Shown: positions 1 through 64,000 of the stretch, piece by piece
Layout of the letters: every line of letters begins with the position of its first letter
Position numbering within the stretch: position 1 is the first letter of the stretch
DNA from: an uncultured Lachnospiraceae bacterium
GTDB lineage: Bacteria; Bacillota; Clostridia; Lachnospirales; Lachnospiraceae
Direction: 5' to 3'
Length of the DNA: 64,000 nucleotides
NCBI GenBank assembly: GCA_947245585.1
Contig: CAMXPV010000001.1
Span: 117,198-181,197, forward strand
The notes under the pieces: model-generated
What the model was told of the DNA's origin: nothing
Databases searched by the model: none
Seen by the model: the letters and a program-made list of their open reading frames with translations, nothing else
Position numbers and translations under genes: made by a program

Positions 1-2
1 GG

Positions 3-86
3 GAGCAGGTTCCCCCGGACGAGGTCCTCTCCGACAATGTCTATCTTTACCATGCAGACACCGGGGAGATTGAAATCCTCTCATGA
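3..86 (+). CDS. 3' end of a coding region entering from the left edge
   Basis: An open frame runs from the window edge to a TGA at 84-86. Its 27 residues end in a plausible acidic tail (DNVYLYHADTGEIEIL). It has no start in the window and no recognisable domain. It precedes the Lys/Pro/Ala-rich protein by about 150 bp, so it may be the last part of an upstream gene of the same mobile element. The call rests only on the look of the tail. Confidence 0.4.
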   Translation, partial: EQVPPDEVLSDNVYLYHADTGEIEILS

Positions 87-237
87 GCCTGCGGTGCATC
101 CCCCCCTGCCTGTCTCTCCGGGCGGGGGCTTCCTGCGCCATCCGGCGCCGGACATTTTTGCAGAAAACCCCGAAACGTTCCTAGGAACATCCACAATAAC
201 CTGCCAAAGCGGCAGCAACGAAAGGAGCATGTATATA

Positions 238-1377
238 ATGAAGAAATCAGAACCTGCAGCAATAAAAACAGACGGCAGCGTAAAGGAGGCCCCGGTAGTC
301 CTGCTCAGGACGGTGCTGGAGCCGGAGAAGAAACCCGCCTTAAAAACGGAGGCGAAAGCCGGGGCGGATAAGCCGGAGGACCCTGCCGCAAAAACTGCGG
401 ATAAGCCGGACCCGGACCCTTCTAAAGCAAAGAAGCCGGCCGCCAAGCCGAAAGCAAAGGCAAAGGTTGATGTGAAGCCGGAACCGGTTAAGGCTGAAAC
501 TCCTACGCCTAAAGCCGAAGCGAAGCCCGAACCGTCAAAGGCACAGGAGGAACCGGCTGCAGGCCCGCCCTCTGTGGAATGCAAGGCACAGGTTGTCGAT
601 TCACCGCTGAAAATGATGAAGCTGGAGTTTGACAAAAGGACCAATGTAATCAAGCAGGAAATGCGCAACATCCAGGACAGCTTTCTGGTCATTGGCTTCC
701 AGCTCCACTGGATTAAGACCAATAACATGTACCGTGTACTTAACTACAAGAATATCATGGACTATGCGGAGAAGGAGTTCGGCATCAAGAAAACGACCTG
801 CTGTAATTTCATCAACATCATCGACACCTATGCGGAGCGGGATGAGCACGGAGAGGTCATAGAGAGTATCGCTGAATGCTACCGCAATTTCTCATCCTCA
901 CAGCTGATTGCGATGCTTGGGATGCCCGAGGAAATGCAGCAGCAGGTAACGCCGGATATGACAGTCCGGGAAATAAACCGTCTGCGCAAAGGCGAACCGG
1001 CGGCACCTGCAGTGGATGCGCCCAAGGCGGTAATCTCCGAGGTGAAGCCTGCACCTGTGCAGGAAGCTCCGAAACCTGCGGCACCCGCACCCGTGCAGGG
1101 AGCGCCCAGACCGGCGGCACCTGTTTCTGTGCAAGGATCGCCGAGACCTGCGGCACCCGTTCCTGTGCAGGGAGCTCCGAAACCCGTGGGAAACCCGGCT
1201 GCCAACGGCGGCGGCAAGCCCATGGAAAAACCGGGGAACCCTGAACCCAGGACGCTGCTTGAGGTTGAGAGCTACAGCGGGTACAGGAGCATGGTGGATA
1301 AGATTGACGGGATGGTCAAAGACGTGTTCAAGGCCGGGAAGCGGATGAAGGTGAAAATCATCTGCGAGGAAGGGTGA
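238..1377 (+). CDS. Low-complexity Lys/Pro/Ala-rich mobile-element protein
   Basis: 379 aa from the ATG at 238, chosen because AGGAG at 223-227 is well spaced to it; the frame is open further upstream but without a good RBS. Residues 1-110 are Lys/Pro/Ala/Glu-rich and disordered. A central folded block (about 120-235) contains FLVIGFQLHWIK and YAEKEFGIKKTTCCNFI, which looks like a helix-turn-helix-like or replication-associated module seen in Lachnospiraceae mobile elements. A second Pro/Ala-rich linker with repeated PVQGAPRPAAP-like units follows, then a short C-terminal domain (YSGYRSMVDKIDGMV). I do not recognise a named family. The disordered linkers and the position next to RepL, SSB and RadC genes suggest an accessory DNA-metabolism or partition role, but that is inference. 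Confidence 0.75.
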   Translation: MKKSEPAAIKTDGSVKEAPVVLLRTVLEPEKKPALKTEAKAGADKPEDPAAKTADKPDPDPSKAKKPAAKPKAKAKVDVKPEPVKAETPTPKAEAKPEPSKAQEEPAAGPPSVECKAQVVDSPLKMMKLEFDKRTNVIKQEMRNIQDSFLVIGFQLHWIKTNNMYRVLNYKNIMDYAEKEFGIKKTTCCNFINIIDTYAERDEHGEVIESIAECYRNFSSSQLIAMLGMPEEMQQQVTPDMTVREINRLRKGEPAAPAVDAPKAVISEVKPAPVQEAPKPAAPAPVQGAPRPAAPVSVQGSPRPAAPVPVQGAPKPVGNPAANGGGKPMEKPGNPEPRTLLEVESYSGYRSMVDKIDGMVKDVFKAGKRMKVKIICEEG

Positions 1378-1440
1378 TTCCCATGAAGGGGGTGGCGAGG
1401 GCTCCGCCCTCTGCCCTTCCTGTGCCCTATAATAAAAGAT

Positions 1441-1540
1441 AGGTCTATCTAAGTATGGGCACAAGGGGAAATCCGTTCCAAGGAGTTCCGGGTTATTTTA
1501 CTTGTGCCCTATATAAGAAAAATAGTAAGACCTATCTAAA
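1441..1540 (+). repeat. Left copy of a ~100-bp inverted repeat
   Basis: This segment matches the reverse complement of 10153-10251 over about 100 bp at roughly 75 percent identity by eye, including shared blocks TGGGCACAAGGGG, GTTCCGGGTTATTTTA and AAATAGTAAG. The left copy also has internal near-direct repetition (GTGCCCTATA at 1422 and 1504, CCTATCTAA-type ends). A shorter related block GGGGCACAAGGGG lies near 6637-6649. It could be a duplicated regulatory region or a recombination or replication site of the element. Confidence 0.7.
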
Positions 1541-1617
1541 GAGCTGGAACAGGCCGGAACAGAAAGGGAGGCTGGAAACAGGCGTGCCGCGGATGCGCCC
1601 AGGGCTTCAATTTTCCC

Positions 1618-1646
1618 TTGAAAATCCCATTGCAGTGCGGTATAAT
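1618..1646 (+). promoter_or_regulatory. Sigma-A promoter of a noncoding RNA
   Basis: TTGAAA at 1618-1623 and TATAAT at 1641-1646 are separated by 17 bp. No credible ORF with a ribosome binding site follows; instead a hairpin-rich stretch leads to a terminator at 1977-2004. Confidence 0.7.
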
Positions 1647-1652
1647 AAAGGC

Positions 1653-2004
1653 TACGAGATAAATAAAAAAAGGCAGGACTGAAAGGGCGGCAACCCTCTC
1701 AGCCCCTATGCAGGAGATGCGAGCTCCTAACACAGCATAAATACTATGCGCCAATACCTATTTTACTAGAGATTATCCTTTTTATCAATAAGGAATCTGG
1801 TAATTTAGGTCAGTGTGCTGTACTTTATGGCGGTGTGGGTAATGAAATCCTGCGCCGCCTCTTTTATTTATTTCGGCAGTACAACCACCCAGGGGAGCCT
1901 CCTATCATTGCGCTCCCCAACAGGGTAACTGCTGGAATGCAATGGGATAAGTACAGCACACAGGGCGTTTTATGGACGGCCTGTCTACGCAGGCCGCTTT
2001 TTTT
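1653..2004 (+). ncRNA. Candidate ~350-nt structured RNA of the mobile element
   Basis: The stretch runs from just after a near-consensus promoter to a strong terminator. It contains a perfect 13-bp long-range pairing (1813-1825 with 1949-1961). This encloses a GGCGG/CCGCC hairpin (1829-1833 with 1855-1859) and a 7-bp GGGGAGC/GCTCCCC hairpin (1892-1898 with 1912-1918). The 5' part has a nested stem, TATGC+AGGAG (1707-1716) with CTCCT (1724-1728) and GCATA (1735-1739). The small ORF at 1835-2020 crosses the stems and has no RBS. It does not match tmRNA, RNase P or 6S landmarks I know. It may belong to the large phage or plasmid RNA classes of Firmicutes; that needs a covariance search. Confidence 0.6.
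1977..2004 (+). terminator. Intrinsic terminator of the 1.65-2.0 kb RNA
   Basis: CGGCCTG (1977-1983) pairs with CAGGCCG (1990-1996) around a 6-nt loop and is followed by a run of seven T. Confidence 0.85.
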
Positions 2005-2205
2005 CTGCAAATTTTTTTAGGATTATAAAACCGGCCGACGTTGGATTAAACGAAGGGAGGCGAATAGAACTAAGGCACAAAATTATCCGGCAAACCTACC
2101 ATGTGCGGACACCAACAGGGAAACTCCAAAAGCAAATCCTGCAAAGACCCCTTCCCAAAAAAGCTGCGTCTCCAGGATAAGCCAAAACGAAAGGAGCGTT
2201 GGAAA

Positions 2206-2529
2206 ATGCTGTGCCCGAACTGCCAAAGGCAAATGTCGTACAAAAACGAAACCTTCCGTGGAATTGACTTCGGCGGAACCGCTGAGGACCATGAACTCAT
2301 GGAAGCATACGAGGAATACAAATGCCCCAGGTGCGGCATTGAACGCATTAACGGCAAGTGGCGCATACCAGAATCCCTGAAACCCTCGCCAAAGCAGGTG
2401 AACGCAATCCTTTTCATCAACGCGAGGCTGAACACTGGGATTGAGCCGTTGACGAAATCGCAGTGCTGGCGCGACACGCAGAAGCACTTTGAAGCTGCGA
2501 AAAACACCTATCTGTACCACATGTACTAA
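2206..2529 (+). CDS. Small zinc-ribbon-like protein
   Basis: 107 aa. The start at 2206 is preceded by AAAGGAGC (2190-2196); the frame opens 35 codons earlier without an RBS. Two CPxC knuckles (CPNC near residue 3 and CPRC near 45) should bind one zinc ion. A C-terminal helix-rich part (SPKQVNAILFINARL) follows. The family is unknown to me. Small zinc-ribbon proteins are frequent in mobile elements as DNA-binding or anti-defence factors, but the sequence does not show which applies. Confidence 0.75.
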   Translation: MLCPNCQRQMSYKNETFRGIDFGGTAEDHELMEAYEEYKCPRCGIERINGKWRIPESLKPSPKQVNAILFINARLNTGIEPLTKSQCWRDTQKHFEAAKNTYLYHMY

Positions 2530-2566
2530 GGATTCTGCAGGAAAGGCAAAGGACACTTAAAAACAA

Positions 2567-2677
2567 ATGGCGCCGTGTTCGGCACCGGATATTCAAGAAA
2601 AGAGAAATAGAGAAAGTAACATAAACCTCTATAACCTCTAATGGCGCCGTATGCGGCGCCGGGTATAATTTTGAAAG
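2567..2677. repeat. Two copies of a GGCGCC hairpin motif (third copy at 4143-4177)
   Basis: ATGGCGCCGT, a short loop, CGGC(A/G)CCGG and then an AT-rich tail occur at 2567-2600 and 2641-2677. A third version (GGGCGCCGGTTATATC followed by TTTGAAA) sits at 4153-4177. Each forms a GC hairpin followed by TATA and TTGAAA-like bases and lies between genes, like a processing, attenuation or REP-like element. Confidence 0.5.
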
Positions 2678-2821
2678 ATATGGTAACCGTATAACATATG
2701 GTTACGCGACAGCATAAGCTGGAGCGTAAATAATACAAAGATATACAGATATATGACTATATCGGGTACCTGTCTGAAAGTAACTGTAATCCAATCAGAC
2801 TCATGTAAAGAAAAGGAGACA

Positions 2822-3475
2822 ATGAAAATGAAGAAGAGAATGATGAAAATGGCTGCAATGATGATGGCTATGACTATGGTAATGGGAAGTGCAATGACCG
2901 TGCACGCGAGCGAGGACGGATGCGTAAGGGATGATGGTGTGTCCTCATGGGAAGACTTTGACTGCGGCTTCGACAGCGGTTCCAGTGATTCTGGAAGCTC
3001 CAGCTCTGGCGGTAGCTCCAATGAAAGCTACAGCGAACCCAGTCAGTCCTATGACGGCGGTGGGAGCGACGACGGCTGCGCAAGAGATGAAGGCGTGTCC
3101 TCATGGGAAGACTTTGACTGCGGCTTCGACAGCGGTTCAAGCTCCAGCTCCGGCGTGACCGGCAAAGAGCAGTTCAGGGCGCTTGCGAAGAGCGGCGAGG
3201 GCAGCTACAAGGTGACGCACAAGGGTCAGACCATCGCAACGTTCTGGCTGGTGGACGCTGAAGGCAAGAGCGTGCCTTGCACGGCAGTGGCTCTGAAGCA
3301 GAGGACCGATGACAAGAAATGGGCTATCAACTTCGAGGTAGCTGATTCCGAAGGACTGAACATTGGGGCCCCTCTCGACAGGACGTACATGTTCAAGACG
3401 CTCGGCGTAAGCTATGTGACCATCAATGACGCGGTAATCATCGACATCGAGGCAGAGAGTGCGGCTGCAAAATGA
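2822..3475 (+). CDS. Secreted protein with an internal duplication
   Basis: 217 aa. The start at 2822 follows AAAAGGAGAC. A Met-rich signal peptide (residues 1-about 29) ends in VHA before SEDGC. The mature part has two near-identical copies of DGVSSWEDFDCGFDSGSS (from about residues 38 and 93), joined by a Ser/Gly-rich linker with a C in each copy. A C-terminal domain of about 105 aa (KSGEGSYKVTHKGQTIATFW onward) follows and probably forms a beta-rich fold. It is followed by a terminator. Function unknown; a secreted cysteine-containing repeat protein carried by a mobile element could act at the cell surface. Confidence 0.75.
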   Translation: MKMKKRMMKMAAMMMAMTMVMGSAMTVHASEDGCVRDDGVSSWEDFDCGFDSGSSDSGSSSSGGSSNESYSEPSQSYDGGGSDDGCARDEGVSSWEDFDCGFDSGSSSSSGVTGKEQFRALAKSGEGSYKVTHKGQTIATFWLVDAEGKSVPCTAVALKQRTDDKKWAINFEVADSEGLNIGAPLDRTYMFKTLGVSYVTINDAVIIDIEAESAAAK

Positions 3476-3492
3476 ACATAACTGAATAAAGA

Positions 3493-3526
3493 CCGTAAGG
3501 GCGGCGGCGAAAGCTGTCGCCTTTTT
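3493..3526 (+). terminator. Terminator after the secreted repeat protein
   Basis: A GGCGGC/GTCGCC stem around GGCGAAAGCT is followed by TTTTTG, directly downstream of the stop at 3475. Confidence 0.75.
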
Positions 3527-3625
3527 GTCTCTTCTGTTTTTGTCCTTTCTGTCTTTTCTGCAACAATTATCGGCGGCTATCGCAGCCGGGCACTCCAATA
3601 AAAAGAAAGCGAGGGCTAAGACAGC

Positions 3626-4108
3626 ATGGAAAAATCTCAGGTAAAGGACGGCGACACGGGGAGATTCATCAGGGAGCACATGGTTGAGGAATGGCAGCCC
3701 GTGACAATAAGAAGGCCTGTTGCCGGATGGTTCAACCTTGCCCTGCAGACCGAGGGCTTCGTTGAAAATGAGGACTACTTCGTAATCCCGTGGGATGATG
3801 GCCTCCCGAAAGAGACAAAAGAGGTTTTCGCCACGCAGGGCGACTACGAGAATATCCTTTTCGGGATTAAGGTCAAACAGGAGGATGCAGAGACAGCCTG
3901 CGGGATGGCTATGCAGGAACCACAGTTCGTAAAAGGCAACGAGGAACTGCTGGAGCTTACAAACGGGGTATGCGACAACAGCCTTTACGGCTTCATCCCC
4001 GCAGGCGCTGGCTATATCAGCACGAACAGGACTGATATAAAAAAGGCGTTCAACGATGTCATGAAAAACGCCATGGAGAAATACAATGCGGCCCGGACGG
4101 ATTCCTGA
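3626..4108 (+). CDS. Hypothetical protein of the mobile element
   Basis: 160 aa, starting MEKSQVKDGDTG. The RBS is weak (GAGGG, about 13 nt upstream). There is no signal peptide, membrane segment or cysteine cluster; the protein is acidic with aromatic motifs (EDYFVIPWDDG, YGFIPAGAGYIS). I do not recognise a family. It lies between the secreted repeat protein and the RadC-like gene on the same strand. Confidence 0.65.
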   Translation: MEKSQVKDGDTGRFIREHMVEEWQPVTIRRPVAGWFNLALQTEGFVENEDYFVIPWDDGLPKETKEVFATQGDYENILFGIKVKQEDAETACGMAMQEPQFVKGNEELLELTNGVCDNSLYGFIPAGAGYISTNRTDIKKAFNDVMKNAMEKYNAARTDS

Positions 4109-4312
4109 ACAATCCTGCAGGCCCCTGCCCCACAGGAGGGGAAGCGCCCTTGCGGGCGCCGGTTATATCTTTGAAATACCCGGATGCCATCAGGCATCGC
4201 AGCCTTGTGTAACTACTTGGCCGCACAAGGGGCGGGATTCCGGTCCTGCCCCTTTCCAAAAAAGTCATTTCTGCAGGAAATTATTTCTGCCTGGAAAAGG
4301 AGGTGGATTCGC

Positions 4313-4798
4313 GTGAGGGTGAGGTTTTTCGACACCCGCCTTACGGAAAAAGGATGTACCGCCCTTGCGGAAGCAAAGGGGGTCAACTATGAGCCAGTGG
4401 GAAAAATAAACTGCCCGGAGGCGGCAGCAATGCTGGCAAGGGAGCTTTTGGAGCTCGACAGGAGGGCCGAGGAGCACGTCTACATGGCAGCGCTCAACGG
4501 CAAAGGCCGGCTGCTTGGGCTGTCGCTTATATCAAAAGGCACGGTAAACGCAAGCCTTATTGCGCCGAGGGAAATCTTCATCCGCGCCTTGCTGGTTGGC
4601 GCATCGCAGATTCTGCTCATGCATAACCACCCTGCAGGAAGCATCACGCCAAGCCGTGAAGACATAAAAATGACGGAGCAGATAAAGAAGGCGGGCGAGC
4701 TGATAGGCGTTGAACTTGCCGACCATATCATAATCGCTGCGAACGGGGGAGGCTATTTGAGCTTCCGCGAGGAAGGGCTGCTCCAACCCTCGAAATAA
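4313..4798 (+). CDS. radC: RadC/JAB-domain protein
   Basis: 161 aa. The GTG at 4313 is chosen because a perfect AGGAGGTG lies at 4298-4305; longer in-frame starts have no RBS. The JAB-type motif HNHPAGSITPSRED, with a preceding conserved block (LSLISKGTVNASLIAPREIF) and the C-terminal part (ADHIIIAANGG), is that of RadC/MPN proteins. The N-terminal helix-hairpin-helix domain of full-length chromosomal RadC is absent, as is usual for plasmid and phage-borne RadC-like proteins. The catalytic-type His-His-Asp set is present. The role is unknown even for the family; DNA repair has been disputed and an anti-restriction or replication function has been proposed. A terminator follows. Confidence 0.9.
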   Translation: MRVRFFDTRLTEKGCTALAEAKGVNYEPVGKINCPEAAAMLARELLELDRRAEEHVYMAALNGKGRLLGLSLISKGTVNASLIAPREIFIRALLVGASQILLMHNHPAGSITPSREDIKMTEQIKKAGELIGVELADHIIIAANGGGYLSFREEGLLQPSK

Positions 4799-4823
4799 AA
4801 CTGGATATACGGTGTGTGGTTTA

Positions 4824-4876
4824 AAGCTGCCCTGGGATTCTTTCTATAGGATTCCGGGGCAGCTTTTTTTTCTTTT
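4824..4876 (+). terminator. Terminator of the radC-like gene
   Basis: AAAGCTGCCC and GGGCAGCTTT form a 10-bp stem with a ~30-nt loop, followed by a long T-rich tract. Confidence 0.8.
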
Positions 4877-5150
4877 TCAGTGGTCTTTTTCAAGCCCGTT
4901 TTTGGTATCTGGAAAGACCACAGGGAACACAAGCTGGACTTTTTCAAGCCCGTTTTTGGTCTTTAAAAGGGCTTTTCGGAGACCACTTGGCAGTCGGTGG
5001 TCTTTTCCAAGCCCATTTTTGGTCTTTAAAAGGGCTTCTCGGAGACCACTTGGCAGTCGGTGGACTTTTTCAAGCCCATTTTTGGTCTTTGGAAAGGCTT
5101 CTTGGAGACCACTTGGCAATGAGTGGACTTTTTCGGACCCATTTTGTAAC
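4871..5150. repeat. 63-bp tandem array of hairpin units
   Basis: Units start at 4936, 4999, 5062 and 5125 (exact 63-bp period), with a partial unit at about 4875. Each unit carries GTGGTCT pairing with AGACCAC and, inside it, AAGCCC pairing with GGGCTT, so every repeat is itself a two-tier hairpin. A further GTGGTCT/AGACCAC pair lies at 5187-5216. Because the period is a multiple of 3, long frames stay open on both strands (4812-5183 plus, 4877-5167 minus). They have no good RBS, so I treat the array as non-coding. Confidence 0.85.
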
Positions 5151-5215
5151 CAGAAAAAGCCCAGCAAAACGTCCTTATATTAGCAGGTGGTCTCTTTGGC
5201 GGCTCTGGAAAGACC

Positions 5216-5996
5216 ACAAGATTTGGCGGATGCCATATTTTTTTTGCTCTTTCCGCCTGCGGCGTCCCGGAGGACAGACCGGTGGCGACGATCTGCGCCA
5301 GATAACTGCAACGCATATGGAGGAAGCCGGGCGCGGATGTCTGCCAAAAAATCCGTTATGCCTTTCAGGCGGCAAAGGGGAAGAACGTAAAAACGTATGA
5401 TTTGGATTATTATTTGATTTTCCACGTGAGTAAAATACCCCAGTGACTTTGGAAAAATACGCAAAAATACAGCCTCATATATCAGTCTTTTTGGGGGCAA
5501 TTTTCCAAAAGTTCCACCGTGGAAAATACAAACAGGGCTTTTTTGGGCACTTTGGAAAATTAGATTTGACTGATATATGAGGCTTTTAGGGGCTTTCGTT
5601 CGCACGCTTACGCTACTCACGAAAAAATGGCAAAACAGGATAAGGGGGTCTTACTCACGCCGCTTTCGCTCTGTTCGGTCAGCATAGCTGACAGACCTTT
5701 CGCTTCTATCGTCGCTCCATCCACTCCGCAGCTTCGCTGCTCCGGGACCCTTACTGCGAATCTCCACTCCGTTCCGATTCTTGCCCTTCCGCTTCCGCTG
5801 CAGGGTCCTGATATTGCGGGAAATGCCCTTGGCCATGATTTCATCATGGCTACCTGGCTTGCGCCATGTAAAAAGCAGGGCTGCTTTGAGGGGAAATTAG
5901 GTTTCTCATACTAAGCTTTGGTCTTTTGCCCTTGCTTGGCCTGACGGCCAAGCCGGGCAATCTCATGAACAAAAGCGCAGAAAGGAGGAACCTATT
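5216..5996. other. Gene-free stretch with long inverted repeats before the HNH gene
   Basis: No convincing gene lies here. AGCCTCATATATCAGTC (5471-5487) and its exact complement (5568-5584) flank about 80 bp containing TTTTCCA/TGGAAAA blocks, giving one large stem-loop. Further on are short dyads (GCAGCTTCGCTGC near 5731) and TTGGCC/GGCCAA at about 5937-5950. Small frames on both strands at 5617-5914 lack ribosome binding sites. The region could be an origin or part of an intron or a MITE-like element. Confidence 0.5.
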
Positions 5997-6539
5997 ATGA
6001 ATCAGAAGGGCAAGGGTTATACTAAGAGGAATCAATACGACCTGAATGGCTGCTATGGGATTGGGCTCACATACAAAGGTGAGAAGTTTATCTTTGACAT
6101 AGAGGATTATGATAAGATAAAAGACTATCGGTGGTGGTTCAGCAGGGATGGCTATCTCGTAGCCTGCGTGAATATCCCTCAACGCAGAATGATATGTTTT
6201 CACAAGCTGATAATGGGGAAAGCACCGAGGGGAAAGCAGATTGACCACATCCGAAGCACGGAAAACCGCCTGGACCGCAAGGCAGATAACAGAAAGCAGA
6301 ACCTCCGATTCGTAACACGTGCACAGAACAGCTGGAACAGGGGGATTCGCTCTGATAACACGAGCGGACACATCGGCGTAAGTTGGGATAAACAGGCGCA
6401 AAGATGGCTTGCAAAGGTCAGGAAGGGGAAGAAATCGAAAAGCAAATATTTCCCAGAAAACCAATTCAGGGAAGCGTGCAAATGGCAGGAGGAAACAGCG
6501 AAGAAAATGCACGGCAAATATGCCTACGCATACAACTGA
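5997..6539 (+). CDS. HNH endonuclease with AP2-like DNA-binding part
   Basis: 180 aa; AGGAGGAACCTATT precedes the ATG. The HNH core is visible: FHKLIMGK, then QIDHI, then DNRKQNLRFVT with the typical second half around residues 60-110. The C-terminal region (NTSGHIGVSWDKQAQRW, then WLAKVRKGKK) is the AP2-type fold that reads DNA in free-standing homing endonucleases. Such genes spread by cutting uninterrupted alleles and often sit beside introns or intergenic regions, which fits the gene-free, structured 5' side. A terminator follows. It could also be a phage-type nuclease with a packaging role. Confidence 0.9.
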   Translation: MNQKGKGYTKRNQYDLNGCYGIGLTYKGEKFIFDIEDYDKIKDYRWWFSRDGYLVACVNIPQRRMICFHKLIMGKAPRGKQIDHIRSTENRLDRKADNRKQNLRFVTRAQNSWNRGIRSDNTSGHIGVSWDKQAQRWLAKVRKGKKSKSKYFPENQFREACKWQEETAKKMHGKYAYAYN

Positions 6540-6552
6540 ATATGGGGAATAT

Positions 6553-6593
6553 TAAGCCAGTGCCCGGGAAGCACTGGCTTAAAGTTTTTCGGT
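6553..6593 (+). terminator. Terminator after the HNH gene
   Basis: AAGCCAGTGC pairs with GCACTGGCTT around CCGGGAA; AAAGTTTTT follows. Confidence 0.8.
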
Positions 6594-6660
6594 TTGGACT
6601 AAGCTGGGATTCCAAGATAGGTTTCCTTATTGGCCGGGGCACAAGGGGAGGAAAAGGAAG

Positions 6661-6952
6661 CACTACGTTATTGACCGTCTCCACTACGTTGCAATTACGC
6701 CCCAACAAGCTACATTGATTCGCACAAAGCCAATAACCATACGACTTTACGAGAATTTGAGGCACGCTACTACGGTTACTACGCAATTTTTTGAAAAAAC
6801 TTTTTATATAGTATATATTATTTTCTCTATATATAGTTTTAAATATTTATCGTAGTTATCGTAGTAATTAGCCTGAAACCCTTGCAGAGACTGGCTTACA
6901 GCCACTACGTTGTGCATTTTGCAGCGTAGTTGTAACGTAGTTAGCGTAGTAG
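6661..6952. repeat. Iteron-like ACTACG array around an AT-rich block (candidate origin)
   Basis: About ten copies of ACTACG or its complement CGTAGT lie within 290 bp. They read forward on the left (near 6662, 6683, 6770, 6779) and mostly reversed on the right (near 6851, 6860, 6924, 6934, 6944, with one forward copy at 6904). Between them is a 70-bp, almost pure A/T stretch (6786-6850). Oppositely oriented iterons around an easily melted region are the hallmark of a replication origin or partition site. There is no ORF here, and the adjacent gene set includes RepL, primase-like and SSB genes. Confidence 0.6.
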
Positions 6953-7055
6953 TTCTTCCTCATCCTCTTCTTCCTGTGCAGACCCCCTTCGGTGTTTCTT
7001 CAATCTTCCACTTAAACTTTTCCCTGCTTATGCAGAATGTGGTCGGGGAGGGGGC

Positions 7056-7973
7056 TTAATTGCCGCCCCCGGAGTTTTTCAACCCCCATTTTTTCCGCTC
7101 CGCCCTGAACTTTTTTATCCATTCGTCCACGGTATAGGAAACCGTCCTGTCACGGAAATCCTGTATCACCGGACCATTTTCGCTTTCCACATACTCCAAG
7201 TTATAGCTATACTTATCTGTCAGCAAATACTCTGGTGAAAACGGCATCAGTTTCTTTGTCCTGCAGTTAAGGATACCATTCTTTATTGGTACAAGTTCAT
7301 TATCTATTTTCTGCAAATCTTTGACTTTTTTTGCAAAGATTTGCAGCCAGAATTCGATTTCCCTGATTATTATCCAGTAATTTCCGCATGCATAAGTCTC
7401 ATAGTGGGGTTCTATCCTTAGCACCATTTCCTCAATTTCCTCATATGCTTCGATATAGAGTCCGGTTTTGTCAAAGATATCGTCACAAGGGTGCTTATCC
7501 AAATAGACCATTACGGCAATGTCTTCGTCATCACGGTACATATTTTCGCGCATATAGTCATCACCGTATATCTCCCTCCTGGAGAACTGGACAGCATGGA
7601 AAAACACCTGGATGAGTTTCGCTACCTGATAGGGGGCAAGTTCGTCTGGAATATCCAGCTCCAGTATGCTACCTTCTTCCTCGACAATTATCTCCTTAAA
7701 GGCTCTGAATGCGTCAGCGGTCCTCTGCAGCAGTTCGGCGCCTGCCGCTTCCGGCTCCGGCAAGTTCTGCATATCAAGGCCGTTCAGATAGTCGCTTGTT
7801 ACAGCCATGCGGAGCATATGACATATCTCCAAATAGTATTTCTCACCGCATATCATGTGGAACCAGCTTCGTACAGATTCCTTGATATCCTTACGGCACG
7901 GTGTCAGTTGTGTTACCTGCTCCTGAACTGCCTGACCATTGAGTTTAGTTTTGTCTGCATTTGTTGTGTTCAT
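7056..7973 (-). CDS. D5_N-like primase-associated protein lacking a helicase
   Basis: 305 aa. The start at 7973 is preceded by AAGGAGG; the frame runs 56 codons further upstream without an RBS. The C-terminal third holds VPIKNGILNCRTKKLMPFSPEY, the signature of the D5_N region found before the SF3 helicase in phage and plasmid primase-helicases (split here as VPIKNGIL and MPFSPEYLLT). The usual Walker A helicase that should follow is missing: the protein stops about 70 residues later (KKWGLKNSGGGN). The N-terminal 150 residues are acidic and helical and not recognised. It may be a stand-alone replication accessory protein or a remnant. It is divergent from repL. Confidence 0.6.
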   Translation of the reverse strand: MNTTNADKTKLNGQAVQEQVTQLTPCRKDIKESVRSWFHMICGEKYYLEICHMLRMAVTSDYLNGLDMQNLPEPEAAGAELLQRTADAFRAFKEIIVEEEGSILELDIPDELAPYQVAKLIQVFFHAVQFSRREIYGDDYMRENMYRDDEDIAVMVYLDKHPCDDIFDKTGLYIEAYEEIEEMVLRIEPHYETYACGNYWIIIREIEFWLQIFAKKVKDLQKIDNELVPIKNGILNCRTKKLMPFSPEYLLTDKYSYNLEYVESENGPVIQDFRDRTVSYTVDEWIKKFRAERKKWGLKNSGGGN

Positions 7974-8428
7974 ATTGAACCTCCTTATTTTTATTATGAA
8001 AAATTTTGTTATATGTTTCGCAATTAAATCCGGGCGCGGCGAGCGCCTGTTATCTTTTGCTTCGTATATCCAAACCACCGGCAGCCATGCCACTGTACAA
8101 TATACAAAATCCCTGCATATCCTCTCCGGCTTACGCACCAAGATGGTTTATTAACATACGTTCTTCAAAAAATTTACCGGCACGTTTACGTGCTTATCAT
8201 CCGCTTTTTTCTCAACCATCTTTCCTTTAATTTAAAAATTAGATTAAGAAAAAATTTAGCGGGAAATTAGCGGAAAGCCGCATAATTACTGAATTTTTTC
8301 GGAATTTTTGAGAAAAATTTGATATGATTTCTCTACTAAATTGATATGGTATTCCGTTTTGTAATCTTGACATGGGAAATCTACATGCTATAATCACTAT
8401 CAAATATAGAAAGGCGGCCACGTAAAAC
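7974..8428. promoter_or_regulatory. Divergent intergenic region with the repL promoter
   Basis: TTGACA (8367-8372) and TATAAT (8389-8394), 16 bp apart, drive repL on the plus strand. Upstream lie AT-rich, imperfectly repeated blocks (TTTAGCGGGAAATTAGCGG, two TTGATATG copies at 8319 and 8341) and a CACGTTTACGTG dyad at about 8182. These could be initiator binding or autoregulation sites. Confidence 0.6.
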
Positions 8429-9250
8429 ATGAGCGAGAAGAAAGTGAATGGGGAGAAAAGCACAAAAGACAATAAGGAAGCGCCTATCACAACGATTGTA
8501 AAGGATGCAGAAGGGGTTGAATATCAGTTAAGGCCTTTAAGCCCCAATACGGATGTGGGCTTTCATAAGATTTATATTTCTCAATTCAGCAAGGCCCTTG
8601 ACGGCGTCATGAACCAAAAAATGAAGCTTGTCCTGTGGCTTATCAGGAAAATGACCCTTACGAACGAACTGAAATATTCCTACCGTGAGATTGCAGGGCT
8701 GTCCGGCATATCCTACCAAACCGTGGCGGAGACCATGAAAGCCCTCATAGAAGATGATTTCATACGCCGCAATGGGAAGACCCTGATGGTGAACCCGAAT
8801 GCCGTTTTCAGGGGCCGCCTTAATAAAAAAACCATGGCATGTAATTTCTATAACAAACTGAAGCAGCCCCCAAAAAAGCGGAAAAGGGGAACAGGAAAAG
8901 AGGCAGAAGCGCCGGAGAAAACAGGACAGAAAGAAGCGCCGGAGAAAAGGACAAAAAAGGAACTGAAAAAAGAACCTCTGAGTTTGAAGGACAGGAATGA
9001 CCTTGAGTGGGAGGTAACGGAACTCAGTAAGGAGGTAAGCAGACTTAGTAATTGGAAGGATAATCTCGAAGCCCATCTTCTTTGGAATGAAAAAGAAGAT
9101 GAAAACGGGGAACTGAAAAAAATTGATGTGGAAATAGAGAAGCTCTCGAACAGGGTAAAATACCTAAGCGGGCTGCTCCTTTCGGCAGAATTGCCAGAAG
9201 AAAAGGACAAAAAAAACGGGGAAGCACAGACAAAGGAACCGGAAACATAA
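8429..9250 (+). CDS. repL: RepL-family replication initiator
   Basis: 273 aa. AAAGGCGG precedes the ATG. Residues about 45-140 match the RepL initiator layout: FHKIYISQFSKAL, a helix-turn-helix-like block (YREIAGLSGISYQTV) and LMVNPNAVFRGRL. RepL proteins start replication of small Firmicute plasmids such as pC194-era resistance plasmids by binding their own origin. The C-terminal 130 residues are a Lys/Glu-rich linker and a coiled coil (EWEVTELSKEVSRL) that the family usually lacks, perhaps for partner binding. The gene shows that the element can replicate as a plasmid or is plasmid-derived. Confidence 0.85.
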   Translation: MSEKKVNGEKSTKDNKEAPITTIVKDAEGVEYQLRPLSPNTDVGFHKIYISQFSKALDGVMNQKMKLVLWLIRKMTLTNELKYSYREIAGLSGISYQTVAETMKALIEDDFIRRNGKTLMVNPNAVFRGRLNKKTMACNFYNKLKQPPKKRKRGTGKEAEAPEKTGQKEAPEKRTKKELKKEPLSLKDRNDLEWEVTELSKEVSRLSNWKDNLEAHLLWNEKEDENGELKKIDVEIEKLSNRVKYLSGLLLSAELPEEKDKKNGEAQTKEPET

Positions 9251-9259
9251 TTCTACAAG

Positions 9260-9620
9260 TAAAAAAGCTTTGTACCGGGAAAGGCATTGTGCCATCCTGT
9301 CCAAGGCTTTTTTCATACAGCCCACACTTTCCCTGGCCGCCGCCAGCCTTGACTTCCCGACATTGCAACGTACCGGACAATTCCGCCGATGGCGAGGAAC
9401 TCAGGAACAGACAGGAAGCTCCCCACCATCGGTCTGCGGTATTTTAACATTGCAATGTCAAAAAGTAAAGGCCAAGCCATTGCCGGAGCAATGGTGGCTA
9501 AGTTTCTTTTGCCTCCGGCTCCAAATCTTGGAACAGACAGGAGGCTCCGCCCCATTGATGCCGGTTATGTATTGAAATCCAATCTCAATTTTCGCTGTAG
9601 GAAATTTCAGATTAGGCCGC
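9260..9620. repeat. Gene-free region with a diverged direct repeat
   Basis: GGAACAGACAGGA(A/G)GCTCC begins at 9404 and again at 9530; the similarity continues for about 55 bp, including C(A/C)CCAT and a GGTNT block. A perfect palindrome ACATTGCAATGT lies at about 9448-9459. No ORF with an RBS was seen. Confidence 0.5.
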
Positions 9621-9689
9621 TTATACGGCCGGTTAAAAATATGAAAGAAATAAAAAAACACTGCCCACAGAAAACAGGAGGAAACTAAT

Positions 9690-10067
9690 ATGAAGAACAT
9701 AAGAAATTATGGAATCGTAACAGGAAGGCTGACAAGAGACCCCGTGTTCTATGATAACAAGGACGGCTCAAGAAAAGTACGGTTTACCGTGGCCGCACAG
9801 AACCATTTCGCAAACGAAAAGGGGGAGCGCGGCTCGCAGTTCATTCCGCTCGAAGCGTTCATACCCGCAAAACAGAACGGGAATGGTGCTTATGACTACC
9901 TTGACAGCGGCGATTTGGTATCCTGCTCCTATACGCTGCAGAACAATAATTATAAGGATAAGCACGGAGAAATGGTTTATGGGATTATCCTGCTTGTTGA
10001 CAGTATCGCACTGCTGGAAACCAAAGTATCCAAAGAAGCACGACTTGCAGCGAAAGCTGCTTCATAA
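9690..10067 (+). CDS. ssb: Single-stranded DNA-binding protein
   Basis: 125 aa; AGGAGGAAACTAAT precedes the ATG. The OB fold is recognisable: YGIVTGRLTRDP, KVRFTVAAQNHF, then SCSYTLQNNNYKDKHG. The protein ends after the OB fold and a short Ala-rich tail and lacks the acidic C-terminal tip (DDDIPF) that recruits partners in chromosomal SSB. Plasmid SSBs often vary there. Together with repL and the primase-like gene it forms the replication set of the element. Confidence 0.85.
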   Translation: MKNIRNYGIVTGRLTRDPVFYDNKDGSRKVRFTVAAQNHFANEKGERGSQFIPLEAFIPAKQNGNGAYDYLDSGDLVSCSYTLQNNNYKDKHGEMVYGIILLVDSIALLETKVSKEARLAAKAAS

Positions 10068-10076
10068 CGAAAATGA

Positions 10077-10136
10077 AAAAGGCTTCATAAGAAAGATGCG
10101 AAAGCATACTTCCTGTGAAGCCTTTTTTCTTTTTGT
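10077..10136 (+). terminator. Terminator of ssb
   Basis: AAAGGCTTCA and TGAAGCCTTT form the outer stem, followed by TTTTCTTTTTG. Confidence 0.8.
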
Positions 10137-10152
10137 TCCACCTGTGCCGACC

Positions 10153-10251
10153 TTTTATATAGACCTTACTATTTTTTTCATTATAGACATAAATAAAATA
10201 ACCCGGAACGCCCGGAACAGATTCCCCCTTGTGCCCAGACTTAGATTATAC
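10153..10251 (-). repeat. Right copy of the ~100-bp inverted repeat
   Basis: The reverse complement matches 1441-1540, with shared TGGGCACAAGGGG, CGTTCCGGG and AAATAGTAAG blocks. The two copies bound 8.6 kb that includes all the replication genes. Confidence 0.7.
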
Positions 10252-10343
10252 CATTCTTGTACCATAAGGAGCAGAACAAGTAGCAGGTTAAAAGTGCGAA
10301 AAAAAATCGCATTTTTTCCGGACATAAGGAGCAACTCCCGTTA

Positions 10344-10575
10344 TTGGAAAATGAGGCACAAAGCATATAATATTCCGCATGTTTGGCTTGCCTTATATTC
10401 TCCGGTATACACGAAACATCTTTGGGCACTTTTCCCCATGTGCGTTGCACCCCAATTACCGTGCCTATCGGCAAAGAGGGAAAAGGGAATCCATTCCGTA
10501 TGGTTTGAAATGGGTTCTGGCATTTTGCACATGCACAAAAAGACTGTCATTCCGGCAGTCTCTTTATTTTTTCCT
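10344..10575 (+). ncRNA. Second candidate small structured RNA
   Basis: A promoter-like pair (TTGGAA 10344-10349, TATAAT 10366-10371, 16 bp spacing) precedes about 190 nt with no RBS-supported ORF. This ends in a terminator (AGACTG/CAGTCT, about 10541-10563, then a T-rich tail). GCATGT (10377-10382) pairs with ACATGC (10529-10534) and TTTTCC (10430-) with GGAAAA. Small hairpins GTGCGTTGCAC and TGCCTATCGGCA sit at the centre. The closed rod shape recalls 6S-like RNAs, but the identity is open. Confidence 0.45.
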
Positions 10576-10645
10576 GCTTGTGTGCTATCATTTTCCTATC
10601 CGCAATCCTCTAAAAAAGCATATCAGAGCCCTTTTCCTCAAAAGT

Positions 10646-10715
10646 AGTAAATTGGTAGTAAATTCAGTTTAGAATCTTGCGGAAACGCTGTAAAATCAAG
10701 GGTTTATGACATTAC
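10646..10715. other. Probable right end (attachment site) of the mobile element
   Basis: Two direct copies of GTAGTAAATT (about 10646 and 10657) are followed by TGCGGAAACGCTGTAAAATC. Just beyond, the homology between this VgrG-like gene and its complete relative at 16312-17703 ends abruptly. Repeats of this type resemble arm sites of tyrosine integrases. The integrase and the other end are outside the window, so the exact core is unknown. Confidence 0.5.
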
Positions 10716-11874
10716 TATATACATTTGATATAAACAGAATTTCTTTTTTCTGTCGATTCATAATTGATTTTTCCTGCGGATTTTGTCTGTTTTCCGCACT
10801 ATCCAGATGTACGCTGCTTTCTATATAGGCATCATTTTCATGATCTGTAGGAAAATATATACGAACCTCGTCTCCCACCTCTGGCATGCAATACCACCCT
10901 GTTCCATCTGAAGAAGAATAAATTGTTGCATATTGAAACCATCTCTTATTCTCTACACTATTATTTTCATCCCCTTCTATCTCAACCGTGACTTTATCCT
11001 TTTTAACACCGGTTACTCTTGCACATGCTGAATTACCCGACAATTTTTCATTCCAGATTCTGTTTACACTAATTGCCGCTTCTGTTGTCAAATAATAAGT
11101 ATGTACCAGTTCACTGCCTTTCATTTTAATATCTATTGCATATATTATTAATGATTTGTCTAAAAACTCTACGCTGTCGCCTACTCTGTATACCTCCCTC
11201 TCCTCTACTTCATAAAGAAAGGAATCTCTCTCTGTTAAATGCAGTTCTCCACTCTTACTATATTGACTTGTAAAATTTTTAGTAATATTATAGCTATCGC
11301 TATTAATTCTATGTTTGTCAGTAAATTGAGGGATTCCAAGGCATAACCTGACATATCCACTTATATCGTCCGGTAAAATCATGGAATTACTTAAACTGGC
11401 CAACCTATTTATAAATTCCCAATCAGTTTCATCATACTGCATTAAAAAACAATTTGTCTGTGTCGGCAATATTTTTCCTAAAATGCATCCTCCACGTTCA
11501 TACTGATTCAAACAAATTTTTGCAATTGACTCATATTGCACCCCATCCCTTTGGAATGACCTTCTATGCCTGTCAATATCCGCAAGATAACTTCCTGTTT
11601 TTAAGTGTATTGTCATAATAGGCACACCATTTTCATGATATATATGAAACTCATATAAGATACCACAGAAAAAAATAATCTTCTCCTCTGAATCCGAAAC
11701 AAAAACATGCACTCGCTCAATATTTTTTGCCTTCTCCAAATACTTGTTTTCATTACTCTGTTTTATAATTCCCTTCACAATAAGATAGCCATGCTCTCCA
11801 AACGCTTTTCTTCCCCTACAGTCTAAAATGCTCTCAAAAATAAATTCATCCACATCTATTCTGTCTGCTTTCAT
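10696..11874 (-). CDS. VgrG-like spike protein, 3' end cut off
   Basis: 392 aa. It has the gpD/VgrG pattern: QYDETDWEFINRLAS near residue 165 and GTGWYCMPEVGDEVRIYF near 330. The complete paralogue at 16312-17703 continues for about 75 residues after KEILF; here the frame instead ends NVYSNVINP, just where the element boundary is placed. The missing part is the beta-helix or tip region that would meet a PAAR-like protein. Its start is coupled to the DcrB-like gene (TGA and ATG within 5 bp). The gene is AT-rich compared with the other two spike genes, suggesting a later gain. It is probably non-functional or altered as a spike. Confidence 0.75.
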   Translation of the reverse strand: MKADRIDVDEFIFESILDCRGRKAFGEHGYLIVKGIIKQSNENKYLEKAKNIERVHVFVSDSEEKIIFFCGILYEFHIYHENGVPIMTIHLKTGSYLADIDRHRRSFQRDGVQYESIAKICLNQYERGGCILGKILPTQTNCFLMQYDETDWEFINRLASLSNSMILPDDISGYVRLCLGIPQFTDKHRINSDSYNITKNFTSQYSKSGELHLTERDSFLYEVEEREVYRVGDSVEFLDKSLIIYAIDIKMKGSELVHTYYLTTEAAISVNRIWNEKLSGNSACARVTGVKKDKVTVEIEGDENNSVENKRWFQYATIYSSSDGTGWYCMPEVGDEVRIYFPTDHENDAYIESSVHLDSAENRQNPQEKSIMNRQKKEILFISNVYSNVINP

Positions 11875-11875
11875 T

Positions 11876-12502
11876 TCATATTCTCCCTTCTTTTTTTAGG
11901 TCAGTGATTGATTCTATAATCTGTTTGATTATTTCATACCATTCATCTACATCACGATACAGACAGTTAAATACCCCTTGCAGAATATAAGAATCAATAA
12001 GAGTTAAAAACTGTATGTTATAAATAGCTTCATCTAATGCCTGTGTGCGAAAATCAAACCATACCTTTCTGCAATTTGTTGTGTCAGCTATTTCTTGACT
12101 ATAAAACTGAGACATCGGATTAGCTCTTTTTATAATATTTTTCATTTGTACAGCAAGTCCTTCCAGTTCTTCTTCTGGTATTCCTTTAGAAAAAAGTGTA
12201 AAGCCCAAATTTACGGAAAGATCAGCCTTCGTCAAAATAATCTGTGGTCTGAATTGAGATGGATATTTAATTTTCATATACGAATCAGGAATGACTCCAA
12301 AACTTTCAGGCAACATTATCTCAACCTGATCATCAAATAGTTTTGTATGGACAAACTTTTCAATCCTGTTATTGACATATATTCCTGATTCTAAAGTAGA
12401 ATATTTTTCTTTATAAAATAACTCTCGCTTCTGTAACAATTTGTTTTCATCAAATTCTTTCACTCTTAGTCTTTCCTTGTTATGATTATTTTCTTTATCC
12501 AT
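11876..12502 (-). CDS. DcrB/DUF1795-like probable effector chaperone
   Basis: 208 aa. The start at 12502 follows AAAGGGG. A charged N-terminal tail is followed by a domain with VEIMLPESFGVI and ADLSVNLGFTLFSKG that recalls DcrB/DUF1795 proteins and aligns by eye with the proteins at 20631-21209 and 28842-29336. In type VI systems DUF1795 (EagR) proteins hold PAAR effectors before loading. It lies directly upstream of the truncated VgrG-like gene, which fits an adaptor role. The family match is by eye only. Confidence 0.5.
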   Translation of the reverse strand: MDKENNHNKERLRVKEFDENKLLQKRELFYKEKYSTLESGIYVNNRIEKFVHTKLFDDQVEIMLPESFGVIPDSYMKIKYPSQFRPQIILTKADLSVNLGFTLFSKGIPEEELEGLAVQMKNIIKRANPMSQFYSQEIADTTNCRKVWFDFRTQALDEAIYNIQFLTLIDSYILQGVFNCLYRDVDEWYEIIKQIIESITDLKKEGRI

Positions 12503-12521
12503 AAATCCCCTTTCATCTACC

Positions 12522-14372
12522 CTACACCGTATTCTCACTCATGGATTTTTTTGCTTCCTCTTCCGCCTTTTTTTCCGCCTCTTTTTTGGCCTCTTCCTTC
12601 TCCTTCTCCGCCGCCTCTCCCTGCGCCTTCTCCTGTTTTGTCTCCATAATATCGACCTTGCTCTGGATCTCGTCGGCCCGGTTTTCCTGATTCAGTTCCC
12701 CGTAGATGTTCTTGGCATACTGGTACTGCAGCTTCGCCTGCTCGTAGTCCCCCTCTTCCTCGTACACCCGCGCCTGCTCCTCAAACTCCTTCGCCTCCGA
12801 CACTCTCGTCTCCACTTCCTGCTGCTTTTCATTTAACGCCACAATCTTTTTATTCAGGAAAGAAATCTGCGCGGTATCTTCCATCTTGGTGTATTTTTCC
12901 AACGCAATCAGGTAAAACACCATCGCGCCTTCATAATCCCCACCGCTATAGGCCTCGTCTCCCTGCCTGACCAGCTCCGCCGCCGCTGCCTCATCCGCCG
13001 CCTGCTCGGCGCTTAGTTCCTCCGCCTCTTCCCTTGCCGCGCTCCACTCCTCATACAGCTTATCCAAAGCGTCAAGGGCCTGCTGTTTGCCCTCGGTAAA
13101 ATAGATTGCCGCCGCGTCCTTTTTGGCTTCCAGATAACGCTGCTCCGCCATCTCATAGCTGCCGTGGGCAAGCAGATTGTCCCCTAGCGTGATGTTATTG
13201 AAAACCTGTTCGTACCGCGCGATCTGTTCCAGTCTGTTTTCAATATATTCCGTACCGATATTGTCGGCATACCGTGTCCTGACCCTGGCCGACAGATAGG
13301 CTTCCTCCGCCTCCTCGTATTTTGCCCCGTCGTAGGCATCGTCCGCCCGGATCACCGCCTCCAGACAGACCAGATAATTGTTATAGTGTTTCTGTGCCTC
13401 CTGATCCCGCAGTTTTTCCGCGAGCGCAAGCGCCTTCCCGCACTCCTCCTTCGCCCTCACATAATTGTCATCCTCTATGTAGGTTTCCGCATTGGCAAAG
13501 CACTGCTCCATATCTTCCCGCTTCAACCGGCGGTTCCGCCTCCACAGCCAGATCACCCCGCCAATCACAAGGGAAAGAATCAGGACAACCAACACAATCG
13601 TAATGATCTTTTTGATCCGCTTCCTGCGGTTGGGATCGACAAACACCTTGTCAACATAGATGGCCGCAAAGGTATAGTTGTCCAGATTTTCCGGCTGTCT
13701 GGACAGGAGCAGATCCTCTACCTTGTCGCATTCCTCCATTGGCTCGTTTCCGGTCTCCGCAAATACATCGGAAAGCTCTCCCTCGTCTATGTTCTCCCAG
13801 ATCCCACGGGTATAGAGGGTGATAATGTCACCGTCCGCCAGTTTTTTCTTTTTGGAAATAAAGGCCTTGAAGCGTTCTTTTCCCAGATAGGAATAGAGAT
13901 TATTCCGCTCCTCATGCTGTGCCAGTTTATCCCCGGGGAGCCGTTCTTCCTCAACCATATCCTGGCTCAGCGACATATCGGAACTGGCAAGCATCATCCG
14001 CCCGTCCCGATACAGCCGCAGTCTCGTATTGCCCGCATGTCCATAGCGGAATTTGGCATAATCGGTGAGCACTACGGTGATGGAAGCTTTCAGCTTCTCG
14101 TAACTCTTCCCTCGAAGCAGCTCTTTGTTGGCATATTTCAGATACCGTTTCAGTTTTCTCCTGCTGATCCCCGGCTCGTTATGAAACGCACTGATGACCG
14201 CCTCTATCGCTTTTTTGGCGCTCTCGGAGTCCCGCATTTCGGTTATGCCGTCTGCAATCACATAGCAGGCATATTTATCCAACTCCACGAACCCAAAATA
14301 ATCGTTATTCTTGAGCTTGCTGCCCTCCTCTGAGAGAAAGGCCGTCTTAAAACTGCTGTTATACTTTCTCAT
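12522..14372 (-). CDS. Degenerate PP2C-domain / membrane / TPR protein
   Basis: 616 aa. Residues 1-about 245 are PP2C-like: NNDYFGF, VIADGITEM, FRYGHAGNTRLRLYR and DNYTFAAIYVD. The usual SDG motif reads YTRGIWE, so one metal-binding Asp is missing, suggesting a pseudophosphatase. A transmembrane helix follows (about 255-275, rich in I/V/L). The rest is TPR-like helical repeats (GDEAYSGGDYEGAMVFYLIA) and a Lys/Glu-rich coiled-coil tail. Its ATG overlaps the stop of the preceding PP2C gene by 4 bp (ATGA). With the N-terminal PP2C domain cytoplasmic, the TPR part would lie outside the membrane. It could sense or scaffold the injection apparatus. Confidence 0.75.
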   Translation of the reverse strand: MRKYNSSFKTAFLSEEGSKLKNNDYFGFVELDKYACYVIADGITEMRDSESAKKAIEAVISAFHNEPGISRRKLKRYLKYANKELLRGKSYEKLKASITVVLTDYAKFRYGHAGNTRLRLYRDGRMMLASSDMSLSQDMVEEERLPGDKLAQHEERNNLYSYLGKERFKAFISKKKKLADGDIITLYTRGIWENIDEGELSDVFAETGNEPMEECDKVEDLLLSRQPENLDNYTFAAIYVDKVFVDPNRRKRIKKIITIVLVVLILSLVIGGVIWLWRRNRRLKREDMEQCFANAETYIEDDNYVRAKEECGKALALAEKLRDQEAQKHYNNYLVCLEAVIRADDAYDGAKYEEAEEAYLSARVRTRYADNIGTEYIENRLEQIARYEQVFNNITLGDNLLAHGSYEMAEQRYLEAKKDAAAIYFTEGKQQALDALDKLYEEWSAAREEAEELSAEQAADEAAAAELVRQGDEAYSGGDYEGAMVFYLIALEKYTKMEDTAQISFLNKKIVALNEKQQEVETRVSEAKEFEEQARVYEEEGDYEQAKLQYQYAKNIYGELNQENRADEIQSKVDIMETKQEKAQGEAAEKEKEEAKKEAEKKAEEEAKKSMSENTV

Positions 14373-15199
14373 ACGAATCCCTCAACCAGAACAATGCTCG
14401 CATTGTCCTTCTCCTTCCGGCTTCCGGCATTGATTTCTTCTATGATCTCATATGCCTTCTGCTGACATTTCTTTCTGCCCGCCAATAATTCCTCGATCGT
14501 CTTCCAGTCCATTCCCTCGTATAGCCCGTCGCTCATCAACACTACGATATCTTTATCCCGCAGGCGGATCGGCGTATCCACAAACTCGATCTCCCGGAAA
14601 CCATCCTGCCCTACATAGTTATACATTCTCGTATGCTCCAACAGTTTCAGGGCCTCTTCCCTGGTAATGGTTCCTTCCACAAACCGATCCCCCGCCAACA
14701 CGTCGATCGTATGGCCCGCCGAAACCGGAACCAGATTCCCGCCCCGGTAAACCGCGATCTTAACATTACCCGCCAGCGCATAGTACAGATAATTATCCTT
14801 AATTAACACGGCTCCCACACTTGCGCCGCCTCTGCCGTCATCCAGCTTGTCAAGAATCTCCCTGTTCATCCGATGGAAGGATTTATGAAAAAAATAGGCG
14901 GGATTCTCCGAAGACTTATAAAGCCGGAACATGTCCCGCATGACATCCACAGCGATCCCTGCGGATATCTTTCCTCCGTAGTTCTTTCCCATGCCGTCGG
15001 CAAGCACAGCCATAAAACCTTCCGCGCTCTGACAGACGCCGGAGTCATCCTCCTGCACCTGTCTGTCGCCAATGGTCATTGCCCTGCCGACCTGAAATCT
15101 TCTAATCACCCTGCCCCGCTCCCTGCCAAGAAAGCGCACGGCGATCAGGCACAGGATAAACAGATAAAGGAGCACGAGCATTCCTTCTTGTATTGTCAT
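14369..15199 (-). CDS. Membrane-anchored PP2C-family Ser/Thr phosphatase
   Basis: 276 aa. The start at 15199 is preceded by GGAGGA. An N-terminal helix (LVLLYLFILCLIAV) anchors the protein. The PP2C motifs are complete: QEDDSG, VLADGMGKNYGG, GASVGAVLI, VVLMSDGLYEG and KDNASIVLVE, with the metal-binding Asp residues kept. In type VI systems the matching enzyme (PppA) removes phosphate from the FHA protein and shuts firing down. Two FHA genes lie immediately upstream in the same operon. No kinase partner is in the window. Confidence 0.9.
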   Translation of the reverse strand: MTIQEGMLVLLYLFILCLIAVRFLGRERGRVIRRFQVGRAMTIGDRQVQEDDSGVCQSAEGFMAVLADGMGKNYGGKISAGIAVDVMRDMFRLYKSSENPAYFFHKSFHRMNREILDKLDDGRGGASVGAVLIKDNYLYYALAGNVKIAVYRGGNLVPVSAGHTIDVLAGDRFVEGTITREEALKLLEHTRMYNYVGQDGFREIEFVDTPIRLRDKDIVVLMSDGLYEGMDWKTIEELLAGRKKCQQKAYEIIEEINAGSRKEKDNASIVLVEGFV

Positions 15200-15213
15200 G
15201 ACATATCCTCCAC

Positions 15214-15708
15214 TTACTCCCATCGGAAATGTTCCCCGCAAAACGGAATAAACAAAAACTTGCTCTCTCCCATCTCGATCACATCATATGCTTTCAGATC
15301 CGTGGGCACATATACCGCATCCTTATCCAGATAAACGATTCCGTTACTGTCTCCGGGCAGAATCACGGTCTTATTCTGTTTCGTATCGTACACGATGACG
15401 CAGTGATTCCTTCTGGATATTTTGTTGTCCCCCAATATCTGGATATCCATATCGTCTGCCCTGCCAACAAAATTCTTGCCTGCCATGACCTTGTAGTCCT
15501 TCCCTCTCCTCGGCCCTTCCACGCAGACGAGCCACCCGCACACCGGATTTTCCTCCTGTAAAAACAGGGCTTCCTCCACTTCAATCTCCGTCTTTCCCGT
15601 CTCCTGTTTCTCTCTGGTCGCCGTTTCAATGTTACAGTAGGGGCATACGGTTCCATACCTCCTGCTTGAAAACATATGTCCGTTCTGGCATCTGATCAAG
15701 TTACTCAT
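15214..15708 (-). CDS. FHA-domain protein with an N-terminal zinc ribbon
   Basis: 164 aa. CQNGHMFSSRRYGTVCPYC forms a likely zinc ribbon at residues 7-25. The FHA fold follows from about residue 60: NFVGRADDMDIQILGD and ISRRNHCVIVYD, with the Arg, Ser-Arg-Arg and His needed to bind phosphothreonine. The end of the domain is GDSNGIVYLDKD. Zinc ribbon plus FHA is common in Lachnospiraceae signalling proteins. It probably reads threonine phosphorylation for the injection system, between the second FHA gene and the phosphatase gene (14 bp gap). Confidence 0.85.
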   Translation of the reverse strand: MSNLIRCQNGHMFSSRRYGTVCPYCNIETATREKQETGKTEIEVEEALFLQEENPVCGWLVCVEGPRRGKDYKVMAGKNFVGRADDMDIQILGDNKISRRNHCVIVYDTKQNKTVILPGDSNGIVYLDKDAVYVPTDLKAYDVIEMGESKFLFIPFCGEHFRWE

Positions 15709-15738
15709 GTTATCTTCCGTTCCTTTCCTCTGAATCTT

Positions 15739-16281
15739 TTATCGTATCTTAAGCGGTGCAAGTCCCAGATAAATGATGTCGCCCTTCTCTACCCTGCAGG
15801 GCTCTCTGGAGGAAACCCGGTAGGGCTTGTCCTCCCCGTTTCTCTGTATTCTGGTTCCATTCTCGCTGTCCAGATCTTCTATGTACCAACTGCCGCCGCT
15901 GTAGTTCATAACCGCATGTTCCCCGTCCACGGTGCCCGCATAGTCGGTATTTCTCAGGCTGACATCCACCTGATTTTCCCCTTCGTCCCTGCCGAACACG
16001 ATGGATGTTTTTCGGTAAATATCCCAGGTATCGGTGATGTTATTGTCCTCCCCTAGCAAAAGGATTTCCGAAATCTCCGCCCTTCCCGTATCATATTCCC
16101 GCCGTCGTCTGTACTTTCCGCAATCAATAAACCACAAAAACAAGAATATGGTCCCTACCGCTCCGAGAATCGTCAGGCTCGTTTGCTTTTGCAGTACGTT
16201 TTCCAGATACACGTAGGACAAAACCATGCCTGTGATACAGGATATGACAATGGTTATGTCCAGGGTTCCTTTTTTGTTCAT
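15739..16281 (-). CDS. FHA-domain membrane protein
   Basis: 180 aa; GGGAGGAGTG precedes the ATG. Two transmembrane helices lie at residues 8-27 and 34-52 (TIVISCITGMVLSYV, LTILGAVGTIFLFLW), followed by a cytoplasmic FHA domain from about residue 92. Its motifs are SIVFGRDEGENQVDVSL, DGEHAVMNY and SENGTRIQRNGED, so the phosphothreonine-binding residues are kept. It is the counterpart of the Fha scaffold in type VI systems. It starts 30 bp after the second VgrG-like gene. Confidence 0.85.
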   Translation of the reverse strand: MNKKGTLDITIVISCITGMVLSYVYLENVLQKQTSLTILGAVGTIFLFLWFIDCGKYRRRREYDTGRAEISEILLLGEDNNITDTWDIYRKTSIVFGRDEGENQVDVSLRNTDYAGTVDGEHAVMNYSGGSWYIEDLDSENGTRIQRNGEDKPYRVSSREPCRVEKGDIIYLGLAPLKIR

Positions 16282-16311
16282 ACGTCACTCCTCCCTTATC
16301 CACTCCACTGC

Positions 16312-17703
16312 CTACTGTATCCTGAACTCCCCTCCCGTAAAGTAAATATCATCACTTAGGGTCATGGTCGTCCCGCCCTGCTTCACCTGTACGATATCCT
16401 CCGCCGCGATCAACAGAGAAGAAGCTCCGCTTGCCAGGGTCATGTTGTCGGCAGACTGGATCAGGATATCCTTATCACTGCTCATGGTAATGCCCTCCTG
16501 ATCGTTCATCTCCACCATCATTCCCTGATTGTTTGTAATCAGGACGGAATCGGGCGTAAACAGAATCTCCTTCCCGTACTTTGTCTTAAAGGATTTATGA
16601 TCCGGATTCTGCCTTGCGCTGTCCGTCTCCTTATGGACAGAGCTTACCACAAGACTCCGGCACTCCTCATCAGGCACATACAGCCGCACGGTATCACCCA
16701 CTTCCGGCATACTGTACCACCCTGTCCCGTCCGGGGAGGAATACACTGTGGCATAGGAAAACCATTTCTTCCCGTCAAAGGCCAGCCACTCGTCCCCTGC
16801 AATGTCGATCTGCACCGTGTCCTTCTGCACGCCCGTCACTCTGGCCTCAAACGAACAGCCCGCTATTCCCTCATGCTCCGTTTGCAGCGTCCGCAGGCCC
16901 TCTTTTCTCCTGAGCCGGTATTCGTGCAGGCACTCTGCGCCTATGTAACGCGTGGTAATATCATAGATAAAAAACTTTCCACCCTCATACAGCATGTAGT
17001 CCCCCAGGCGGTATATCTCCCTGTCTGTGACGGTCAGCGTCAACATGTCCTGCATTTGTAATCCTTTGACCCCGTTTCCCGCCTTACGTTGGTAGGTATG
17101 GGCATCCAGTGTGAGGGTAATATCCGGCGCTTCCCACTTCTGTTCCATGCCCTCCGGCAGTCCCACCGTATAAGCGCATCCTTTCCGCAGGGCATCCGGA
17201 ACCAGATACCCGTTATGCAATCCGGACAGCCGCTTGAAAAATGTCCAGTCCGTTTCATGGTACTGCACGAGCACCCCTTCCGTCCGATCGCTTTCTCCCT
17301 CGGTAAAGCTTGCCTTACCTCCCATATAGGAATCGGTAATCCGGTTAAAAAGCAGGCTGCAGGGCGAATCCTGATTCTGAAACACCCGGAAATGCTCTTT
17401 CTCGTCCATCAGGATGGTGCCGCTCTTTGCCTCCAGACGAAGGATCGTCTCGTAACCGTCCTGCCCCATGGAAAAGTCCGTCACAATGCCGCAGAAAAGA
17501 TCGGTATTCATCCCGGCCTCTCCCTGTGCCGTCACTTTGATCCATGTGTCAGCGGACAGTATGCCCAGATACTCTTCCCTCTTGTCGTCCCTAACGCGCA
17601 TGGTGACTTTCGCCTCCGCATGGCAATTGATTCCCTTGTGGATTTCCACATCCTGCAGGGCCACGTAGGCAAATGGTTCCACTTTAATCTGATAATCCCT
17701 CAT
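16312..17703 (-). CDS. VgrG/gpD-like spike protein (second copy)
   Basis: 463 aa; AGGAGGAAAAACCA precedes the ATG. The gpD-like region has QYHETDWTFFKRLSG near residue 150. The central OB-like part ends in GTGWYSMPEVGDTVRLYV. The C-terminal repeats (SVLITNNQGMMVEM, ITMSSDKDILI, SLLIAAEDIVQV) have the 8-10 residue rhythm of the triple beta-helix needle. The gene is GC-richer than the effector genes beside it. It follows an effector-immunity pair and precedes the FHA genes. Confidence 0.85.
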   Translation of the reverse strand: MRDYQIKVEPFAYVALQDVEIHKGINCHAEAKVTMRVRDDKREEYLGILSADTWIKVTAQGEAGMNTDLFCGIVTDFSMGQDGYETILRLEAKSGTILMDEKEHFRVFQNQDSPCSLLFNRITDSYMGGKASFTEGESDRTEGVLVQYHETDWTFFKRLSGLHNGYLVPDALRKGCAYTVGLPEGMEQKWEAPDITLTLDAHTYQRKAGNGVKGLQMQDMLTLTVTDREIYRLGDYMLYEGGKFFIYDITTRYIGAECLHEYRLRRKEGLRTLQTEHEGIAGCSFEARVTGVQKDTVQIDIAGDEWLAFDGKKWFSYATVYSSPDGTGWYSMPEVGDTVRLYVPDEECRSLVVSSVHKETDSARQNPDHKSFKTKYGKEILFTPDSVLITNNQGMMVEMNDQEGITMSSDKDILIQSADNMTLASGASSLLIAAEDIVQVKQGGTTMTLSDDIYFTGGEFRIQ

Positions 17704-17731
17704 TGGTTTTTCCTCCTGTTTTCTCTAGTTT

Positions 17732-19075
17732 CTAGTTATTCTCATCACTATGGGTTTGCTCTTTTTCTAAAATGAAATTCTGTCCGGTAAGCATGGAATG
17801 CATAATCAGCTTATCTTCGCCTTCCAGTGTATAAAACTGCTGCCATTCCGAATATATATCATAAAATGCTCCGTTAATCTTCGCATAATACTCCTCACCA
17901 ACCGCCTCGCACAATCTTTCATTTGGACAGGCATACGAATATTTTTCCCGATTCTCCAAATCCGCCGAAACCGAATCCCAGTGATACTCCGGAAATGTAT
18001 TTCGAACCTCTATAATCATGCTTTCCTGTATAGCCTCTTTTCTGTCCTCTCTTATGCCCTGCCTTCTCTCGGAATCATAGGTTGCCAAAAGCTTTTCCTG
18101 AATCACAATCTTTTTTCCTATCATTTCCTCCACTTCCTCTTGGGTCAATACGGTTTCTCTTATGTCTTCATAGTTCTTTGTGGGACAAAACCGAGTAACC
18201 ATGTACTCTCCAAAATATTTTTCTGGCAATCCATCACCAATCGTCCTCGCAGGATGATAAAACCGCCCGTCTCCTGTCTGATAAAAAACATCTACAAGAC
18301 TTCCTTCTTGCAGGCCATCTTCAACATCACCTAAAACCACCGTCCACATATCCTGTCGTCCGTCCTGATTCAAATCCTCCACAAAAATATCCCAATAAAC
18401 AAATCCATTTATGCAGCTATCTTCATATAATATATTTCCTTCTTTATCCGCTATGAAAATGATCGGATAGGAATGATTATCATCTATTGTCGCAGAAATC
18501 AGGTTCACTTCTCCCCATGTCTCCAGATAGACTGATGCAGACGACAAATCGTCATTCAACGGCACCCCTTTATCTGTAAAATGATAGGGGCGGAATAGAT
18601 AATTCATGTCAATATCCTGCTGATCGCATTTGACTCTGGCCTCTATCCTGTCATTTTCCTGGAAAGTAAATACTGTTTCCGCCTGACAGTCTTCATACTG
18701 AAATGTGCATTTTGCCTGATTTCCCGTTATTATGCCTTTAAATGGTCTGCATCGTTCACTCCATATCCAATACCAGCCCGCATCATCACCAATGACAATA
18801 ACGCCTTCTATCTCATTCCCATTCACTTTCGTAATAATAAACCCAAATTTGTCAGACCCATTTACCGTTTCATCCACAATCCATGACTTCCACAAAATTG
18901 AACTATATTCTATAGATTCACCCGGTATCTCCACTCCCTCTTCTATTTCTATCGTTTCTTCCGCTTTTTTCTGCTCATCCTCAGCATAATCTGCTTGGTG
19001 ACATCCAACGGCAAATAGCAGGAAAGCACAGCTAATAATGCACGTTGATTTGCGAAGCGTTCCTTTCATAGTCAT
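17732..19075 (-). CDS. Lipoprotein with FG-GAP-like repeat, probable immunity protein
   Basis: 447 aa. The start at 19075 overlaps the effector's stop (ATGA). A lipobox (FAVGC) gives a membrane-anchored extracellular protein. The middle contains a calcium-binding-type repeat (DLNQDGRQDMW). The coupling to the lysozyme-domain protein and the location outside the membrane, where that enzyme would act, fit an immunity role. Three other cluster proteins share this layout. I know of no direct family assignment. Confidence 0.65.
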   Translation of the reverse strand: MTMKGTLRKSTCIISCAFLLFAVGCHQADYAEDEQKKAEETIEIEEGVEIPGESIEYSSILWKSWIVDETVNGSDKFGFIITKVNGNEIEGVIVIGDDAGWYWIWSERCRPFKGIITGNQAKCTFQYEDCQAETVFTFQENDRIEARVKCDQQDIDMNYLFRPYHFTDKGVPLNDDLSSASVYLETWGEVNLISATIDDNHSYPIIFIADKEGNILYEDSCINGFVYWDIFVEDLNQDGRQDMWTVVLGDVEDGLQEGSLVDVFYQTGDGRFYHPARTIGDGLPEKYFGEYMVTRFCPTKNYEDIRETVLTQEEVEEMIGKKIVIQEKLLATYDSERRQGIREDRKEAIQESMIIEVRNTFPEYHWDSVSADLENREKYSYACPNERLCEAVGEEYYAKINGAFYDIYSEWQQFYTLEGEDKLIMHSMLTGQNFILEKEQTHSDENN

Positions 19076-19989
19076 TCCCACTCCCCTTCTGTAAAATAGA
19101 GATACCATTTTTCAGCATAATCTGCTCTCATTTGCAGTTGATCTTTATTATCTCCTGATCTCTCATAAGTAGCATGAAAAACCAAGGCTAAATCCATACA
19201 GTCGTACTCAGCCTTACTAAATTCTTCCACTGTCATTTCTTTTGGAAACCCTTCTGAAAGGGGTAATTTATCATAGTATTTTAGAGCATTCCCCGATAGC
19301 CACCTTCTTCCTACGTGTTTTACATCTCCTTCTTCATTTGCTTCTACACCATAAAACGATTTCAATAAATAATCCAGTTGAATATCCATCATTTTATGCG
19401 GATCACTTTCTGCCAACTCACTCGCTTCTATAGTCTCTAAATGTGCAAATTCTAAAAATTCCCTGCCTTCAGACCACTGCACTAATCCAAATCCATACTC
19501 CGGATCCTCCCAGTACTGCCATACACCCGGGTTCATACCAGATTCTTTCTGCATATTCCCCAATACACCGCATATTGCCTCCGTGGTCCATCCCTGTTTT
19601 TTTAAAAAATTATAAATGTACTCGGCGTTCGCCTTCTGTTGCTCCTCAAGTAATCCCCCTTTATGATCTCCGTACACTGTACACGCCAATGCATAAAGCT
19701 TTTCTTGCCCACTCACATTCTCTACTGCATTATACCCCTGACCACTCGTAACAGGATAAATAAACCCGCCATGCCTACAGAAGAGAACCGAAGTCATAAT
19801 AATCCCTGCTTTGCTTTCTTCTTCTGAAATTACAATTGGCAATCCCATAAACCTTCCACTCCCTATTGTGGGTACAATACCTAGGTTAAAAAATGACTCA
19901 TACTCTACGCCAAAATTGCTATTTTCCCACTCATCCTCAAGATCCATTAAATATTGGCATACTCCATGTTTCTGCATAATTTTTGTCAT
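19072..19989 (-). CDS. PAAR-like fragment fused to a phage-tail-lysozyme domain (effector)
   Basis: 305 aa. Residues 8-85 match only the second half of the PAAR-like region of the other two effectors (HGVCQYLMDLEDEW, then MTSVLFCRHGGFIYPV). The first half (EYLV.GAVL.C) is missing. From about 115 to 300 lies a tail-lysozyme domain: AEYIYNFLKKQGWT, GVLGNMQKESGMNPG with the likely catalytic Glu149, and YGFGLVQWSEG. It should cut peptidoglycan. The start is coupled to the stop of a short upstream frame, next to the toxin-antitoxin insertion, so the N-terminus may have been lost when that module arrived. Confidence 0.75.
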   Translation of the reverse strand: MTKIMQKHGVCQYLMDLEDEWENSNFGVEYESFFNLGIVPTIGSGRFMGLPIVISEEESKAGIIMTSVLFCRHGGFIYPVTSGQGYNAVENVSGQEKLYALACTVYGDHKGGLLEEQQKANAEYIYNFLKKQGWTTEAICGVLGNMQKESGMNPGVWQYWEDPEYGFGLVQWSEGREFLEFAHLETIEASELAESDPHKMMDIQLDYLLKSFYGVEANEEGDVKHVGRRWLSGNALKYYDKLPLSEGFPKEMTVEEFSKAEYDCMDLALVFHATYERSGDNKDQLQMRADYAEKWYLYFTEGEWE

Positions 19990-20032
19990 TGTCCTTCCTC
20001 AAACGCCCCTGCCATCTTTTCATATATACATC

Positions 20033-20061
20033 TTGCATAATTTTCTTCAAACAGATATACT
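20033..20061 (+). promoter_or_regulatory. Promoter of the toxin-antitoxin pair
   Basis: TTGCAT (20033-20038) and TATACT (20056-20061) with a 17-bp spacer, upstream of AAAGGAGATG and the antitoxin ATG. Confidence 0.5.
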
Positions 20062-20118
20062 ATAAGTAGGAAAATAAGAAATTCCAACTTTTCATCAAAA
20101 TCTAAAGGAGATGCTTCT

Positions 20119-20379
20119 ATGATTGCTGAATTACGTCCAAAATCCCAAGTTACAATTCCAAAAGAAATTATTGTCAAGCTCGGTCTGTCAGAAGGTGACA
20201 AACTGGATATCTTTGAGAAAGACGGTTCCATTTGTATCATGCCTGTAGTCGTCTACCCCAAAAATTATCTGGATGAACTGCGAAAGGAAATCGGCAACGT
20301 AAAGACCATGCTCGCTTCCGGGGAGCAGCCTGTTTTTGACAATGTGGATGCCTTATTTAACAAATTGGAGGAAGAATAA
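20119..20379 (+). CDS. AbrB/MazE-type antitoxin
   Basis: 86 aa. The swapped-hairpin AbrB DNA-binding domain is at residues 1-45 (LRPKSQVTIPKEIIVKLGLSEGD). The C-terminal acidic helix (DNVDALFNKLEEE) would cover the toxin. The stop overlaps the toxin's ATG by one base. It is on the plus strand, opposite the surrounding injection operon, and has its own promoter and RBS. Such antitoxins repress their own promoter. Confidence 0.9.
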   Translation: MIAELRPKSQVTIPKEIIVKLGLSEGDKLDIFEKDGSICIMPVVVYPKNYLDELRKEIGNVKTMLASGEQPVFDNVDALFNKLEEE

Positions 20380-20645
20380 TGGCGTACTCATTTACCTTTA
20401 CCCCTCGTTTCCAAAAACACTTTAAAGGATTGACTCCCCAAGAGAAAAAGCAGCTCAAAAACAAACTGGAACTCTTAGCCGAAAATCCTTCCCACCCATC
20501 ATTACGCACCAAACGTATCCAGGGAACTTCAGATCTTTTTGAATGCAGTGTCAATATGGATATCCGCATAATTTGGTACTATGAAGGTGACAAAATGATT
20601 ATCATGGTCGACATAGGACATCACGACATATTAAAGCAATTCTAA
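20379..20645 (+). CDS. RelE/ParE-family toxin
   Basis: 88 aa. It has the RelE/YafQ-like fold signature: FTFTPRFQKHFKGL, PSLRTKRIQGTSDLFE, MDIRIIWYYEGD and a C-terminal HHDILKQF. The family usually cleaves mRNA at the ribosome, with a His near the end as a catalytic residue. It is coupled to the AbrB-type antitoxin. The 3' end overlaps by 15 bp the 3' end of the DcrB-like gene on the other strand. Confidence 0.9.
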   Translation: MAYSFTFTPRFQKHFKGLTPQEKKQLKNKLELLAENPSHPSLRTKRIQGTSDLFECSVNMDIRIIWYYEGDKMIIMVDIGHHDILKQF

Positions 20646-21209
20646 ATTGGTTTTTTCTCCTCTTTTCTCTATGGTCTCCAATACCTCCAACACAATCGGC
20701 TTCCACCTGTCATACTGGGGGAAACTGCAATGAAAGTTCCCCAGAACCAGCTCTCCCTGTAGTTCAAACAGAAAAAGCAGACAGTACAGGCTTCCGTCCA
20801 GACAGAATGTCTTGCAGTCCATCCACGGCACCGGCATATCCCCCGCCATCACCACGCCCGTATCATAAAAAACTGCCTGTTTCCACACCTTCTGCATATC
20901 AGCCCGCAGGCTTTCCATCCTCTGCTCAGGCCTCTCTCCCTCCGCCGCCTGTCCGGCAAGGTTGAACGTAAACGCAGCATCCGCGTTTTCGTCCGTGATA
21001 ATTACATCAGGCTGCGTGCGGCCCCTGTACTTGGCATATCTGTGCTCCCGCTTCATATCATGCAGACATGTCGGCAGCATAATGGTGCACAATCCGTCAT
21101 ATAATGATAATTCCTGAAATCCCTGCCGCTCCTGCACCTGCTTATCCGGCTGTGCCTGTCGGTATTTTCTTCTAAGCTCTAAGATGAGCTGATCTGTTTT
21201 CTTCTGCAT
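20631..21209 (-). CDS. DcrB/DUF1795-like probable effector chaperone (second copy)
   Basis: 192 aa; CAGGAGAAACCG precedes the ATG. After a Lys/Arg-rich N-terminal helix come CTIMLPTCLHDM, AAFTFNLAGQ and a C-terminal block FELQGELVLGNFHCSF, with the same order of elements as the proteins at 28842 and 11876. By analogy with DUF1795 adaptor proteins of type VI systems it would hold the effector encoded next in the operon (19072-19989). This pairing is inferred from position. Confidence 0.55.
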   Translation of the reverse strand: MQKKTDQLILELRRKYRQAQPDKQVQERQGFQELSLYDGLCTIMLPTCLHDMKREHRYAKYRGRTQPDVIITDENADAAFTFNLAGQAAEGERPEQRMESLRADMQKVWKQAVFYDTGVVMAGDMPVPWMDCKTFCLDGSLYCLLFLFELQGELVLGNFHCSFPQYDRWKPIVLEVLETIEKRGEKTNLELL

Positions 21210-21268
21210 CGGTTTCTCCTGCTTTCTGGTAGCAAGTCATATATCCTCAGTCAACTATACCTCACCAC

Positions 21269-22331
21269 TTACTTTATATATAATTCATAAGGTAAGCGCT
21301 TCGTCTCCAACACAATTTCTACCTTCATACAGATATTCCTTACCCCGTCAATCTCTTTTATTTCTACTTCTTCCAGTTCTACATCTCTTATCGATTCCCC
21401 CTGATCGGTTATCTCCTGATATACCTCCGGAACCTCCAATTTTTCCACCTCTTCTGCCATATAATCAAACAGATACACTGCCACTTGCGTCCGTGGCATA
21501 CCATTTTCCCCTTTTTCCTTATAGACTTTAATGCCCTTTATATGATTGTTCTCGTCCAACTCATATGTCTCCCAGAGCAGTTCCCGCTCAAAAAACAGGG
21601 ATCGTTCATCCAATTTATTCAATAACTTTTCATCATTTATCCCAATGAAAATTTGCGATCTTCCTGTTCTCATTTTGTCCGGAATACAAAAGATACAAAA
21701 CCTCTTCCAACCATTCTTCCGTTTCCTGACTAATGCATTGGAATTTTCCGTTGCTCTGAAAGGCAACCATGCAATAAAGGTCTGGCAGATAATATCCCGC
21801 GCCCGCCGAACGATGGGCTCCCAGTAAAAGAATAATGTCTTCCTCTCCATTTCCGTCCACATCGCAAACCTGTACATCATAAAATTCATATAAAGAAGTC
21901 AATGTATGACTTCCCTCTGTGCCAAACAAAGTCTCACTTCTATTTGTCTGCCAGTCGCTCCAAATGACACAATAATTACCGCAGCTTATCCCATCCGTGT
22001 TATCTGTAAAATAATGAAACAAATACATTTCCCCATCTGCCCCATCTATCTGCAAGGGGCAAACATCTTTCAACTCAGCCTCTTTGACACCTTCTATTCC
22101 ACTTTCTTCCCATAGGCGGGGCGCTATCAAATTCCGATCTGCTTCCTCCTTTTGAGCCAATCTTATGTATTTCCCATAGGCAAGCACTTCCCATTGTTTT
22201 GATAATTCCTGCTTTTCCAATTCCGTCATTTCTTTCTTTTTATTTATGACATCGGAAAACAAAAAAATATTAATGGCAGACAGTATGACAAATAAGTAAA
22301 AAAATATATTCTTTTTCAAAGCATTTTTCAT
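21269..22331 (-). pseudogene. FG-GAP-like probable immunity gene with a frameshift
   Basis: The first frame starts at 22331 (GGAGGTGACTAA upstream) and ends after 232 aa at 21633. A second frame continues in register to 21269. The natural join is at AAATTTTC (about 21649-21656): one T fewer would give a protein of about 353 aa. The product has an N-terminal membrane segment (FFYLFVILSAINIFLF), the FG-GAP motif VCDVDGNGEEDIILL and a Glu-rich C-terminal domain. It is related to the lipoproteins next to it. It could be a sequencing error, a true mutation, or slippage at the T run. Confidence 0.7.
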
Positions 22332-22370
22332 TTAGTCACCTCCAACATACTATTACTACCACAATATCCC

Positions 22371-24674
22371 TTATCCCTCACAAAACTCGTTTACCTCCAT
22401 TTTTTCAATCCCCTGTTCTGACAAAAAAACATCCACGACCATGATTCTGGATTTTATCTGCTCTTCTCCGTTTCTCTCCGGATAGAAATAATATTGCAAA
22501 TGCAGGCATTCTGCCACTTCATTGGTTTTTATATGGAAACAATCATACTGCTCTTCTGCAAAATCCTGTAAGAATTTTTCCCTCAGATAAGCCGCTGCTT
22601 CTGCCGTATCCGTGAATCCCCAAAATTCTTCCTTCACCCTCCTGTTACTTTGCATTGCGGCCACAGTGGCAGCATCAAATTCACTAATAGGTCTATATTG
22701 CAATTCTCTATCAATCACGGGTACATCCACCTTGTCTTTTCCCATCTGAAGCATTCCCTCTTCAACTACAAGTACCCTGTCCTCCTTCTGCTTCTTTCTT
22801 ATCTTTTCGTATGTTTCTTCCATGATTGGAAAAATATCTACCGTATTATAATCAATCTTTCCTTCTGAGCAATCAACATTACATCCTATCGCCACCATCA
22901 TGGCTTCATCCACGCCCATAGTCTGAAAATCAGGATAAAAATAATACTGGAATCCTACATAACCGGACCCCTGAATCCGGTCTGTAAAAAAGCAGTCGTA
23001 CCCTTCGCTGACAGTCCAGTTTTCCCCTAACGCTCCCCAGTCCGTATGTGCAAAATTTAAAAAGTCCTTTTCAAATCCAAACTGTCCTGCATACTGCTCC
23101 ACATCTGCTCCCCTACTTTTCATAACACGAAGAAAAATATCCGCAAGCTCCTCTGCACTGGAACTGGCATTTCCGGATTGAAGCAATCCTTTATTCTTCT
23201 GCTCGTAAATCTCATCGTTATACATGAACCTCCTGAAATATCGTTCAAAGTCCCACTTCATCTTCTCCATGCATGGAGTGCCTTCCCAAATTACAAGTTC
23301 GCTGTAACCCTCATCAAACAATCCATTTTCCAGAATGCCTATTTCGATCCTGTTATCTTTTGTCGGCACAGTATTAATCCTAGTCCCCATCTCACAAATT
23401 TTTCCATCTACATCGACATAAAGTCTCAAAGCGATCTGATTGATTTCCTCTTTCGCTGTCTTTTCATCATTTCCAAAAAAGTAATAAGAAAATTGATAGC
23501 CGCCGCCTCCGGACAACGGATACGCCGAATAATATCTATCATATGTCCATAAATCCGGACTCCACTGCGCGTCCAGTGTTTCCCACTCTACCTCCTTTAG
23601 CTGCCCCAAAGCATATTCCGTGAAATACTGCCTGTTTTCCCCGCTGACCACACCACGATCCGCTAAAACCTCTTTTAGAATACTGCCGAGAAATACTTCC
23701 GTCTCACACATATAATCGGAAATGTATATCCCCTTCCCAACAAATTCCTCTTCCACCAGATAGGACATATCCCTCTCATAATACATAGCGTTCTCCGGAT
23801 TTGGCGAATACCTCAGCAGGCTATAGCCTAAGATATTTCCTTGCAATTCCTCCGCCGTCACATGTATCACATTTTCCGCAACCTCATCGCCATCTGCCGA
23901 AATTTCCGTAATAGACGCTTCCATTGGCCCCGGCCCAAATCCTGTCTCAAACTTAATCAATCCCTTTCCTTTTTCCCACACAAATAAATCTTTTTGCATA
24001 TCATCCCCACTGTCTCTCATTTCGCGGCGATAATATGTGATCTGATCTTCTTCTTTTTTCATATAGCAAAACCAATATTTATCCTCATACTCCGTGTTCT
24101 CCTCCTTACAGACAGGCTCCAGCTGTCCTTTATCCTGCAGCTTCTCTTCCGTGTCAAACGTATCCAGTAACAATTCATCATCATCGTAAAATCTAATAAC
24201 CTTGCCATTCGGCTCTGCCTGATAAAACGGCCAGATCAAATCTATCTCATCAGCTTTCACATAGAAGTATCTGACCATACCCGGAAAATCACTCGATGCA
24301 GTTTCTATGTCTATATTTATCTCCAACTTATATATACTCCCGTTCTCGTACACCTTAAGTCTGTTAATCTCTGCATCCACGATTTTATCCGTCAATCCTT
24401 GCCCTTTATAGTAACTTGCCCGTACTTTTAACGCCATATGGGAGGTCGCCGGAAAATAGGGATTCTCTTCTCCCGTCTCCATCTTTACTTCCGCCTTTTC
24501 CTCCCCTGTGACAGGAACTTCTATTTCTGATTCCTCCTTCACATTGTCCGTTTCATTCTCAGCCGTCTTTACAGCTTCCGTCACATCCACGGTATTTTCT
24601 ACTGCATTTTTCCCACATCCAACCACTACATATAAAATAAAGACCATAAAACACAGAATAATTCGCTTTCTCAT
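22371..24674 (-). CDS. Large lipoprotein, probable immunity paralogue
   Basis: 767 aa. The start at 24674 follows GGAGGAACT. A lipobox (YVVVGC) marks an outer-surface lipoprotein. The C-terminal half contains two modules shared with the neighbour at 24707-26431: WGALGENWTVSEGYDC / YYFYPDFQTMGVDEA, and LHLQYYFYPERNG. The first half has another relative of the same module (YQFSYYFFGNDEKTA). It thus seems built from three copies of one beta-rich unit. It is 32 bp after the neighbour and probably protects the producer against the effector, or against relatives of it. Confidence 0.65.
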   Translation of the reverse strand: MRKRIILCFMVFILYVVVGCGKNAVENTVDVTEAVKTAENETDNVKEESEIEVPVTGEEKAEVKMETGEENPYFPATSHMALKVRASYYKGQGLTDKIVDAEINRLKVYENGSIYKLEINIDIETASSDFPGMVRYFYVKADEIDLIWPFYQAEPNGKVIRFYDDDELLLDTFDTEEKLQDKGQLEPVCKEENTEYEDKYWFCYMKKEEDQITYYRREMRDSGDDMQKDLFVWEKGKGLIKFETGFGPGPMEASITEISADGDEVAENVIHVTAEELQGNILGYSLLRYSPNPENAMYYERDMSYLVEEEFVGKGIYISDYMCETEVFLGSILKEVLADRGVVSGENRQYFTEYALGQLKEVEWETLDAQWSPDLWTYDRYYSAYPLSGGGGYQFSYYFFGNDEKTAKEEINQIALRLYVDVDGKICEMGTRINTVPTKDNRIEIGILENGLFDEGYSELVIWEGTPCMEKMKWDFERYFRRFMYNDEIYEQKNKGLLQSGNASSSAEELADIFLRVMKSRGADVEQYAGQFGFEKDFLNFAHTDWGALGENWTVSEGYDCFFTDRIQGSGYVGFQYYFYPDFQTMGVDEAMMVAIGCNVDCSEGKIDYNTVDIFPIMEETYEKIRKKQKEDRVLVVEEGMLQMGKDKVDVPVIDRELQYRPISEFDAATVAAMQSNRRVKEEFWGFTDTAEAAAYLREKFLQDFAEEQYDCFHIKTNEVAECLHLQYYFYPERNGEEQIKSRIMVVDVFLSEQGIEKMEVNEFCEG

Positions 24675-24706
24675 AGTTCCTCCAATTTTTAGCATATGTA
24701 ACTTCC

Positions 24707-26431
24707 CTACTCGCTCCCCACTTCTCTTATTGCCTTCCACAGCTCCCGATTCTCTTTCTCCTTCTCCTCTTGGCTCAGCCCCACAATATCTCTCGCAAAG
24801 GATTTTTTCACTGGCATATAATGAATTTCCACTGGCGTGTACCCTTCCATGTAAGCCGCAAGCAAATCCCGCAGTCTTCCCGCCTCGTAAACCTTTTCTC
24901 CCTGAAAAAACAGTTCCTTTCGCTGTTCCGGCCCACAATATTCAATCCGCACAAGCTCCTCCGGCACTTGATCTGACTCTGGCACAGTCTCATATAAAAT
25001 AACCGTATCAATGCCTCCGTGGACATCTCCCCCAAAACTACTGCAATCCAACGACAGATATCGATATTCCTGATTTTCATTTCCATAAGCATCCATTAAC
25101 TCTATATCCATATATGGCGAAATCTTTTTATAATCAATTCCTACAAGCATATAAGGCTCGGGTGTCGCTTTCGTGTCCAAATACGGAAAAACCTTTTCCT
25201 CCTCCTGCTTGTAAATATATAAGGCATTATCGCCACAATGATTCGACGTAAAGGTAATCAGCATCTCCGGCTTTCCGTCAAAATCCACATCAGCGATCGT
25301 AAACTCCCATCCCCGCGCACTGTCCGCCGGCCAAATATCATGTTCCATCATTAAGATCCCGCTGTCTGTCCAATCAATTTCCAGAAACGGCTGTATACCA
25401 GAAATCCCAAATTGATTTCCACTAGCCCGCTCATTAGCCTTTGCTTTTTCCTTATTATGTCTTCGCGTTAAAAACCAGTGGTTCTGAATCTCTTCCATGC
25501 CATTTTCCGAAATCCACGCATCCGTCACAAGCGTTTTTTCATGATCTGCCGTTGGATTCTGCCAATAAAAATAATATTGAAAATGAACTGCTCCATTCCG
25601 TTCGTTTTGGCAAATGTAATAAAAGTCGTACTCGTCTCTTAAGCTCCACCCCGCTTCGATACATTCCCTGATTCCATCGGCATTCTCCGCTAACTCTTTC
25701 CCCATATACTGATAGGTATTTATGTATTTCACTTCTTTACTCATATCCTGCTCAGGAATTCCAACCATCCCGCCGCTTTTTACTTCGCCATTTTCCACAA
25801 AAGCGACACGATCTCCCATCCATTCCCTTGCGGAATAGTATTCCGTCATGGACATATCATAGAGCTCCAACTCCGTACCGCCTGGTTTTCTATCAATAGC
25901 ATTCACCTCACAGCGGAAAATAACGGCTTTTGCCGTCTCCACTCCCATCTTCTGAAAATCAGGATAAATATAATAGGTATAACCCACATATCCCTGCGGT
26001 TCTGTGACATATGTATAATAACAATCATAATAAGGATTGGCCATCCATCCCTCGTCTAGCTGCTCCCAATCATTATTCTGAAATTCCTTGAAATCTTCTC
26101 TATCACAAAATGACTCCTGATAGCTCTCTGTATCTCCGCCTTCTAAAACAGATAAAAGCATCTCCCCGATTTTTTCTGCGTCCACCGCTGCGTCCCCTGA
26201 TGAAAAAATCCCTTCACTATTCGTCTCATAGATGATGCTGTCTTCATATACAATCCCCTCTTCTATAACAATTTCCCGGAAGGCATCGTCCAACATTTCA
26301 TCCGGTACGCTCCTTTTCTCTGTCCCGCAAGCGGACAAGAATATACAAAATGCCATTAACAAGATTAAGAGCCAAACTTGCTTAGTCGTATCATTCGGTA
26401 TTTTCCTGTTCAAATCTACTTTCCCAATCAA
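24707..26431 (-). CDS. Lipoprotein coupled to a PAAR-like effector, probable immunity
   Basis: 574 aa. It starts with TTG at 26431, with GAGAGGAG 7 nt upstream, inside the end of the effector gene (41-bp overlap). A lipobox (LSACG) follows a hydrophobic segment. Two modules shared with 22371-24674 follow (YVGYTYYIYPDFQKMGVE and VHFQYYFYWQN). The C-terminal part has an FG-GAP-like element (IADVDFDGKPEML). The tight coupling is the main argument for an immunity role. Confidence 0.65.
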   Translation of the reverse strand: MIGKVDLNRKIPNDTTKQVWLLILLMAFCIFLSACGTEKRSVPDEMLDDAFREIVIEEGIVYEDSIIYETNSEGIFSSGDAAVDAEKIGEMLLSVLEGGDTESYQESFCDREDFKEFQNNDWEQLDEGWMANPYYDCYYTYVTEPQGYVGYTYYIYPDFQKMGVETAKAVIFRCEVNAIDRKPGGTELELYDMSMTEYYSAREWMGDRVAFVENGEVKSGGMVGIPEQDMSKEVKYINTYQYMGKELAENADGIRECIEAGWSLRDEYDFYYICQNERNGAVHFQYYFYWQNPTADHEKTLVTDAWISENGMEEIQNHWFLTRRHNKEKAKANERASGNQFGISGIQPFLEIDWTDSGILMMEHDIWPADSARGWEFTIADVDFDGKPEMLITFTSNHCGDNALYIYKQEEEKVFPYLDTKATPEPYMLVGIDYKKISPYMDIELMDAYGNENQEYRYLSLDCSSFGGDVHGGIDTVILYETVPESDQVPEELVRIEYCGPEQRKELFFQGEKVYEAGRLRDLLAAYMEGYTPVEIHYMPVKKSFARDIVGLSQEEKEKENRELWKAIREVGSE

Positions 26432-27662
26432 TTTCTACTCCTCTCAACAATCCAATATTTGTTATTGATGCACCTTCCGTTATCGTTGATGCCTTTCCAT
26501 TATATGCATCGCTCCCTTCTTTGGCCGACATGTTTTCGGAATATGAAATAGAATTCTTATTATGATAATTCCCAAAAAATTCAAGAGTATTTGCCCCTTT
26601 ACCCGTTCCCGCATAGTAATTTTTCCCTTCATTTTGAAATGATTCTTGTGTATGTATCGGATTTTTTAAATCTCCCATTGTAACAAATATCCTCTTCCCA
26701 GAGCTATAGGTCACCATAAATATAGCTCCATATCCTTGCGAATCTCCTATATTTTCTTCAATGGCCGATGTTTGATAATACTCCGCTATTGCCACCAAAT
26801 AAGGATCTGAGGGCAGACCCGTATCTTTGACTCTCTGAAACCCGTTCTCATCAAAGTACACCGCTCCATCTATGCTGCATAAATTTTGTATTTTCAGTTG
26901 TGTCCCCGCTTTAATTGATGTTGCAGACTGTATTGATGTATTCGAAAGAGCTTGAGCATTTTTGCTGATTTCCAATTCTTTCATCAAATATCTTTCAGGT
27001 ATTTGCCCTGAATATTCTGGTATAATAATCCCCCCATGACGGCAAAAGAGAATTGACCCCATACTAATAAGCGGTATGTCATTTACCTGTTGTCCTTCAC
27101 CATCTGCCTGTGGCAGATTATCCCACTCGTCATTTAATTTCATTAACGCCCTGCAAGTACCTTCCGTTAAACAAGCTTCATCTGCTTCTAGCGCTGCCCA
27201 TTCCTCGTCCGTGTAAGGTGCCAGAATACAATTGCAGCGAAAAGGTGGTATATTATTATTATTTGCGTCATCCTTTTTCTTTGCATCCTTTATGGTTGCA
27301 TGGGGTAAATCGCAACATGTTAAGGCTATATTTTCAGTAACAGATAAGGTTGTCCTTTCGCAAGGAAACTCAACAATATATTTTTTATCTCTATATATTT
27401 TTTTTGCTTTTGTGGTCATGGTACATGTTAAAACCGCTCCCTCCACAAGATATTCATCGTGTTCCTTCGGATAAAGTTCAGCAAAATATTGTTCTTCCGT
27501 ATACTGCTGCAATTCTGCTTCCTCTTTCTCCGTGTAACGTTCATATGCCTCTTTCGCCAACCGCTTCCTTATATTTGTCGCATCTATCGTATAGCCGCCT
27601 TCGCTTACATATCCCTGCACATACTTTAATTCCTTTTCCTCTTTTTTTTCCTGATCTGGCAT
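26391..27662 (-). CDS. PAAR-like (DUF4280-type) effector with an unassigned C-terminus
   Basis: 423 aa. Residues 70-235 are the PAAR-like part: DEYLVEGAVLTCTMTT, FRCNCILAPY and SMGSILFCRHGG, matching the other effectors. The C-terminal 190 residues (SIDGAVYFDENGFQRV, YSSGKRIFVTMGD, GANTLEFFGNYHN) are a separate domain that I do not recognise. Dual cap-toxin architecture and an overlapping lipoprotein gene mark it as an effector. The target is probably outside the cell membrane, given a lipoprotein as the putative antidote. Confidence 0.65.
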   Translation of the reverse strand: MPDQEKKEEKELKYVQGYVSEGGYTIDATNIRKRLAKEAYERYTEKEEAELQQYTEEQYFAELYPKEHDEYLVEGAVLTCTMTTKAKKIYRDKKYIVEFPCERTTLSVTENIALTCCDLPHATIKDAKKKDDANNNNIPPFRCNCILAPYTDEEWAALEADEACLTEGTCRALMKLNDEWDNLPQADGEGQQVNDIPLISMGSILFCRHGGIIIPEYSGQIPERYLMKELEISKNAQALSNTSIQSATSIKAGTQLKIQNLCSIDGAVYFDENGFQRVKDTGLPSDPYLVAIAEYYQTSAIEENIGDSQGYGAIFMVTYSSGKRIFVTMGDLKNPIHTQESFQNEGKNYYAGTGKGANTLEFFGNYHNKNSISYSENMSAKEGSDAYNGKASTITEGASITNIGLLRGVEIDWESRFEQENTE

Positions 27663-27691
27663 TGTTTACACTCCTTCCCCGCTAAACATCC

Positions 27692-28213
27692 CTACTCACT
27701 CTCCACCTCTTCCATCCGGATTCCCCTGATCCTCCGGCAAAGAATGCTCTCCACAAAGTCTTCTCTCCCAACAATGCAGTTTCTGTCAAAGTTTTTGATT
27801 CTAAAAACTACCGCCTCCCCGATTGTGCTTCTATCAAGGACAGGCTTTACAATCCGATTTCCCACAGAGTTATACTGGGTTCGTTCCGACAGGCACGGGA
27901 GCTCCTCCAGAAGCGGTATAAAATAGCTGGCGTTTGTCCCGCTTTCCCTCTCCCATAACTTAACGCCGCGGTATAGGGTCTCTGGGTGGTAAATCAGGAT
28001 CGTTTTTATCATTTCCTCCGACACCATAACGCAGGGTCTGCACAATAAGTCCGGAAAGAAAAACTCCATGGGAAGTTCCATCTCCAGAAGATTCCACTTA
28101 CTTAATCCGTCAAATCCCTCCCTTGTAATCATGCGGATATCAATCGCCCTGTTTTTATTGATGGCATAGGGGATCGGGTTCTTTTCGTCCGTCTCAATCA
28201 GTAAATATTCCAT
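27692..28213 (-). CDS. Hypothetical protein, possible immunity or baseplate accessory
   Basis: 173 aa. The start at 28213 has GAAGGAGA upstream; longer starts overlap the previous gene more. Acidic, soluble, with LCRPCVMVSEEMIKTI and IVGREDFVESILCRR. Parts recall proteins of the DUF1629/Imm11 type, which act as immunity proteins. Overlaps the upstream gene by 20 bp. Confidence 0.5.
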   Translation of the reverse strand: MEYLLIETDEKNPIPYAINKNRAIDIRMITREGFDGLSKWNLLEMELPMEFFFPDLLCRPCVMVSEEMIKTILIYHPETLYRGVKLWERESGTNASYFIPLLEELPCLSERTQYNSVGNRIVKPVLDRSTIGEAVVFRIKNFDRNCIVGREDFVESILCRRIRGIRMEEVESE

Positions 28214-28817
28214 TTTCGCTGTTCTCCTTCGCATACACCACTGTCGCATTCCCCATATATTGTCCGTAAAGGATCTGGAAGGTATCAGAAAGTTGGACTT
28301 CACTCTCCTCCACCACCTCCATAAGCAGGCCGCCCATGCTCTGTATCATCATGCCGATGATGGCGTTGTAGTATTCCGCATACTCTCTGTCCACCTCATC
28401 TAACTCGTGATTCTTCACCCTGACCCATTTTTTACAGACCTTCTGGTGCAGGAACTCCAAATCTTCCAAAAAGCGTTTCTCCAACATCTGCAAGCGGTAA
28501 TATCCCGCCGTCTCCACCTCATCCAGATAAAAACCCTCGTCCATGATCTCCAGACGGATCAGCAGTTTATTCAAATATACGCTTCGCTGTAAAAAACTGC
28601 ATACCAGATAGACCGGCTTTCCTTTTTGATTATGCTGCTGTCTGTCGGCTGTGCACGCAAGAATTTCCTGCACTGCGCCCCGCAGTTCCTTCCACATCGA
28701 GGCGCCCTGTTTTTTTAGCTTGTTCTCGATCTCCGCACAGGATTCCTGTATGCGCTCTTCCATATAAGGCCTGATCCATAGGAGGATATCCCCTGTGCGG
28801 TCAAATTCCTGTTTCAT
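28194..28817 (-). CDS. Helical hypothetical protein of the injection cluster
   Basis: 207 aa, predicted mostly helical and cytoplasmic (EERIQESCAEIENKLKKQG, LLIRLEIMDEG). Lies between the DcrB-like gene and the small gene at 27692 with overlaps, so it is transcribed with them. Not a family I recognise; a scaffold or effector-loading role is possible. Confidence 0.55.
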   Translation of the reverse strand: MKQEFDRTGDILLWIRPYMEERIQESCAEIENKLKKQGASMWKELRGAVQEILACTADRQQHNQKGKPVYLVCSFLQRSVYLNKLLIRLEIMDEGFYLDEVETAGYYRLQMLEKRFLEDLEFLHQKVCKKWVRVKNHELDEVDREYAEYYNAIIGMMIQSMGGLLMEVVEESEVQLSDTFQILYGQYMGNATVVYAKENSENGIFTD

Positions 28818-28841
28818 GCTCTGTCCCCGTCTTTCTGTCGT

Positions 28842-29336
28842 TCACGCTTCCTCTACCCGTATGCTCTTTAGCATCTCCAAAAAAATCTTCCTGTCGGCTT
28901 TCGGTTCCCTGTCCGGAAAATGATAGCATCCAAACATCATCCTATCATCCACCGGAAGGACGAACATACAGTGAACGCAGTCACCGTCCATGCCTCCCGT
29001 AGCAAAGGCAAACCACCCTGCCCTGCCCGCTTCGGTTTTAATCTCCTTCGGCTCCATCCGCGTGCTTTCCGGATAAGCGTGGTTCATCATTTTCCTGATC
29101 TCCCGGATGGCCGGATAAACCTGCTGCTCCTGCAAGGGCTTGTCCAACAGATTGAATGTGAAGATACGGGTCTCTTCCTGATTGATATATGCCTCCTGCG
29201 GGCCGGGCGTAGTGGGAAACTTCAGCGCCATCATTTCTTCCGAGGGTTTCCCGTACCCCTCCGGCAGCCTTAGGCGTATTCTGCCTGCCATACAGCTTAT
29301 TTCCTGCCACTCCGGTTGTTTCCTGCTCTCCTCCAC
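28842..29336 (-). CDS. DcrB/DUF1795-like probable effector chaperone (third copy)
   Basis: 164 aa from GTG at 29336 (GGGAGG about 9 nt upstream). CMAGRIRLRLPEGYGKP, RIFTFNLLDKPL and RMMFGCYHFPDREP match the pattern of DcrB-like proteins and align with 20631-21209. Sits between effector modules. The frame continues 5' of the GTG and could join the preceding gene's frame after a one-base shift. Confidence 0.55.
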   Translation of the reverse strand: MEESRKQPEWQEISCMAGRIRLRLPEGYGKPSEEMMALKFPTTPGPQEAYINQEETRIFTFNLLDKPLQEQQVYPAIREIRKMMNHAYPESTRMEPKEIKTEAGRAGWFAFATGGMDGDCVHCMFVLPVDDRMMFGCYHFPDREPKADRKIFLEMLKSIRVEEA

Positions 29337-29538
29337 TGGCCTTTCCCTCCCAATCTATGGTTTCCAGATGAAGCGGTATCCGCCTCCTCTTTACTGTGCC
29401 GCTGTCGGAATGCCCTCCCAACACCATCTGTTTCATCCTGTTGGCGGCAAAGCTCCCGATGTCAATGCCGTTCAGGCTGTTTATCTTATCTATGGCGGGA
29501 TTTTTCCCGATACCGCCGATTTTGACACTTTCGCTCAT
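29038..29538 (-). CDS. Small protein whose frame overlaps the next gene (possible frameshift)
   Basis: AGGAGGCAGCTACAT gives a strong start at 29538. Residues 1-66 (KIGGIGKNPAIDKINSL, FAANRMKQMVLGG, IPLHLETIDWEGK) look coding. After that the frame runs for 100 codons over the DcrB-like gene in another register and becomes Gly/Ala-rich and unstructured, which looks like chance. A +1 shift near 29345-29350 would join residue 66 to the DcrB-like frame, giving a protein of about 230 aa. So either two genes overlap or one gene is frameshifted. Function unknown. Confidence 0.45.
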   Translation of the reverse strand: MSESVKIGGIGKNPAIDKINSLNGIDIGSFAANRMKQMVLGGHSDSGTVKRRRIPLHLETIDWEGKASGGEQETTGVAGNKLYGRQNTPKAAGGVRETLGRNDGAEVSHYARPAGGIYQSGRDPYLHIQSVGQALAGAAGLSGHPGDQENDEPRLSGKHADGAEGD

Positions 29539-29577
29539 ATGTAGCTGCCTCCTTTTAAAGAATAATTGTTTACTAAA

Positions 29578-30930
29578 CTATGGCTCAACTTCGTCAGTTC
29601 CCCACGGATATGCCCCTCTTGGAAACAGTTCTTGATTTCCTTCTTCTTCATACCAAATGCTCTGCTCATCTTCGTAAGGCGCTTCTTCTAAAATGGTTTC
29701 CCCAATCATTTCACCTGATTCATAACGCCTTTCTCTATAATAATAGTCAAGTGTTTTATAATACAATTCCTCCTCATATCCATACATGCGTGGAGGTTCC
29801 TCGTCGCTTGAGGGTATCAGTCTGGCATATAACCGCCAGTCTCCATCATCAAAGCAATACATTTCCCGGCCGCGTGCCCAATAATTCCCCCATTCTTCCG
29901 TCATAAACATGAGTGTTCTCTTCTGTGTATTCCATTTCGGAAACTGTATATCTGTTTTCGGAAACGGTTTCTCCTCATACATCTTTTTATCATTATTCCA
30001 AATCAGAAAATCTAATGTCGTGCTGCTGTTCTCCTGCCCCAGAATATGGTATGCGCAGAATACTAAATCGAGAAATCCATTCCCATCAATATCTATCAAC
30101 CAGTAGATGTCTTCATATAAAATAAACAAATTTTCCATAATCAACTCCTGTACGGCCTTGCCATCCATATCTCTGACTGTTAAACGGTAATCCGCATACT
30201 TTCCGCCTGTTGCAAATGTCACCGGCGTATAAGGAACGCTTATTCTCTCAAAAGAAATTTCATACTTTTCATCCTCACCTATCGTTTCTGTCCATACTAT
30301 TTCCGGAAGAGAAGAAACTTCAGGCTGCGAAGATAAGACTGCTTTTTTATCCGGCGAAAGAAGTTCAATATAATCTGTCTCTAGCATAAAGCAGACCGGT
30401 ATCTGTATATTTCGAACCTCCTGTCCAACTTCTGCCGTAATCTGTATATTGAAATCATCTGCCGAGATGGCTGTTATTGTACCCTCTGCCGGAATATAAA
30501 GTGTCTGGTCATCCCGATACACGCTACCCTGATTCAACTTCTGAAAAACAATCCAATCTTCATATCCATAGTCCCCTGCCAATTCATCTGAGGTCGTAAG
30601 ATAAGCCACCTTATGGTTCCCCAAATCTACTACAGCGGAGTCTGCAAATATGCCTTCTGCTGCTTTCTGATGACTCTCCTTCAGAATTTCTTCTTTCTGA
30701 ATCACTTTCCCCCGAATCTCTTTCTCCTGAATGTCTTTCTCCCAAGTCTCTTCCTCCTGAATCCCCTCCTGCACCGTTTCTTCCCTATCCACTGTTTCCT
30801 CACTCCCAACACTTTCCGAAATTTCAACGGTTTCAGGTTCCTCGGCGATTGGATTTGTATACTCTGCTACTACGATGATACCTGCCATAACTGCCGCTAT
30901 TGATATCAGTCTGATGATTCTTTGCCGCAT
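29578..30930 (-). CDS. Membrane-anchored FG-GAP-like protein, probable immunity
   Basis: 450 aa; GGAGGGTGG precedes the ATG, and the gene overlaps the end of the upstream effector by 25 bp. An N-terminal helix (IIRLISIAAVMAGIIVV) without a lipobox cysteine is followed by a long Glu-rich tether (residues 30-95). A beta-rich domain with a calcium-type motif (WLIDIDGNGFLDLVF) follows. Orientation outside the membrane and coupling to the GH19/lysozyme-like effector fit an immunity function. Confidence 0.65.
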   Translation of the reverse strand: MRQRIIRLISIAAVMAGIIVVAEYTNPIAEEPETVEISESVGSEETVDREETVQEGIQEEETWEKDIQEKEIRGKVIQKEEILKESHQKAAEGIFADSAVVDLGNHKVAYLTTSDELAGDYGYEDWIVFQKLNQGSVYRDDQTLYIPAEGTITAISADDFNIQITAEVGQEVRNIQIPVCFMLETDYIELLSPDKKAVLSSQPEVSSLPEIVWTETIGEDEKYEISFERISVPYTPVTFATGGKYADYRLTVRDMDGKAVQELIMENLFILYEDIYWLIDIDGNGFLDLVFCAYHILGQENSSTTLDFLIWNNDKKMYEEKPFPKTDIQFPKWNTQKRTLMFMTEEWGNYWARGREMYCFDDGDWRLYARLIPSSDEEPPRMYGYEEELYYKTLDYYYRERRYESGEMIGETILEEAPYEDEQSIWYEEEGNQELFPRGAYPWGTDEVEP

Positions 30931-32384
30931 ACAAATCCACCCTCCATTAGCAACTCATAATTGTCTTCAAATTGATTCCAGTTATTCGGTGCAGAAAATG
31001 ATTTCTCATCAGTTTTTATCACATTTTTCCCCATATCATATTCCCATTCTAACTCTCCTCTGGCAATTTTACCTAAAGGGTCACTTGCTCCACCTTTTAC
31101 TTTACCATTTATAAAACTTTCCGCCGTCAAAAAAATTCCCATTGTCAACTGATTTCCATTATCATTTGCCTTTACCTTCACATAATTATTCAAATTCTTT
31201 TCCTCTGTCTGCACACATACCGCCCAACGCCACGCTGATGCCTCCCACGGCAGTTTTCTCAATTCCTCCACATAACCTAGCGCATTCTCATCTATATAAC
31301 CATCATAATACCCATTCTCTTTTAAATACTTTAGACACTCCAATTGACTATCTCTATGCGTAATCTGCATATATGCTACTCCGCGTACTTCATATGGATA
31401 CCCAGGATTATAATCCTTCGGATAAAACTCTGTTACCGCCCTGCCAAATTCATCTGTTATTGTTTTTCCATTCTTATCCTTTCTATTGGCATACACTTGA
31501 GCTGCTCCAGATTCAGACACGCATATTAAGAGGAAACATGTTATACTATTTTTATCCGTAATGTTAAATTCTAACAGGATTTCATCTATTTTTCTCAATT
31601 CTATTAATCCGACCGTCCACCCCAAGGTTTCCAAAACGTTTTTTATATGTGCTTGTATTTCCGTAAGATTACTCTTCTGTCCGCTTGTAACCGGATAAAT
31701 AAATCCGCCATGTTTGCAGAAAAGAACCGAAGTCATTGTAATTCCCTGCTTCCTCCCATTTTTCAAATTTCCAATCCCCAAACTGCCTACATTTACTACA
31801 CCTATTGATTCAGTTGCATTTACATCAACAAACTCCCTATAGAAGGAAGAATCCTCTAATGCCATATATTCCTGCTCATTAAAATCTATATTTTCCCACT
31901 CTTCCTCCAAATCCATTAGGTATTTACATACTCCGTTTTTTTGACAATCCGCCTTATTTTTCCTAATTTCTTCTTTCTTCTCTGATAGCGCAGCTTCTTT
32001 ACAATTGCATGGAAATGGCATAATATTTAATCCCTGTTTCGTATCTGTCACATTTGCGTGGTGTAGATTATTTATATACATCGGATTTTCCCATACCCTT
32101 AAAATCCCTGTCGGTTTGTCCTCTTTTGTCTTTTTTTCGACTCCCTCTATATGCACACTTTCATTGCCAGATAAAGGAAAATCATCCCACACTGCGCTGG
32201 TACAGGACAAAACCGCACCATCCACCAAATACTCATCCATATAATCATTCATGAGTTCAGTACAAACAATCGTTTCCGCCTCCTCATCGGTAACCTCTCT
32301 CCCTGCCATTTCCTTTGCAAAATCATGCTTTAAAATAGACTGTTGCTCCTCTTTTTCCTTCTCCCATCGTTCCTGATCGCTCAT
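30906..32384 (-). CDS. PAAR-like (DUF4280-type) effector with a GH19/lysozyme-like domain
   Basis: 492 aa. Residues 50-235 are the PAAR-like cap: DEYLVDGAVLSCTSAVW, FPCNCKE, ITMTSVLFCKHGGFIYP. The C-terminal 250 residues look like the lysozyme/GH19 superfamily: CFLLICVSESGAAQ with candidate catalytic Glu291, and RGVAYMQITHRDSQLE, matching the RG-x-QxT box of GH19 enzymes. It should cut peptidoglycan outside the target membrane. It follows the first VgrG-like gene by 21 bp, so the cap could sit on that spike. A downstream overlapping gene supplies the likely antidote. Confidence 0.75.
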   Translation of the reverse strand: MSDQERWEKEKEEQQSILKHDFAKEMAGREVTDEEAETIVCTELMNDYMDEYLVDGAVLSCTSAVWDDFPLSGNESVHIEGVEKKTKEDKPTGILRVWENPMYINNLHHANVTDTKQGLNIMPFPCNCKEAALSEKKEEIRKNKADCQKNGVCKYLMDLEEEWENIDFNEQEYMALEDSSFYREFVDVNATESIGVVNVGSLGIGNLKNGRKQGITMTSVLFCKHGGFIYPVTSGQKSNLTEIQAHIKNVLETLGWTVGLIELRKIDEILLEFNITDKNSITCFLLICVSESGAAQVYANRKDKNGKTITDEFGRAVTEFYPKDYNPGYPYEVRGVAYMQITHRDSQLECLKYLKENGYYDGYIDENALGYVEELRKLPWEASAWRWAVCVQTEEKNLNNYVKVKANDNGNQLTMGIFLTAESFINGKVKGGASDPLGKIARGELEWEYDMGKNVIKTDEKSFSAPNNWNQFEDNYELLMEGGFVCGKESSD

Positions 32385-32405
32385 CTTTCGTTTTCCCCTC
32401 TTTTC

Positions 32406-34022
32406 TTATTTTGTAGAAGTAATCTTAGATAAAATCGGCATACTCCCCGCCACCGCCTCCATCAGCGCACTCCCGTACTCCTCTGCCGGCATGTTCGACA
32501 GGATCGGCAGAATCGCCCCTTCCAATTCATACTTCTCCTCCCTCTGCTCCGGCAGGGCCGCACTGCCGCCGGAACCGGAAGGCGCTTTCTTTTTCTTCTC
32601 CGCCACCATTGGCGGCGCGGCCATAAAGTTGCCGGTACAGCCGATCGCATCAAAGGCATTACACAGATTAATCACCGTCGGCTTTGACAAATCTTTCCTT
32701 ACCAACGTAATCTCCTTGGGCGCAGTCACCGTGACGCTCTTTGCCTGAAACTGCACCTGTCCCTGCGCCAAAATGGAGATTTTGTTTACGGTTTCCATCC
32801 GTACCATACTGCTGTCAATAAGGTCGATCTGGGCATTCTGGTCTTTATGATGTACAAGCCCCATCTCTCCCGGTTTCATATACAGACGCTTCCCGTGGTC
32901 CGTGGTGAAATAGCGGTTGTGGTAATCCGCCAGATCCCCACAACGATCCCCGTTTTCCCGCAGATTGTAGATGGCTTTGGCATTCTCTTCGTTGTCTTTA
33001 TCAAAGTACAACGCTGCCTTTGTCCCTTTCTCGGGCATACAGTACAGCATGTTTCCGGTGATCGGCCGCCATGGATAATCATAGGCCGTGTCCGTATCCT
33101 GAGTCTCGTCAATGTCCAGATGGAGGCGCAGAACTTCCCCCTTTGTCTGTAACACCTCCCCCGCAATCACCACGCCTCTCAGCTTATCAGCCGGTATCTT
33201 ATGGGCAGGGAAACACTCTTTTGGATATGCGCTGATACAGGTCTCTATCCCATTACGGTCGAAGGAGACTTCGCAGGCCATAACCCCGTATGTCCTGCCG
33301 GAGACTGCTACACTCTCGCCCGCATGGAGCAATGCCCTGCCATAAATCCGAAATCCTGTCTTTTTATCCTTCACGGAGGGTCTTTCCGGATTCCGGTACA
33401 GGACTTCCTCATATTTATGCCGGTCTATGTCTATCTGTACCGGACTGCTCTGTGGCAGTCCTATGTTGATTTCCTTTCTGTTTCCGTAGTCCGAGGACAA
33501 AATTCTGCCGCCCAGATGGCTGACGATCCTGCGGATAAACTCATAATCCGTCTCCTGATACTGAACTAGCGGACAGGGAATCTCCCAGTCTGGCAGATTC
33601 CATCTGACCCTGACGTCATATTCCTTCGCGACCTCTTCCGTGATCTCCCTGTAGGTTCTGCTGATATCCTGAAAAGAACGGGATCTCTTCCGCCTGTCCA
33701 TCCGCCAGAGACAGGAAACTGCCTGAAGGGTAAGAATCGCGTAGCCGCCCTCATTGTTAAGCTCCGCCCGCTCAATCAGCCCGCTGAAAAGGGATTCCTG
33801 TCTGCCCTCTGCGTCCTGCCCGGTCAGTTCAATGGGCTCTTCCTGCATCCCGCACAACGCCTCATACGCATCCTGAAAGTTTACCTCACAGGAAACCGTC
33901 AACCTCGCCATCTTGCCATACTGTTCCTGCAAATGGCAGGAGCGTATATGCTGATACGCAAATCTGCACTGTATTTGCAGCTCTCCCAATAACATCATCT
34001 CTTCCGTTCCTTCCCTGTTCAT
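32406..34022 (-). CDS. VgrG/gpD-like spike protein (first, longest copy)
   Basis: 538 aa. The start is uncertain by 8 codons: ATG at 34022 or at the Met near the LLGELQ segment. QYQETDYEFIRRIVSHLGG near residue 155 is the VgrG hallmark, followed by a gp5-OB-like part (NMLYCMPEKGTKAALYF) and needle repeats to about 470 (KISILAQGQVQFQAKSV). A C-terminal extension (about 470-538) with a Pro/Gly/Lys linker ends in a helix (EYGSALMEAVAGSM) not found in the other two copies. It may bind an effector or a baseplate partner. Lies between dnaJ-like and effector genes. Confidence 0.8.
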   Translation of the reverse strand: MNREGTEEMMLLGELQIQCRFAYQHIRSCHLQEQYGKMARLTVSCEVNFQDAYEALCGMQEEPIELTGQDAEGRQESLFSGLIERAELNNEGGYAILTLQAVSCLWRMDRRKRSRSFQDISRTYREITEEVAKEYDVRVRWNLPDWEIPCPLVQYQETDYEFIRRIVSHLGGRILSSDYGNRKEINIGLPQSSPVQIDIDRHKYEEVLYRNPERPSVKDKKTGFRIYGRALLHAGESVAVSGRTYGVMACEVSFDRNGIETCISAYPKECFPAHKIPADKLRGVVIAGEVLQTKGEVLRLHLDIDETQDTDTAYDYPWRPITGNMLYCMPEKGTKAALYFDKDNEENAKAIYNLRENGDRCGDLADYHNRYFTTDHGKRLYMKPGEMGLVHHKDQNAQIDLIDSSMVRMETVNKISILAQGQVQFQAKSVTVTAPKEITLVRKDLSKPTVINLCNAFDAIGCTGNFMAAPPMVAEKKKKAPSGSGGSAALPEQREEKYELEGAILPILSNMPAEEYGSALMEAVAGSMPILSKITSTK

Positions 34023-34082
34023 ATCATAATCCTCTTTTGCGTCATTTTTGCATCATTTTTCTATCCTAGTCAACCATTCAAC

Positions 34083-34427
34083 CTACTTCATCTTCATAAA
34101 CGCCTCAAACATATCCGTCACATCAAGCGGATTCTTCTTGTTAAAATTCATTCGAGGTGCAGCCGCCCTGCTCTTTTCTTCTGGTTTCTTCTGTGCCGTT
34201 TTCTTCCCAAATCCCGCTGTTCTTTCCTGCCTGGCATCATATTCCCTGCGCTTTTCGGCATTGCCAAGCACCTCATACGCCTCTACGATATCCTTAAATT
34301 TCGCCTCTGCCTCCGCGTTTCCCGGATTTAAGTCCGGATGGTACTGCTTGGCTTTTTTGCGGTACGCCCGCTTGATCTGCTCCTCATCCGCATCCCGGGG
34401 CACGCCCAATATCTTGTAATAATCCAT
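34083..34427 (-). CDS. J-domain (DnaJ-like) co-chaperone of the injection cluster
   Basis: 114 aa. The start at 34427 is preceded by AAAGGAGC. Residues 1-65 are a complete J domain with the HPD motif (YHPDLNPG) and the [14 protein letters not shown] helix. No Gly/Phe region, zinc finger or substrate domain follows, only a basic linker and a C-terminal [18 protein letters not shown] peptide. A J domain recruits Hsp70, so it may help assemble or recycle sheath or tube proteins. It stands between the tube and spike genes. Confidence 0.85.
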
Positions 34428-34450
34428 AAAAGGCTCCTTTTTGTGAGAAG

Positions 34451-34520
34451 GCGTATCCAACCTCCGTTGCATACGCCCTCCAATTTACCCATTTCGTCCA
34501 ACAATGCCTTACGCATTGTT
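34451..34520 (-). promoter_or_regulatory. Tandem hairpins between the tube and dnaJ genes
   Basis: AACAATGC/GCATTGTT (34500-34520) and GCGTAT/ATACGC (34451-34476) each form a stem in the minus-strand transcript without a T run. They may reduce downstream transcription or protect the upstream mRNA, so that the highly needed tube genes are expressed more than the spike and effectors. Confidence 0.4.
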
Positions 34521-34944
34521 ATGCCATATAGCCGCCCTCTACCGATACGGTGCTGATCTTGTCTTTCTTCTGTCTGATCACAAGCGTAAAGGTGCCGATC
34601 CCCGCCTCATCGCCGTAATCCTCTTTATAGTCTATTACAAAGGCGTTCGGGAAACAGTATTTTCTCTCCATAATGCCTGCTGCCACATACTCAACCGTCA
34701 CCTTCCTGTAGCTGTCCGCCCGCTCCGCCGGAACAACGGACCACAGCGCCATCTTTCTGGTGCTGTCAAAGGGATCTCCGCCCACTGCGGTCAGGATTTT
34801 TCCCTTGATCGTCATGGTTGCCCCGAAATCTTTTGTCCTCGCATTGGAATCCTGCGGAATATCCGTGGTCATCTTCACACTCTTTACACACTCCTTGGAT
34901 ATCTCAAACGCTTCTGTACCTTCAACTTTTACTACAAATGCCAT
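34519..34944 (-). CDS. Hcp/tail-tube-like protein (second copy)
   Basis: 141 aa; GGAGGAGAAGAACA precedes the ATG. The order of blocks (VKVEGTEAFEISKECVKS, DFGATMTIKGKI, WSVVPAERADSYRKVTVEY, PNAFVIDYKE, GTFTLVIRQKKD) is the same as in the neighbour and corresponds to tube proteins of contractile systems: small beta-barrel subunits forming hexameric rings. Pairs of tube genes occur in extracellular contractile systems. Annotation pipelines often leave these proteins unnamed. Confidence 0.7.
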   Translation of the reverse strand: MAFVVKVEGTEAFEISKECVKSVKMTTDIPQDSNARTKDFGATMTIKGKILTAVGGDPFDSTRKMALWSVVPAERADSYRKVTVEYVAAGIMERKYCFPNAFVIDYKEDYGDEAGIGTFTLVIRQKKDKISTVSVEGGYMA

Positions 34945-34961
34945 TGTTCTTCTCCTCCTCT

Positions 34962-35393
34962 CTATTCGCCTGCGTAACCGCCCTCAATTTTTACCTTGTC
35001 GTTCTCATCCTTCTTCTGCTTGATGTGCAGATAGAAGGTGCCCACGCCCGTCTCGTCGTCCATCTCCTCCGAATACTCCATGACAAAGGCATTCGGCACT
35101 TCATACTTGCGGACAACCTGGCCGGCGGAAATCACCTCCACTGCTGCCGTGCGGTAGCAGTCCGCTCTCTCAGAGGGAACAACCGACCATTTGGACAGTT
35201 CCAATGTGCTGTCACTGCCCTCCCCGCCGAGCTTGTAGAGCATCTTGCCCCAAATCTTCATGGACACGCCGAAGTCGGTTGCCCTCGCATTGGAGTCCAC
35301 AGCGGACTCCGACCCGAAGATCACGTTTTTAATGCTCTTCTCATCCAGAGCGATCTGCTCTGCGCCTCCTGTTACATTCAACCTGAATCCCAT
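34962..35393 (-). CDS. Hcp/tail-tube-like protein (first copy)
   Basis: 143 aa; AAGGAGGAAGTAAAA upstream. Contains FGVSMKIWGKMLYKLGG, WSVVPSERADCYRTAAV, YEVPNAFVMEYSE and GTFYLHIKQKKDEND, with roughly 45 percent identity by eye to the second copy. It lies directly after the sheath gene, as tube genes do in contractile tail clusters. It probably forms the inner tube, with the paralogue supplying a tip or base ring or a heteromeric tube. Confidence 0.75.
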   Translation of the reverse strand: MGFRLNVTGGAEQIALDEKSIKNVIFGSESAVDSNARATDFGVSMKIWGKMLYKLGGEGSDSTLELSKWSVVPSERADCYRTAAVEVISAGQVVRKYEVPNAFVMEYSEEMDDETGVGTFYLHIKQKKDENDKVKIEGGYAGE

Positions 35394-35417
35394 TTTTACT
35401 TCCTCCTTTTTTTATAA

Positions 35418-37598
35418 TTAAATTGCACGGTTGTTAGAGTTAAAGCGATTGATCTCAATTTCCAGATTCTTGACATTGCCGTTGAAGGTAATGTTCAGCA
35501 CACAATATCCGTTGCTCTCGTCAATCTCATATTCCACATCGTCTCCTGCGCCCAAAATAGCATTGATACAGCCTTTCTTCTCCAGCCATTTGCTCTTCTG
35601 GCTAGACGGGTTGTTGGAGAAGAATTTCACGATGTTTTCCTGCTTGTAGTCACTGGTCGCATGGCGCAGTACCCTTTCAATATAGGTGGTTACCTGCGTC
35701 TTGTAGATGGGCTCGTACACCTTGCCGTCGCTCATCAGGTTCCTTGCCTTGTAAACCATGATATGGGAAACATTCTCCGCCTCCAACATGGCATTTTCGG
35801 ATGAAAAGACAAAACCGAAGCTGCGCCTGTTAATTTCATTCTTGATAGAATTGGTAAATCCTGTAATTTCCTTTGCCATCACCGTATGCACACGGAGCGG
35901 ATGATCGCCTGCCTCGATATCGAACCGGACGCCGGGAAACTCCTCGTCCACATTTCTTTTGAACTTCTCTTTCAGGTACTCCGGACACTGATAAGCCGCC
36001 ACAAGCCCCGCCGCGATATAGGCCGCGCCCACATACACGCCGTCGATCCACAGCTTCATAATGTCCTCTTTTTCCTTGGACAGCTCCGCCATGTTATCCT
36101 CATTGACCGTCATGCGCTTATCCAGAATGACTCCCGACTTTTCCTTGGGAATAATCGTAAAGTTCGGGATACAGGGAATCGCAAATTCACTGAACGCTTT
36201 TCCTGTGAGCGAGCTGCAGCGCTCCTCAAACTTCTCGATCCCCTCTGTCGCCATGTAATTAAAGGTGGTCTTATCCCCTGTTTCATAGCTGAAAAAGCAC
36301 TGTACGGAATAGTCTTTCAACACATCCAACAGCCGTACCAACGCCTCCACGCTGTTGACCCCCGTCTTCTCCACCTTCTCATTTCCCTGAAAACGCTGTC
36401 TGGTCAGTTTGATATTGGAATTCTGATCCAGAGAAACGGAAGGCACGACGCTGTACCATATGGTGTTATCAAAGTCATTCTTGGCATTGACCGTATTTAA
36501 AAAGGCAATCAGTCTGGGCAGGTTATTGCTCTTTACCAACATATCGTTAGAAACGTTAGTGATGAACATGGACGGCCTCATGCCTTTTAAGTTCGACGGA
36601 TACTGCTCGAAAAATGCCCATACGCCCAGAATCTTCTCAATCAACGGTTTTACCACTTTGATAAAGTCATCCTTGGCCGTCTTATAAAATTCCAGATAGG
36701 AGTTGTAGTTGCTGACCTCCTGCTTGACATCGATATTGCTGACCATGGTGGATGCGAGCGGACAGTATGTTCTCGTCACAAGCGCTTTCACGTAATCGCT
36801 GCTCTCTTCATTGAGGGCCTCGTAATCATCCTCCAACGCCGCGATCAGCCCGGTATTGACATTGTCGTCCAGAACCATCAGCTCCGCCGTCTCCGTCTTA
36901 GGCACTTCCAACACCTTGAGTTCTCCCTTTTCATCCATGCTCAAGACACCAAGCGCAAGCGGGGTGTTGTCTTTCTTTTCTTCCGCCTCTCCCAAAAGCA
37001 GTCTGGTCTTGATATCCTCGATGGCAAGGGGAAGCATCGCCAGTACATTGTTATAATTCACGCTCGCCTCTTCAAACATCACGTTCAGCTTATCCGCGAT
37101 ATCCAGTTTGTGCGGGTCACCGTCCTCCAGTTCCGCGTAATTCTTGTAGGTGTACTGGAGTTCCTTACGATTCTGCTTGATGTCCTCCATGACCTTCTTC
37201 GGGGAAATCATATCCGTCAGCTTGTCAAACTGGAAATCCACGTTGATGATACTCTGTGATCGTTTTGCCTCCACAAGGGACATCAGCATCTTGAGGAAAT
37301 CATTCTGCCGATTCAGATAAATCGGTGTGATCATGTCCTCCGGAATGGTTTCCGGTTTTTTCAGTGTGTACATGATCTTCTGGTTGTTGGCATTAAAGAA
37401 AGAATAGACCACCGGCTCAAACTTCTCGATGAACTCGTCAAAGTTCCGAACCAACAGCGCCTCGTTCATCTCCTTGATCTTCTCGTCGCTCAGACTGTCG
37501 ATTCCTCTCACATCTCCTACAAGCGTCAGAAGATCCGGCTTCTCCGGATTGATCTCTTCAAACAGTAATGTCCTGTTTGTCTGTTTGATAATGCTCAT
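35418..37598 (-). CDS. Contractile sheath-like protein (probable TssB/TssC-type fusion)
   Basis: 726 aa; GAGGAGGTTAAAC upstream. Residues 1-about 110 resemble the small sheath subunit (LLTLVGDVRGIDSLSD, RNFDEFIEKFEPVVYS). From about 120 the large-subunit pattern appears: SLVEAKRSQSIINVD, NLPRLIAFLNTVNAKN and a C-terminal beta-rich part ending FNGNVKNLEIEINRF. Length equals a TssB plus a TssC. A fused sheath would form the helical outer wall that contracts to drive the tube. It follows the AgrB-vWA gene by 12 bp. The assignment rests on motif order, size and position beside tube and spike genes, not on a search. Confidence 0.65.
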   Translation of the reverse strand: MSIIKQTNRTLLFEEINPEKPDLLTLVGDVRGIDSLSDEKIKEMNEALLVRNFDEFIEKFEPVVYSFFNANNQKIMYTLKKPETIPEDMITPIYLNRQNDFLKMLMSLVEAKRSQSIINVDFQFDKLTDMISPKKVMEDIKQNRKELQYTYKNYAELEDGDPHKLDIADKLNVMFEEASVNYNNVLAMLPLAIEDIKTRLLLGEAEEKKDNTPLALGVLSMDEKGELKVLEVPKTETAELMVLDDNVNTGLIAALEDDYEALNEESSDYVKALVTRTYCPLASTMVSNIDVKQEVSNYNSYLEFYKTAKDDFIKVVKPLIEKILGVWAFFEQYPSNLKGMRPSMFITNVSNDMLVKSNNLPRLIAFLNTVNAKNDFDNTIWYSVVPSVSLDQNSNIKLTRQRFQGNEKVEKTGVNSVEALVRLLDVLKDYSVQCFFSYETGDKTTFNYMATEGIEKFEERCSSLTGKAFSEFAIPCIPNFTIIPKEKSGVILDKRMTVNEDNMAELSKEKEDIMKLWIDGVYVGAAYIAAGLVAAYQCPEYLKEKFKRNVDEEFPGVRFDIEAGDHPLRVHTVMAKEITGFTNSIKNEINRRSFGFVFSSENAMLEAENVSHIMVYKARNLMSDGKVYEPIYKTQVTTYIERVLRHATSDYKQENIVKFFSNNPSSQKSKWLEKKGCINAILGAGDDVEYEIDESNGYCVLNITFNGNVKNLEIEINRFNSNNRAI

Positions 37599-37610
37599 GT
37601 TTAACCTCCT

Positions 37611-39935
37611 CTATCTTTCGTTTGGTTTTAAGTCTCTATAGTGAACTTCTATTTCCGCATCTTCCTGATCAAAAATAAAAGTTACTTTTTCCCCATAATA
37701 CAGATGATAGGCATGTCCTTTTACCAAAAACTCCCGCCCCATCAACACAGTGGCCTTGCTGTTATTCTTAATGATCAGGCTCCGGTCATCGCCCGGCCTT
37801 ATAATGATCCGCTCCGCGCCTTTTAAGTTAAGCGGCAGGTTACAGGTATCTAAAATCCATTCCAACGTAAGGATTTCACGGCTGCATCTCGCAAACAGAT
37901 TGATGCTTTCCGGAGGGTAATCGATTCCCTCCCGATTGCGTATCACATAAATTTGCAGCTTTCCGTTAAACTCACTCCTGCGGTTTCCTGCCTCTCTGGG
38001 AAGCGCTCTTCCTGCGTCGATCACCTTTCTTCTGTCAAATGTCCTCTTTTTCTGCCGATAGGAAAGAACCACTATGATAAGCAATGCCACAGCAAAGACC
38101 ACGAGCACTAACCAGAAAAACCAGTCTATTTCCGGCTCCGGCGGCTCTTCCTCCACAACCGGCACCTGAATCTCCACCGTCTCTTCCATATCTCCGTAGT
38201 AATTACCGTACAGCCCGTCGAAAGCAACCCGCAGCTTCACTGTCGCATCCCGCTCATACTGCCGGGACAGACGAAGAGCCCCTCCCGTCATTTGATAGGT
38301 CTGTTGCTCGCCGTCCAGATAAAGCTGTACGCCCCCGTCTTTCAGATGCCCATCTAACAAATCAAGGCCATTCTGATTGGTGATTTTCAATCCCATATTC
38401 GCTGTCCGCACCGACGAAGTGTAGGTATAATCGGCGCTGACATCAATGTCATACTCCGCCGTAAGATAGGCGCTGACATCCATCGATGAATCCGCACTCA
38501 TCTGTATTTTTACCTCATCTCCCGACGGGTTTTGTAGTTCTATGACTGTATAATTTCGTCCTTTTGATACGTTTACCCTGTCAGCCTCACAGTTTACTGT
38601 CATATTTTCGTTCTGCTGTTTTCCAAACAGAACAAGCTTTGCCTTACTCATCAGGCAGTCCGGCAGCTTTACCGACAGTTCGCCGCTCAATCCGCTGATC
38701 TTTCCCACGTGAGATGCCTTTAACCCCCACTGTTCAAACAGCAGTTTCTCTGCATAATCTCCCAATTGCTCTCCGTCAGACAGTTCCCTTAAAGTACCGC
38801 CGGTCATTTCAGCTGCTGCATACACGGTATCGCCTTCTTCTAACCGCGGCCCTAACGCCACCACGTCTATGACAATACCATCCTGTTTAGCCCGTTCCAC
38901 CGACTGCGCAAACAAGGCCGCCGATTCCTGTGTACCGTCTTTCGTCTTCATCATGATCTCGCCGTCCGAAATCAAAATGATTCTTTTAGATGCCGCCGTA
39001 TCATCAAACAACTCTACCGCAGCTGCCAATCCGGCCCCCGCGTTTCCGTAATTCTGATACCCGATCTCCTCCAATGCATCCTCTATCATCGTATGACTGC
39101 TGCCCAGAGGTAAACTTACGCAGACCTCATTCTGATAAGCCGTCATGCCGATCTTATATTCTCTCGGCAAAACCGTCGACAGCATTTTGGGAAAATCAAA
39201 GGAAGCATACCCTTCATCCACATCCTTCATGGACTGGCTGCAATCCAAGACTACCACAATCTCGTGCGTAGAAGCCGTATTCGTCTCCTTTGCATTGGCT
39301 GTGATGTCCGCAAGCAGATAAAAACAGAAGAAAGCCATCAGAAAGACCGAGGGCTTTGCCCTTTTGAACTTTTTTACGGTCCTTTGCAGGATGCAGGGGA
39401 TCTGCAGGCTTAAGGTAAGAAGCAGCCCGACCGCCATACACACCGCAAGTTTCTCGTTTCCGGCCATCTTACCGATTATCGCAATGACACACACCGCTGC
39501 TGACAGGATTCCCGCAATTGCCCGGTATCTTGTTTTCTCCTCCGGCTCCAGTCTCCGATTCTCCGAATCCACCGGACTGAATAGAAACACCAATCCGGCT
39601 CCCGCACACATACAAATGCACAACGGCAGGCTGTAGGTAAGCTTCGATGCCACTAAAATACATCCCGCCAGAAGTGCGGTAGAAGAAAACAGGCATGTTC
39701 CCGTATGTTTTGCATGATATCCGCCGCTGAATTTTCTGATTGCCATAAAGGGAAGGATCACAAGTATCCCGGTTACAAATTTTCCCATAATTCCTCCCAC
39801 CAACATGACCAGAAAAAGCGGGGCAGCGGTCATCAGAAGACACAGGGATGCGTACTGATATAAGTCTCTGTCCTCTTCCTCCACTGCCCCATGGATAATC
39901 AGCCACTCTGTCATTCTGTCCGCTAACCATCCCAT
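37611..39935 (-). CDS. agrB: AgrB-type peptidase fused to a von Willebrand A protein
   Basis: 774 aa in one frame. Residues 1-about 190 are AgrB: multi-pass membrane protein with FSGGYHAKHTGTCLFSS, keeping the catalytic His74 and Cys81 seven residues apart. A further helix (PSVFLMAFFCFYLLADI, about 195-211) resembles a signal anchor. Then comes a vWA domain with MIDAS motif DCSQS (231-235) and LISDGE, beta-rich repeats, a second membrane helix (DWFFWLVLVVFAVALL, about 625) and a cytoplasmic C-terminal domain of about 125 aa. No stop or start separates the parts. AgrB would process the AgrD peptide; vWA proteins are often adhesion or scaffold parts of secretion clusters. The gene is 9 bp after agrD and 12 bp before the sheath gene. 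Confidence 0.85.
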   Translation of the reverse strand: MGWLADRMTEWLIIHGAVEEEDRDLYQYASLCLLMTAAPLFLVMLVGGIMGKFVTGILVILPFMAIRKFSGGYHAKHTGTCLFSSTALLAGCILVASKLTYSLPLCICMCAGAGLVFLFSPVDSENRRLEPEEKTRYRAIAGILSAAVCVIAIIGKMAGNEKLAVCMAVGLLLTLSLQIPCILQRTVKKFKRAKPSVFLMAFFCFYLLADITANAKETNTASTHEIVVVLDCSQSMKDVDEGYASFDFPKMLSTVLPREYKIGMTAYQNEVCVSLPLGSSHTMIEDALEEIGYQNYGNAGAGLAAAVELFDDTAASKRIILISDGEIMMKTKDGTQESAALFAQSVERAKQDGIVIDVVALGPRLEEGDTVYAAAEMTGGTLRELSDGEQLGDYAEKLLFEQWGLKASHVGKISGLSGELSVKLPDCLMSKAKLVLFGKQQNENMTVNCEADRVNVSKGRNYTVIELQNPSGDEVKIQMSADSSMDVSAYLTAEYDIDVSADYTYTSSVRTANMGLKITNQNGLDLLDGHLKDGGVQLYLDGEQQTYQMTGGALRLSRQYERDATVKLRVAFDGLYGNYYGDMEETVEIQVPVVEEEPPEPEIDWFFWLVLVVFAVALLIIVVLSYRQKKRTFDRRKVIDAGRALPREAGNRRSEFNGKLQIYVIRNREGIDYPPESINLFARCSREILTLEWILDTCNLPLNLKGAERIIIRPGDDRSLIIKNNSKATVLMGREFLVKGHAYHLYYGEKVTFIFDQEDAEIEVHYRDLKPNER

Positions 39936-39944
39936 TTCCGTTTC

Positions 39945-40094
39945 CTACTTTCTCTTGAATTTTGACAGTGATGCAGGTGCTTTTGGCTGATATGCAAACA
40001 TACATGCTGCTGTATTGGCCTCTGCCCGCAAGGAAGCATTTAATACTTTTACCGCCCTTTCGGAAACCGCTTTGGAAATTTTCTTTTTGTCCAT
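39945..40094 (-). CDS. agrD: AgrD-type cyclic autoinducer peptide precursor
   Basis: 49 aa, too short for routine gene calls; GGAGG 8 nt upstream of ATG at 40094. A Lys-rich amphipathic N-terminal helix (residues 1-25) leads to ANTAACMFAYQPKAPASL and a charged tail KFKRK. The Cys31 plus P-K-x-P pattern is that of cyclic-lactone precursors; the likely product is a five-residue thiolactone ring, Cys31 to Tyr35, with the QPKAP part as cleaved tail. The gene is immediately upstream of agrB and the sheath operon. It ends 9 bp before the agrB start codon. Confidence 0.85.
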   Translation of the reverse strand: MDKKKISKAVSERAVKVLNASLRAEANTAACMFAYQPKAPASLSKFKRK

Positions 40095-40157
40095 ACCATC
40101 GTCCTCCTTTTTTCAAATCATTGCAGAAACCGACAAATTTTTCAATAACCCATGCGC

Positions 40158-40186
40158 GAACGGTCATTATTCTGCACAAGCGGTCA
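40158..40186 (-). promoter_or_regulatory. AgrA/LytTR-type direct repeats upstream of agrD
   Basis: On the minus strand TGACCGCTT (40186-40178) and TGACCGTTC (40166-40158) repeat with a 20-bp step, about two helical turns, the layout used by LytTR regulators. They lie 65-95 bp upstream of the agrD ATG, with a TTATTG extended -10-like element closer to the gene. A dyad TATACAA/TTGTATA is at about 40190-40207. Confidence 0.55.
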
Positions 40187-40260
40187 ACTTATACAACATC
40201 TTGTATAAAAATAACTTTTTTCTCTGCATTTTGAATAAAAAAGAGGAATCGTTGCCTTTT

Positions 40261-40289
40261 TTGTCAATTTTTTGTAAAATAGATATATA
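40261..40289 (+). promoter_or_regulatory. Promoter of the response-regulator/kinase pair
   Basis: TTGTCA (40261-40266) and TATATA (40284-40289) with a 17-bp spacer, divergent from the agrD promoter region. Confidence 0.5.
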
Positions 40290-40329
40290 GTCAAACTATA
40301 TGACGGAAATTAGGGAAGGAGTATCGGGC

Positions 40330-41037
40330 ATGCGTATCCTGATCTGCGATGATGACCACAATATCATAGAAGAACTCAAAGAATATCTGAACGAATATTT
40401 TGCCCAAACTGATTCTATCATGCCAGAGATCGCCGCCTTTTCAGACGGGAATTCCCTGTTAGCGGATTCGGGCGCAAACGACCTTGTTTTTCTGGATATT
40501 GAAATGCCCGGTTTAAACGGCATCTCTGTGGGAAATGCGTTGAAAAGGAAATATCCCCATGTCTTCATCTTTATCACTACCTACCATGAACAATATCTGG
40601 ATGATGCCATGGATGTTCCGGTATTCCGCTATCTCCTTAAACCTCTGGATAAAAAACGCCTGTTTCGGAATTTGGATGCTGTTATGCACGCCTATTGCGA
40701 CCTCGTTTTTCCCGTAGCCATTGATACGGGAACATCTGTGGTTACGTTATCTGCCGCAGACATTATCTTTATCGAAACACAGGCCAAAGCCACCCTTGTC
40801 CATACGGTTTCCGGTACATATTCCACGAAGGCAAGCCTGGTCTCCTGGATGAATACCTTAAGCAGCAATTCTTTCTTCCAAACGCATAAGGGCTACCTTG
40901 TCAACATGAGACATATCAAGTCATTTGAAAAAAATTTGATATCGTTTCATTCTTGTGAAGAACAGGCTTATCTGTCCAGAAGAAAATGCAAAGAGTTCAA
41001 GAAAAGATATTTTTTTTATATCAGCCACACTACCTGA
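40330..41037 (+). CDS. agrA: LytTR-family response regulator (AgrA)
   Basis: 235 aa. The start at 40330 is preceded by GGAAGGAGT; the frame begins 10 codons earlier without an RBS. The receiver domain has the acidic pocket CDDDH and phospho-acceptor Asp56 (VFLDIEMPGLNG), with Lys in LLKPLDKKR. The LytTR DNA-binding domain follows (about 130-230: IIFIETQAKATLVHT, FFQTHKGYLVNMRHI). It would bind the direct repeats before agrD and activate the whole cluster when peptide is sensed. The kinase gene starts 21 bp downstream. Confidence 0.95.
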   Translation: MRILICDDDHNIIEELKEYLNEYFAQTDSIMPEIAAFSDGNSLLADSGANDLVFLDIEMPGLNGISVGNALKRKYPHVFIFITTYHEQYLDDAMDVPVFRYLLKPLDKKRLFRNLDAVMHAYCDLVFPVAIDTGTSVVTLSAADIIFIETQAKATLVHTVSGTYSTKASLVSWMNTLSSNSFFQTHKGYLVNMRHIKSFEKNLISFHSCEEQAYLSRRKCKEFKKRYFFYISHTT

Positions 41038-41058
41038 CAAGGATACGGGGGATTTTAC

Positions 41059-42363
41059 ATGGAAATCGTATACTATGTTATCATATATTTCGTTGAAGCG
41101 CTGATTCTCTGGCTATACTGCAATGATTTGTTCACGGCAAAATACACTATCCGTCGAACCTTCTTAATGCTGTCCGCTTTTTACTGCCTGCTGTTTTTTC
41201 TGTCCCGTTTAAATTTATATTGGCTAAACGCAGCGGCTTTTCTGATTGCCAACTTTCTTTTTATTTGTTTTTTATATGACAACAGTTGGTCTACGGCTCT
41301 GTTTCATGCCGGAATTACCACTGTTGCCATGACTCTCGGAGAACTGTTTTCGTTTTCTTTTTTTCCGAATTTTGCCAAACATTTTTATGACACATCCCGT
41401 AATGTTACGTTACTCATCATTTACGCCCTTTCTAGCAAACTCATCTATTTTCTTATCATTTACCTGTTGTCCCATCTGCCCATAATCCGCGCAGACAAAA
41501 AAGCGGCCGGAGGCCGCGGTTCTCTTGTGCTTGTACCGATTCCTTTTGTTACGTTTTTTATCACCATCACGCTTTCTACCATCTATCATACAACCGATAT
41601 TTCCGCCACTCTCAACAATATGATTGCTGTCTGCTCTATCCTTCTTCTTTCGCTCAATCTGCTCATCTGGTTCTTTTTCAGCCTCACGCAGAAGCGGAAT
41701 CAGGAGTTTACGGAATTACAGCTCAGTCTTGTGAAGGAAAACGACTTGGCGGAATATTACAAAATGTTGAGCAACCAGAACGAAAACAGAAGTATTTTGA
41801 TCCATGACATCAAAAATAATCTCTTTACCATCGCCAATCTTGCCAAACAAAACCAGACGACGGAAATCATTGATTACATCGACAAACTCGTGCAGACCTC
41901 CAACCTGCAAAGCTCGGACAGCCTGCGGATATGCAAAAACAACACCCTGAATGCCATTCTCTGCCGCTACAAAGAAGAATGCAAGAAACGAAATATTGAC
42001 TTTGTAATCGACCGGTTGGATAACAGTCTTGACGTTATGACTGCCAACGATTTAACCGCACTCTTTTGTAATCTCCTCGATAATGCCATGGAAGCCGCAG
42101 AATGCGTTCCCGATTCCTATATTATCCTCAATATCTTAAAGCAGGAAAATTCTCCTGAAATTTTACTTTCTATTGAAAATTCCTGCCTCAATAACCCCTT
42201 AACCACATCCGGGAAACTGCCCTCCCACAAAAAGGACAGCTCTCGTCATGGATTCGGAATGAAGAGCGTGCGGCGCACGGTTAACCGCTACGAGGGCGAT
42301 ATAGAGTTTTTCTATAGGAAGGAAACAGGGACTTTTTGTGTGGTGGTTAAAATAAATGCGTGA
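41059..42363 (+). CDS. agrC: GHKL-family sensor histidine kinase (AgrC)
   Basis: 434 aa. About 220 residues of membrane helices (six or seven segments) form the peptide sensor. The catalytic half has the H box HDIKNNLFTIANL, the N box LFCNLLDNAMEAAE and the G box HGFGMKSVRRTV, as in AgrC-type kinases with a GHKL (HATPase_c_5) domain. It is coupled to the LytTR regulator and divergent from agrD/agrB, making a full Agr circuit. The probable signal is the peptide encoded at 39945-40094. Confidence 0.95.
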   Translation: MEIVYYVIIYFVEALILWLYCNDLFTAKYTIRRTFLMLSAFYCLLFFLSRLNLYWLNAAAFLIANFLFICFLYDNSWSTALFHAGITTVAMTLGELFSFSFFPNFAKHFYDTSRNVTLLIIYALSSKLIYFLIIYLLSHLPIIRADKKAAGGRGSLVLVPIPFVTFFITITLSTIYHTTDISATLNNMIAVCSILLLSLNLLIWFFFSLTQKRNQEFTELQLSLVKENDLAEYYKMLSNQNENRSILIHDIKNNLFTIANLAKQNQTTEIIDYIDKLVQTSNLQSSDSLRICKNNTLNAILCRYKEECKKRNIDFVIDRLDNSLDVMTANDLTALFCNLLDNAMEAAECVPDSYIILNILKQENSPEILLSIENSCLNNPLTTSGKLPSHKKDSSRHGFGMKSVRRTVNRYEGDIEFFYRKETGTFCVVVKINA

Positions 42364-42398
42364 TACAAATTCCTTATTGTCACTCTATATAACCCCCA

Positions 42399-42521
42399 TC
42401 AATACTCCCTTTTTATCAAAAAATCTTTCCGTTGTTTAAAACTCTTATCTACATTATTATAAGACAACAATCTTTCCACAATAGAAAAAAGCGACGTAAT
42501 AATTATAACAATGAGTTTCAT
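42399..42521 (-). CDS. 40-aa small membrane-associated protein
   Basis: Not found by routine callers because of its length. An AGAAGGAGAGGTG sits 3 to 8 nt before the ATG. The N-terminal half is hydrophobic (KLIVIIITSLFSIVE); the tail is basic. It lies 51 bp downstream of the 336-aa membrane protein on the same strand, so they may be co-transcribed. A small toxin, a regulator of that protein, or an unrelated peptide are all possible. Confidence 0.5.
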   Translation of the reverse strand: MKLIVIIITSLFSIVERLLSYNNVDKSFKQRKDFLIKREY

Positions 42522-42572
42522 ATCACACCTCTCCTTCTATAATAATTAATATATTTTCTTACTATTTTCTTG

Positions 42573-43583
42573 TTATGAAATACAATTTGCCAAAACACTA
42601 CAAATCACATTAAAAAGTAATGTCAATATAATATTCAAAGCAACCCGTTTTTTTCTATTTTTTTGCTCAAACTGTAATTTTTGCATTAAATTTTGGTCAC
42701 CATTTGTGATATTAAATATGTGTCCTTCTTCGTCTGCTCTTAAAGTAGTAAATACAATATTTGCCACTATCATGGATATTTTATAAACAAACATGCAAAC
42801 CACTGTGCAAATTACAGCACTCCAAATTAAAATGCTTAAATCCCCTATCTTCATCTGGCTTACTAAGTCAATATTAAATCCTAATAATATATTATGTATT
42901 ATTTCCATCATGCACATAATAATTACAAATGTTGTAATGTAATTTATTGCATATGCAAAAACTCGGCTATATTTTTTCACAAAAGAATATCCTTTTGAGT
43001 ATTCCTTTTCAGATATTAGCAACCCGTCTTGCCATTGTTCAACGATTCTTAATAATTCATCTCCTAATATTGCATTAATAAAATCAACCCTTGCCACAAT
43101 CGGACATACTTCCTGCTCTAGTTTATCTACCTCTTCTAATTTCCCCGAGACAACCAAATTAAGCATTTCTTCTGCTCTAATTTCATCTGCAATTCGAACA
43201 GACAATGTGTGCCTTTGCGGCAATGGATAACTCGGTAATTTTGCATTATATTCCCACACTATCAAAATACTACTAATTGATTGTTCAATATTGAAATCAT
43301 AATTTTCAAATGTAGCCCAACTGTCAAATTCTAAATACTCCTTATTTTTCAAGCTAACATTTACATTAATTCTAAATCCTGCATTATCATAGTGAGCCTT
43401 AAACTTGTCTGTCACTTTTCTATTTAAGTTTTTCAAATCTTGAAGACTGATAATTACGTTTTTAGAAAATAATTTAGAACGGCAGTCAGGCTTTGCATTC
43501 ATAGCATAGTATATAGCTTGATAATTCTTTAAAAACTGTTCATCTACCGTTATTTCCATTAGCTGTGCATCTTTAGTATCCAT
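42573..43583 (-). CDS. Membrane protein of unknown function
   Basis: 336 aa. The start at 43583 follows AAGGGGAT. The N-terminal 200 residues are cytoplasmic. Then come three or four membrane helices (ITTFVIIMCMMEIIHNIL, LSILIWSAVICTVVCMFV, and a C-terminal VALNIILTLLFNVICSVL). AT-rich compared with the glucosaminidase gene beside it, so possibly recently gained. Not a family I recognise; the soluble head plus short membrane bundle is common in phage-defence effectors, but nothing here proves that. Confidence 0.55.
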   Translation of the reverse strand: MDTKDAQLMEITVDEQFLKNYQAIYYAMNAKPDCRSKLFSKNVIISLQDLKNLNRKVTDKFKAHYDNAGFRINVNVSLKNKEYLEFDSWATFENYDFNIEQSISSILIVWEYNAKLPSYPLPQRHTLSVRIADEIRAEEMLNLVVSGKLEEVDKLEQEVCPIVARVDFINAILGDELLRIVEQWQDGLLISEKEYSKGYSFVKKYSRVFAYAINYITTFVIIMCMMEIIHNILLGFNIDLVSQMKIGDLSILIWSAVICTVVCMFVYKISMIVANIVFTTLRADEEGHIFNITNGDQNLMQKLQFEQKNRKKRVALNIILTLLFNVICSVLANCIS

Positions 43584-43703
43584 ACTATTATCCCCTTTTA
43601 CTAATTCTATCATGTATTGTACCAAAATAAAACTCTAATTACCAGAATAAATTTATTTGTCAACTCTTTCGGTGCTACTTTCCACATCTGCACCAACCAT
43701 CTC

Positions 43704-46700
43704 CTAGGCCTCCTTCCTCCTCGCCCACTCTTCATCGTCTATCCAGTCGTTTCCGATGTCCCATTCGTCGTCATCGATCCAATCGTCTTCCGCATGGTCA
43801 TCCGCAAACCTGTCAACTGGCGCTTGTTCCGGTGTTTCGGGCTCCTGCCAGTCCTCATCCTCGATCCAGTCATCCTCATCGCTGTGACCATACACCTCTT
43901 CCTCGGACTCGTCGTACTCTTCTTCCGGTTCCTCGTACTCCTCCTCGGATGCTTCGATCTCATTGTGCTCCTCTTCCTCTGGCTCTTCGTACTCCTCCTC
44001 GGTTTCTTCGTATTCTTCTTCCTCGGACTCCTCTTCCTCTAACTCTTCTTCGTCATACTCGTCCTCTTCGGTTTCTTCGTCCTCTTCTTCCTCCTGCATT
44101 TTCCTCCGATAGAAAAAGATACCGCATCCAACACCAATCGCTAAGAGACCGACAACCACGCCTGTCACAATCCAACGCATCGCATGACTTCCAGAATCCC
44201 CGACGAGCGCAGTATCGCTGCCTGTCATTCCCGCCATAGAAACCGGGCTTACAATAATTATGTAACTGGAGGCATGTTCCATATCAAAGGACGCAATTCC
44301 CCTGCTGTCAATAATGGCATCGCAGATAAACTCCAAGGACTCCTCTTCTTCATTATAATAGAATAAATTTGCATACCATCCCTCATACATCGGATCAATT
44401 GCAATCTGCAAAAGCGAACGGAAATCAAACGGCCCGTCATGCGCCAATGTAAATTCCAAATATTTATTTCCGTCTAAAATATCAGCTATCATCTGTGTCG
44501 GAACATGCTCCGTCCCCAACTCGATTCCCATATCCACTTCCGATGCGGTTTCCATATCGACAGAGTCTATGTCAATGCTCCATGTGGCATACTTGCCCAT
44601 CTGTAACAGCAGATCCAAATTCTGGTCTTTGGCCATCTGCAGATTTTCAGGTGTCAAAACAGTGGTGTCTTCCATAGCCATCGTTACGGCAGGTTTTGAA
44701 GCATTCTCCACCGATTTGTGTTCCTGCTTCCCCTCCACTACTTTTGTCTCTGTATCAACTCCTGTGCTTTCCGCCTTTGCATCTGCATCTTTGCGATCTG
44801 CCTGGGCAGGTTGATTCTTGCCCGCTGATTTTGATGTAGATTGACTGCTGCCTGTCCCCTCCTGTGAAGACTGCCCGCTATCAGTACCACTCGGGTTCGA
44901 CTGCCCGCCGTCTGCTCCATTTTGCGCTGCCTGTCCGCTACCCGCACCGTTCTGTGCTGTCTGTCCGCCGCCTGCAACGTTTTGTCCTGTCTGCCCATTC
45001 CCCGCATCATTCTGGGGTGTCTGATTGTCTGACGGTTGCTGTGAAGACGAACTGCTGTCTGATGATGCACTCGGCTTTTTGTCCTTATTTGACGAAGACG
45101 GTTTCGGCAATTCTTTCAAAGGCGCACCGGTGGATGTGCCGCTTCCGCTTCCCGTTCCTGTACTGCCACCTGATGTCGTACTGCCACTCGACGTTGTGCC
45201 ACTTCCGCTTCCCGTTCCTGTGCTGCCTGAGTTTGTGCTGTCACTCGATGTCGTGCCGCCCGACGTTGTCCCGCTTCCTGTTCCTGTACTGCCTGAGTTC
45301 GTGCTGTCACTCGATGTCGTGCCGCCCGACGTTGTACCACTTCCGCTTCCTGTTCCCGTACTGCCACCTGATGTCGTGCTGCCACTCGACGTTGTGCCAC
45401 TTCCCGTTCCTGTACTGCCTGAGTTCGTGCTGTCACTCGATGTCGTGCCGCCTGTGTTTGTGCTGTCACTCGATGTCGTGCCGCCCGACGTTGTACCACT
45501 TCCGCTTCCTGTTCCCGTACTGCCACCTGATGTCGTGCTGCCACTCGACGTTGTGCCACTTCCAGTTCCTGTGCTGCCTGAGCTTGTGCTGCCGCCTGAG
45601 GTTGTTCCGCCTCCCGTGGGCGTATCGTCTCCCTCATCCGGCCCTGACGACTCGCCGACTACCTGCACGACAAACGGAATGTGGCCTACCGGATGATAAT
45701 TATTTTCATCCGGATTATAGGACACATAATAGGTATACTCGCCCGGTTCCTGCAATCGTATTTCCGTATCGCTCTCCCATACAAACCCCTCCGGAAGCGC
45801 AATATCCCCCAACGTCGTGCCTGCAAAAACTCTCGGTTCTTCCGGCATCACGCAGTTCGGAATTCCTTTGGTTACCGTAAAGCTGATATTTCTGGTAACC
45901 GTGTTATATTTTATGGTATCTTCCGGCGTATATATCGCTTCATATGAATGTGTGCCGGCTTCGATATTTGTATTTTCTTTTACCCATTTCCATCCGTCCG
46001 GCAAGGATATGTCTGACAACCGCAGACCTTCCCTATACGTACAGGGCGACAATGTGGGCGTTGATACATCGGGCTGTGCCTTCACCACGGTCACCGTACA
46101 GATTGCGGAACCTGCTCCGCTTCTGGTACAGCTTATGACTGCGCTCCCCGGCGATATCGCCGTAACCTTTCCCACGCTGTCCACAGCTGCCACGGAAGGA
46201 TCATCACTGCTGAATGTCATATTGCTGATATAGTCTACCTTTGAACCATTTACACATGGTGTCAGCCGAACCGTTTTGCCGACTTCAAGATTATTCACCG
46301 TTGATTTGTCAAATGTAAGTACATCCGTCGTATCAGGTTTTGTGCAGGGCGACGCAGGCATATTATTATATACCGGTATTTTAAATACAAAACTGTTCTC
46401 CAGTGCGCCCGCATTATTGTATGCCTTCCTTATATTAGGAGCCTCCGTAGCAGGCGCTTTGATATTCTGCATATACTGGTGCGTAAAATTGGGATGCCCG
46501 CCGTTAGACACATTAAATTTTTGTAAATAAAGCGTATCCTGCCCTTTCAGAATATAATTTTTGCCAATTACGCCCGCACCGCCGCTCAGCGACTTAAAGC
46601 GCGTATTCCATCCCAGTTCCTGCGCCTTCTTCAAACCATTCTTAATCACGTCGGCATTGGAACTTCCCGAAGCGCCTACATTGAAATAATTATAGTAACC

Positions 46701-48056
46701 CTCGTACCCCGAATAGGTTCCTGATATCAGCGGCGAGATTCCTTTTGTTCCCTGTTCCTGTAATACTCGGCTGGCAAGATGGAAGGGACTTACCCCCGTA
46801 GATTCTCCGATCGTCGTAAAAGCCTGCGCGTAAGTGCGGCTGTCTCCCGGAATGGTGGAGGACATAAAGGAGTTTTTTAAGATCTCCTGCACCGATTCCG
46901 CCGTGTGATAGGATTTATTATAGGTCAGCTGCTCAAACTGAAAAACAGTTGAATCCGTCAGAAAGTTTCTCGGATCCATATAGTACCTGAGGATTCCCTC
47001 AGACGCATAACTCCACCCCGGCTGTCCATGCTCACCGTTTTTCCAGGAAGCAGGACTGCTGGAATGTATCAGGCTTTTTTCACCCATTTCCTTTGAAATG
47101 GCCGTATTCCAGTCAATCCCCGTCTCCATCTTGACAAACACCCAATTCGGATGGCTACGCTTCAACTCATAAAGAGCATTTTGATAAGAAGCCGGGAATT
47201 GCTCCACATCCGGATAACTGGCTGCCGCCCTTCTGGCCTTCATCATTCTGGGTGCCGGTGGAAGCTCGATATACGCTTCCGCCCACTGCATAAAATCTTC
47301 ATCGGAGGCCGCCAGATATCCCCGCTCTATGTAGCCGGTATACTCTTCCCCATTTTGATAAAAGAGCGTCTGATACCAGACACTGCCGGACTCGTCCAAC
47401 TCTACATCCGTAATCTGCACGGATTGTCCACTTACCACGGACAAAACCGTATCGGCATCTGACGAAGGCTCGCTCTTCACTTCATAGGTATCGCACAAAT
47501 ACACCAGTGCAAGAATACTTTTATTTTCTATGATTTCCTGAAGGGCGTTCTTCGCCTCCTCCAATTCAGGAATCATCCCTTCTTCCACCGGCACTTCCAC
47601 CGTGATCGACGGAATCTCTATCTCCTCTTCTGCCGAATCTGCAAGCAGATACAACGTTTCATCCCACTCGGGATAAAAGGTATAGCGCTCCAATCTCGTC
47701 TCTTCGAAATCTTCTTCGCTCGCCCATGTTACCTTAATCTCTGCAGATTCCTCTTCCCCCTCCAACCATACCAAAAGGGTTTCCGGAAATAAATCTGTCA
47801 ATTCCTCCAAATCCGGTTTTTCCATACAGGATATCAGCGCGTCTTCCTCTGCAAGAGGTTCAAAGGCCGTAATATAAGCCGTTTCCGTCTCCTCTCCCAA
47901 ATCATCTTCTGACACGCTCTCTATCTCATTGGAATGATCTTCCGACATATTTTCTTCCGCCGCGATCGCCGCGCAGGGAGGCAGTAATCCAATAACCGCC
48001 GCCATACCGAAGGCAAAAAATTTGATATGATGTGGGGACCGCCAAGTTTTTCTCAT
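43704..48056 (-). CDS. Large cell-surface N-acetylglucosaminidase with repeat stalk
   Basis: 1450 aa. A signal peptide (residues 1-33) is followed by an SH3-like domain (about 170-260: VYLCDTYEVKSEPSSDAD). The glucosaminidase domain is at about 290-580 (SYQNALYELKRSHPNWVFV, VSPFHLASRVLQEQGTK with the likely catalytic Glu, YYNYFNVGASGSSNADVI). Then come a Big_2-like domain (VAAVDSVGKVTAISPGSAV) and others, then about 170 residues of Gly/Ser/Thr repeats (TTSGGSTGTGSGSGT-type). A beta-rich region, one membrane helix (IVTGVVVGLLAIGVGCGIF) and a very acidic cytoplasmic tail (Glu/Asp-rich) finish the protein. It should trim peptidoglycan while tethered to the membrane. A single-gene unit, with an AAAGGAT ribosome site. 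Confidence 0.9.
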   Translation of the reverse strand: MRKTWRSPHHIKFFAFGMAAVIGLLPPCAAIAAEENMSEDHSNEIESVSEDDLGEETETAYITAFEPLAEEDALISCMEKPDLEELTDLFPETLLVWLEGEEESAEIKVTWASEEDFEETRLERYTFYPEWDETLYLLADSAEEEIEIPSITVEVPVEEGMIPELEEAKNALQEIIENKSILALVYLCDTYEVKSEPSSDADTVLSVVSGQSVQITDVELDESGSVWYQTLFYQNGEEYTGYIERGYLAASDEDFMQWAEAYIELPPAPRMMKARRAAASYPDVEQFPASYQNALYELKRSHPNWVFVKMETGIDWNTAISKEMGEKSLIHSSSPASWKNGEHGQPGWSYASEGILRYYMDPRNFLTDSTVFQFEQLTYNKSYHTAESVQEILKNSFMSSTIPGDSRTYAQAFTTIGESTGVSPFHLASRVLQEQGTKGISPLISGTYSGYEGYYNYFNVGASGSSNADVIKNGLKKAQELGWNTRFKSLSGGAGVIGKNYILKGQDTLYLQKFNVSNGGHPNFTHQYMQNIKAPATEAPNIRKAYNNAGALENSFVFKIPVYNNMPASPCTKPDTTDVLTFDKSTVNNLEVGKTVRLTPCVNGSKVDYISNMTFSSDDPSVAAVDSVGKVTAISPGSAVISCTRSGAGSAICTVTVVKAQPDVSTPTLSPCTYREGLRLSDISLPDGWKWVKENTNIEAGTHSYEAIYTPEDTIKYNTVTRNISFTVTKGIPNCVMPEEPRVFAGTTLGDIALPEGFVWESDTEIRLQEPGEYTYYVSYNPDENNYHPVGHIPFVVQVVGESSGPDEGDDTPTGGGTTSGGSTSSGSTGTGSGTTSSGSTTSGGSTGTGSGSGTTSGGTTSSDSTNTGGTTSSDSTNSGSTGTGSGTTSSGSTTSGGSTGTGSGSGTTSGGTTSSDSTNSGSTGTGSGTTSGGTTSSDSTNSGSTGTGSGSGTTSSGSTTSGGSTGTGSGSGTSTGAPLKELPKPSSSNKDKKPSASSDSSSSSQQPSDNQTPQNDAGNGQTGQNVAGGGQTAQNGAGSGQAAQNGADGGQSNPSGTDSGQSSQEGTGSSQSTSKSAGKNQPAQADRKDADAKAESTGVDTETKVVEGKQEHKSVENASKPAVTMAMEDTTVLTPENLQMAKDQNLDLLLQMGKYATWSIDIDSVDMETASEVDMGIELGTEHVPTQMIADILDGNKYLEFTLAHDGPFDFRSLLQIAIDPMYEGWYANLFYYNEEEESLEFICDAIIDSRGIASFDMEHASSYIIIVSPVSMAGMTGSDTALVGDSGSHAMRWIVTGVVVGLLAIGVGCGIFFYRRKMQEEEEDEETEEDEYDEEELEEEESEEEEYEETEEEYEEPEEEEHNEIEASEEEYEEPEEEYDESEEEVYGHSDEDDWIEDEDWQEPETPEQAPVDRFADDHAEDDWIDDDEWDIGNDWIDDEEWARRKEA

Positions 48057-48178
48057 AAGTATCTAAATCCTTTCACTTTCGCAAAGTTCCGCATTATGTT
48101 AACATAATAAATGTATCATCAAATGGTACATTATGTCAACTTCATCATATCAAATTTTAACTATTATTCTATTATTTT

Positions 48179-49105
48179 CTAAATAGTGGTGTTTAAATCA
48201 GCGATAACCCTCTCAATGATAGAAATATCTTCCTCCAGATCTTCGGCAATCTCTGAGATTGACCTTCCCTTAGACAATTTTTTACTCACCTGTTCTTTGA
48301 GTTTATCATTCCGGCCTATTTCCAGACCTTCTTCCCTACCCTCCCGAAAAAGTGTTCTCATGTGTTTTTTCTCATCATATTCCGTTAACAGCATATGCAA
48401 CACCTCCGCTTTCTGCTTAATCAGGATATCTTTTAGTATTCCTTTTCCTATGCAGGCATCCATAGCTATGTAAATGGCTTTCTCCCTGCCCATCCCGCTT
48501 TTTATGTTTTCCTCAACCTCTGCGGAAAATTCCGAATACTCCCATAATCTGTGGCATTTTTCCATAAGCGCCTGATTATAGCCACGATTGATGTTTAGCA
48601 CTTCGCAGGTACATTCTAAAGAGCCACTTCCACGTCCTGCTGAAAAAGAATCCGACAGGTACAACATCAGGCTATCCGTCTGCATACCGGTGCCATTATA
48701 AAAGACAATGTATGTCGGCGTTGGCAGTTCCACCTGGCTCGTACTGTAAATATCCCCATTTCGGGAAGTAATCAGCCCCTCAAACTGTCTTGCAAAATAC
48801 ATCAGTCCCCGCAAGGGCATATTCGGATTCCATGTACTCTGGTGCTCATAGAGATTCAGGTGGCTTCCAATCATGAAGGAAAGATCGTTTTTCATTTTCA
48901 TAAAAATCACATCTTCCATAGTGACCACTTCCAGTGCATCAGGATCGTCATAGGCGCTGCCATTTAAAGCATTGTACAGATCCAAAAGATCCTTCTTTTC
49001 CCGAAATAGGTGTCGAAAAAGCACATCCCTGTATTTACGATTGAAATGCAGCCGCCTCCACCATGCACCACACTGAAACCCTTTGCCCGTATTCCGTTTT
49101 TCCAT
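48179..49105 (-). CDS. Rpn-family / PD-(D/E)XK nuclease-like protein
   Basis: 308 aa; GGAGGAAAATCT before the ATG. YRDVLFRHLFREKKDLLDLYNAL at the N-terminus, KMKNDLSFMIGSHLNLYEHQS and PLRGLMYFARQF are those of the Rpn/transposase-like nuclease family common in Lachnospiraceae; the E-H-Q of LYEHQS is part of the PD-(D/E)XK core. The C-terminal tail (SKGRSISEIAEDLEEDISII) is a helix-turn-helix-like segment. Such proteins promote RecA-independent recombination or act in defence. Not linked to neighbours. Confidence 0.85.
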   Translation of the reverse strand: MEKRNTGKGFQCGAWWRRLHFNRKYRDVLFRHLFREKKDLLDLYNALNGSAYDDPDALEVVTMEDVIFMKMKNDLSFMIGSHLNLYEHQSTWNPNMPLRGLMYFARQFEGLITSRNGDIYSTSQVELPTPTYIVFYNGTGMQTDSLMLYLSDSFSAGRGSGSLECTCEVLNINRGYNQALMEKCHRLWEYSEFSAEVEENIKSGMGREKAIYIAMDACIGKGILKDILIKQKAEVLHMLLTEYDEKKHMRTLFREGREEGLEIGRNDKLKEQVSKKLSKGRSISEIAEDLEEDISIIERVIADLNTTI

Positions 49106-49333
49106 AGATTTTCCTCCATTATACAGTTTTTATGAATTGAATACAAGGAAAACCCTAAAAGTATCAGACAAAAAAAGATTTCTAACTATTCAATCCAGTA
49201 AAGTAAGGATTTTTTTCCGATGAACCCGGAAAGAACCTTAAGACAGAAATGTTCTCATATGAAAACATTTCCAAAACAGATAGAACTGTTAATCTCAATT
49301 ATAGAATATCCTGTCAGCTGTTGCAAGACTCTT

Positions 49334-50185
49334 TTAAACAAATTTATCTTTCTTTAATTCCGCCCACGCACACCCCGCCGCAGCCGCAAGCAATACCGCA
49401 CATCCCGCGGGGGTAAACAAAACCGCCTGCACCTCCGGCAAATATGCCGCCGTATAGACCGCCAGATTGGCCGCCGCATGGAAAAGAATGGGGGCAAAAA
49501 AACTGCCCTGCCGTTCGTACACACAGGCAAGTAAAATTCCCATAACCGTCCCGTAGACACCCTGAACCAAATTCCCGTGAAACAAACCAAAAAAGAGGGC
49601 TGACACAGCGATTCCGGCAAACGCGCCAAGAAAGCGTCGAAGACGGTTATAGATCACGCCACGGAAAAGCGCTTCCTCCGCCAACGGAGAAACCATTCCG
49701 TAAAGAATCAATCCTATCCCAAAGCTCACCCCATACTGGCGGTCTGCCACCTGCCTGTAAGCTGCGGAAGTCTCCGCAAAGCCGGTCAGTGTGAGAAGCG
49801 CATTTAAACCAAGCGAAATGCTGACAGCAAAAACGACTATTCTAGTCAATATGAAAATACGCGTGCCCACTGAAACCGTTCCTGTTTTCCCGGTTTTCTT
49901 CTCCGCCCGCACCTGCAGTTCCTTTTTCAGCATCGGCAATAGCGGCAAAATACCGATCAGCGAACACACCCCGCCCGTCAAACCGGAAATCGTCACTTCA
50001 TTCGCCTTCATAAACTGTCCGTATGCCCCACCGATTCTGTTCACCGTGGTCTGATACAGGAAAGCCAGAATCAGATATGCCGCATTGAAGGCCAAATAAT
50101 ATAGAAGAAAGGGAAACAATACTTCCCACACTTTTTGAAAAATGGACGAACCGTCCCCACCGTTTCTTACCCTTTTTTCTGTCAT
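49334..50185 (-). CDS. CPBP (CAAX-type) intramembrane metalloprotease
   Basis: 283 aa, overlapping the stop of the LysM/LRR gene by an ATGA. Eight or so membrane helices. The family's motifs are present: PLAEEALFRGVIYNRL, LFFGLFHGNLVQGVYG and FHAAANL, so the Glu-Glu, His and second His zinc ligands are in place. In Firmicutes such proteases are often linked to bacteriocin immunity or anti-sigma cleavage. Coupled translation with the secreted LRR protein suggests shared function at the envelope. Confidence 0.9.
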   Translation of the reverse strand: MTEKRVRNGGDGSSIFQKVWEVLFPFLLYYLAFNAAYLILAFLYQTTVNRIGGAYGQFMKANEVTISGLTGGVCSLIGILPLLPMLKKELQVRAEKKTGKTGTVSVGTRIFILTRIVVFAVSISLGLNALLTLTGFAETSAAYRQVADRQYGVSFGIGLILYGMVSPLAEEALFRGVIYNRLRRFLGAFAGIAVSALFFGLFHGNLVQGVYGTVMGILLACVYERQGSFFAPILFHAAANLAVYTAAYLPEVQAVLFTPAGCAVLLAAAAGCAWAELKKDKFV

Positions 50186-51918
50186 TCTAATTCCTTCGCT
50201 CCATATCGCATTGTCTCACCATTGTAAAAAATAAATTTGATGTCCGGCAAATCCTCCGGGGCAGGCAGTGAGTCTTCCTTTGTATACCGAACCAAAAAAC
50301 TCAGGTAATACATTTCCGGCATTTCTGCAAGGAAATCCCAATTCTCCATGCTCCCTGTCTCCAACATCAGATAGGCCAGATGAGGACAGCTTTGCAAAAC
50401 TCCCAAATCCGTAATCATATCCAAAGAGCCGTGATGCCACCCACCCATCCGCAGTCTTCGCAGACTCGTCATTTTCCCCAAAAAGGCAATATCTTCATTT
50501 TTCAGGCCGACCTTGGCGCTATCCACCTCCAGATCCAGCTCCCGCAGTCCGGTAAGCGCTCCAAGCGCCGCAAAATCTGCAATCTCTGTATTCTCCAAAT
50601 CCAAATTCAGCTTCTTTAGTCCGGTAAAATTGCCCAGATCATCCAGGGAAATCAATCCCGCCGAATCACTCCACGAGCCCCCTTCAAAAATAAAAGCACC
50701 CTCCCCATACTCCGAATAGCCGTTTAACCACAGACAAACCCTCTCATCCCCGGCAGCATACAAATTCAGGCACGTAATACGGGAAAGATCCGCCGATGTC
50801 ACCGGACGCGCCATAAATGCCTGCCTCTCCTCATCCGTAAGCTGCCAGAGCCTTACAAGCTCCTCCCTCACCAACTTTTCCAGTACCGCATCCTTCCACA
50901 CAATCTCCCGGTCGTTAAAAGAAGCCTCCGCCCGCGCCATGGGATCGCTGCAAAGGCTCCGCATGGCCTGGGTAAAAGGGTTGCGAAGCTGCGGATAATT
51001 CCAATCATCCGCACCCACATAATCTGCATTCTTCGCCAAATATACATCCCCAACCATACATCTGGCGGGTGCATAGAGGGTCTGGCTCCTCGCCCTCTCC
51101 AGATCGTCCCCATCACATCTGCCCAGATCGCAGACCGTAAAAGTTTCCATTCTTCTATCCGCCCAGTCATGCGATACAGCCGCCCCGCCGCTGTCCCATG
51201 CGCCGCCTTCTTCCTCCTCGCTGCCGTCCGTATAAGCAAAGGATACCATAATCAGATATTGTTTGTCACCGCCGTCAAAGACAAACTGATAATAGCATAA
51301 ATCGCAAATATCCGTCACCCGGTATCTGTCGAAAAAAAAATCCGTCACCCGGCCGCCGCAAATCCTCCTGCCGCAGTCTATCACCTCCCGCTTAAATTCC
51401 TCCCAATGACGGTACGGATCATTCTCTCCAAAGCTGTCACAATAGGTTGTCGCCTGAAAGCTCTGATACGGATATTCCTCCGGGTTCCAGTTCCATGCGG
51501 CAGGATTCGTGTTCCACTCTCTGTGCATCACCTCGGAATTGACAGTCCAACAATCCTGCACCCCCGCCGCCGAATACAAACGCTCCCGAAGCTGCAGCTG
51601 TGTTCCGGCCTGCAGGCGCTCCGGCGTATCCACCCACTCTTTGTTATCCTCCAGAATCGTCCGGTACTCTGTGCCGCTCCCACAGTGTCTGCGCGCAATC
51701 CCCCACAGGGTGTCTCCCGGCTGCACGGTATAGATTTCGCTTATTTTATCCGAATTTACAAATTCCATGTAATGGCCTTTTTCCACGCCCTCTGGTTTTT
51801 GTGTACGAAGCAGATAATCCTCGTCTTTGACATCGTGCGCCTGCGCCCGCATGGATATCATGCAAAACCCACACAAAAATGCCGCCAGAAAAAGCACACC
51901 TCTTGCTTTTTTCTCCAT
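50182..51918 (-). CDS. Secreted LysM and leucine-rich-repeat protein
   Basis: 578 aa. The start at 51918 follows AAGGAGCTGTC. Signal peptide (residues 1-26, MRAQA). A LysM domain (about 62-105: YTVQPGDTLWGIARRHCG) would bind peptidoglycan. The C-terminal half has five or six LRR units (LKKLNLDLENTEIADFAAL, LRELDLEVDSAKVG, LRRLRMGGWHHG). The protein could be a surface adhesin or a sensor. Translationally coupled to the CPBP protease gene. Confidence 0.85.
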   Translation of the reverse strand: MEKKARGVLFLAAFLCGFCMISMRAQAHDVKDEDYLLRTQKPEGVEKGHYMEFVNSDKISEIYTVQPGDTLWGIARRHCGSGTEYRTILEDNKEWVDTPERLQAGTQLQLRERLYSAAGVQDCWTVNSEVMHREWNTNPAAWNWNPEEYPYQSFQATTYCDSFGENDPYRHWEEFKREVIDCGRRICGGRVTDFFFDRYRVTDICDLCYYQFVFDGGDKQYLIMVSFAYTDGSEEEEGGAWDSGGAAVSHDWADRRMETFTVCDLGRCDGDDLERARSQTLYAPARCMVGDVYLAKNADYVGADDWNYPQLRNPFTQAMRSLCSDPMARAEASFNDREIVWKDAVLEKLVREELVRLWQLTDEERQAFMARPVTSADLSRITCLNLYAAGDERVCLWLNGYSEYGEGAFIFEGGSWSDSAGLISLDDLGNFTGLKKLNLDLENTEIADFAALGALTGLRELDLEVDSAKVGLKNEDIAFLGKMTSLRRLRMGGWHHGSLDMITDLGVLQSCPHLAYLMLETGSMENWDFLAEMPEMYYLSFLVRYTKEDSLPAPEDLPDIKFIFYNGETMRYGAKELE

Positions 51919-52073
51919 ATGACAGCTCCTTCTCTTTCTGTGAATGCCCTTTCCCACTTCTCCCCCGCATATCCCAATCCTGTCAGGAAAATTTCTTGAC
52001 ATTTCCCCCGCATCATTCTATAGTAAGAAAGGCGGATGTATCCGCCGCGGCAAAGGCCGCATAACTGAATAAC

Positions 52074-52180
52074 TTGCTAGGGGAGCTTTTGCTGAGATTG
52101 AGCCCGCGTATCAAAATGCGCCGGGACTCTAACCCTCATTACCTGATGCGGTTAATGCCGTCGTAGGGAAGCGTTGGTAA
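52074..52180 (+). promoter_or_regulatory. TPP riboswitch (THI element)
   Basis: AGGGGAGC (52079-), GCTGAGA (52091-), ACCTGATGCGGTTAATGCC (52141-) and CGTAGGGAA (52162-) are the conserved thi-box elements in order. The element lies before the thiamine transporter gene on the same strand. Confidence 0.95.
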
Positions 52181-52222
52181 CAAATCTGCCGTAAATTTTG
52201 CGGCATACGCTGTTGCCGTTCC

Positions 52223-52251
52223 CCTCCTTGCTATTCGAAAGACAAAGGAGG
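52223..52251 (+). promoter_or_regulatory. Ribosome-binding-site sequestering hairpin of thiT
   Basis: CCTCCTT (52223-52229) pairs exactly with AAGGAGG (52245-52251), the ribosome binding site of thiT, and is followed by a T run. It could either hide the site or terminate transcription when TPP is bound. Confidence 0.7.
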
Positions 52252-52258
52252 ATTTTTT

Positions 52259-52963
52259 ATGTTCTACAATGTAATTGTCGACGGGGACTCGACCACGTAT
52301 GTCCCCACCACTCTGGGCAATGTATTACTCATTGTCATCCTTGCCGCCCTGCTCGTGGGCGCGGTTCTATTCGCCAAAAAGCATGTGACAAAACAGGACG
52401 CAAAAGCAGAGGAAACCGTTTCTACAGGCGGCAAACGAACCGCCAAACGGCTCGCCTTCTGCGCCATGTCGATTGCGCTTGGCACCGTTCTCTCGGAAAT
52501 TAAAATCATTGATTTTCCCTGGGGTGGTTCTGTCACGCTGCTGTCTATGTTCATCATCTGCCTGCCAGGTTATCTTTTCGGATTGGGCGCCGGGCTGACG
52601 ACCGCCACCGCCTACGGCATTTTGCAGCTTTTGGTTGATCCCTATGTACTATTTCCCATACAGCTTGTGGTAGACTATCTTTTAGCCTTCGGTGCATTGG
52701 GTCTCTCGGGACTGTTTGCCAATTCCAAAAACGGGCTGATCAAAGGATATCTTACCGGCATCCTTGGCCGCTATGTATTTGCGGTTCTCTCCGGTTGGAT
52801 CTTCTTTGCGGAATATGCCTGGGAGGGATGGCCTCCGCTGCCTTACTCTCTTGTCTACAACGGTATTTACATCTTTGCGGAAGCGGCGATTACGCTTGTG
52901 ATTCTTGCTATCCCTGCCACGCGAAGGGGTATTGGCGCGATCAGGAAAATGGCCCTGTCTTGA
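52259..52963 (+). CDS. thiT: Energy-coupled thiamine transporter ThiT
   Basis: 234 aa with six membrane helices. GGSVTLLSMFIICLPGYLFG, TATAYGILQLLVDPYV and PLPYSLVYNGIYIFAEA are typical of ThiT (YuaJ), the thiamine-binding S component of ECF transporters. The position under a TPP riboswitch confirms the substrate class. The N-terminal 60 residues contain an extra helix and a basic loop. The energising EcfAA'T modules must be encoded elsewhere. AAAGGAGG precedes the ATG. It overlaps the end of the next gene on the other strand by 23 bp. Confidence 0.93.
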   Translation: MFYNVIVDGDSTTYVPTTLGNVLLIVILAALLVGAVLFAKKHVTKQDAKAEETVSTGGKRTAKRLAFCAMSIALGTVLSEIKIIDFPWGGSVTLLSMFIICLPGYLFGLGAGLTTATAYGILQLLVDPYVLFPIQLVVDYLLAFGALGLSGLFANSKNGLIKGYLTGILGRYVFAVLSGWIFFAEYAWEGWPPLPYSLVYNGIYIFAEAAITLVILAIPATRRGIGAIRKMALS

Positions 52964-53567
52964 CCGGGCGTTTCCCGAAGATCTGCTGATATCCATAAGT
53001 GAGATGTCCCCTTCTGTGGGCGCACCTCGTATTGCGGCAGGCATCGCACTGATTGCAGTAAGATGCCTGCCTTTTCTGTGTCAGTGTGGTATAAAAAGCC
53101 ACCGTTTTTTTAGGGGCAAACATATAGGCCTGATTATAGGAAATTTCCTGTGGCTTTAAAAGACGAAACAGCATTTCCGTCTCCTCTATGGGCACGGCGC
53201 TCCCCAGAAAATCAAACCGGCCGATCCAAAGTCCATAATGGTCATATATCCTCTCCGCGCTCTGTTCATAGGCATTTCCCAAAAGCTCCATGGCAAGGCA
53301 CTCAACCATGTAGCTCTCACCAAGCTGTCCGTCCTCCGTACAGGCATCCTGCAGCTCATCCACCCCTGCTCCAAGCGTCACCAAAACCGCCAACCGGGAC
53401 TGCTCCTTTGCATCAAGAGGCGCATAGTAGAGCGTAGGAGCCGCCATGGAAAGCAGCCGGGCCGCAAGCGCACAAATCCGTCCCTCATCCCTCTTCTCAA
53501 AATGATAGCGGGTCAAAATCTGCGCATACGCGCTCTCCTCTATATATGGTTCCAGTTTTTCCCGCAT
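52941..53567 (-). CDS. Methionine-synthase-activation-like protein
   Basis: 208 aa; GGGAGGAGCC before the ATG at 53567. The order of elements (LYYAPLDAKEQSRLAVLVTLG, MVECLAMELLGNAYEQ, ISYNQAYMFAPKKTVAFY) and the C-terminal cysteine set CNQCDACRNTRC fit the B12-dependent methionine synthase activation family of Clostridia. It would help reductively reactivate cobalamin in split MetH systems. Family assignment is from memory; the usual S-adenosylmethionine box is poorly visible. Confidence 0.7.
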   Translation of the reverse strand: MREKLEPYIEESAYAQILTRYHFEKRDEGRICALAARLLSMAAPTLYYAPLDAKEQSRLAVLVTLGAGVDELQDACTEDGQLGESYMVECLAMELLGNAYEQSAERIYDHYGLWIGRFDFLGSAVPIEETEMLFRLLKPQEISYNQAYMFAPKKTVAFYTTLTQKRQASYCNQCDACRNTRCAHRRGHLTYGYQQIFGKRPVKTGPFS

Positions 53568-53581
53568 GGCTCCTCCCAAAA

Positions 53582-53620
53582 TAAAAACCCCACCTGAACC
53601 ATTCTCTTCCAGATGGGGAT
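53582..53620 (-). terminator. Terminator of the 156-aa gene
   Basis: In the minus strand CCCCATCTGG pairs with CAGGTGGGG, followed by TTTTTATTTT. Confidence 0.8.
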
Positions 53621-53676
53621 TGTAATCTTACCTATTTTTGCTATCAAAAAATCGTCCGCCCTCCGGACCGTTTCCG

Positions 53677-54147
53677 TTACGCCGTCATGAACATCTCGTA
53701 GGCGCTGATCGCCTGCTGCATACGGAAATTGGTGACATCGCTTCCGCTGTTGCCGCTCTCCATGTTCCCGTCTGCCACCTGCGCATTCTCTGTGACCGCT
53801 GTCATCTGATCCTGTGCGGGTTTATCAGCCGCCGCGCGCTCAAACTTCACCGCCGCATCCTGCGTCTGCTCCGCCTGCATTCCGCCTGCCTCTTCTTCCG
53901 CACCGGTCTTCATAATTCTGGCCGCATTGCTTCTGCCCCGCTGCATCTGCATCTCAAGCATTCCCCTGAAATCCAGTGTCTGTCCGCGCTTCAGCGGATT
54001 TTCGTTCTCTGCCTCGGTAAGACCGCTGTAATCGGTCTTTTTATCCAGAACATCGTCCGAAATTTTAGACAGCCTGTTCATACTTGCCGGACTGATGGCA
54101 TTCACATTATACACATATGGTTGAAAACTGATTGCTCCGATCGTCAT
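53677..54147 (-). CDS. Conserved hypothetical protein
   Basis: 156 aa. No signal or membrane segment. The N-terminal part is hydrophobic and ordered (GAISFQPYVYNVNAISPASMN), the rest Gln/Ala/Asp-rich and probably disordered, ending in AISAYEMFMTA. Similar N-termini occur in Lachnospiraceae proteins near motility or surface genes, but no role is known to me. Confidence 0.65.
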   Translation of the reverse strand: MTIGAISFQPYVYNVNAISPASMNRLSKISDDVLDKKTDYSGLTEAENENPLKRGQTLDFRGMLEMQMQRGRSNAARIMKTGAEEEAGGMQAEQTQDAAVKFERAAADKPAQDQMTAVTENAQVADGNMESGNSGSDVTNFRMQQAISAYEMFMTA

Positions 54148-54248
54148 ATCCCGTTTCCTCTTTACAAATACATAATTGTTTTCTCTTTATTTATCATAAA
54201 ACTTATTTCTGAAATATACAAGTAAAATTTTTAACGATTCAGAGCCAT

Positions 54249-54839
54249 TTACCGCTCCGATTTTATTTCCACCTCCACCGCCTCCATCTCCTGCCGTAAG
54301 TTCCTGGCATTCTTGTAAATTCTGGAAACAATCCATATATTGGAAACGCCGTCATAGATCAAAAAAAGACCGATCATCATGACCGCCGTATCAATGGCTG
54401 TAAAGGGCCTGCAAACCAGAAGCACACCAAATCCCACCGTGAGCACACCCATCAGACAAGCCACCCACCACTTATCGTATTTGTCCCGCCACAGCTCCAT
54501 CGCTTGTTTCACGTTATGTAAACCATGTATGGCAATCACGATCCCCACTATGATCGGAATTATGGCCAACACCTTGTCCGGCTTTAGGGTAATCCAAACC
54601 CCCACCACCGCCAAAACGATGCCGAAGATCAAGTTCATCTGTGAATACATACTGCCGTCTCTGACCGTAAAATAGGCAATCATCCGCATAACGCCGGCTA
54701 CAATCAGCACTACCCCCACAGCCGTACAGACAATCCGCATGGAAAGCCCCGGACGGATCACCAAAACCAACCCGAGAATGATGCACAGAAACGAAGAAAT
54801 CACCACATTCGTCTTGATTTTTTTCAATAAACCCTCCAT
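54249..54839 (-). CDS. DUF308 (HdeD-like) membrane protein
   Basis: 196 aa from the ATG at 54839 (a TTG 2 codons earlier is also possible). Six membrane helices in three hairpins, with conserved GLVLVIRPGLSMRIV and the repeated GVL.VGFGVLLVCRPF pattern. The family includes acid-resistance HdeD, but functions in Firmicutes are unknown. Overlaps or abuts the VanZ-like gene upstream. Confidence 0.85.
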   Translation of the reverse strand: MEGLLKKIKTNVVISSFLCIILGLVLVIRPGLSMRIVCTAVGVVLIVAGVMRMIAYFTVRDGSMYSQMNLIFGIVLAVVGVWITLKPDKVLAIIPIIVGIVIAIHGLHNVKQAMELWRDKYDKWWVACLMGVLTVGFGVLLVCRPFTAIDTAVMMIGLFLIYDGVSNIWIVSRIYKNARNLRQEMEAVEVEIKSER

Positions 54840-54841
54840 TC

Positions 54842-55309
54842 TCAACGCTCCTCTCTCCTATTTTTCAAATACCGCGCCAGACTATAGATCCCAAATCCAA
54901 GCGAGGCTCCAAAACAATTCAACAGAATATCATCCACATCGAAAGCGCCGAAAGCGCTGAAAAGCTGAAACACCTCTATCCCCAACACAAACACGAAGGC
55001 ATTTAAGAGCATCACAAAAAAACGATTCCCCTCCTCTGCCACCATGGGAAACAAAAATCCAAAAGGGACAAAGACCAGTACATTGCCCGCCAGATTCTCC
55101 ACACTGTTCAGTTTGTACGCATAATCTATATACATTTTTATTGTTTTAAAGGGCATAAAATTTGCCGTGCCAAGTCCCTGCCATATAACTCCTCTCTGCC
55201 ATCCGGCAGCCACTGCAAGCAGATCCCTAAAAGGATATTTAAATATAATGACCTTAATCACAACCAAAATGTAGATCGCAAAAAGAAATTTTACCCGCCG
55301 GCCTTTCAA
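54842..55309 (-). CDS. VanZ-family membrane protein
   Basis: 155 aa, TTG start overlapping the stop of the AI-2E-type gene (TTGA). Four or five membrane helices; ENLAGNVLVFVPFGFLFP and FGAFDVDDILLNCFG are the VanZ-like signatures. In vancomycin operons VanZ changes teicoplanin susceptibility; a cell-envelope role is likely here. Together with the genes on both sides it forms a membrane-protein operon. Confidence 0.88.
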   Translation of the reverse strand: MKGRRVKFLFAIYILVVIKVIIFKYPFRDLLAVAAGWQRGVIWQGLGTANFMPFKTIKMYIDYAYKLNSVENLAGNVLVFVPFGFLFPMVAEEGNRFFVMLLNAFVFVLGIEVFQLFSAFGAFDVDDILLNCFGASLGFGIYSLARYLKNRREER

Positions 55310-56604
55310 GATTTCGAATTTTTCCTATCCATAATTTTTTTGAGAATGCGCGGCTCCTCTATTTTGAGTTGGGATGCCTCGTGAAACTGCTCCGCCGCCG
55401 CTCTTCCCTGTTCGGTCTCCTGTTTATATATATCCTTTGTCTCCCTTTCGTATTCCTCCACCACTGCCATATCCTCCGGTCGTATTTTACGGAAATGGTT
55501 AAATCCCGCCACCAGAATGCGCAGACTCTGTCTTGTCGTGTCAAAAGCGCCCTCCTCATAGAGATTGACCACAATAATGCCGATGGGAACTGCAAAGATC
55601 ATTCCCACCACGCCCGCCACGCGGTAACCGATGTAGAGCAAAAACAATGTCGGTATGGCATCCATCCCTATGGAGTCTCCCACAATTTTCGGTTGGATTA
55701 CCTGTCGCACCAACTGTCCAATCAGCCAGATGGCCAAAAGGCCAAACATCATCCTGTAGTTATTCGACAACAATTCTACGACCGCCCAGGGAATCATAAC
55801 CGTTCCCGTGCCAAACACCGGAAGGAAATCCAAAACCGCAATGCCAAAAGCCACCAAAAAAGCATAGTCCACACCCAAAATCATCAAACCGATTACCAGA
55901 AGGATATAAACCCAACACTCGATCTTAAACTGCGCCCTGAAATACCCTCCGACAGCATTGCGAAAACTCCTGCGAATCAAATTGAAATGATAGCGCACCG
56001 AAGCCGGTACGAATTTTTCAGCCGCAGCAGCCATGTACCCCTTATCCGCAACAAAAAAGTATGCCGAGAGCAGGCACATCACGATACTTAAAAAAATGTC
56101 CGGTATCTGCTTCGCCACATTGCCCACCGCCTCAAAGGAAGGCAGCTCGGTCCTGCTCATAACGCCGTCCGCATAGTTCCCAAGCTCCACAATAATATCG
56201 TCGATGGTGGCCTGCATATTCGCCGGCATCCGGTTATAGACACCCTGCAGATTTGCGCCCACTTTGTTAAACTCCGCCAAAATCGCATTCCAGATATTGG
56301 GCAGTTCGTTGATAAAATTCACGCCCTCCCTGATCAACTTGGCCATGAGCAGATACACCAAAAGCACCACCACCGCCAAAACAGCCACAATTACCACCGC
56401 CGTCATCGCCTTGCGTTTGACTTTGAGTTTTTCCTCAAAAAAGTGCACCACCGGGGACGCAATCAATGAGATCAGCCACCCAATGATAAACGGCATAAAG
56501 AACCAGATACATTTGGGAAGCAGAAAAATACATAAAAGCACAACCGCCAACGCGGTAAACAGATTCAGCACTACTTTTAAATATATCCTGATCGCCTTTC
56601 TCAT
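55306..56604 (-). CDS. AI-2E-family transporter-like membrane protein
   Basis: 432 aa. The start at 56604 follows GGAGGG. Six to eight helices with the AI-2E (PF01594) pattern: FFMPFIIGWLISLIASPVV, LPVFGTGTVMIPWAVVEL and VGDSIGMDAIPTLFLLYIG. The family includes TqsA and sodium or lithium antiporters, so the substrate cannot be assigned. Basic/Glu-rich cytoplasmic tail (about 390-432). Confidence 0.9.
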   Translation of the reverse strand: MRKAIRIYLKVVLNLFTALAVVLLCIFLLPKCIWFFMPFIIGWLISLIASPVVHFFEEKLKVKRKAMTAVVIVAVLAVVVLLVYLLMAKLIREGVNFINELPNIWNAILAEFNKVGANLQGVYNRMPANMQATIDDIIVELGNYADGVMSRTELPSFEAVGNVAKQIPDIFLSIVMCLLSAYFFVADKGYMAAAAEKFVPASVRYHFNLIRRSFRNAVGGYFRAQFKIECWVYILLVIGLMILGVDYAFLVAFGIAVLDFLPVFGTGTVMIPWAVVELLSNNYRMMFGLLAIWLIGQLVRQVIQPKIVGDSIGMDAIPTLFLLYIGYRVAGVVGMIFAVPIGIIVVNLYEEGAFDTTRQSLRILVAGFNHFRKIRPEDMAVVEEYERETKDIYKQETEQGRAAAEQFHEASQLKIEEPRILKKIMDRKNSKS

Positions 56605-56643
56605 AAACACTCCCTCCGTAATTTCTGTCTGTGGCCTGTACGA

Positions 56644-57237
56644 TCAGATTGTGCCCTGTACAAGCGAATCTATCAGGTCGTATATCTCCTCTCTCCCCTG
56701 CTTATTCAGGGAAGAATATGGTATGACAATCGTGTCATCCGCAACGTCAAGTGTGTCACAAATCAACTTTTTCTGTTTGGCCACCTGGCTGCGCTTGATT
56801 TTATCCAACTTTGTGGCTATGATAACAGGTTGATATCCCCGGCTCATAATCCAGTCATACATCATCCTGTCATTCTCCGAGGGCGCATGCCTGATATCCA
56901 CGAGCAGGAAAATCGCGCAGATTTTCTTTGACTGGTGCAGATAATCCTCGATCATCTTGCCCCACTGGGCCTTCACCTTCTCGTTTGCGGTGGCGTACCC
57001 ATAGCCGGGCAGGTCCACAAAGTACATTTCGTTATTGATGTTATAGTAATTGATCGTCTGCGTTTTTCCGGGCGAAGAACTGGTCCGGGCAAGTGCTTTG
57101 CGGTTCATCAGGCCATTAATCAGGGACGATTTTCCCACATTGCTCTTACCCGCGAAAGCGAACTCCGGCAGCTTATTTTCGGGCAGCTTACTGGTGATCC
57201 CGCACACAGTCTCCAAATTTACGTTTTTTATGACCAT
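56644..57237 (-). CDS. engB: Ribosome biogenesis GTPase EngB (YsxC)
   Basis: 197 aa. G1 FAGKSNVGKSSLIN, G3 DLPGYGYA, G4 TKLDK and G5 (IPYSSLNKQG) are all present in a compact TrmE-Era-type GTPase. It helps late 50S assembly. It follows lon, as in many Firmicutes (lon-engB). Confidence 0.97.
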   Translation of the reverse strand: MVIKNVNLETVCGITSKLPENKLPEFAFAGKSNVGKSSLINGLMNRKALARTSSSPGKTQTINYYNINNEMYFVDLPGYGYATANEKVKAQWGKMIEDYLHQSKKICAIFLLVDIRHAPSENDRMMYDWIMSRGYQPVIIATKLDKIKRSQVAKQKKLICDTLDVADDTIVIPYSSLNKQGREEIYDLIDSLVQGTI

Positions 57238-57285
57238 TTTTCTATCTCTCCATTGGCGCTGTTTCTGCTTTGCAGAAGCGCTCCT

Positions 57286-59613
57286 CTATGTCAGCAGGGC
57301 GTGTTTCGCCACTTCCTCCATGGTTTCCACAAAGAGAATCTCCAACCCCTCTTTGATCTCCTCCGGGATCTCTTCAATATCCTTCTCATTCTCCTTTGGA
57401 ACTAATACCGTCTTTACTTCCGCCATTTTTGCGGCCAGTATCTTTTCCTTCAATCCGCCTATGGGAAGTACCCTGCCCCGCAAAGTGACTTCTCCGGTCA
57501 TCGCCAGATCCGCGCGCACCGGTGTCTGGGTCACAGCCGAGAGCAGCGCCGTAGCCATGGTAATGCCGGCTGAGGGTCCGTCCTTCGGCACCGCCCCTTC
57601 CGGAATATGAATATGAAAATCTTTCTTCTTATAAAAATTATCCGATATTTTATATGTTCCGCTGACGGAGCGCACATAACTGAGCGCTGTTTTGGCGGAT
57701 TCTTTCATCACATCCCCCATTTGACCTGTCAAGTCAATCTTGCCTTCTCCAGGCATCATGTTGACTTCAATCTCAAGGGTGTCTCCTCCCACACTGGTCC
57801 AGGCCAAGCCTCTGACAATGCCAACTGCCGGTTTCTCATTGACCTTCTCCTGCCGGTACTTCGGTTTGCCCAGATAATGTTCCAGATTTTCAGGAGTCAC
57901 ATTAACTTCCTCAGTCAATTTTTCTTTCCTGCGGGCGAGAATCTCCCTGGCCTCCTTTCGACAGACCGCTTCGATCTGACGCTCCAAGCCTCTGACGCCC
58001 GCCTCTCTGGTGTAGAAGCGAATGACATCCCGGATCGCTTCGTCACTGAACGCAAGCTCCCCCGGCCTGATCCCGTTCTTCTTAAAAGCTTTCCCCACCA
58101 GATGTTCCCTCGCAATATGGAACTTCTCATTAGCAGTGTAGCTGTTTACCTCAATGATTTCCATCCGGTCAAGAAGAGGCCGCGGAATCCCGTCACGGCT
58201 GTTCGCCGTGGCGATAAAAAGCACTTCGGACAGATCAATGGGTATCTCCACATAATGATCCCGGAACGCATAGTTCTGCTCTCCGTCAAGCACTTCCAGA
58301 AGTGCGGAAGAGGGATCCCCCTTATAGTCACTGCCAAGCTTATCAATCTCATCCAGAAGCATCAGCGGATTTTTCACGCCCGCCTGCTTCAGAGCCGCCA
58401 CCACCCGGCCCGGCATGGCTCCCACATAGGTCTTGCGGTGTCCCCTGATCTCCGCCTCATCCCGCACGCCGCCAAGACATATCCTCACATACTGCTTTTT
58501 CACCGCCTCCGCCACGCTCTTTGCCACGGAGGTTTTTCCCGTGCCGGGCGGTCCCACCAGACAGATGATCTGGCTTCCGGCCTTTCCCGTCAGCATGCGC
58601 ACAGCCAAAAATTCCAACACTCGCTCCTTCACCTTTTCCAGACCATAGTGCTGTTCATTCAAGATCTTTTCCGCCCCGGCAAGGTCTTTGCTGTCCTTTG
58701 ACGCCTTATCCCATGGCAGCTCCAACAGCGTCTCAATATAAGCCCGCTCCACCGCGCTCTCGGAACTGCTGCCGATCACATTTTTATAACGGGTAATCTC
58801 CTTGCGTATCTTCTCTTTCACCGCAGGCTTCGCTTTCAGCTTCTCCACTTCCGCCAAAAACTGTTCCACATCGGAGTCGGTATTGTTCTCCCCCAGCTCC
58901 TCCTTGATATACTGCATCTGTTCCCGCAGAATATAGTCCCGCTGGTTCTTGTCAATCCGTCCCCTGATATCCTTAGCCAGACTGTTTTTAATTCGGATGA
59001 TTTCCACTTCTTTGGCTAAAATCCCCGTCAGGACGGTAAACCGCTCCCGCACCGATATGGCTGCCAAAATCTGCTGTTTGTCAGCCACCGAAAGGGGCAT
59101 GTTGATGGCGATGCTGTCAAGAAGCTTTCCCAGCTCCATCCCTTCCTCAATCTGATCCTGCACCGCCTTGCCTACCTTGGGATAGCAGAGTCCATAGGCC
59201 GCAACAGTTTCTTTGACCGTCCTGGTCATTGCCTCCGCCGCCGCCTCGTCGATATCCGCATTGTCGTCCATTTCATACGACACCTGTGTCATGATACCGC
59301 TATCCGACTGTGTAAACTCCTGAATACGCGCCCTTGAGATTCCTTCCACCAACACGCGAAGCGTGCGCTCAGGGAGTTTGCTTACCTGCCTGATCAACGC
59401 CACCGTGCCCACGTCGTAGATATCATCCCTGCCCGGATTCTCCTGATTGATATCCTTCTGGGTTACCACCAACAATAACTGCTCTCCCAACATTGCCTGC
59501 TCCACGGAGGAGACAGACATATCCCTGCTCAAATCAAAATGAATCACCATGCCCGGCAAAATCGTCAGTCCCCTGAGTGTCACCGCAGGAAGCAGTTTGT
59601 TCCCATTCTCCAT
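57286..59613 (-). CDS. lon: ATP-dependent protease Lon
   Basis: 775 aa. An N-terminal LON substrate domain (about 1-200: [19 protein letters not shown]), AAA+ module with Walker A GPPGTGKT and Walker [12 protein letters not shown], and the peptidase domain with the catalytic Ser in [10 protein letters not shown] and Lys in [24 protein letters not shown] before the ATG. Full length for bacterial LonA. Degrades misfolded and regulatory proteins. Confidence 0.98.
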
Positions 59614-59645
59614 ATCATCATTCCTTTTTCACTGGTATCAGAAAC

Positions 59646-59677
59646 GCCGCCAAGGTTCTGGCGACGTTTTTTTATCA
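59646..59677. terminator. Bidirectional terminator-like hairpin between lon and clpX
   Basis: AACGCCGCCA/TGGCGACGTT stem with a long T run on the plus strand and a shorter one (GTTTCT) on the minus strand, where clpX ends. Confidence 0.5.
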
Positions 59678-60931
59678 TTTCGCTTGTAACAATCTATCCC
59701 GATATCTCAGGCGCGGCTTCTCATCACCATCCACCGCCTTCTTTGTCAGAATACACTCTGCAATGCTGTCGTCCGAAGGGATCTCGTACATCACATCCAT
59801 CATCACCTTCTCCACGATTGATCGGAGTCCTCTCGCTCCCGTTTTCCTGTCGTGGGCCAGTTTTGCAATCTCCTCCACCGCGTCATCCTCCACGGAGAGT
59901 TTCACTTCATCAAATGCAAACAGTTTCTTATACTGCTTGATCAGCGCATTCTTTGGCTCTTTCAATATGCGGACCAAAGCCTCCTGATCCAGTCCGTCCA
60001 AAGCCACCGTCACCGGCACTCGGCCGATAAACTCAGGAATCAGCCCAAACTTCATCAGATCCTGGGGCGTCACTTCCTTTAAGATCGCCCCGATCTCCTT
60101 ACCGCTCTTCTCCGCAACCTGTGCGTTGAAACCGATGGAGTGGCGGTCTAAGCGTTCCTCCACAATCTTATCCAACCCGTCGAAAGCGCCGCCGCATATA
60201 AAGAGAATATTTGACGTATCAATCTGTAACAGTTCCTGATGAGGATGCTTCCTGCCTCCCTGCGGCGGCACGCTCGCCACCGTTCCCTCAATGATCTTAA
60301 GAAGCGCCTGCTGAACGCCCTCTCCGGACACATCTCTGGTGATGGAAACATTTTCACCCTTCTTTGTAATCTTGTCAATCTCATCAATGTAAATGATGCC
60401 GTACTGCGCCCGCTCGATGTCATAATCCGCCGCCTGAATCAGCTTGAGAAGAATGTTCTCCACATCCTCGCCCACATAACCTGCCTCCGTGAGCGTTGTC
60501 GCGTCCGCGATCGCAAAAGGAACATTGATGATCTTTGCCAGCGTCTGCGCCAGGTAAGTCTTGCCGGAACCTGTGGGGCCGATCATGATAATATTGCTCT
60601 TTTGCAGTTCCACCTCATCCTCATCCCTGGGTGCCGTCACTCTCTTGTAGTGATTGTAGACGGAGACAGCCATCACTTTTTTGGCCTCCTCCTGCCCGAT
60701 CACATACTCGTCGAGGAAGCTTTTGATTTCCACCGGCTTTAAGAGATTGATCTCCAACTCTTCCGTTTCCGGGTCGTCCTCGTACTCTTCCTCTATGATA
60801 TCCGCGCAGATGTCCACACACTCGTCGCAGATATAGACGCCGCCGGGTCCGGCAATCATCTTCTTGACCTGATCCTGCGTCTTATTACAAAAAGAACATC
60901 TCACTTTTTCCTCAGAAATCTTTCCTGCCAT
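59675..60931 (-). CDS. clpX: ClpX ATP-dependent protease ATPase
   Basis: 418 aa from 60931 (GAGGATTAAA upstream). A C4 zinc finger at residues 10-40 (CSFC and CDECVDIC), Walker [11 protein letters not shown], Walker [12 protein letters not shown], the [11 protein letters not shown] sensor-2 region and the GF/IGF-type loop (SIGFNA) that docks ClpP. Unfolds tagged substrates for ClpP, encoded 30 bp upstream. Confidence 0.98.
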
Positions 60932-60961
60932 TTTAATCCTCATTCTGCATCAAAATATTGC

Positions 60962-61564
60962 CTATGACTGTTCATCAGTGTTGGCGTGACTGGTGATAAT
61001 GCGGTCAATCAGCCCATACTTAAGCGCTTCCTCCGCACTCTTCCAGTTATCTCTCTCCGTATCCGCCATGATCACCTCAAAATCCTGCCCCGTGTTCTGC
61101 GCCATGATTCTGGCCATCTTTTCCTTGGTCGCAAGGATATGTTTCGCCGTAATCTCAATCTCCGTGGCCTGTCCCTGCGCGCCGCCCGCCGGCTGGTGAA
61201 TCATAATTTCCGCATTGGGCAGAGCCATTCTCTTACCCTTCGTGCCGCCTGCAAGGAGGAACGCCCCCATACTGGCCGCCATACCGATACATACGGTGGA
61301 CACGTCGCATTTGATAAACTGCATCGTATCATAAATCGCCATACCGGCAGTAATCACACCGCCGGGGCTGTTGATGTAAAGACTGATGTCCTTCTCCGGG
61401 TCCTCCGACTCCAAAAAGAGAAGTTCCGCCACAATCACGCTGGCGCTGGCATCATTTACTTCCTCTCCCAGAAAAATAATTCTCTCTTTTAACAGTCTTG
61501 AATAAATGTCATAGGAACGTTCTCCCTTAGATGTCTGTTCAATGACATAAGGTATTAAAGCCAT
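60962..61564 (-). CDS. clpP: ClpP proteolytic subunit
   Basis: 200 aa. The start at 61564 follows GGAGGTGC. Catalytic Ser in [10 protein letters not shown], His in MIHQPAGG, Asp in [12 protein letters not shown], all with typical spacing. Follows tig and precedes clpX as in most Clostridia. Confidence 0.98.
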
Positions 61565-61593
61565 AGGTTGCACCTCCATCAAATGTAATTGCG

Positions 61594-62892
61594 TTATTTC
61601 TTTGCCTTGCTCTCTTTCGCATTCTCCGCAATGAACTCAGCTGCCTTTCTGACTGCCAGATCCTGCATAATGCCTTTTTTATCGCGCTCCCTCATCAGTT
61701 CCCTGACTTTATCCACCTCCATCTGGTAGACATCCGCCATGGTCTTTAGCTCTTCCTCATAATCTTCCTCGGTGGCTTCCAGATTCTCAGCCTTAGCTAC
61801 CGCCTCCAGTACAAGTCTGGAACGAACACGCTCTTCGGCCTGCGGCTTCACCTGCTCCACCATCTGCTGATAGTTTGATCCGGTAAGCTGTAAATACTGC
61901 TCCATGGAAATGCCCTGCATGGTAATGCGCTGTGCAAACTCATCCACCATCTGCTTCTGCTGGGTCTCAAGCATAGCCTCGGGAATCTCCATCTCGGCAT
62001 CCTCTACCGCTGCTTTCACCGCCGCTTCTTCTCTCTCTCTCTTCGCATCCTTTGTCTTCTGCTCCTGCAGATTTTTCTTCACATCCTCACGATACTCGGC
62101 AAGGGTGTCAAACTCGGATATGTCGCTTGCGAACTCGTCGTTTAACTCAGGAAGCTCCTTCTTGCGGATCTCCTTCACCGTGCACTTAAAGACTGCCTCT
62201 TTTCCCTGTAAGTGCTCCGCCTGGTAATCCTCGGGGAAGGTAACTTTCACTTCCGTCTCCTCGCCGATCTTCGCGCCCACAAGCTGCTCCTCAAAACCCG
62301 GAATAAATGCGCCGGAACCGATGGTCAGGGGATAGTTCTCTCCCTTTCCGCCCTCAAAAGCCTCGCCGTCCACAAAGCCCTCAAAATCCAGCGTAGTCAT
62401 ATCGCCGTCCTCCACCGGGCGGTCATCCACAGTGATATTTCTTGCGTTATTCTCGCGCTCTCTCTCGATCTGCGCGTCCACTTCCTCCTCGGTCACTTCC
62501 GTCTCGATCTTGTCGATCTTCACACCCTTATATTTGCCAAGCTTCACTTCCGGCTTGAGGGCAACCGTAGCCGTAAAGACAAAGGGCTTGCCCGCCTCGA
62601 TCTGGGTCACCTCAATCTGCGGAGAGGAAACGATCTCCTCCTCGCACTCGTCGAGCGCTTTATCATAGGCATCGGGAATCATGATGTTTGCCGCTTCCTC
62701 AAAAAACACCTCTTTCCCGTACATCTTCTCCACCATCTGGCGGGGCACTTTACCTTTACGAAAGCCCGGTATGCTGATTTTGTTCTTCTGCTTCTGATAT
62801 GCCTTCTCGATGGCCTTCTCAAACTCCTCCACGCCGGTCTCGATCGTCAGCTTCGCCATGTTTTTCTCTAATTTTTCCACCTGTAAACTCAT
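61594..62892 (-). CDS. tig: Trigger factor, ribosome-associated prolyl isomerase
   Basis: 432 aa. The start at 62892 follows AAGGAGGAACC. The ribosome-binding domain has [16 protein letters not shown], the FKBP-type domain [16 protein letters not shown], and the C-terminal chaperone arm is long and helical. AAA-rich basic tail (AKESKAKK). Binds nascent chains at the ribosome exit. Confidence 0.98.
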
Positions 62893-63017
62893 GCTATAGG
62901 TTCCTCCTTCAATTCCTCTGTCAGCTATCTTTTCTATATAAATTAAACTCCGCGAGTTTCTAGCTACAGTCACCAAAACATTATAGCACAAGGTATTGGA
63001 AAATGCTAGATAAAAAA

Positions 63018-63060
63018 TGCGAAAACACCCCGCCTGTGTTTTCACAAGCGAGGTGTCCCC
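63018..63060 (-). terminator. Terminator downstream of the SASP gene
   Basis: In the minus strand ACACCTCGC pairs with GCGGGGTGT around CTTGTGAAAACACAG-type loop bases, followed by TTTTCGCATTTTTT. Confidence 0.75.
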
Positions 63061-63072
63061 GTTTCGCTGTTG

Positions 63073-63273
63073 TTACTTCATCTGCTCTTCCTGCTTCTTG
63101 ATCATTCTACGAACCATCTCACCGCCGATAGAACCTGCCTCCTTGGAAGTCAGGTCGCCGTTGTAACCCTCTTTCAGGTTTACACCGAGCTCAGACGCAA
63201 CCTCAGTTTTGAAACGATCCATAGCGGCCTTTGCCTCAGGAACTTCTACTCTATTGGTCTTGTTGCTTGCCAT
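63073..63273 (-). CDS. Alpha/beta-type small acid-soluble spore protein
   Basis: 66 aa; GGAGGTGAAAAGAA before the ATG. VASELGVNLKEGYNGDLTSKEAGSIGGEMVRRMI is the family signature split by a germination-protease site (ELGV). It coats spore DNA and protects it from damage; it shows that the organism can sporulate. Transcription is expected late in the forespore (sigma-G). A sigma-G promoter was not looked for in detail. Confidence 0.96.
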   Translation of the reverse strand: MASNKTNRVEVPEAKAAMDRFKTEVASELGVNLKEGYNGDLTSKEAGSIGGEMVRRMIKKQEEQMK

Positions 63274-63457
63274 TTCTTTTCACCTCCGAAATACTTTGAA
63301 TCTTTTGATTCTTTATCTATATTTGAGACAAGCGCATTCTCCGTGCGCTTGTCCTCTCGGCTTTCGCTGTTTGGATGCACACTTCGTTTGCCGCTTATCT
63401 TGATGTTAGTATGTTCGGATGAAAAGAATTTATTATAGTATTTTTTTCCAGTTATTT

Positions 63458-64000
63458 TTATTGAAATACAATCTTCTTCGCCATCGCGTCCGCCGCCTCT
63501 TTCCCCTGCAGCTTCTCCAGTATGGCAAGCCCGAAGGGAATCGCCGCGCCCATGCCGCGCCCTGTGATGATATTGCCGTCAGTCACGGCGGGTTCCCGCA
63601 TTACATCCGCGCCCTCCAACTGGCTTTCCATGTCAGGGAAGGAACATGCCTTCTTTCCTTTTAAATGGCCGCGGTGTCCCAGAATCGAAGGTGCCGCGCA
63701 GACTGCCGCCACGGTTTTTCCCGCCTTCACAAAAGCATCCACCTGCTCCATCAGCGCACCGCAGGCCTCCAGATTCTTTGTGCCAGGCATCCCGCCCGGC
63801 AGGACAATCACATCCGTCTTTTCAAAATCCACTTCCGAAAGCGTCTTGTCCATCGTCACCTCCACGCCGTGGGAACTTGTGACGCGCCGGTCGTCCGTAA
63901 CGGACACCATTGTAATCTCCTCTCCCGCGCGCCGCAGAATGTCCACCACCGTCAGCGCCTCGATCTCCTCATAACCTGTTGCGAAAAAAATTGCTGTTTT
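63458..64000 (-). CDS. DJ-1/PfpI-family protein, 5' end beyond the right edge
   Basis: 180 residues are visible; the frame is open to position 64000 and already begins KTAIFFATGYEEIEALTVV, so only the initiator Met is missing. The nucleophilic elbow reads VAAVCAAPSIL with the Cys, and the acidic motif YEEIEA is in place. The family covers deglycases, chaperones and class-I-amidotransferase-like enzymes (Hsp31, YajL). A 3' T-rich stretch separates it from the SASP gene. Confidence 0.9.
   Translation of the reverse strand, partial: KTAIFFATGYEEIEALTVVDILRRAGEEITMVSVTDDRRVTSSHGVEVTMDKTLSEVDFEKTDVIVLPGGMPGTKNLEACGALMEQVDAFVKAGKTVAAVCAAPSILGHRGHLKGKKACSFPDMESQLEGADVMREPAVTDGNIITGRGMGAAIPFGLAILEKLQGKEAADAMAKKIVFQ

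What the first reader, a model, noticed from the sequence alone, without database searches (positions are those of the whole stretch)
37611..42363. An Agr quorum-sensing circuit heads a contractile-injection operon
agrD, agrB(vWA), sheath, tube and tube genes follow each other on the minus strand with gaps of 9, 12, 24 and 17 bp, and the AgrA/AgrC pair is divergent from them. AgrA-type repeats lie upstream of agrD. So a secreted cyclic peptide should switch the entire injection machine on with cell density. I know of no described system in which the autoinducer genes are the first genes of the sheath operon. What is seen: gene order, motifs. What is inferred: that the cluster is one transcript.
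Basis: partly seen in the sequence, partly recalled or inferred. Interest (0 to 1): 0.93.

Follow-up and report, generated by a model that had tools for sequence, protein, structure and literature searches.

The report
Quorum-sensing genes heading an injection machine
In gut bacteria of the family Lachnospiraceae, the genes predicted to make a cyclic peptide signal stand first in a gene cluster predicted to encode a contractile, syringe-like injection machine, and here the signal-processing enzyme is fused to a predicted membrane protein of that cluster, so the cells likely build the machine only when enough neighbours send the same signal.

The parts
39945..40094 (-). agrD: 49-aa autoinducer precursor, predicted 5-residue ring C-M-F-A-Y
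   Evidence: TIGR04223 26.5 bits against cut-off 19; AgrD-like ORF in the same place in 19 loci counting the window; ring residues are among the most variable positions
37611..39935 (-). agrB-vWA fusion, 774 aa: AgrB domain residues 5-181 (about 39393-39923), TM7 197-215, vWA 221-405 (about 38721-39275), beta-rich region to about 589, TM8 606-624, C-terminal domain 658-768
35418..37598 (-). contractile sheath protein, 726 aa
   Evidence: AF2 model; the 36 best VIA-align rows are from contractile tails, pyocin, eCIS and T6SS
34962..35393 (-). small conserved gene 1, candidate tube protein (143 aa)
   Evidence: homologue after the sheath in 79 of 81 loci; no PDB tube match by profile
34519..34944 (-). 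small conserved gene 2, paralogue of gene 1 (141 aa)
   Evidence: 49% identical to gene 1; homologue in 79 of 81 loci, not always a gene apart from gene 1
34083..34472 (-). DnaJ-domain protein
   Evidence: PF00226 E 5e-28; homologue in 70 of 81 loci
32406..34022 (-). VgrG/gpD-like hub protein
   Evidence: PF05954 E 8e-13; TIGR01646 below cut-off; homologue found in only 14 of 81 loci
30906..32384 (-). protein with a weak DUF4280 match (PAAR-like by recall)
   Evidence: PF14107 E 0.0017, below cut-off; homologue in 13 of 81 loci
40154..40186 (-). AgrA/LytTR-type direct repeat TGACCGCTTGTGC-N7-TGACCGTTCGCGC, period 20
40117..40145 (-). promoter-like TTGAAA-17-AATGAT with TG before the -10
   Evidence: aligned positions read TCGAAA-17-TATGAT in L034
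40300..41037 (+). agrA: receiver + LytTR response regulator, 245 aa
   Evidence: PF00072, PF04397
41059..42363 (+). agrC: sensor kinase with GHKL ATPase, 434 aa
   Evidence: PF14501 E 1.5e-22
10696..19989 (-). second part of the cluster after a 641-bp gap: phage tail lysozyme, two further VgrG/gpD-like proteins, two FHA proteins, SpoIIE/PP2C phosphatase

Best explanation
This is an Agr-type peptide quorum-sensing cassette whose signal genes stand first in a gene cluster predicted to encode a contractile injection machine, and it likely switches that cluster on directly when the peptide accumulates. AgrD is predicted to be cut, cyclised and exported by the AgrB half of the fusion protein; the peptide would be sensed by AgrC, which would phosphorylate AgrA; AgrA-P would bind the 20-bp-period repeat 8 bp upstream of the -35 box and drive transcription of agrD-agrB/vWA-sheath and the genes behind them, giving positive feedback. 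The vWA half is predicted to stand outside the membrane between TM7 and TM8, with a C-terminal domain inside, and would serve the machine (anchor or receptor); one polypeptide then ties signal maturation to a machine component. Shown: gene order, domains, repeat, recurrence, repeated recruitment of unrelated agr cassettes; sheath by predicted fold. Inferred: transcription as one unit, AgrA binding, peptide structure, role of vWA.
For: Gaps of 9/12/24/17 bp; no terminator-like site between agrB and sheath. AgrB H-x6-C found by pattern in 24 of 26 fusion proteins and vWA DxSxS in 25 of 26 (the one MIDAS miss, P0013, lies outside the stretch searched, since the alignment, which holds it, has D231/S233/S235 invariant). 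Repeat pattern: 1 exact hit in the genome, control 0; 2 hits with up to 3 mismatches. Repeat and -35/-10 spacing are kept in L033-L035, with a degraded first half in L036. Recurrence: 18 of 39 vWA loci with 5 kb or more upstream have agrB (2 fused, 13 separate same strand, 3 inverted), all 18 with an AgrA-type gene; 0 of 18 loci without vWA. Background: 37 AgrB in 31 genomes of the genus, about one per 2.8 Mb. CIS-linked AgrBs polyphyletic: 8 label changes, AU p 5.8e-6. Repeats at period 20/21: 12 of 19 agr loci, shuffles mean 1.1, largest 3 in 40 rounds. Sheath 91-93% identical while AgrB is 23-31% (L038, L041, L045, L047). The three ring residues differ in 93, 73 and 87% of pairs, other AgrD positions on average in 27%.
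Against: No expression, binding or peptide data. In 21 of 39 comparable vWA loci no agrB was found nearby, so the machine does not require it. By half-to-half similarity the window's own repeat (8 of 10) does not pass the 9-of-10 threshold, so the window and L033 are not among the 12 of 19. In L036 the first half of the repeat is degraded. The fused form is rare: of 397 family genomes drawn, only the own one had it, though G016 of the same genus has it too. Repeats at 20/21 are also enriched in vWA-first loci (12 of 34) and mildly in sheath-first loci (6 of 21), so LytTR control need not mean Agr. No AgrD was found at the three inverted agrB loci. The cluster has 220- and 641-bp gaps.
Confidence: 0.78

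Rival explanations
1. The agr cassette senses other strains or other systems rather than own density: AgrC would mainly read foreign or shared peptides (eavesdropping or competition sensing), and the injection operon is one of several outputs.
For: Other agr cassettes head other weapon-like operons: type VII secretion in the same genome (L122: WXG100, YukC) and Rhs plus type-VII-like genes in G438 (L140). Ring residues diverge quickly between sister species.
Against: The exact ACCG-type pattern occurs once in the genome, before this agrD; the three operon heads looked at in this genome carry three different box types, which argues for private circuits.
Confidence: 0.1
2. AgrB in the fusion is a membrane platform for the vWA part of the machine and no longer a signal processor; the Agr neighbours are leftovers.
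For: Fusions lie in several branches of the vWA tree: 26 of 119 rows, 9 changes, 7 forced; the predicted topology of the fusion is consistent.
Against: H-x6-C pattern kept in 24 of 26 fusions and an intact agrD 7-9 bp upstream of the fused gene in L033-L036 and the window; the unfused relative L043 has the same agr type with separate agrB ending 20 bp before vWA.
Confidence: 0.08
3. The linkage is a chance neighbourhood, a mobile agr module that lands near many operons without controlling them.
For: agrB is fused, separate, inverted or absent among loci with sheaths 97% identical to the window's. Of 37 AgrBs in the genus, 7 were seen beside this cluster; the other 30 were not all examined, and several of those examined head other genes.
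Against: 18 of 39 against an AgrB background of about one per 2.8 Mb; same strand and directly 5' of vWA in 15 of the 18; promoter repeats far above shuffles.
Confidence: 0.04

Closest known systems
Staphylococcus aureus agr (agrBDCA) and clostridial Agr systems (recalled)
   Same: AgrD precursor, AgrB with His/Cys dyad, AgrC GHKL kinase, AgrA LytTR regulator, direct repeats upstream of a promoter, positive-feedback arrangement
   Different: Here the autoinducer promoter runs straight into structural genes of an injection machine; AgrB is fused to a vWA protein; agrAC are divergent; an RNAIII-like RNA was sought only by Rfam in 34000-43700, with no match
Type VI secretion systems under quorum sensing in Gram-negative bacteria (recalled)
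   Same: A contractile weapon under cell-density control; VgrG-like proteins, a weak PAAR-like match; FHA and PP2C proteins
   Different: Signal genes are encoded elsewhere in those genomes (recalled); here they are the first genes before the sheath; no TssJ/L/M/K Pfam match in the ORFs scanned
Extracellular contractile injection systems (AFP, PVC, AlgoCIS)
   Different: Sheath without any Pfam match, a two-TM vWA protein directly before the sheath, LytTR-type promoters
Type VII secretion operon with agr at its head (G000:C3, this genome)
   Same: agrA-agrC-agrD-agrB followed on the same strand by secretion genes, own 21-bp-period box
   Different: Different machine; AgrB not fused

Membership tests
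Agr quorum-sensing system | AgrB cysteine endopeptidase with His/Cys dyad | tested here: met
   PF04647 E 5e-36; GGYHAKHTGTC, H-x6-C, in the window protein
Agr quorum-sensing system | AgrD-type cyclic peptide precursor next to agrB | tested here: met
   TIGR04223 over cut-off, 9 bp before agrB
Agr quorum-sensing system | GHKL histidine kinase and LytTR response regulator | tested here: met
   PF14501, PF00072, PF04397
Agr quorum-sensing system | AgrA-type direct repeat at the promoter | tested here: met
   20-bp-period repeat 40154-40186, 8 bp before the -35; enrichment in related loci; the window's own halves match only 8 of 10
Agr quorum-sensing system | a secreted thiolactone peptide activates AgrC | not testable with these tools
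   needs peptide chemistry and a reporter
Contractile injection system | contractile sheath | tested here: met
Contractile injection system | tube and baseplate/hub | tested here: inconclusive
   VgrG/gpD-like hub match present; tube not confirmed by sequence
Type VI secretion system (canonical) | membrane complex TssJ-TssL-TssM and TssK | tested here: inconclusive
   no such Pfam match in the cluster ORFs scanned; absence from Pfam does not exclude divergent forms
Extracellular CIS (eCIS) | AAA+ ATPase (Afp15-like) and tail fibre (recalled) | tested here: inconclusive
   the AAA proteins found among the ORFs scanned are Lon and ClpX, outside the cluster
vWA domain with MIDAS | DxSxS metal site | tested here: met

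The most novel reading that the evidence does not exclude
The AgrB-vWA chimera makes the quorum signal a read-out of the machine itself: because the peptidase that matures the pheromone is one polypeptide with a membrane component of the injection apparatus, the peptide level would report how many machines or anchoring sites the population carries, and not just how many cells, so that the population counts weapons and not only bodies. Swappable agr cassettes at this site would give each strain a private firing code.
Probability: 0.15. Interest if true: 0.92.

Novelty: new variant of a known kind. Interest (0 to 1): 0.8.

Why it matters
It would be a direct, one-cluster link between a Gram-positive peptide quorum signal and a contractile weapon, in gut Lachnospiraceae. 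The repeated recruitment of unrelated agr cassettes to one locus, with fast-changing signal peptides beside a conserved sheath, makes the question 'when do gut Firmicutes fire their injection machines' testable with a short synthetic peptide. The AgrB-vWA fusion joins a pheromone peptidase to a machine-cluster protein in one polypeptide; my search for AgrB with von Willebrand factor and fusion found no paper on it by title and abstract.

Tried and rejected
FHA identity of the C-terminal domain of the vWA protein: not supported; no Pfam match for the window domain, no PDB match below E 1, no profile match to the two FHA proteins of the cluster. Tube identity by PDB profile: no tube match. Sheath identity by sequence: the PDB profile search gave only two weak unrelated hits; the fold search settled it. 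RNA families in 34000-43700: none at the gathering threshold.

A genome search for the TGTCGA box used a pattern with period 20 and found nothing; the own-genome site has period 21, so that zero is no evidence. The genus scan with that motif and variable spacing hit 2 of 31 genomes; it did not list the own-genome site either, so its pattern was too narrow to count sites.

In the AgrB tree one row labelled 'other' (L012, G001:C28) is in fact CIS-linked and one (L013) is at a contig end with the agr type of L045. In one search L012 was relabelled and L013 left uncounted, and the changes fell from 10 to 8; the one-clade test of that call kept L013 among the others. One duplicate row (L027 = L041) was dropped. 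Long branches are present in that tree.

Rows dropped before counts: the headline restricts to loci with at least 5 kb upstream (57 of 80); without the restriction vWA loci are 59, of which 23 have agrB (4 fused, 16 same strand, 3 inverted). Searches used 74 of 81 loci (180 bp or more upstream). Only 80 of 123 sheath relatives were returned. For the inverted agrB loci (L055, L092, L104) no AgrD was found. P0005 and P0013 miss the AgrB dyad pattern. In one search the two small paralogous genes were counted by best hit, so one gene can count for both. The fusion model was made with P0001, which differs from the window protein in at least one residue. The label EsaA-like is recalled from position and N-terminus; Pfam gave only a sub-cut-off ABC2_membrane_3 match.
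Full report
What is there. The window lies in an unnamed 3.69-Mb genome (G000:C1) whose closest sheath relatives are Lachnospiraceae records. The named genes exist with the stated gaps: agrD 39945-40094, agrB-vWA 37611-39935, sheath 35418-37598, two small genes 34962-35393 and 34519-34944, all minus; agrA 40300-41037 and agrC 41059-42363, plus. Behind them, with gaps of 46, 60 and 21 bp, come DnaJ, VgrG/gpD-like and weak-DUF4280 genes; further on are a phage tail lysozyme, two further hub-like proteins, two FHA proteins and a SpoIIE/PP2C phosphatase. Two larger gaps, 220 bp and 641 bp, interrupt the series.

The linkage recurs. Of 123 sheath relatives in genome contigs, 80 loci were held. With iterated profiles and at least 5 kb of upstream DNA, 39 loci have the vWA gene; 18 have agrB (2 fused, 13 separate on the same strand, 3 inverted), 22 have an AgrA-type gene, and all 18 agrB loci do; of 18 loci without vWA none has agrB and one has an AgrA-type gene. 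In the genus, 37 AgrBs occur in 31 genomes, and 7 were seen beside this cluster (G000, G001, G006, G013, G016, G023, G440). On the sheath tree (45 rows) agrB presence needs 10 changes, 7 forced; in one supported group of four, with sheaths 97% identical to the window's, L036 is fused, L043 separate, L055 inverted and L037 has no agrB but a divergent AgrA.

Agr cassettes are exchanged. Sheaths 91-93% identical to the window's stand beside AgrBs 23-31% identical (L038, L041, L045, L047). CIS-linked AgrBs do not form one clade (8 changes, AU p 5.8e-6); long branches are present in that tree, as its output warns. AgrD-like ORFs precede agrB in 19 loci counting the window; none was found at the three inverted loci. 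In the six closest AgrDs the three residues between ring Cys and Tyr differ in 93, 73 and 87% of pairs against a mean of 27% elsewhere; some other positions are also variable.

The switch. TGACCGCTTGTGC-N7-TGACCGTTCGCGC ends 8 bp before TTGAAA-17-AATGAT. Repeat and promoter are recognisable in L033-L035 and, with a degraded first half of the repeat, in L036. The pattern has one exact hit in the genome and a second, on contig C35, when 3 mismatches are allowed. Other loci carry other repeats with the same period: 12 of 19 agr loci against a shuffle mean of 1.1 and maximum 3; 12 of 34 vWA-first loci against 1.4 and 4; 6 of 21 sheath-first loci against 1.6 and 4; other period pairs give 0-3. The window and L033, at 8 of 10, are not among those 12, and the loci are related, so these are not independent counts. 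The second injection cluster of the same genome (G000:C48) has its own TAAAAATTACA repeat before vWA. So LytTR-type control looks general for this machine family, and Agr is its most complete form.

A wider pattern. In the same genome (G000:C3) agrA-agrC-agrD-agrB is followed on the same strand by an EsaA-like protein (label recalled), WXG100 (PF06013 E 1.5e-8) and YukC/EssB (PF10140 E 3e-81), with a TGTCGATTA repeat of period 21 before agrD. This AgrB groups with CIS-linked AgrBs of L038, L067, L071 and L110. In G438 agrB is followed by an Rhs protein, an EsaA-like protein and a WXG100-like protein (25.5 bits, below the 27.3 cut-off).

Literature. Searches of the PMC library for contractile injection system with AgrB (0), with Lachnospiraceae and quorum sensing (0), contractile injection with LytTR (0), type VI secretion with cyclic lactone autoinducer (0), AgrB with von Willebrand factor and fusion (5 papers, none on this by title and abstract), type VI secretion with AgrD and Clostridia (3 papers, none by listing), contractile injection systems with Gram-positive, sheath and Clostridia (3, by listing), contractile injection with Firmicutes/Clostridium/Lachnospiraceae (15 of 10,496 listed), agr quorum sensing with AgrD, Lachnospiraceae, gut (12 of 72 listed) and type VII with AgrB/AgrD/operon/Rhs (8 of 11 listed) showed no description of this arrangement. 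Of one paper, PMC9230969, I saw passages only (no occurrence of 'lachno' or 'quorum'). Subscription papers and preprints are not covered. Quorum control of T6SS in Gram-negatives and the S. aureus agr design are recalled, not looked up.

Verdict. A private Agr circuit that likely drives an injection operon, with a pheromone peptidase fused to a machine-cluster membrane protein. Parts are known kinds; the arrangement is a new variant.

Noticed in passing
L122 (G000:C3:1-14000), 54-7222: A second agr cassette of the same genome stands at the head of a type VII secretion operon (EsaA-like by recall, WXG100, YukC/EssB) with its own 21-bp-period direct repeat.
   Followed up: partly
L140 (G438:C57:26000-40000), 2595-11149: agrB followed by a 1704-aa Rhs-repeat protein and type-VII-like genes.
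   Followed up: partly
L124 (G000:C48), 1-4401: A second vWA-sheath cluster in the same genome, at a contig end with no agr visible, with a different LytTR-type repeat before vWA.
   Followed up: partly
L123 (G000:C46), 1-6925: A third agr cassette in this genome, with an RHS-repeat protein about 1.4 kb from agrA.
   Followed up: no
window 12522-16281: Two FHA proteins, a SpoIIE/PP2C phosphatase and a weakly PP2C-like protein in the injection cluster, reminiscent (by recall) of post-translational T6SS control.
   Followed up: no
L037 upstream of vWA: A locus with no agrB found but a divergent AgrA and an ACCG-type 20-bp-period repeat (not beyond shuffles alone): a possible receiver-only state.
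   Followed up: no
window 37611-39350 and L033-L036, L043, L055: The vWA protein diverges far faster than the sheath (sheath 97-98% identical with vWA 69-87%), as if its exposed part were under diversifying pressure.
   Followed up: partly
L073 (86 and 1750), L074 (821 and 2486): Two TTACAT-type direct repeats about 1.7 kb apart in front of the vWA operon, suggesting a second gene under the same regulator.
   Followed up: no
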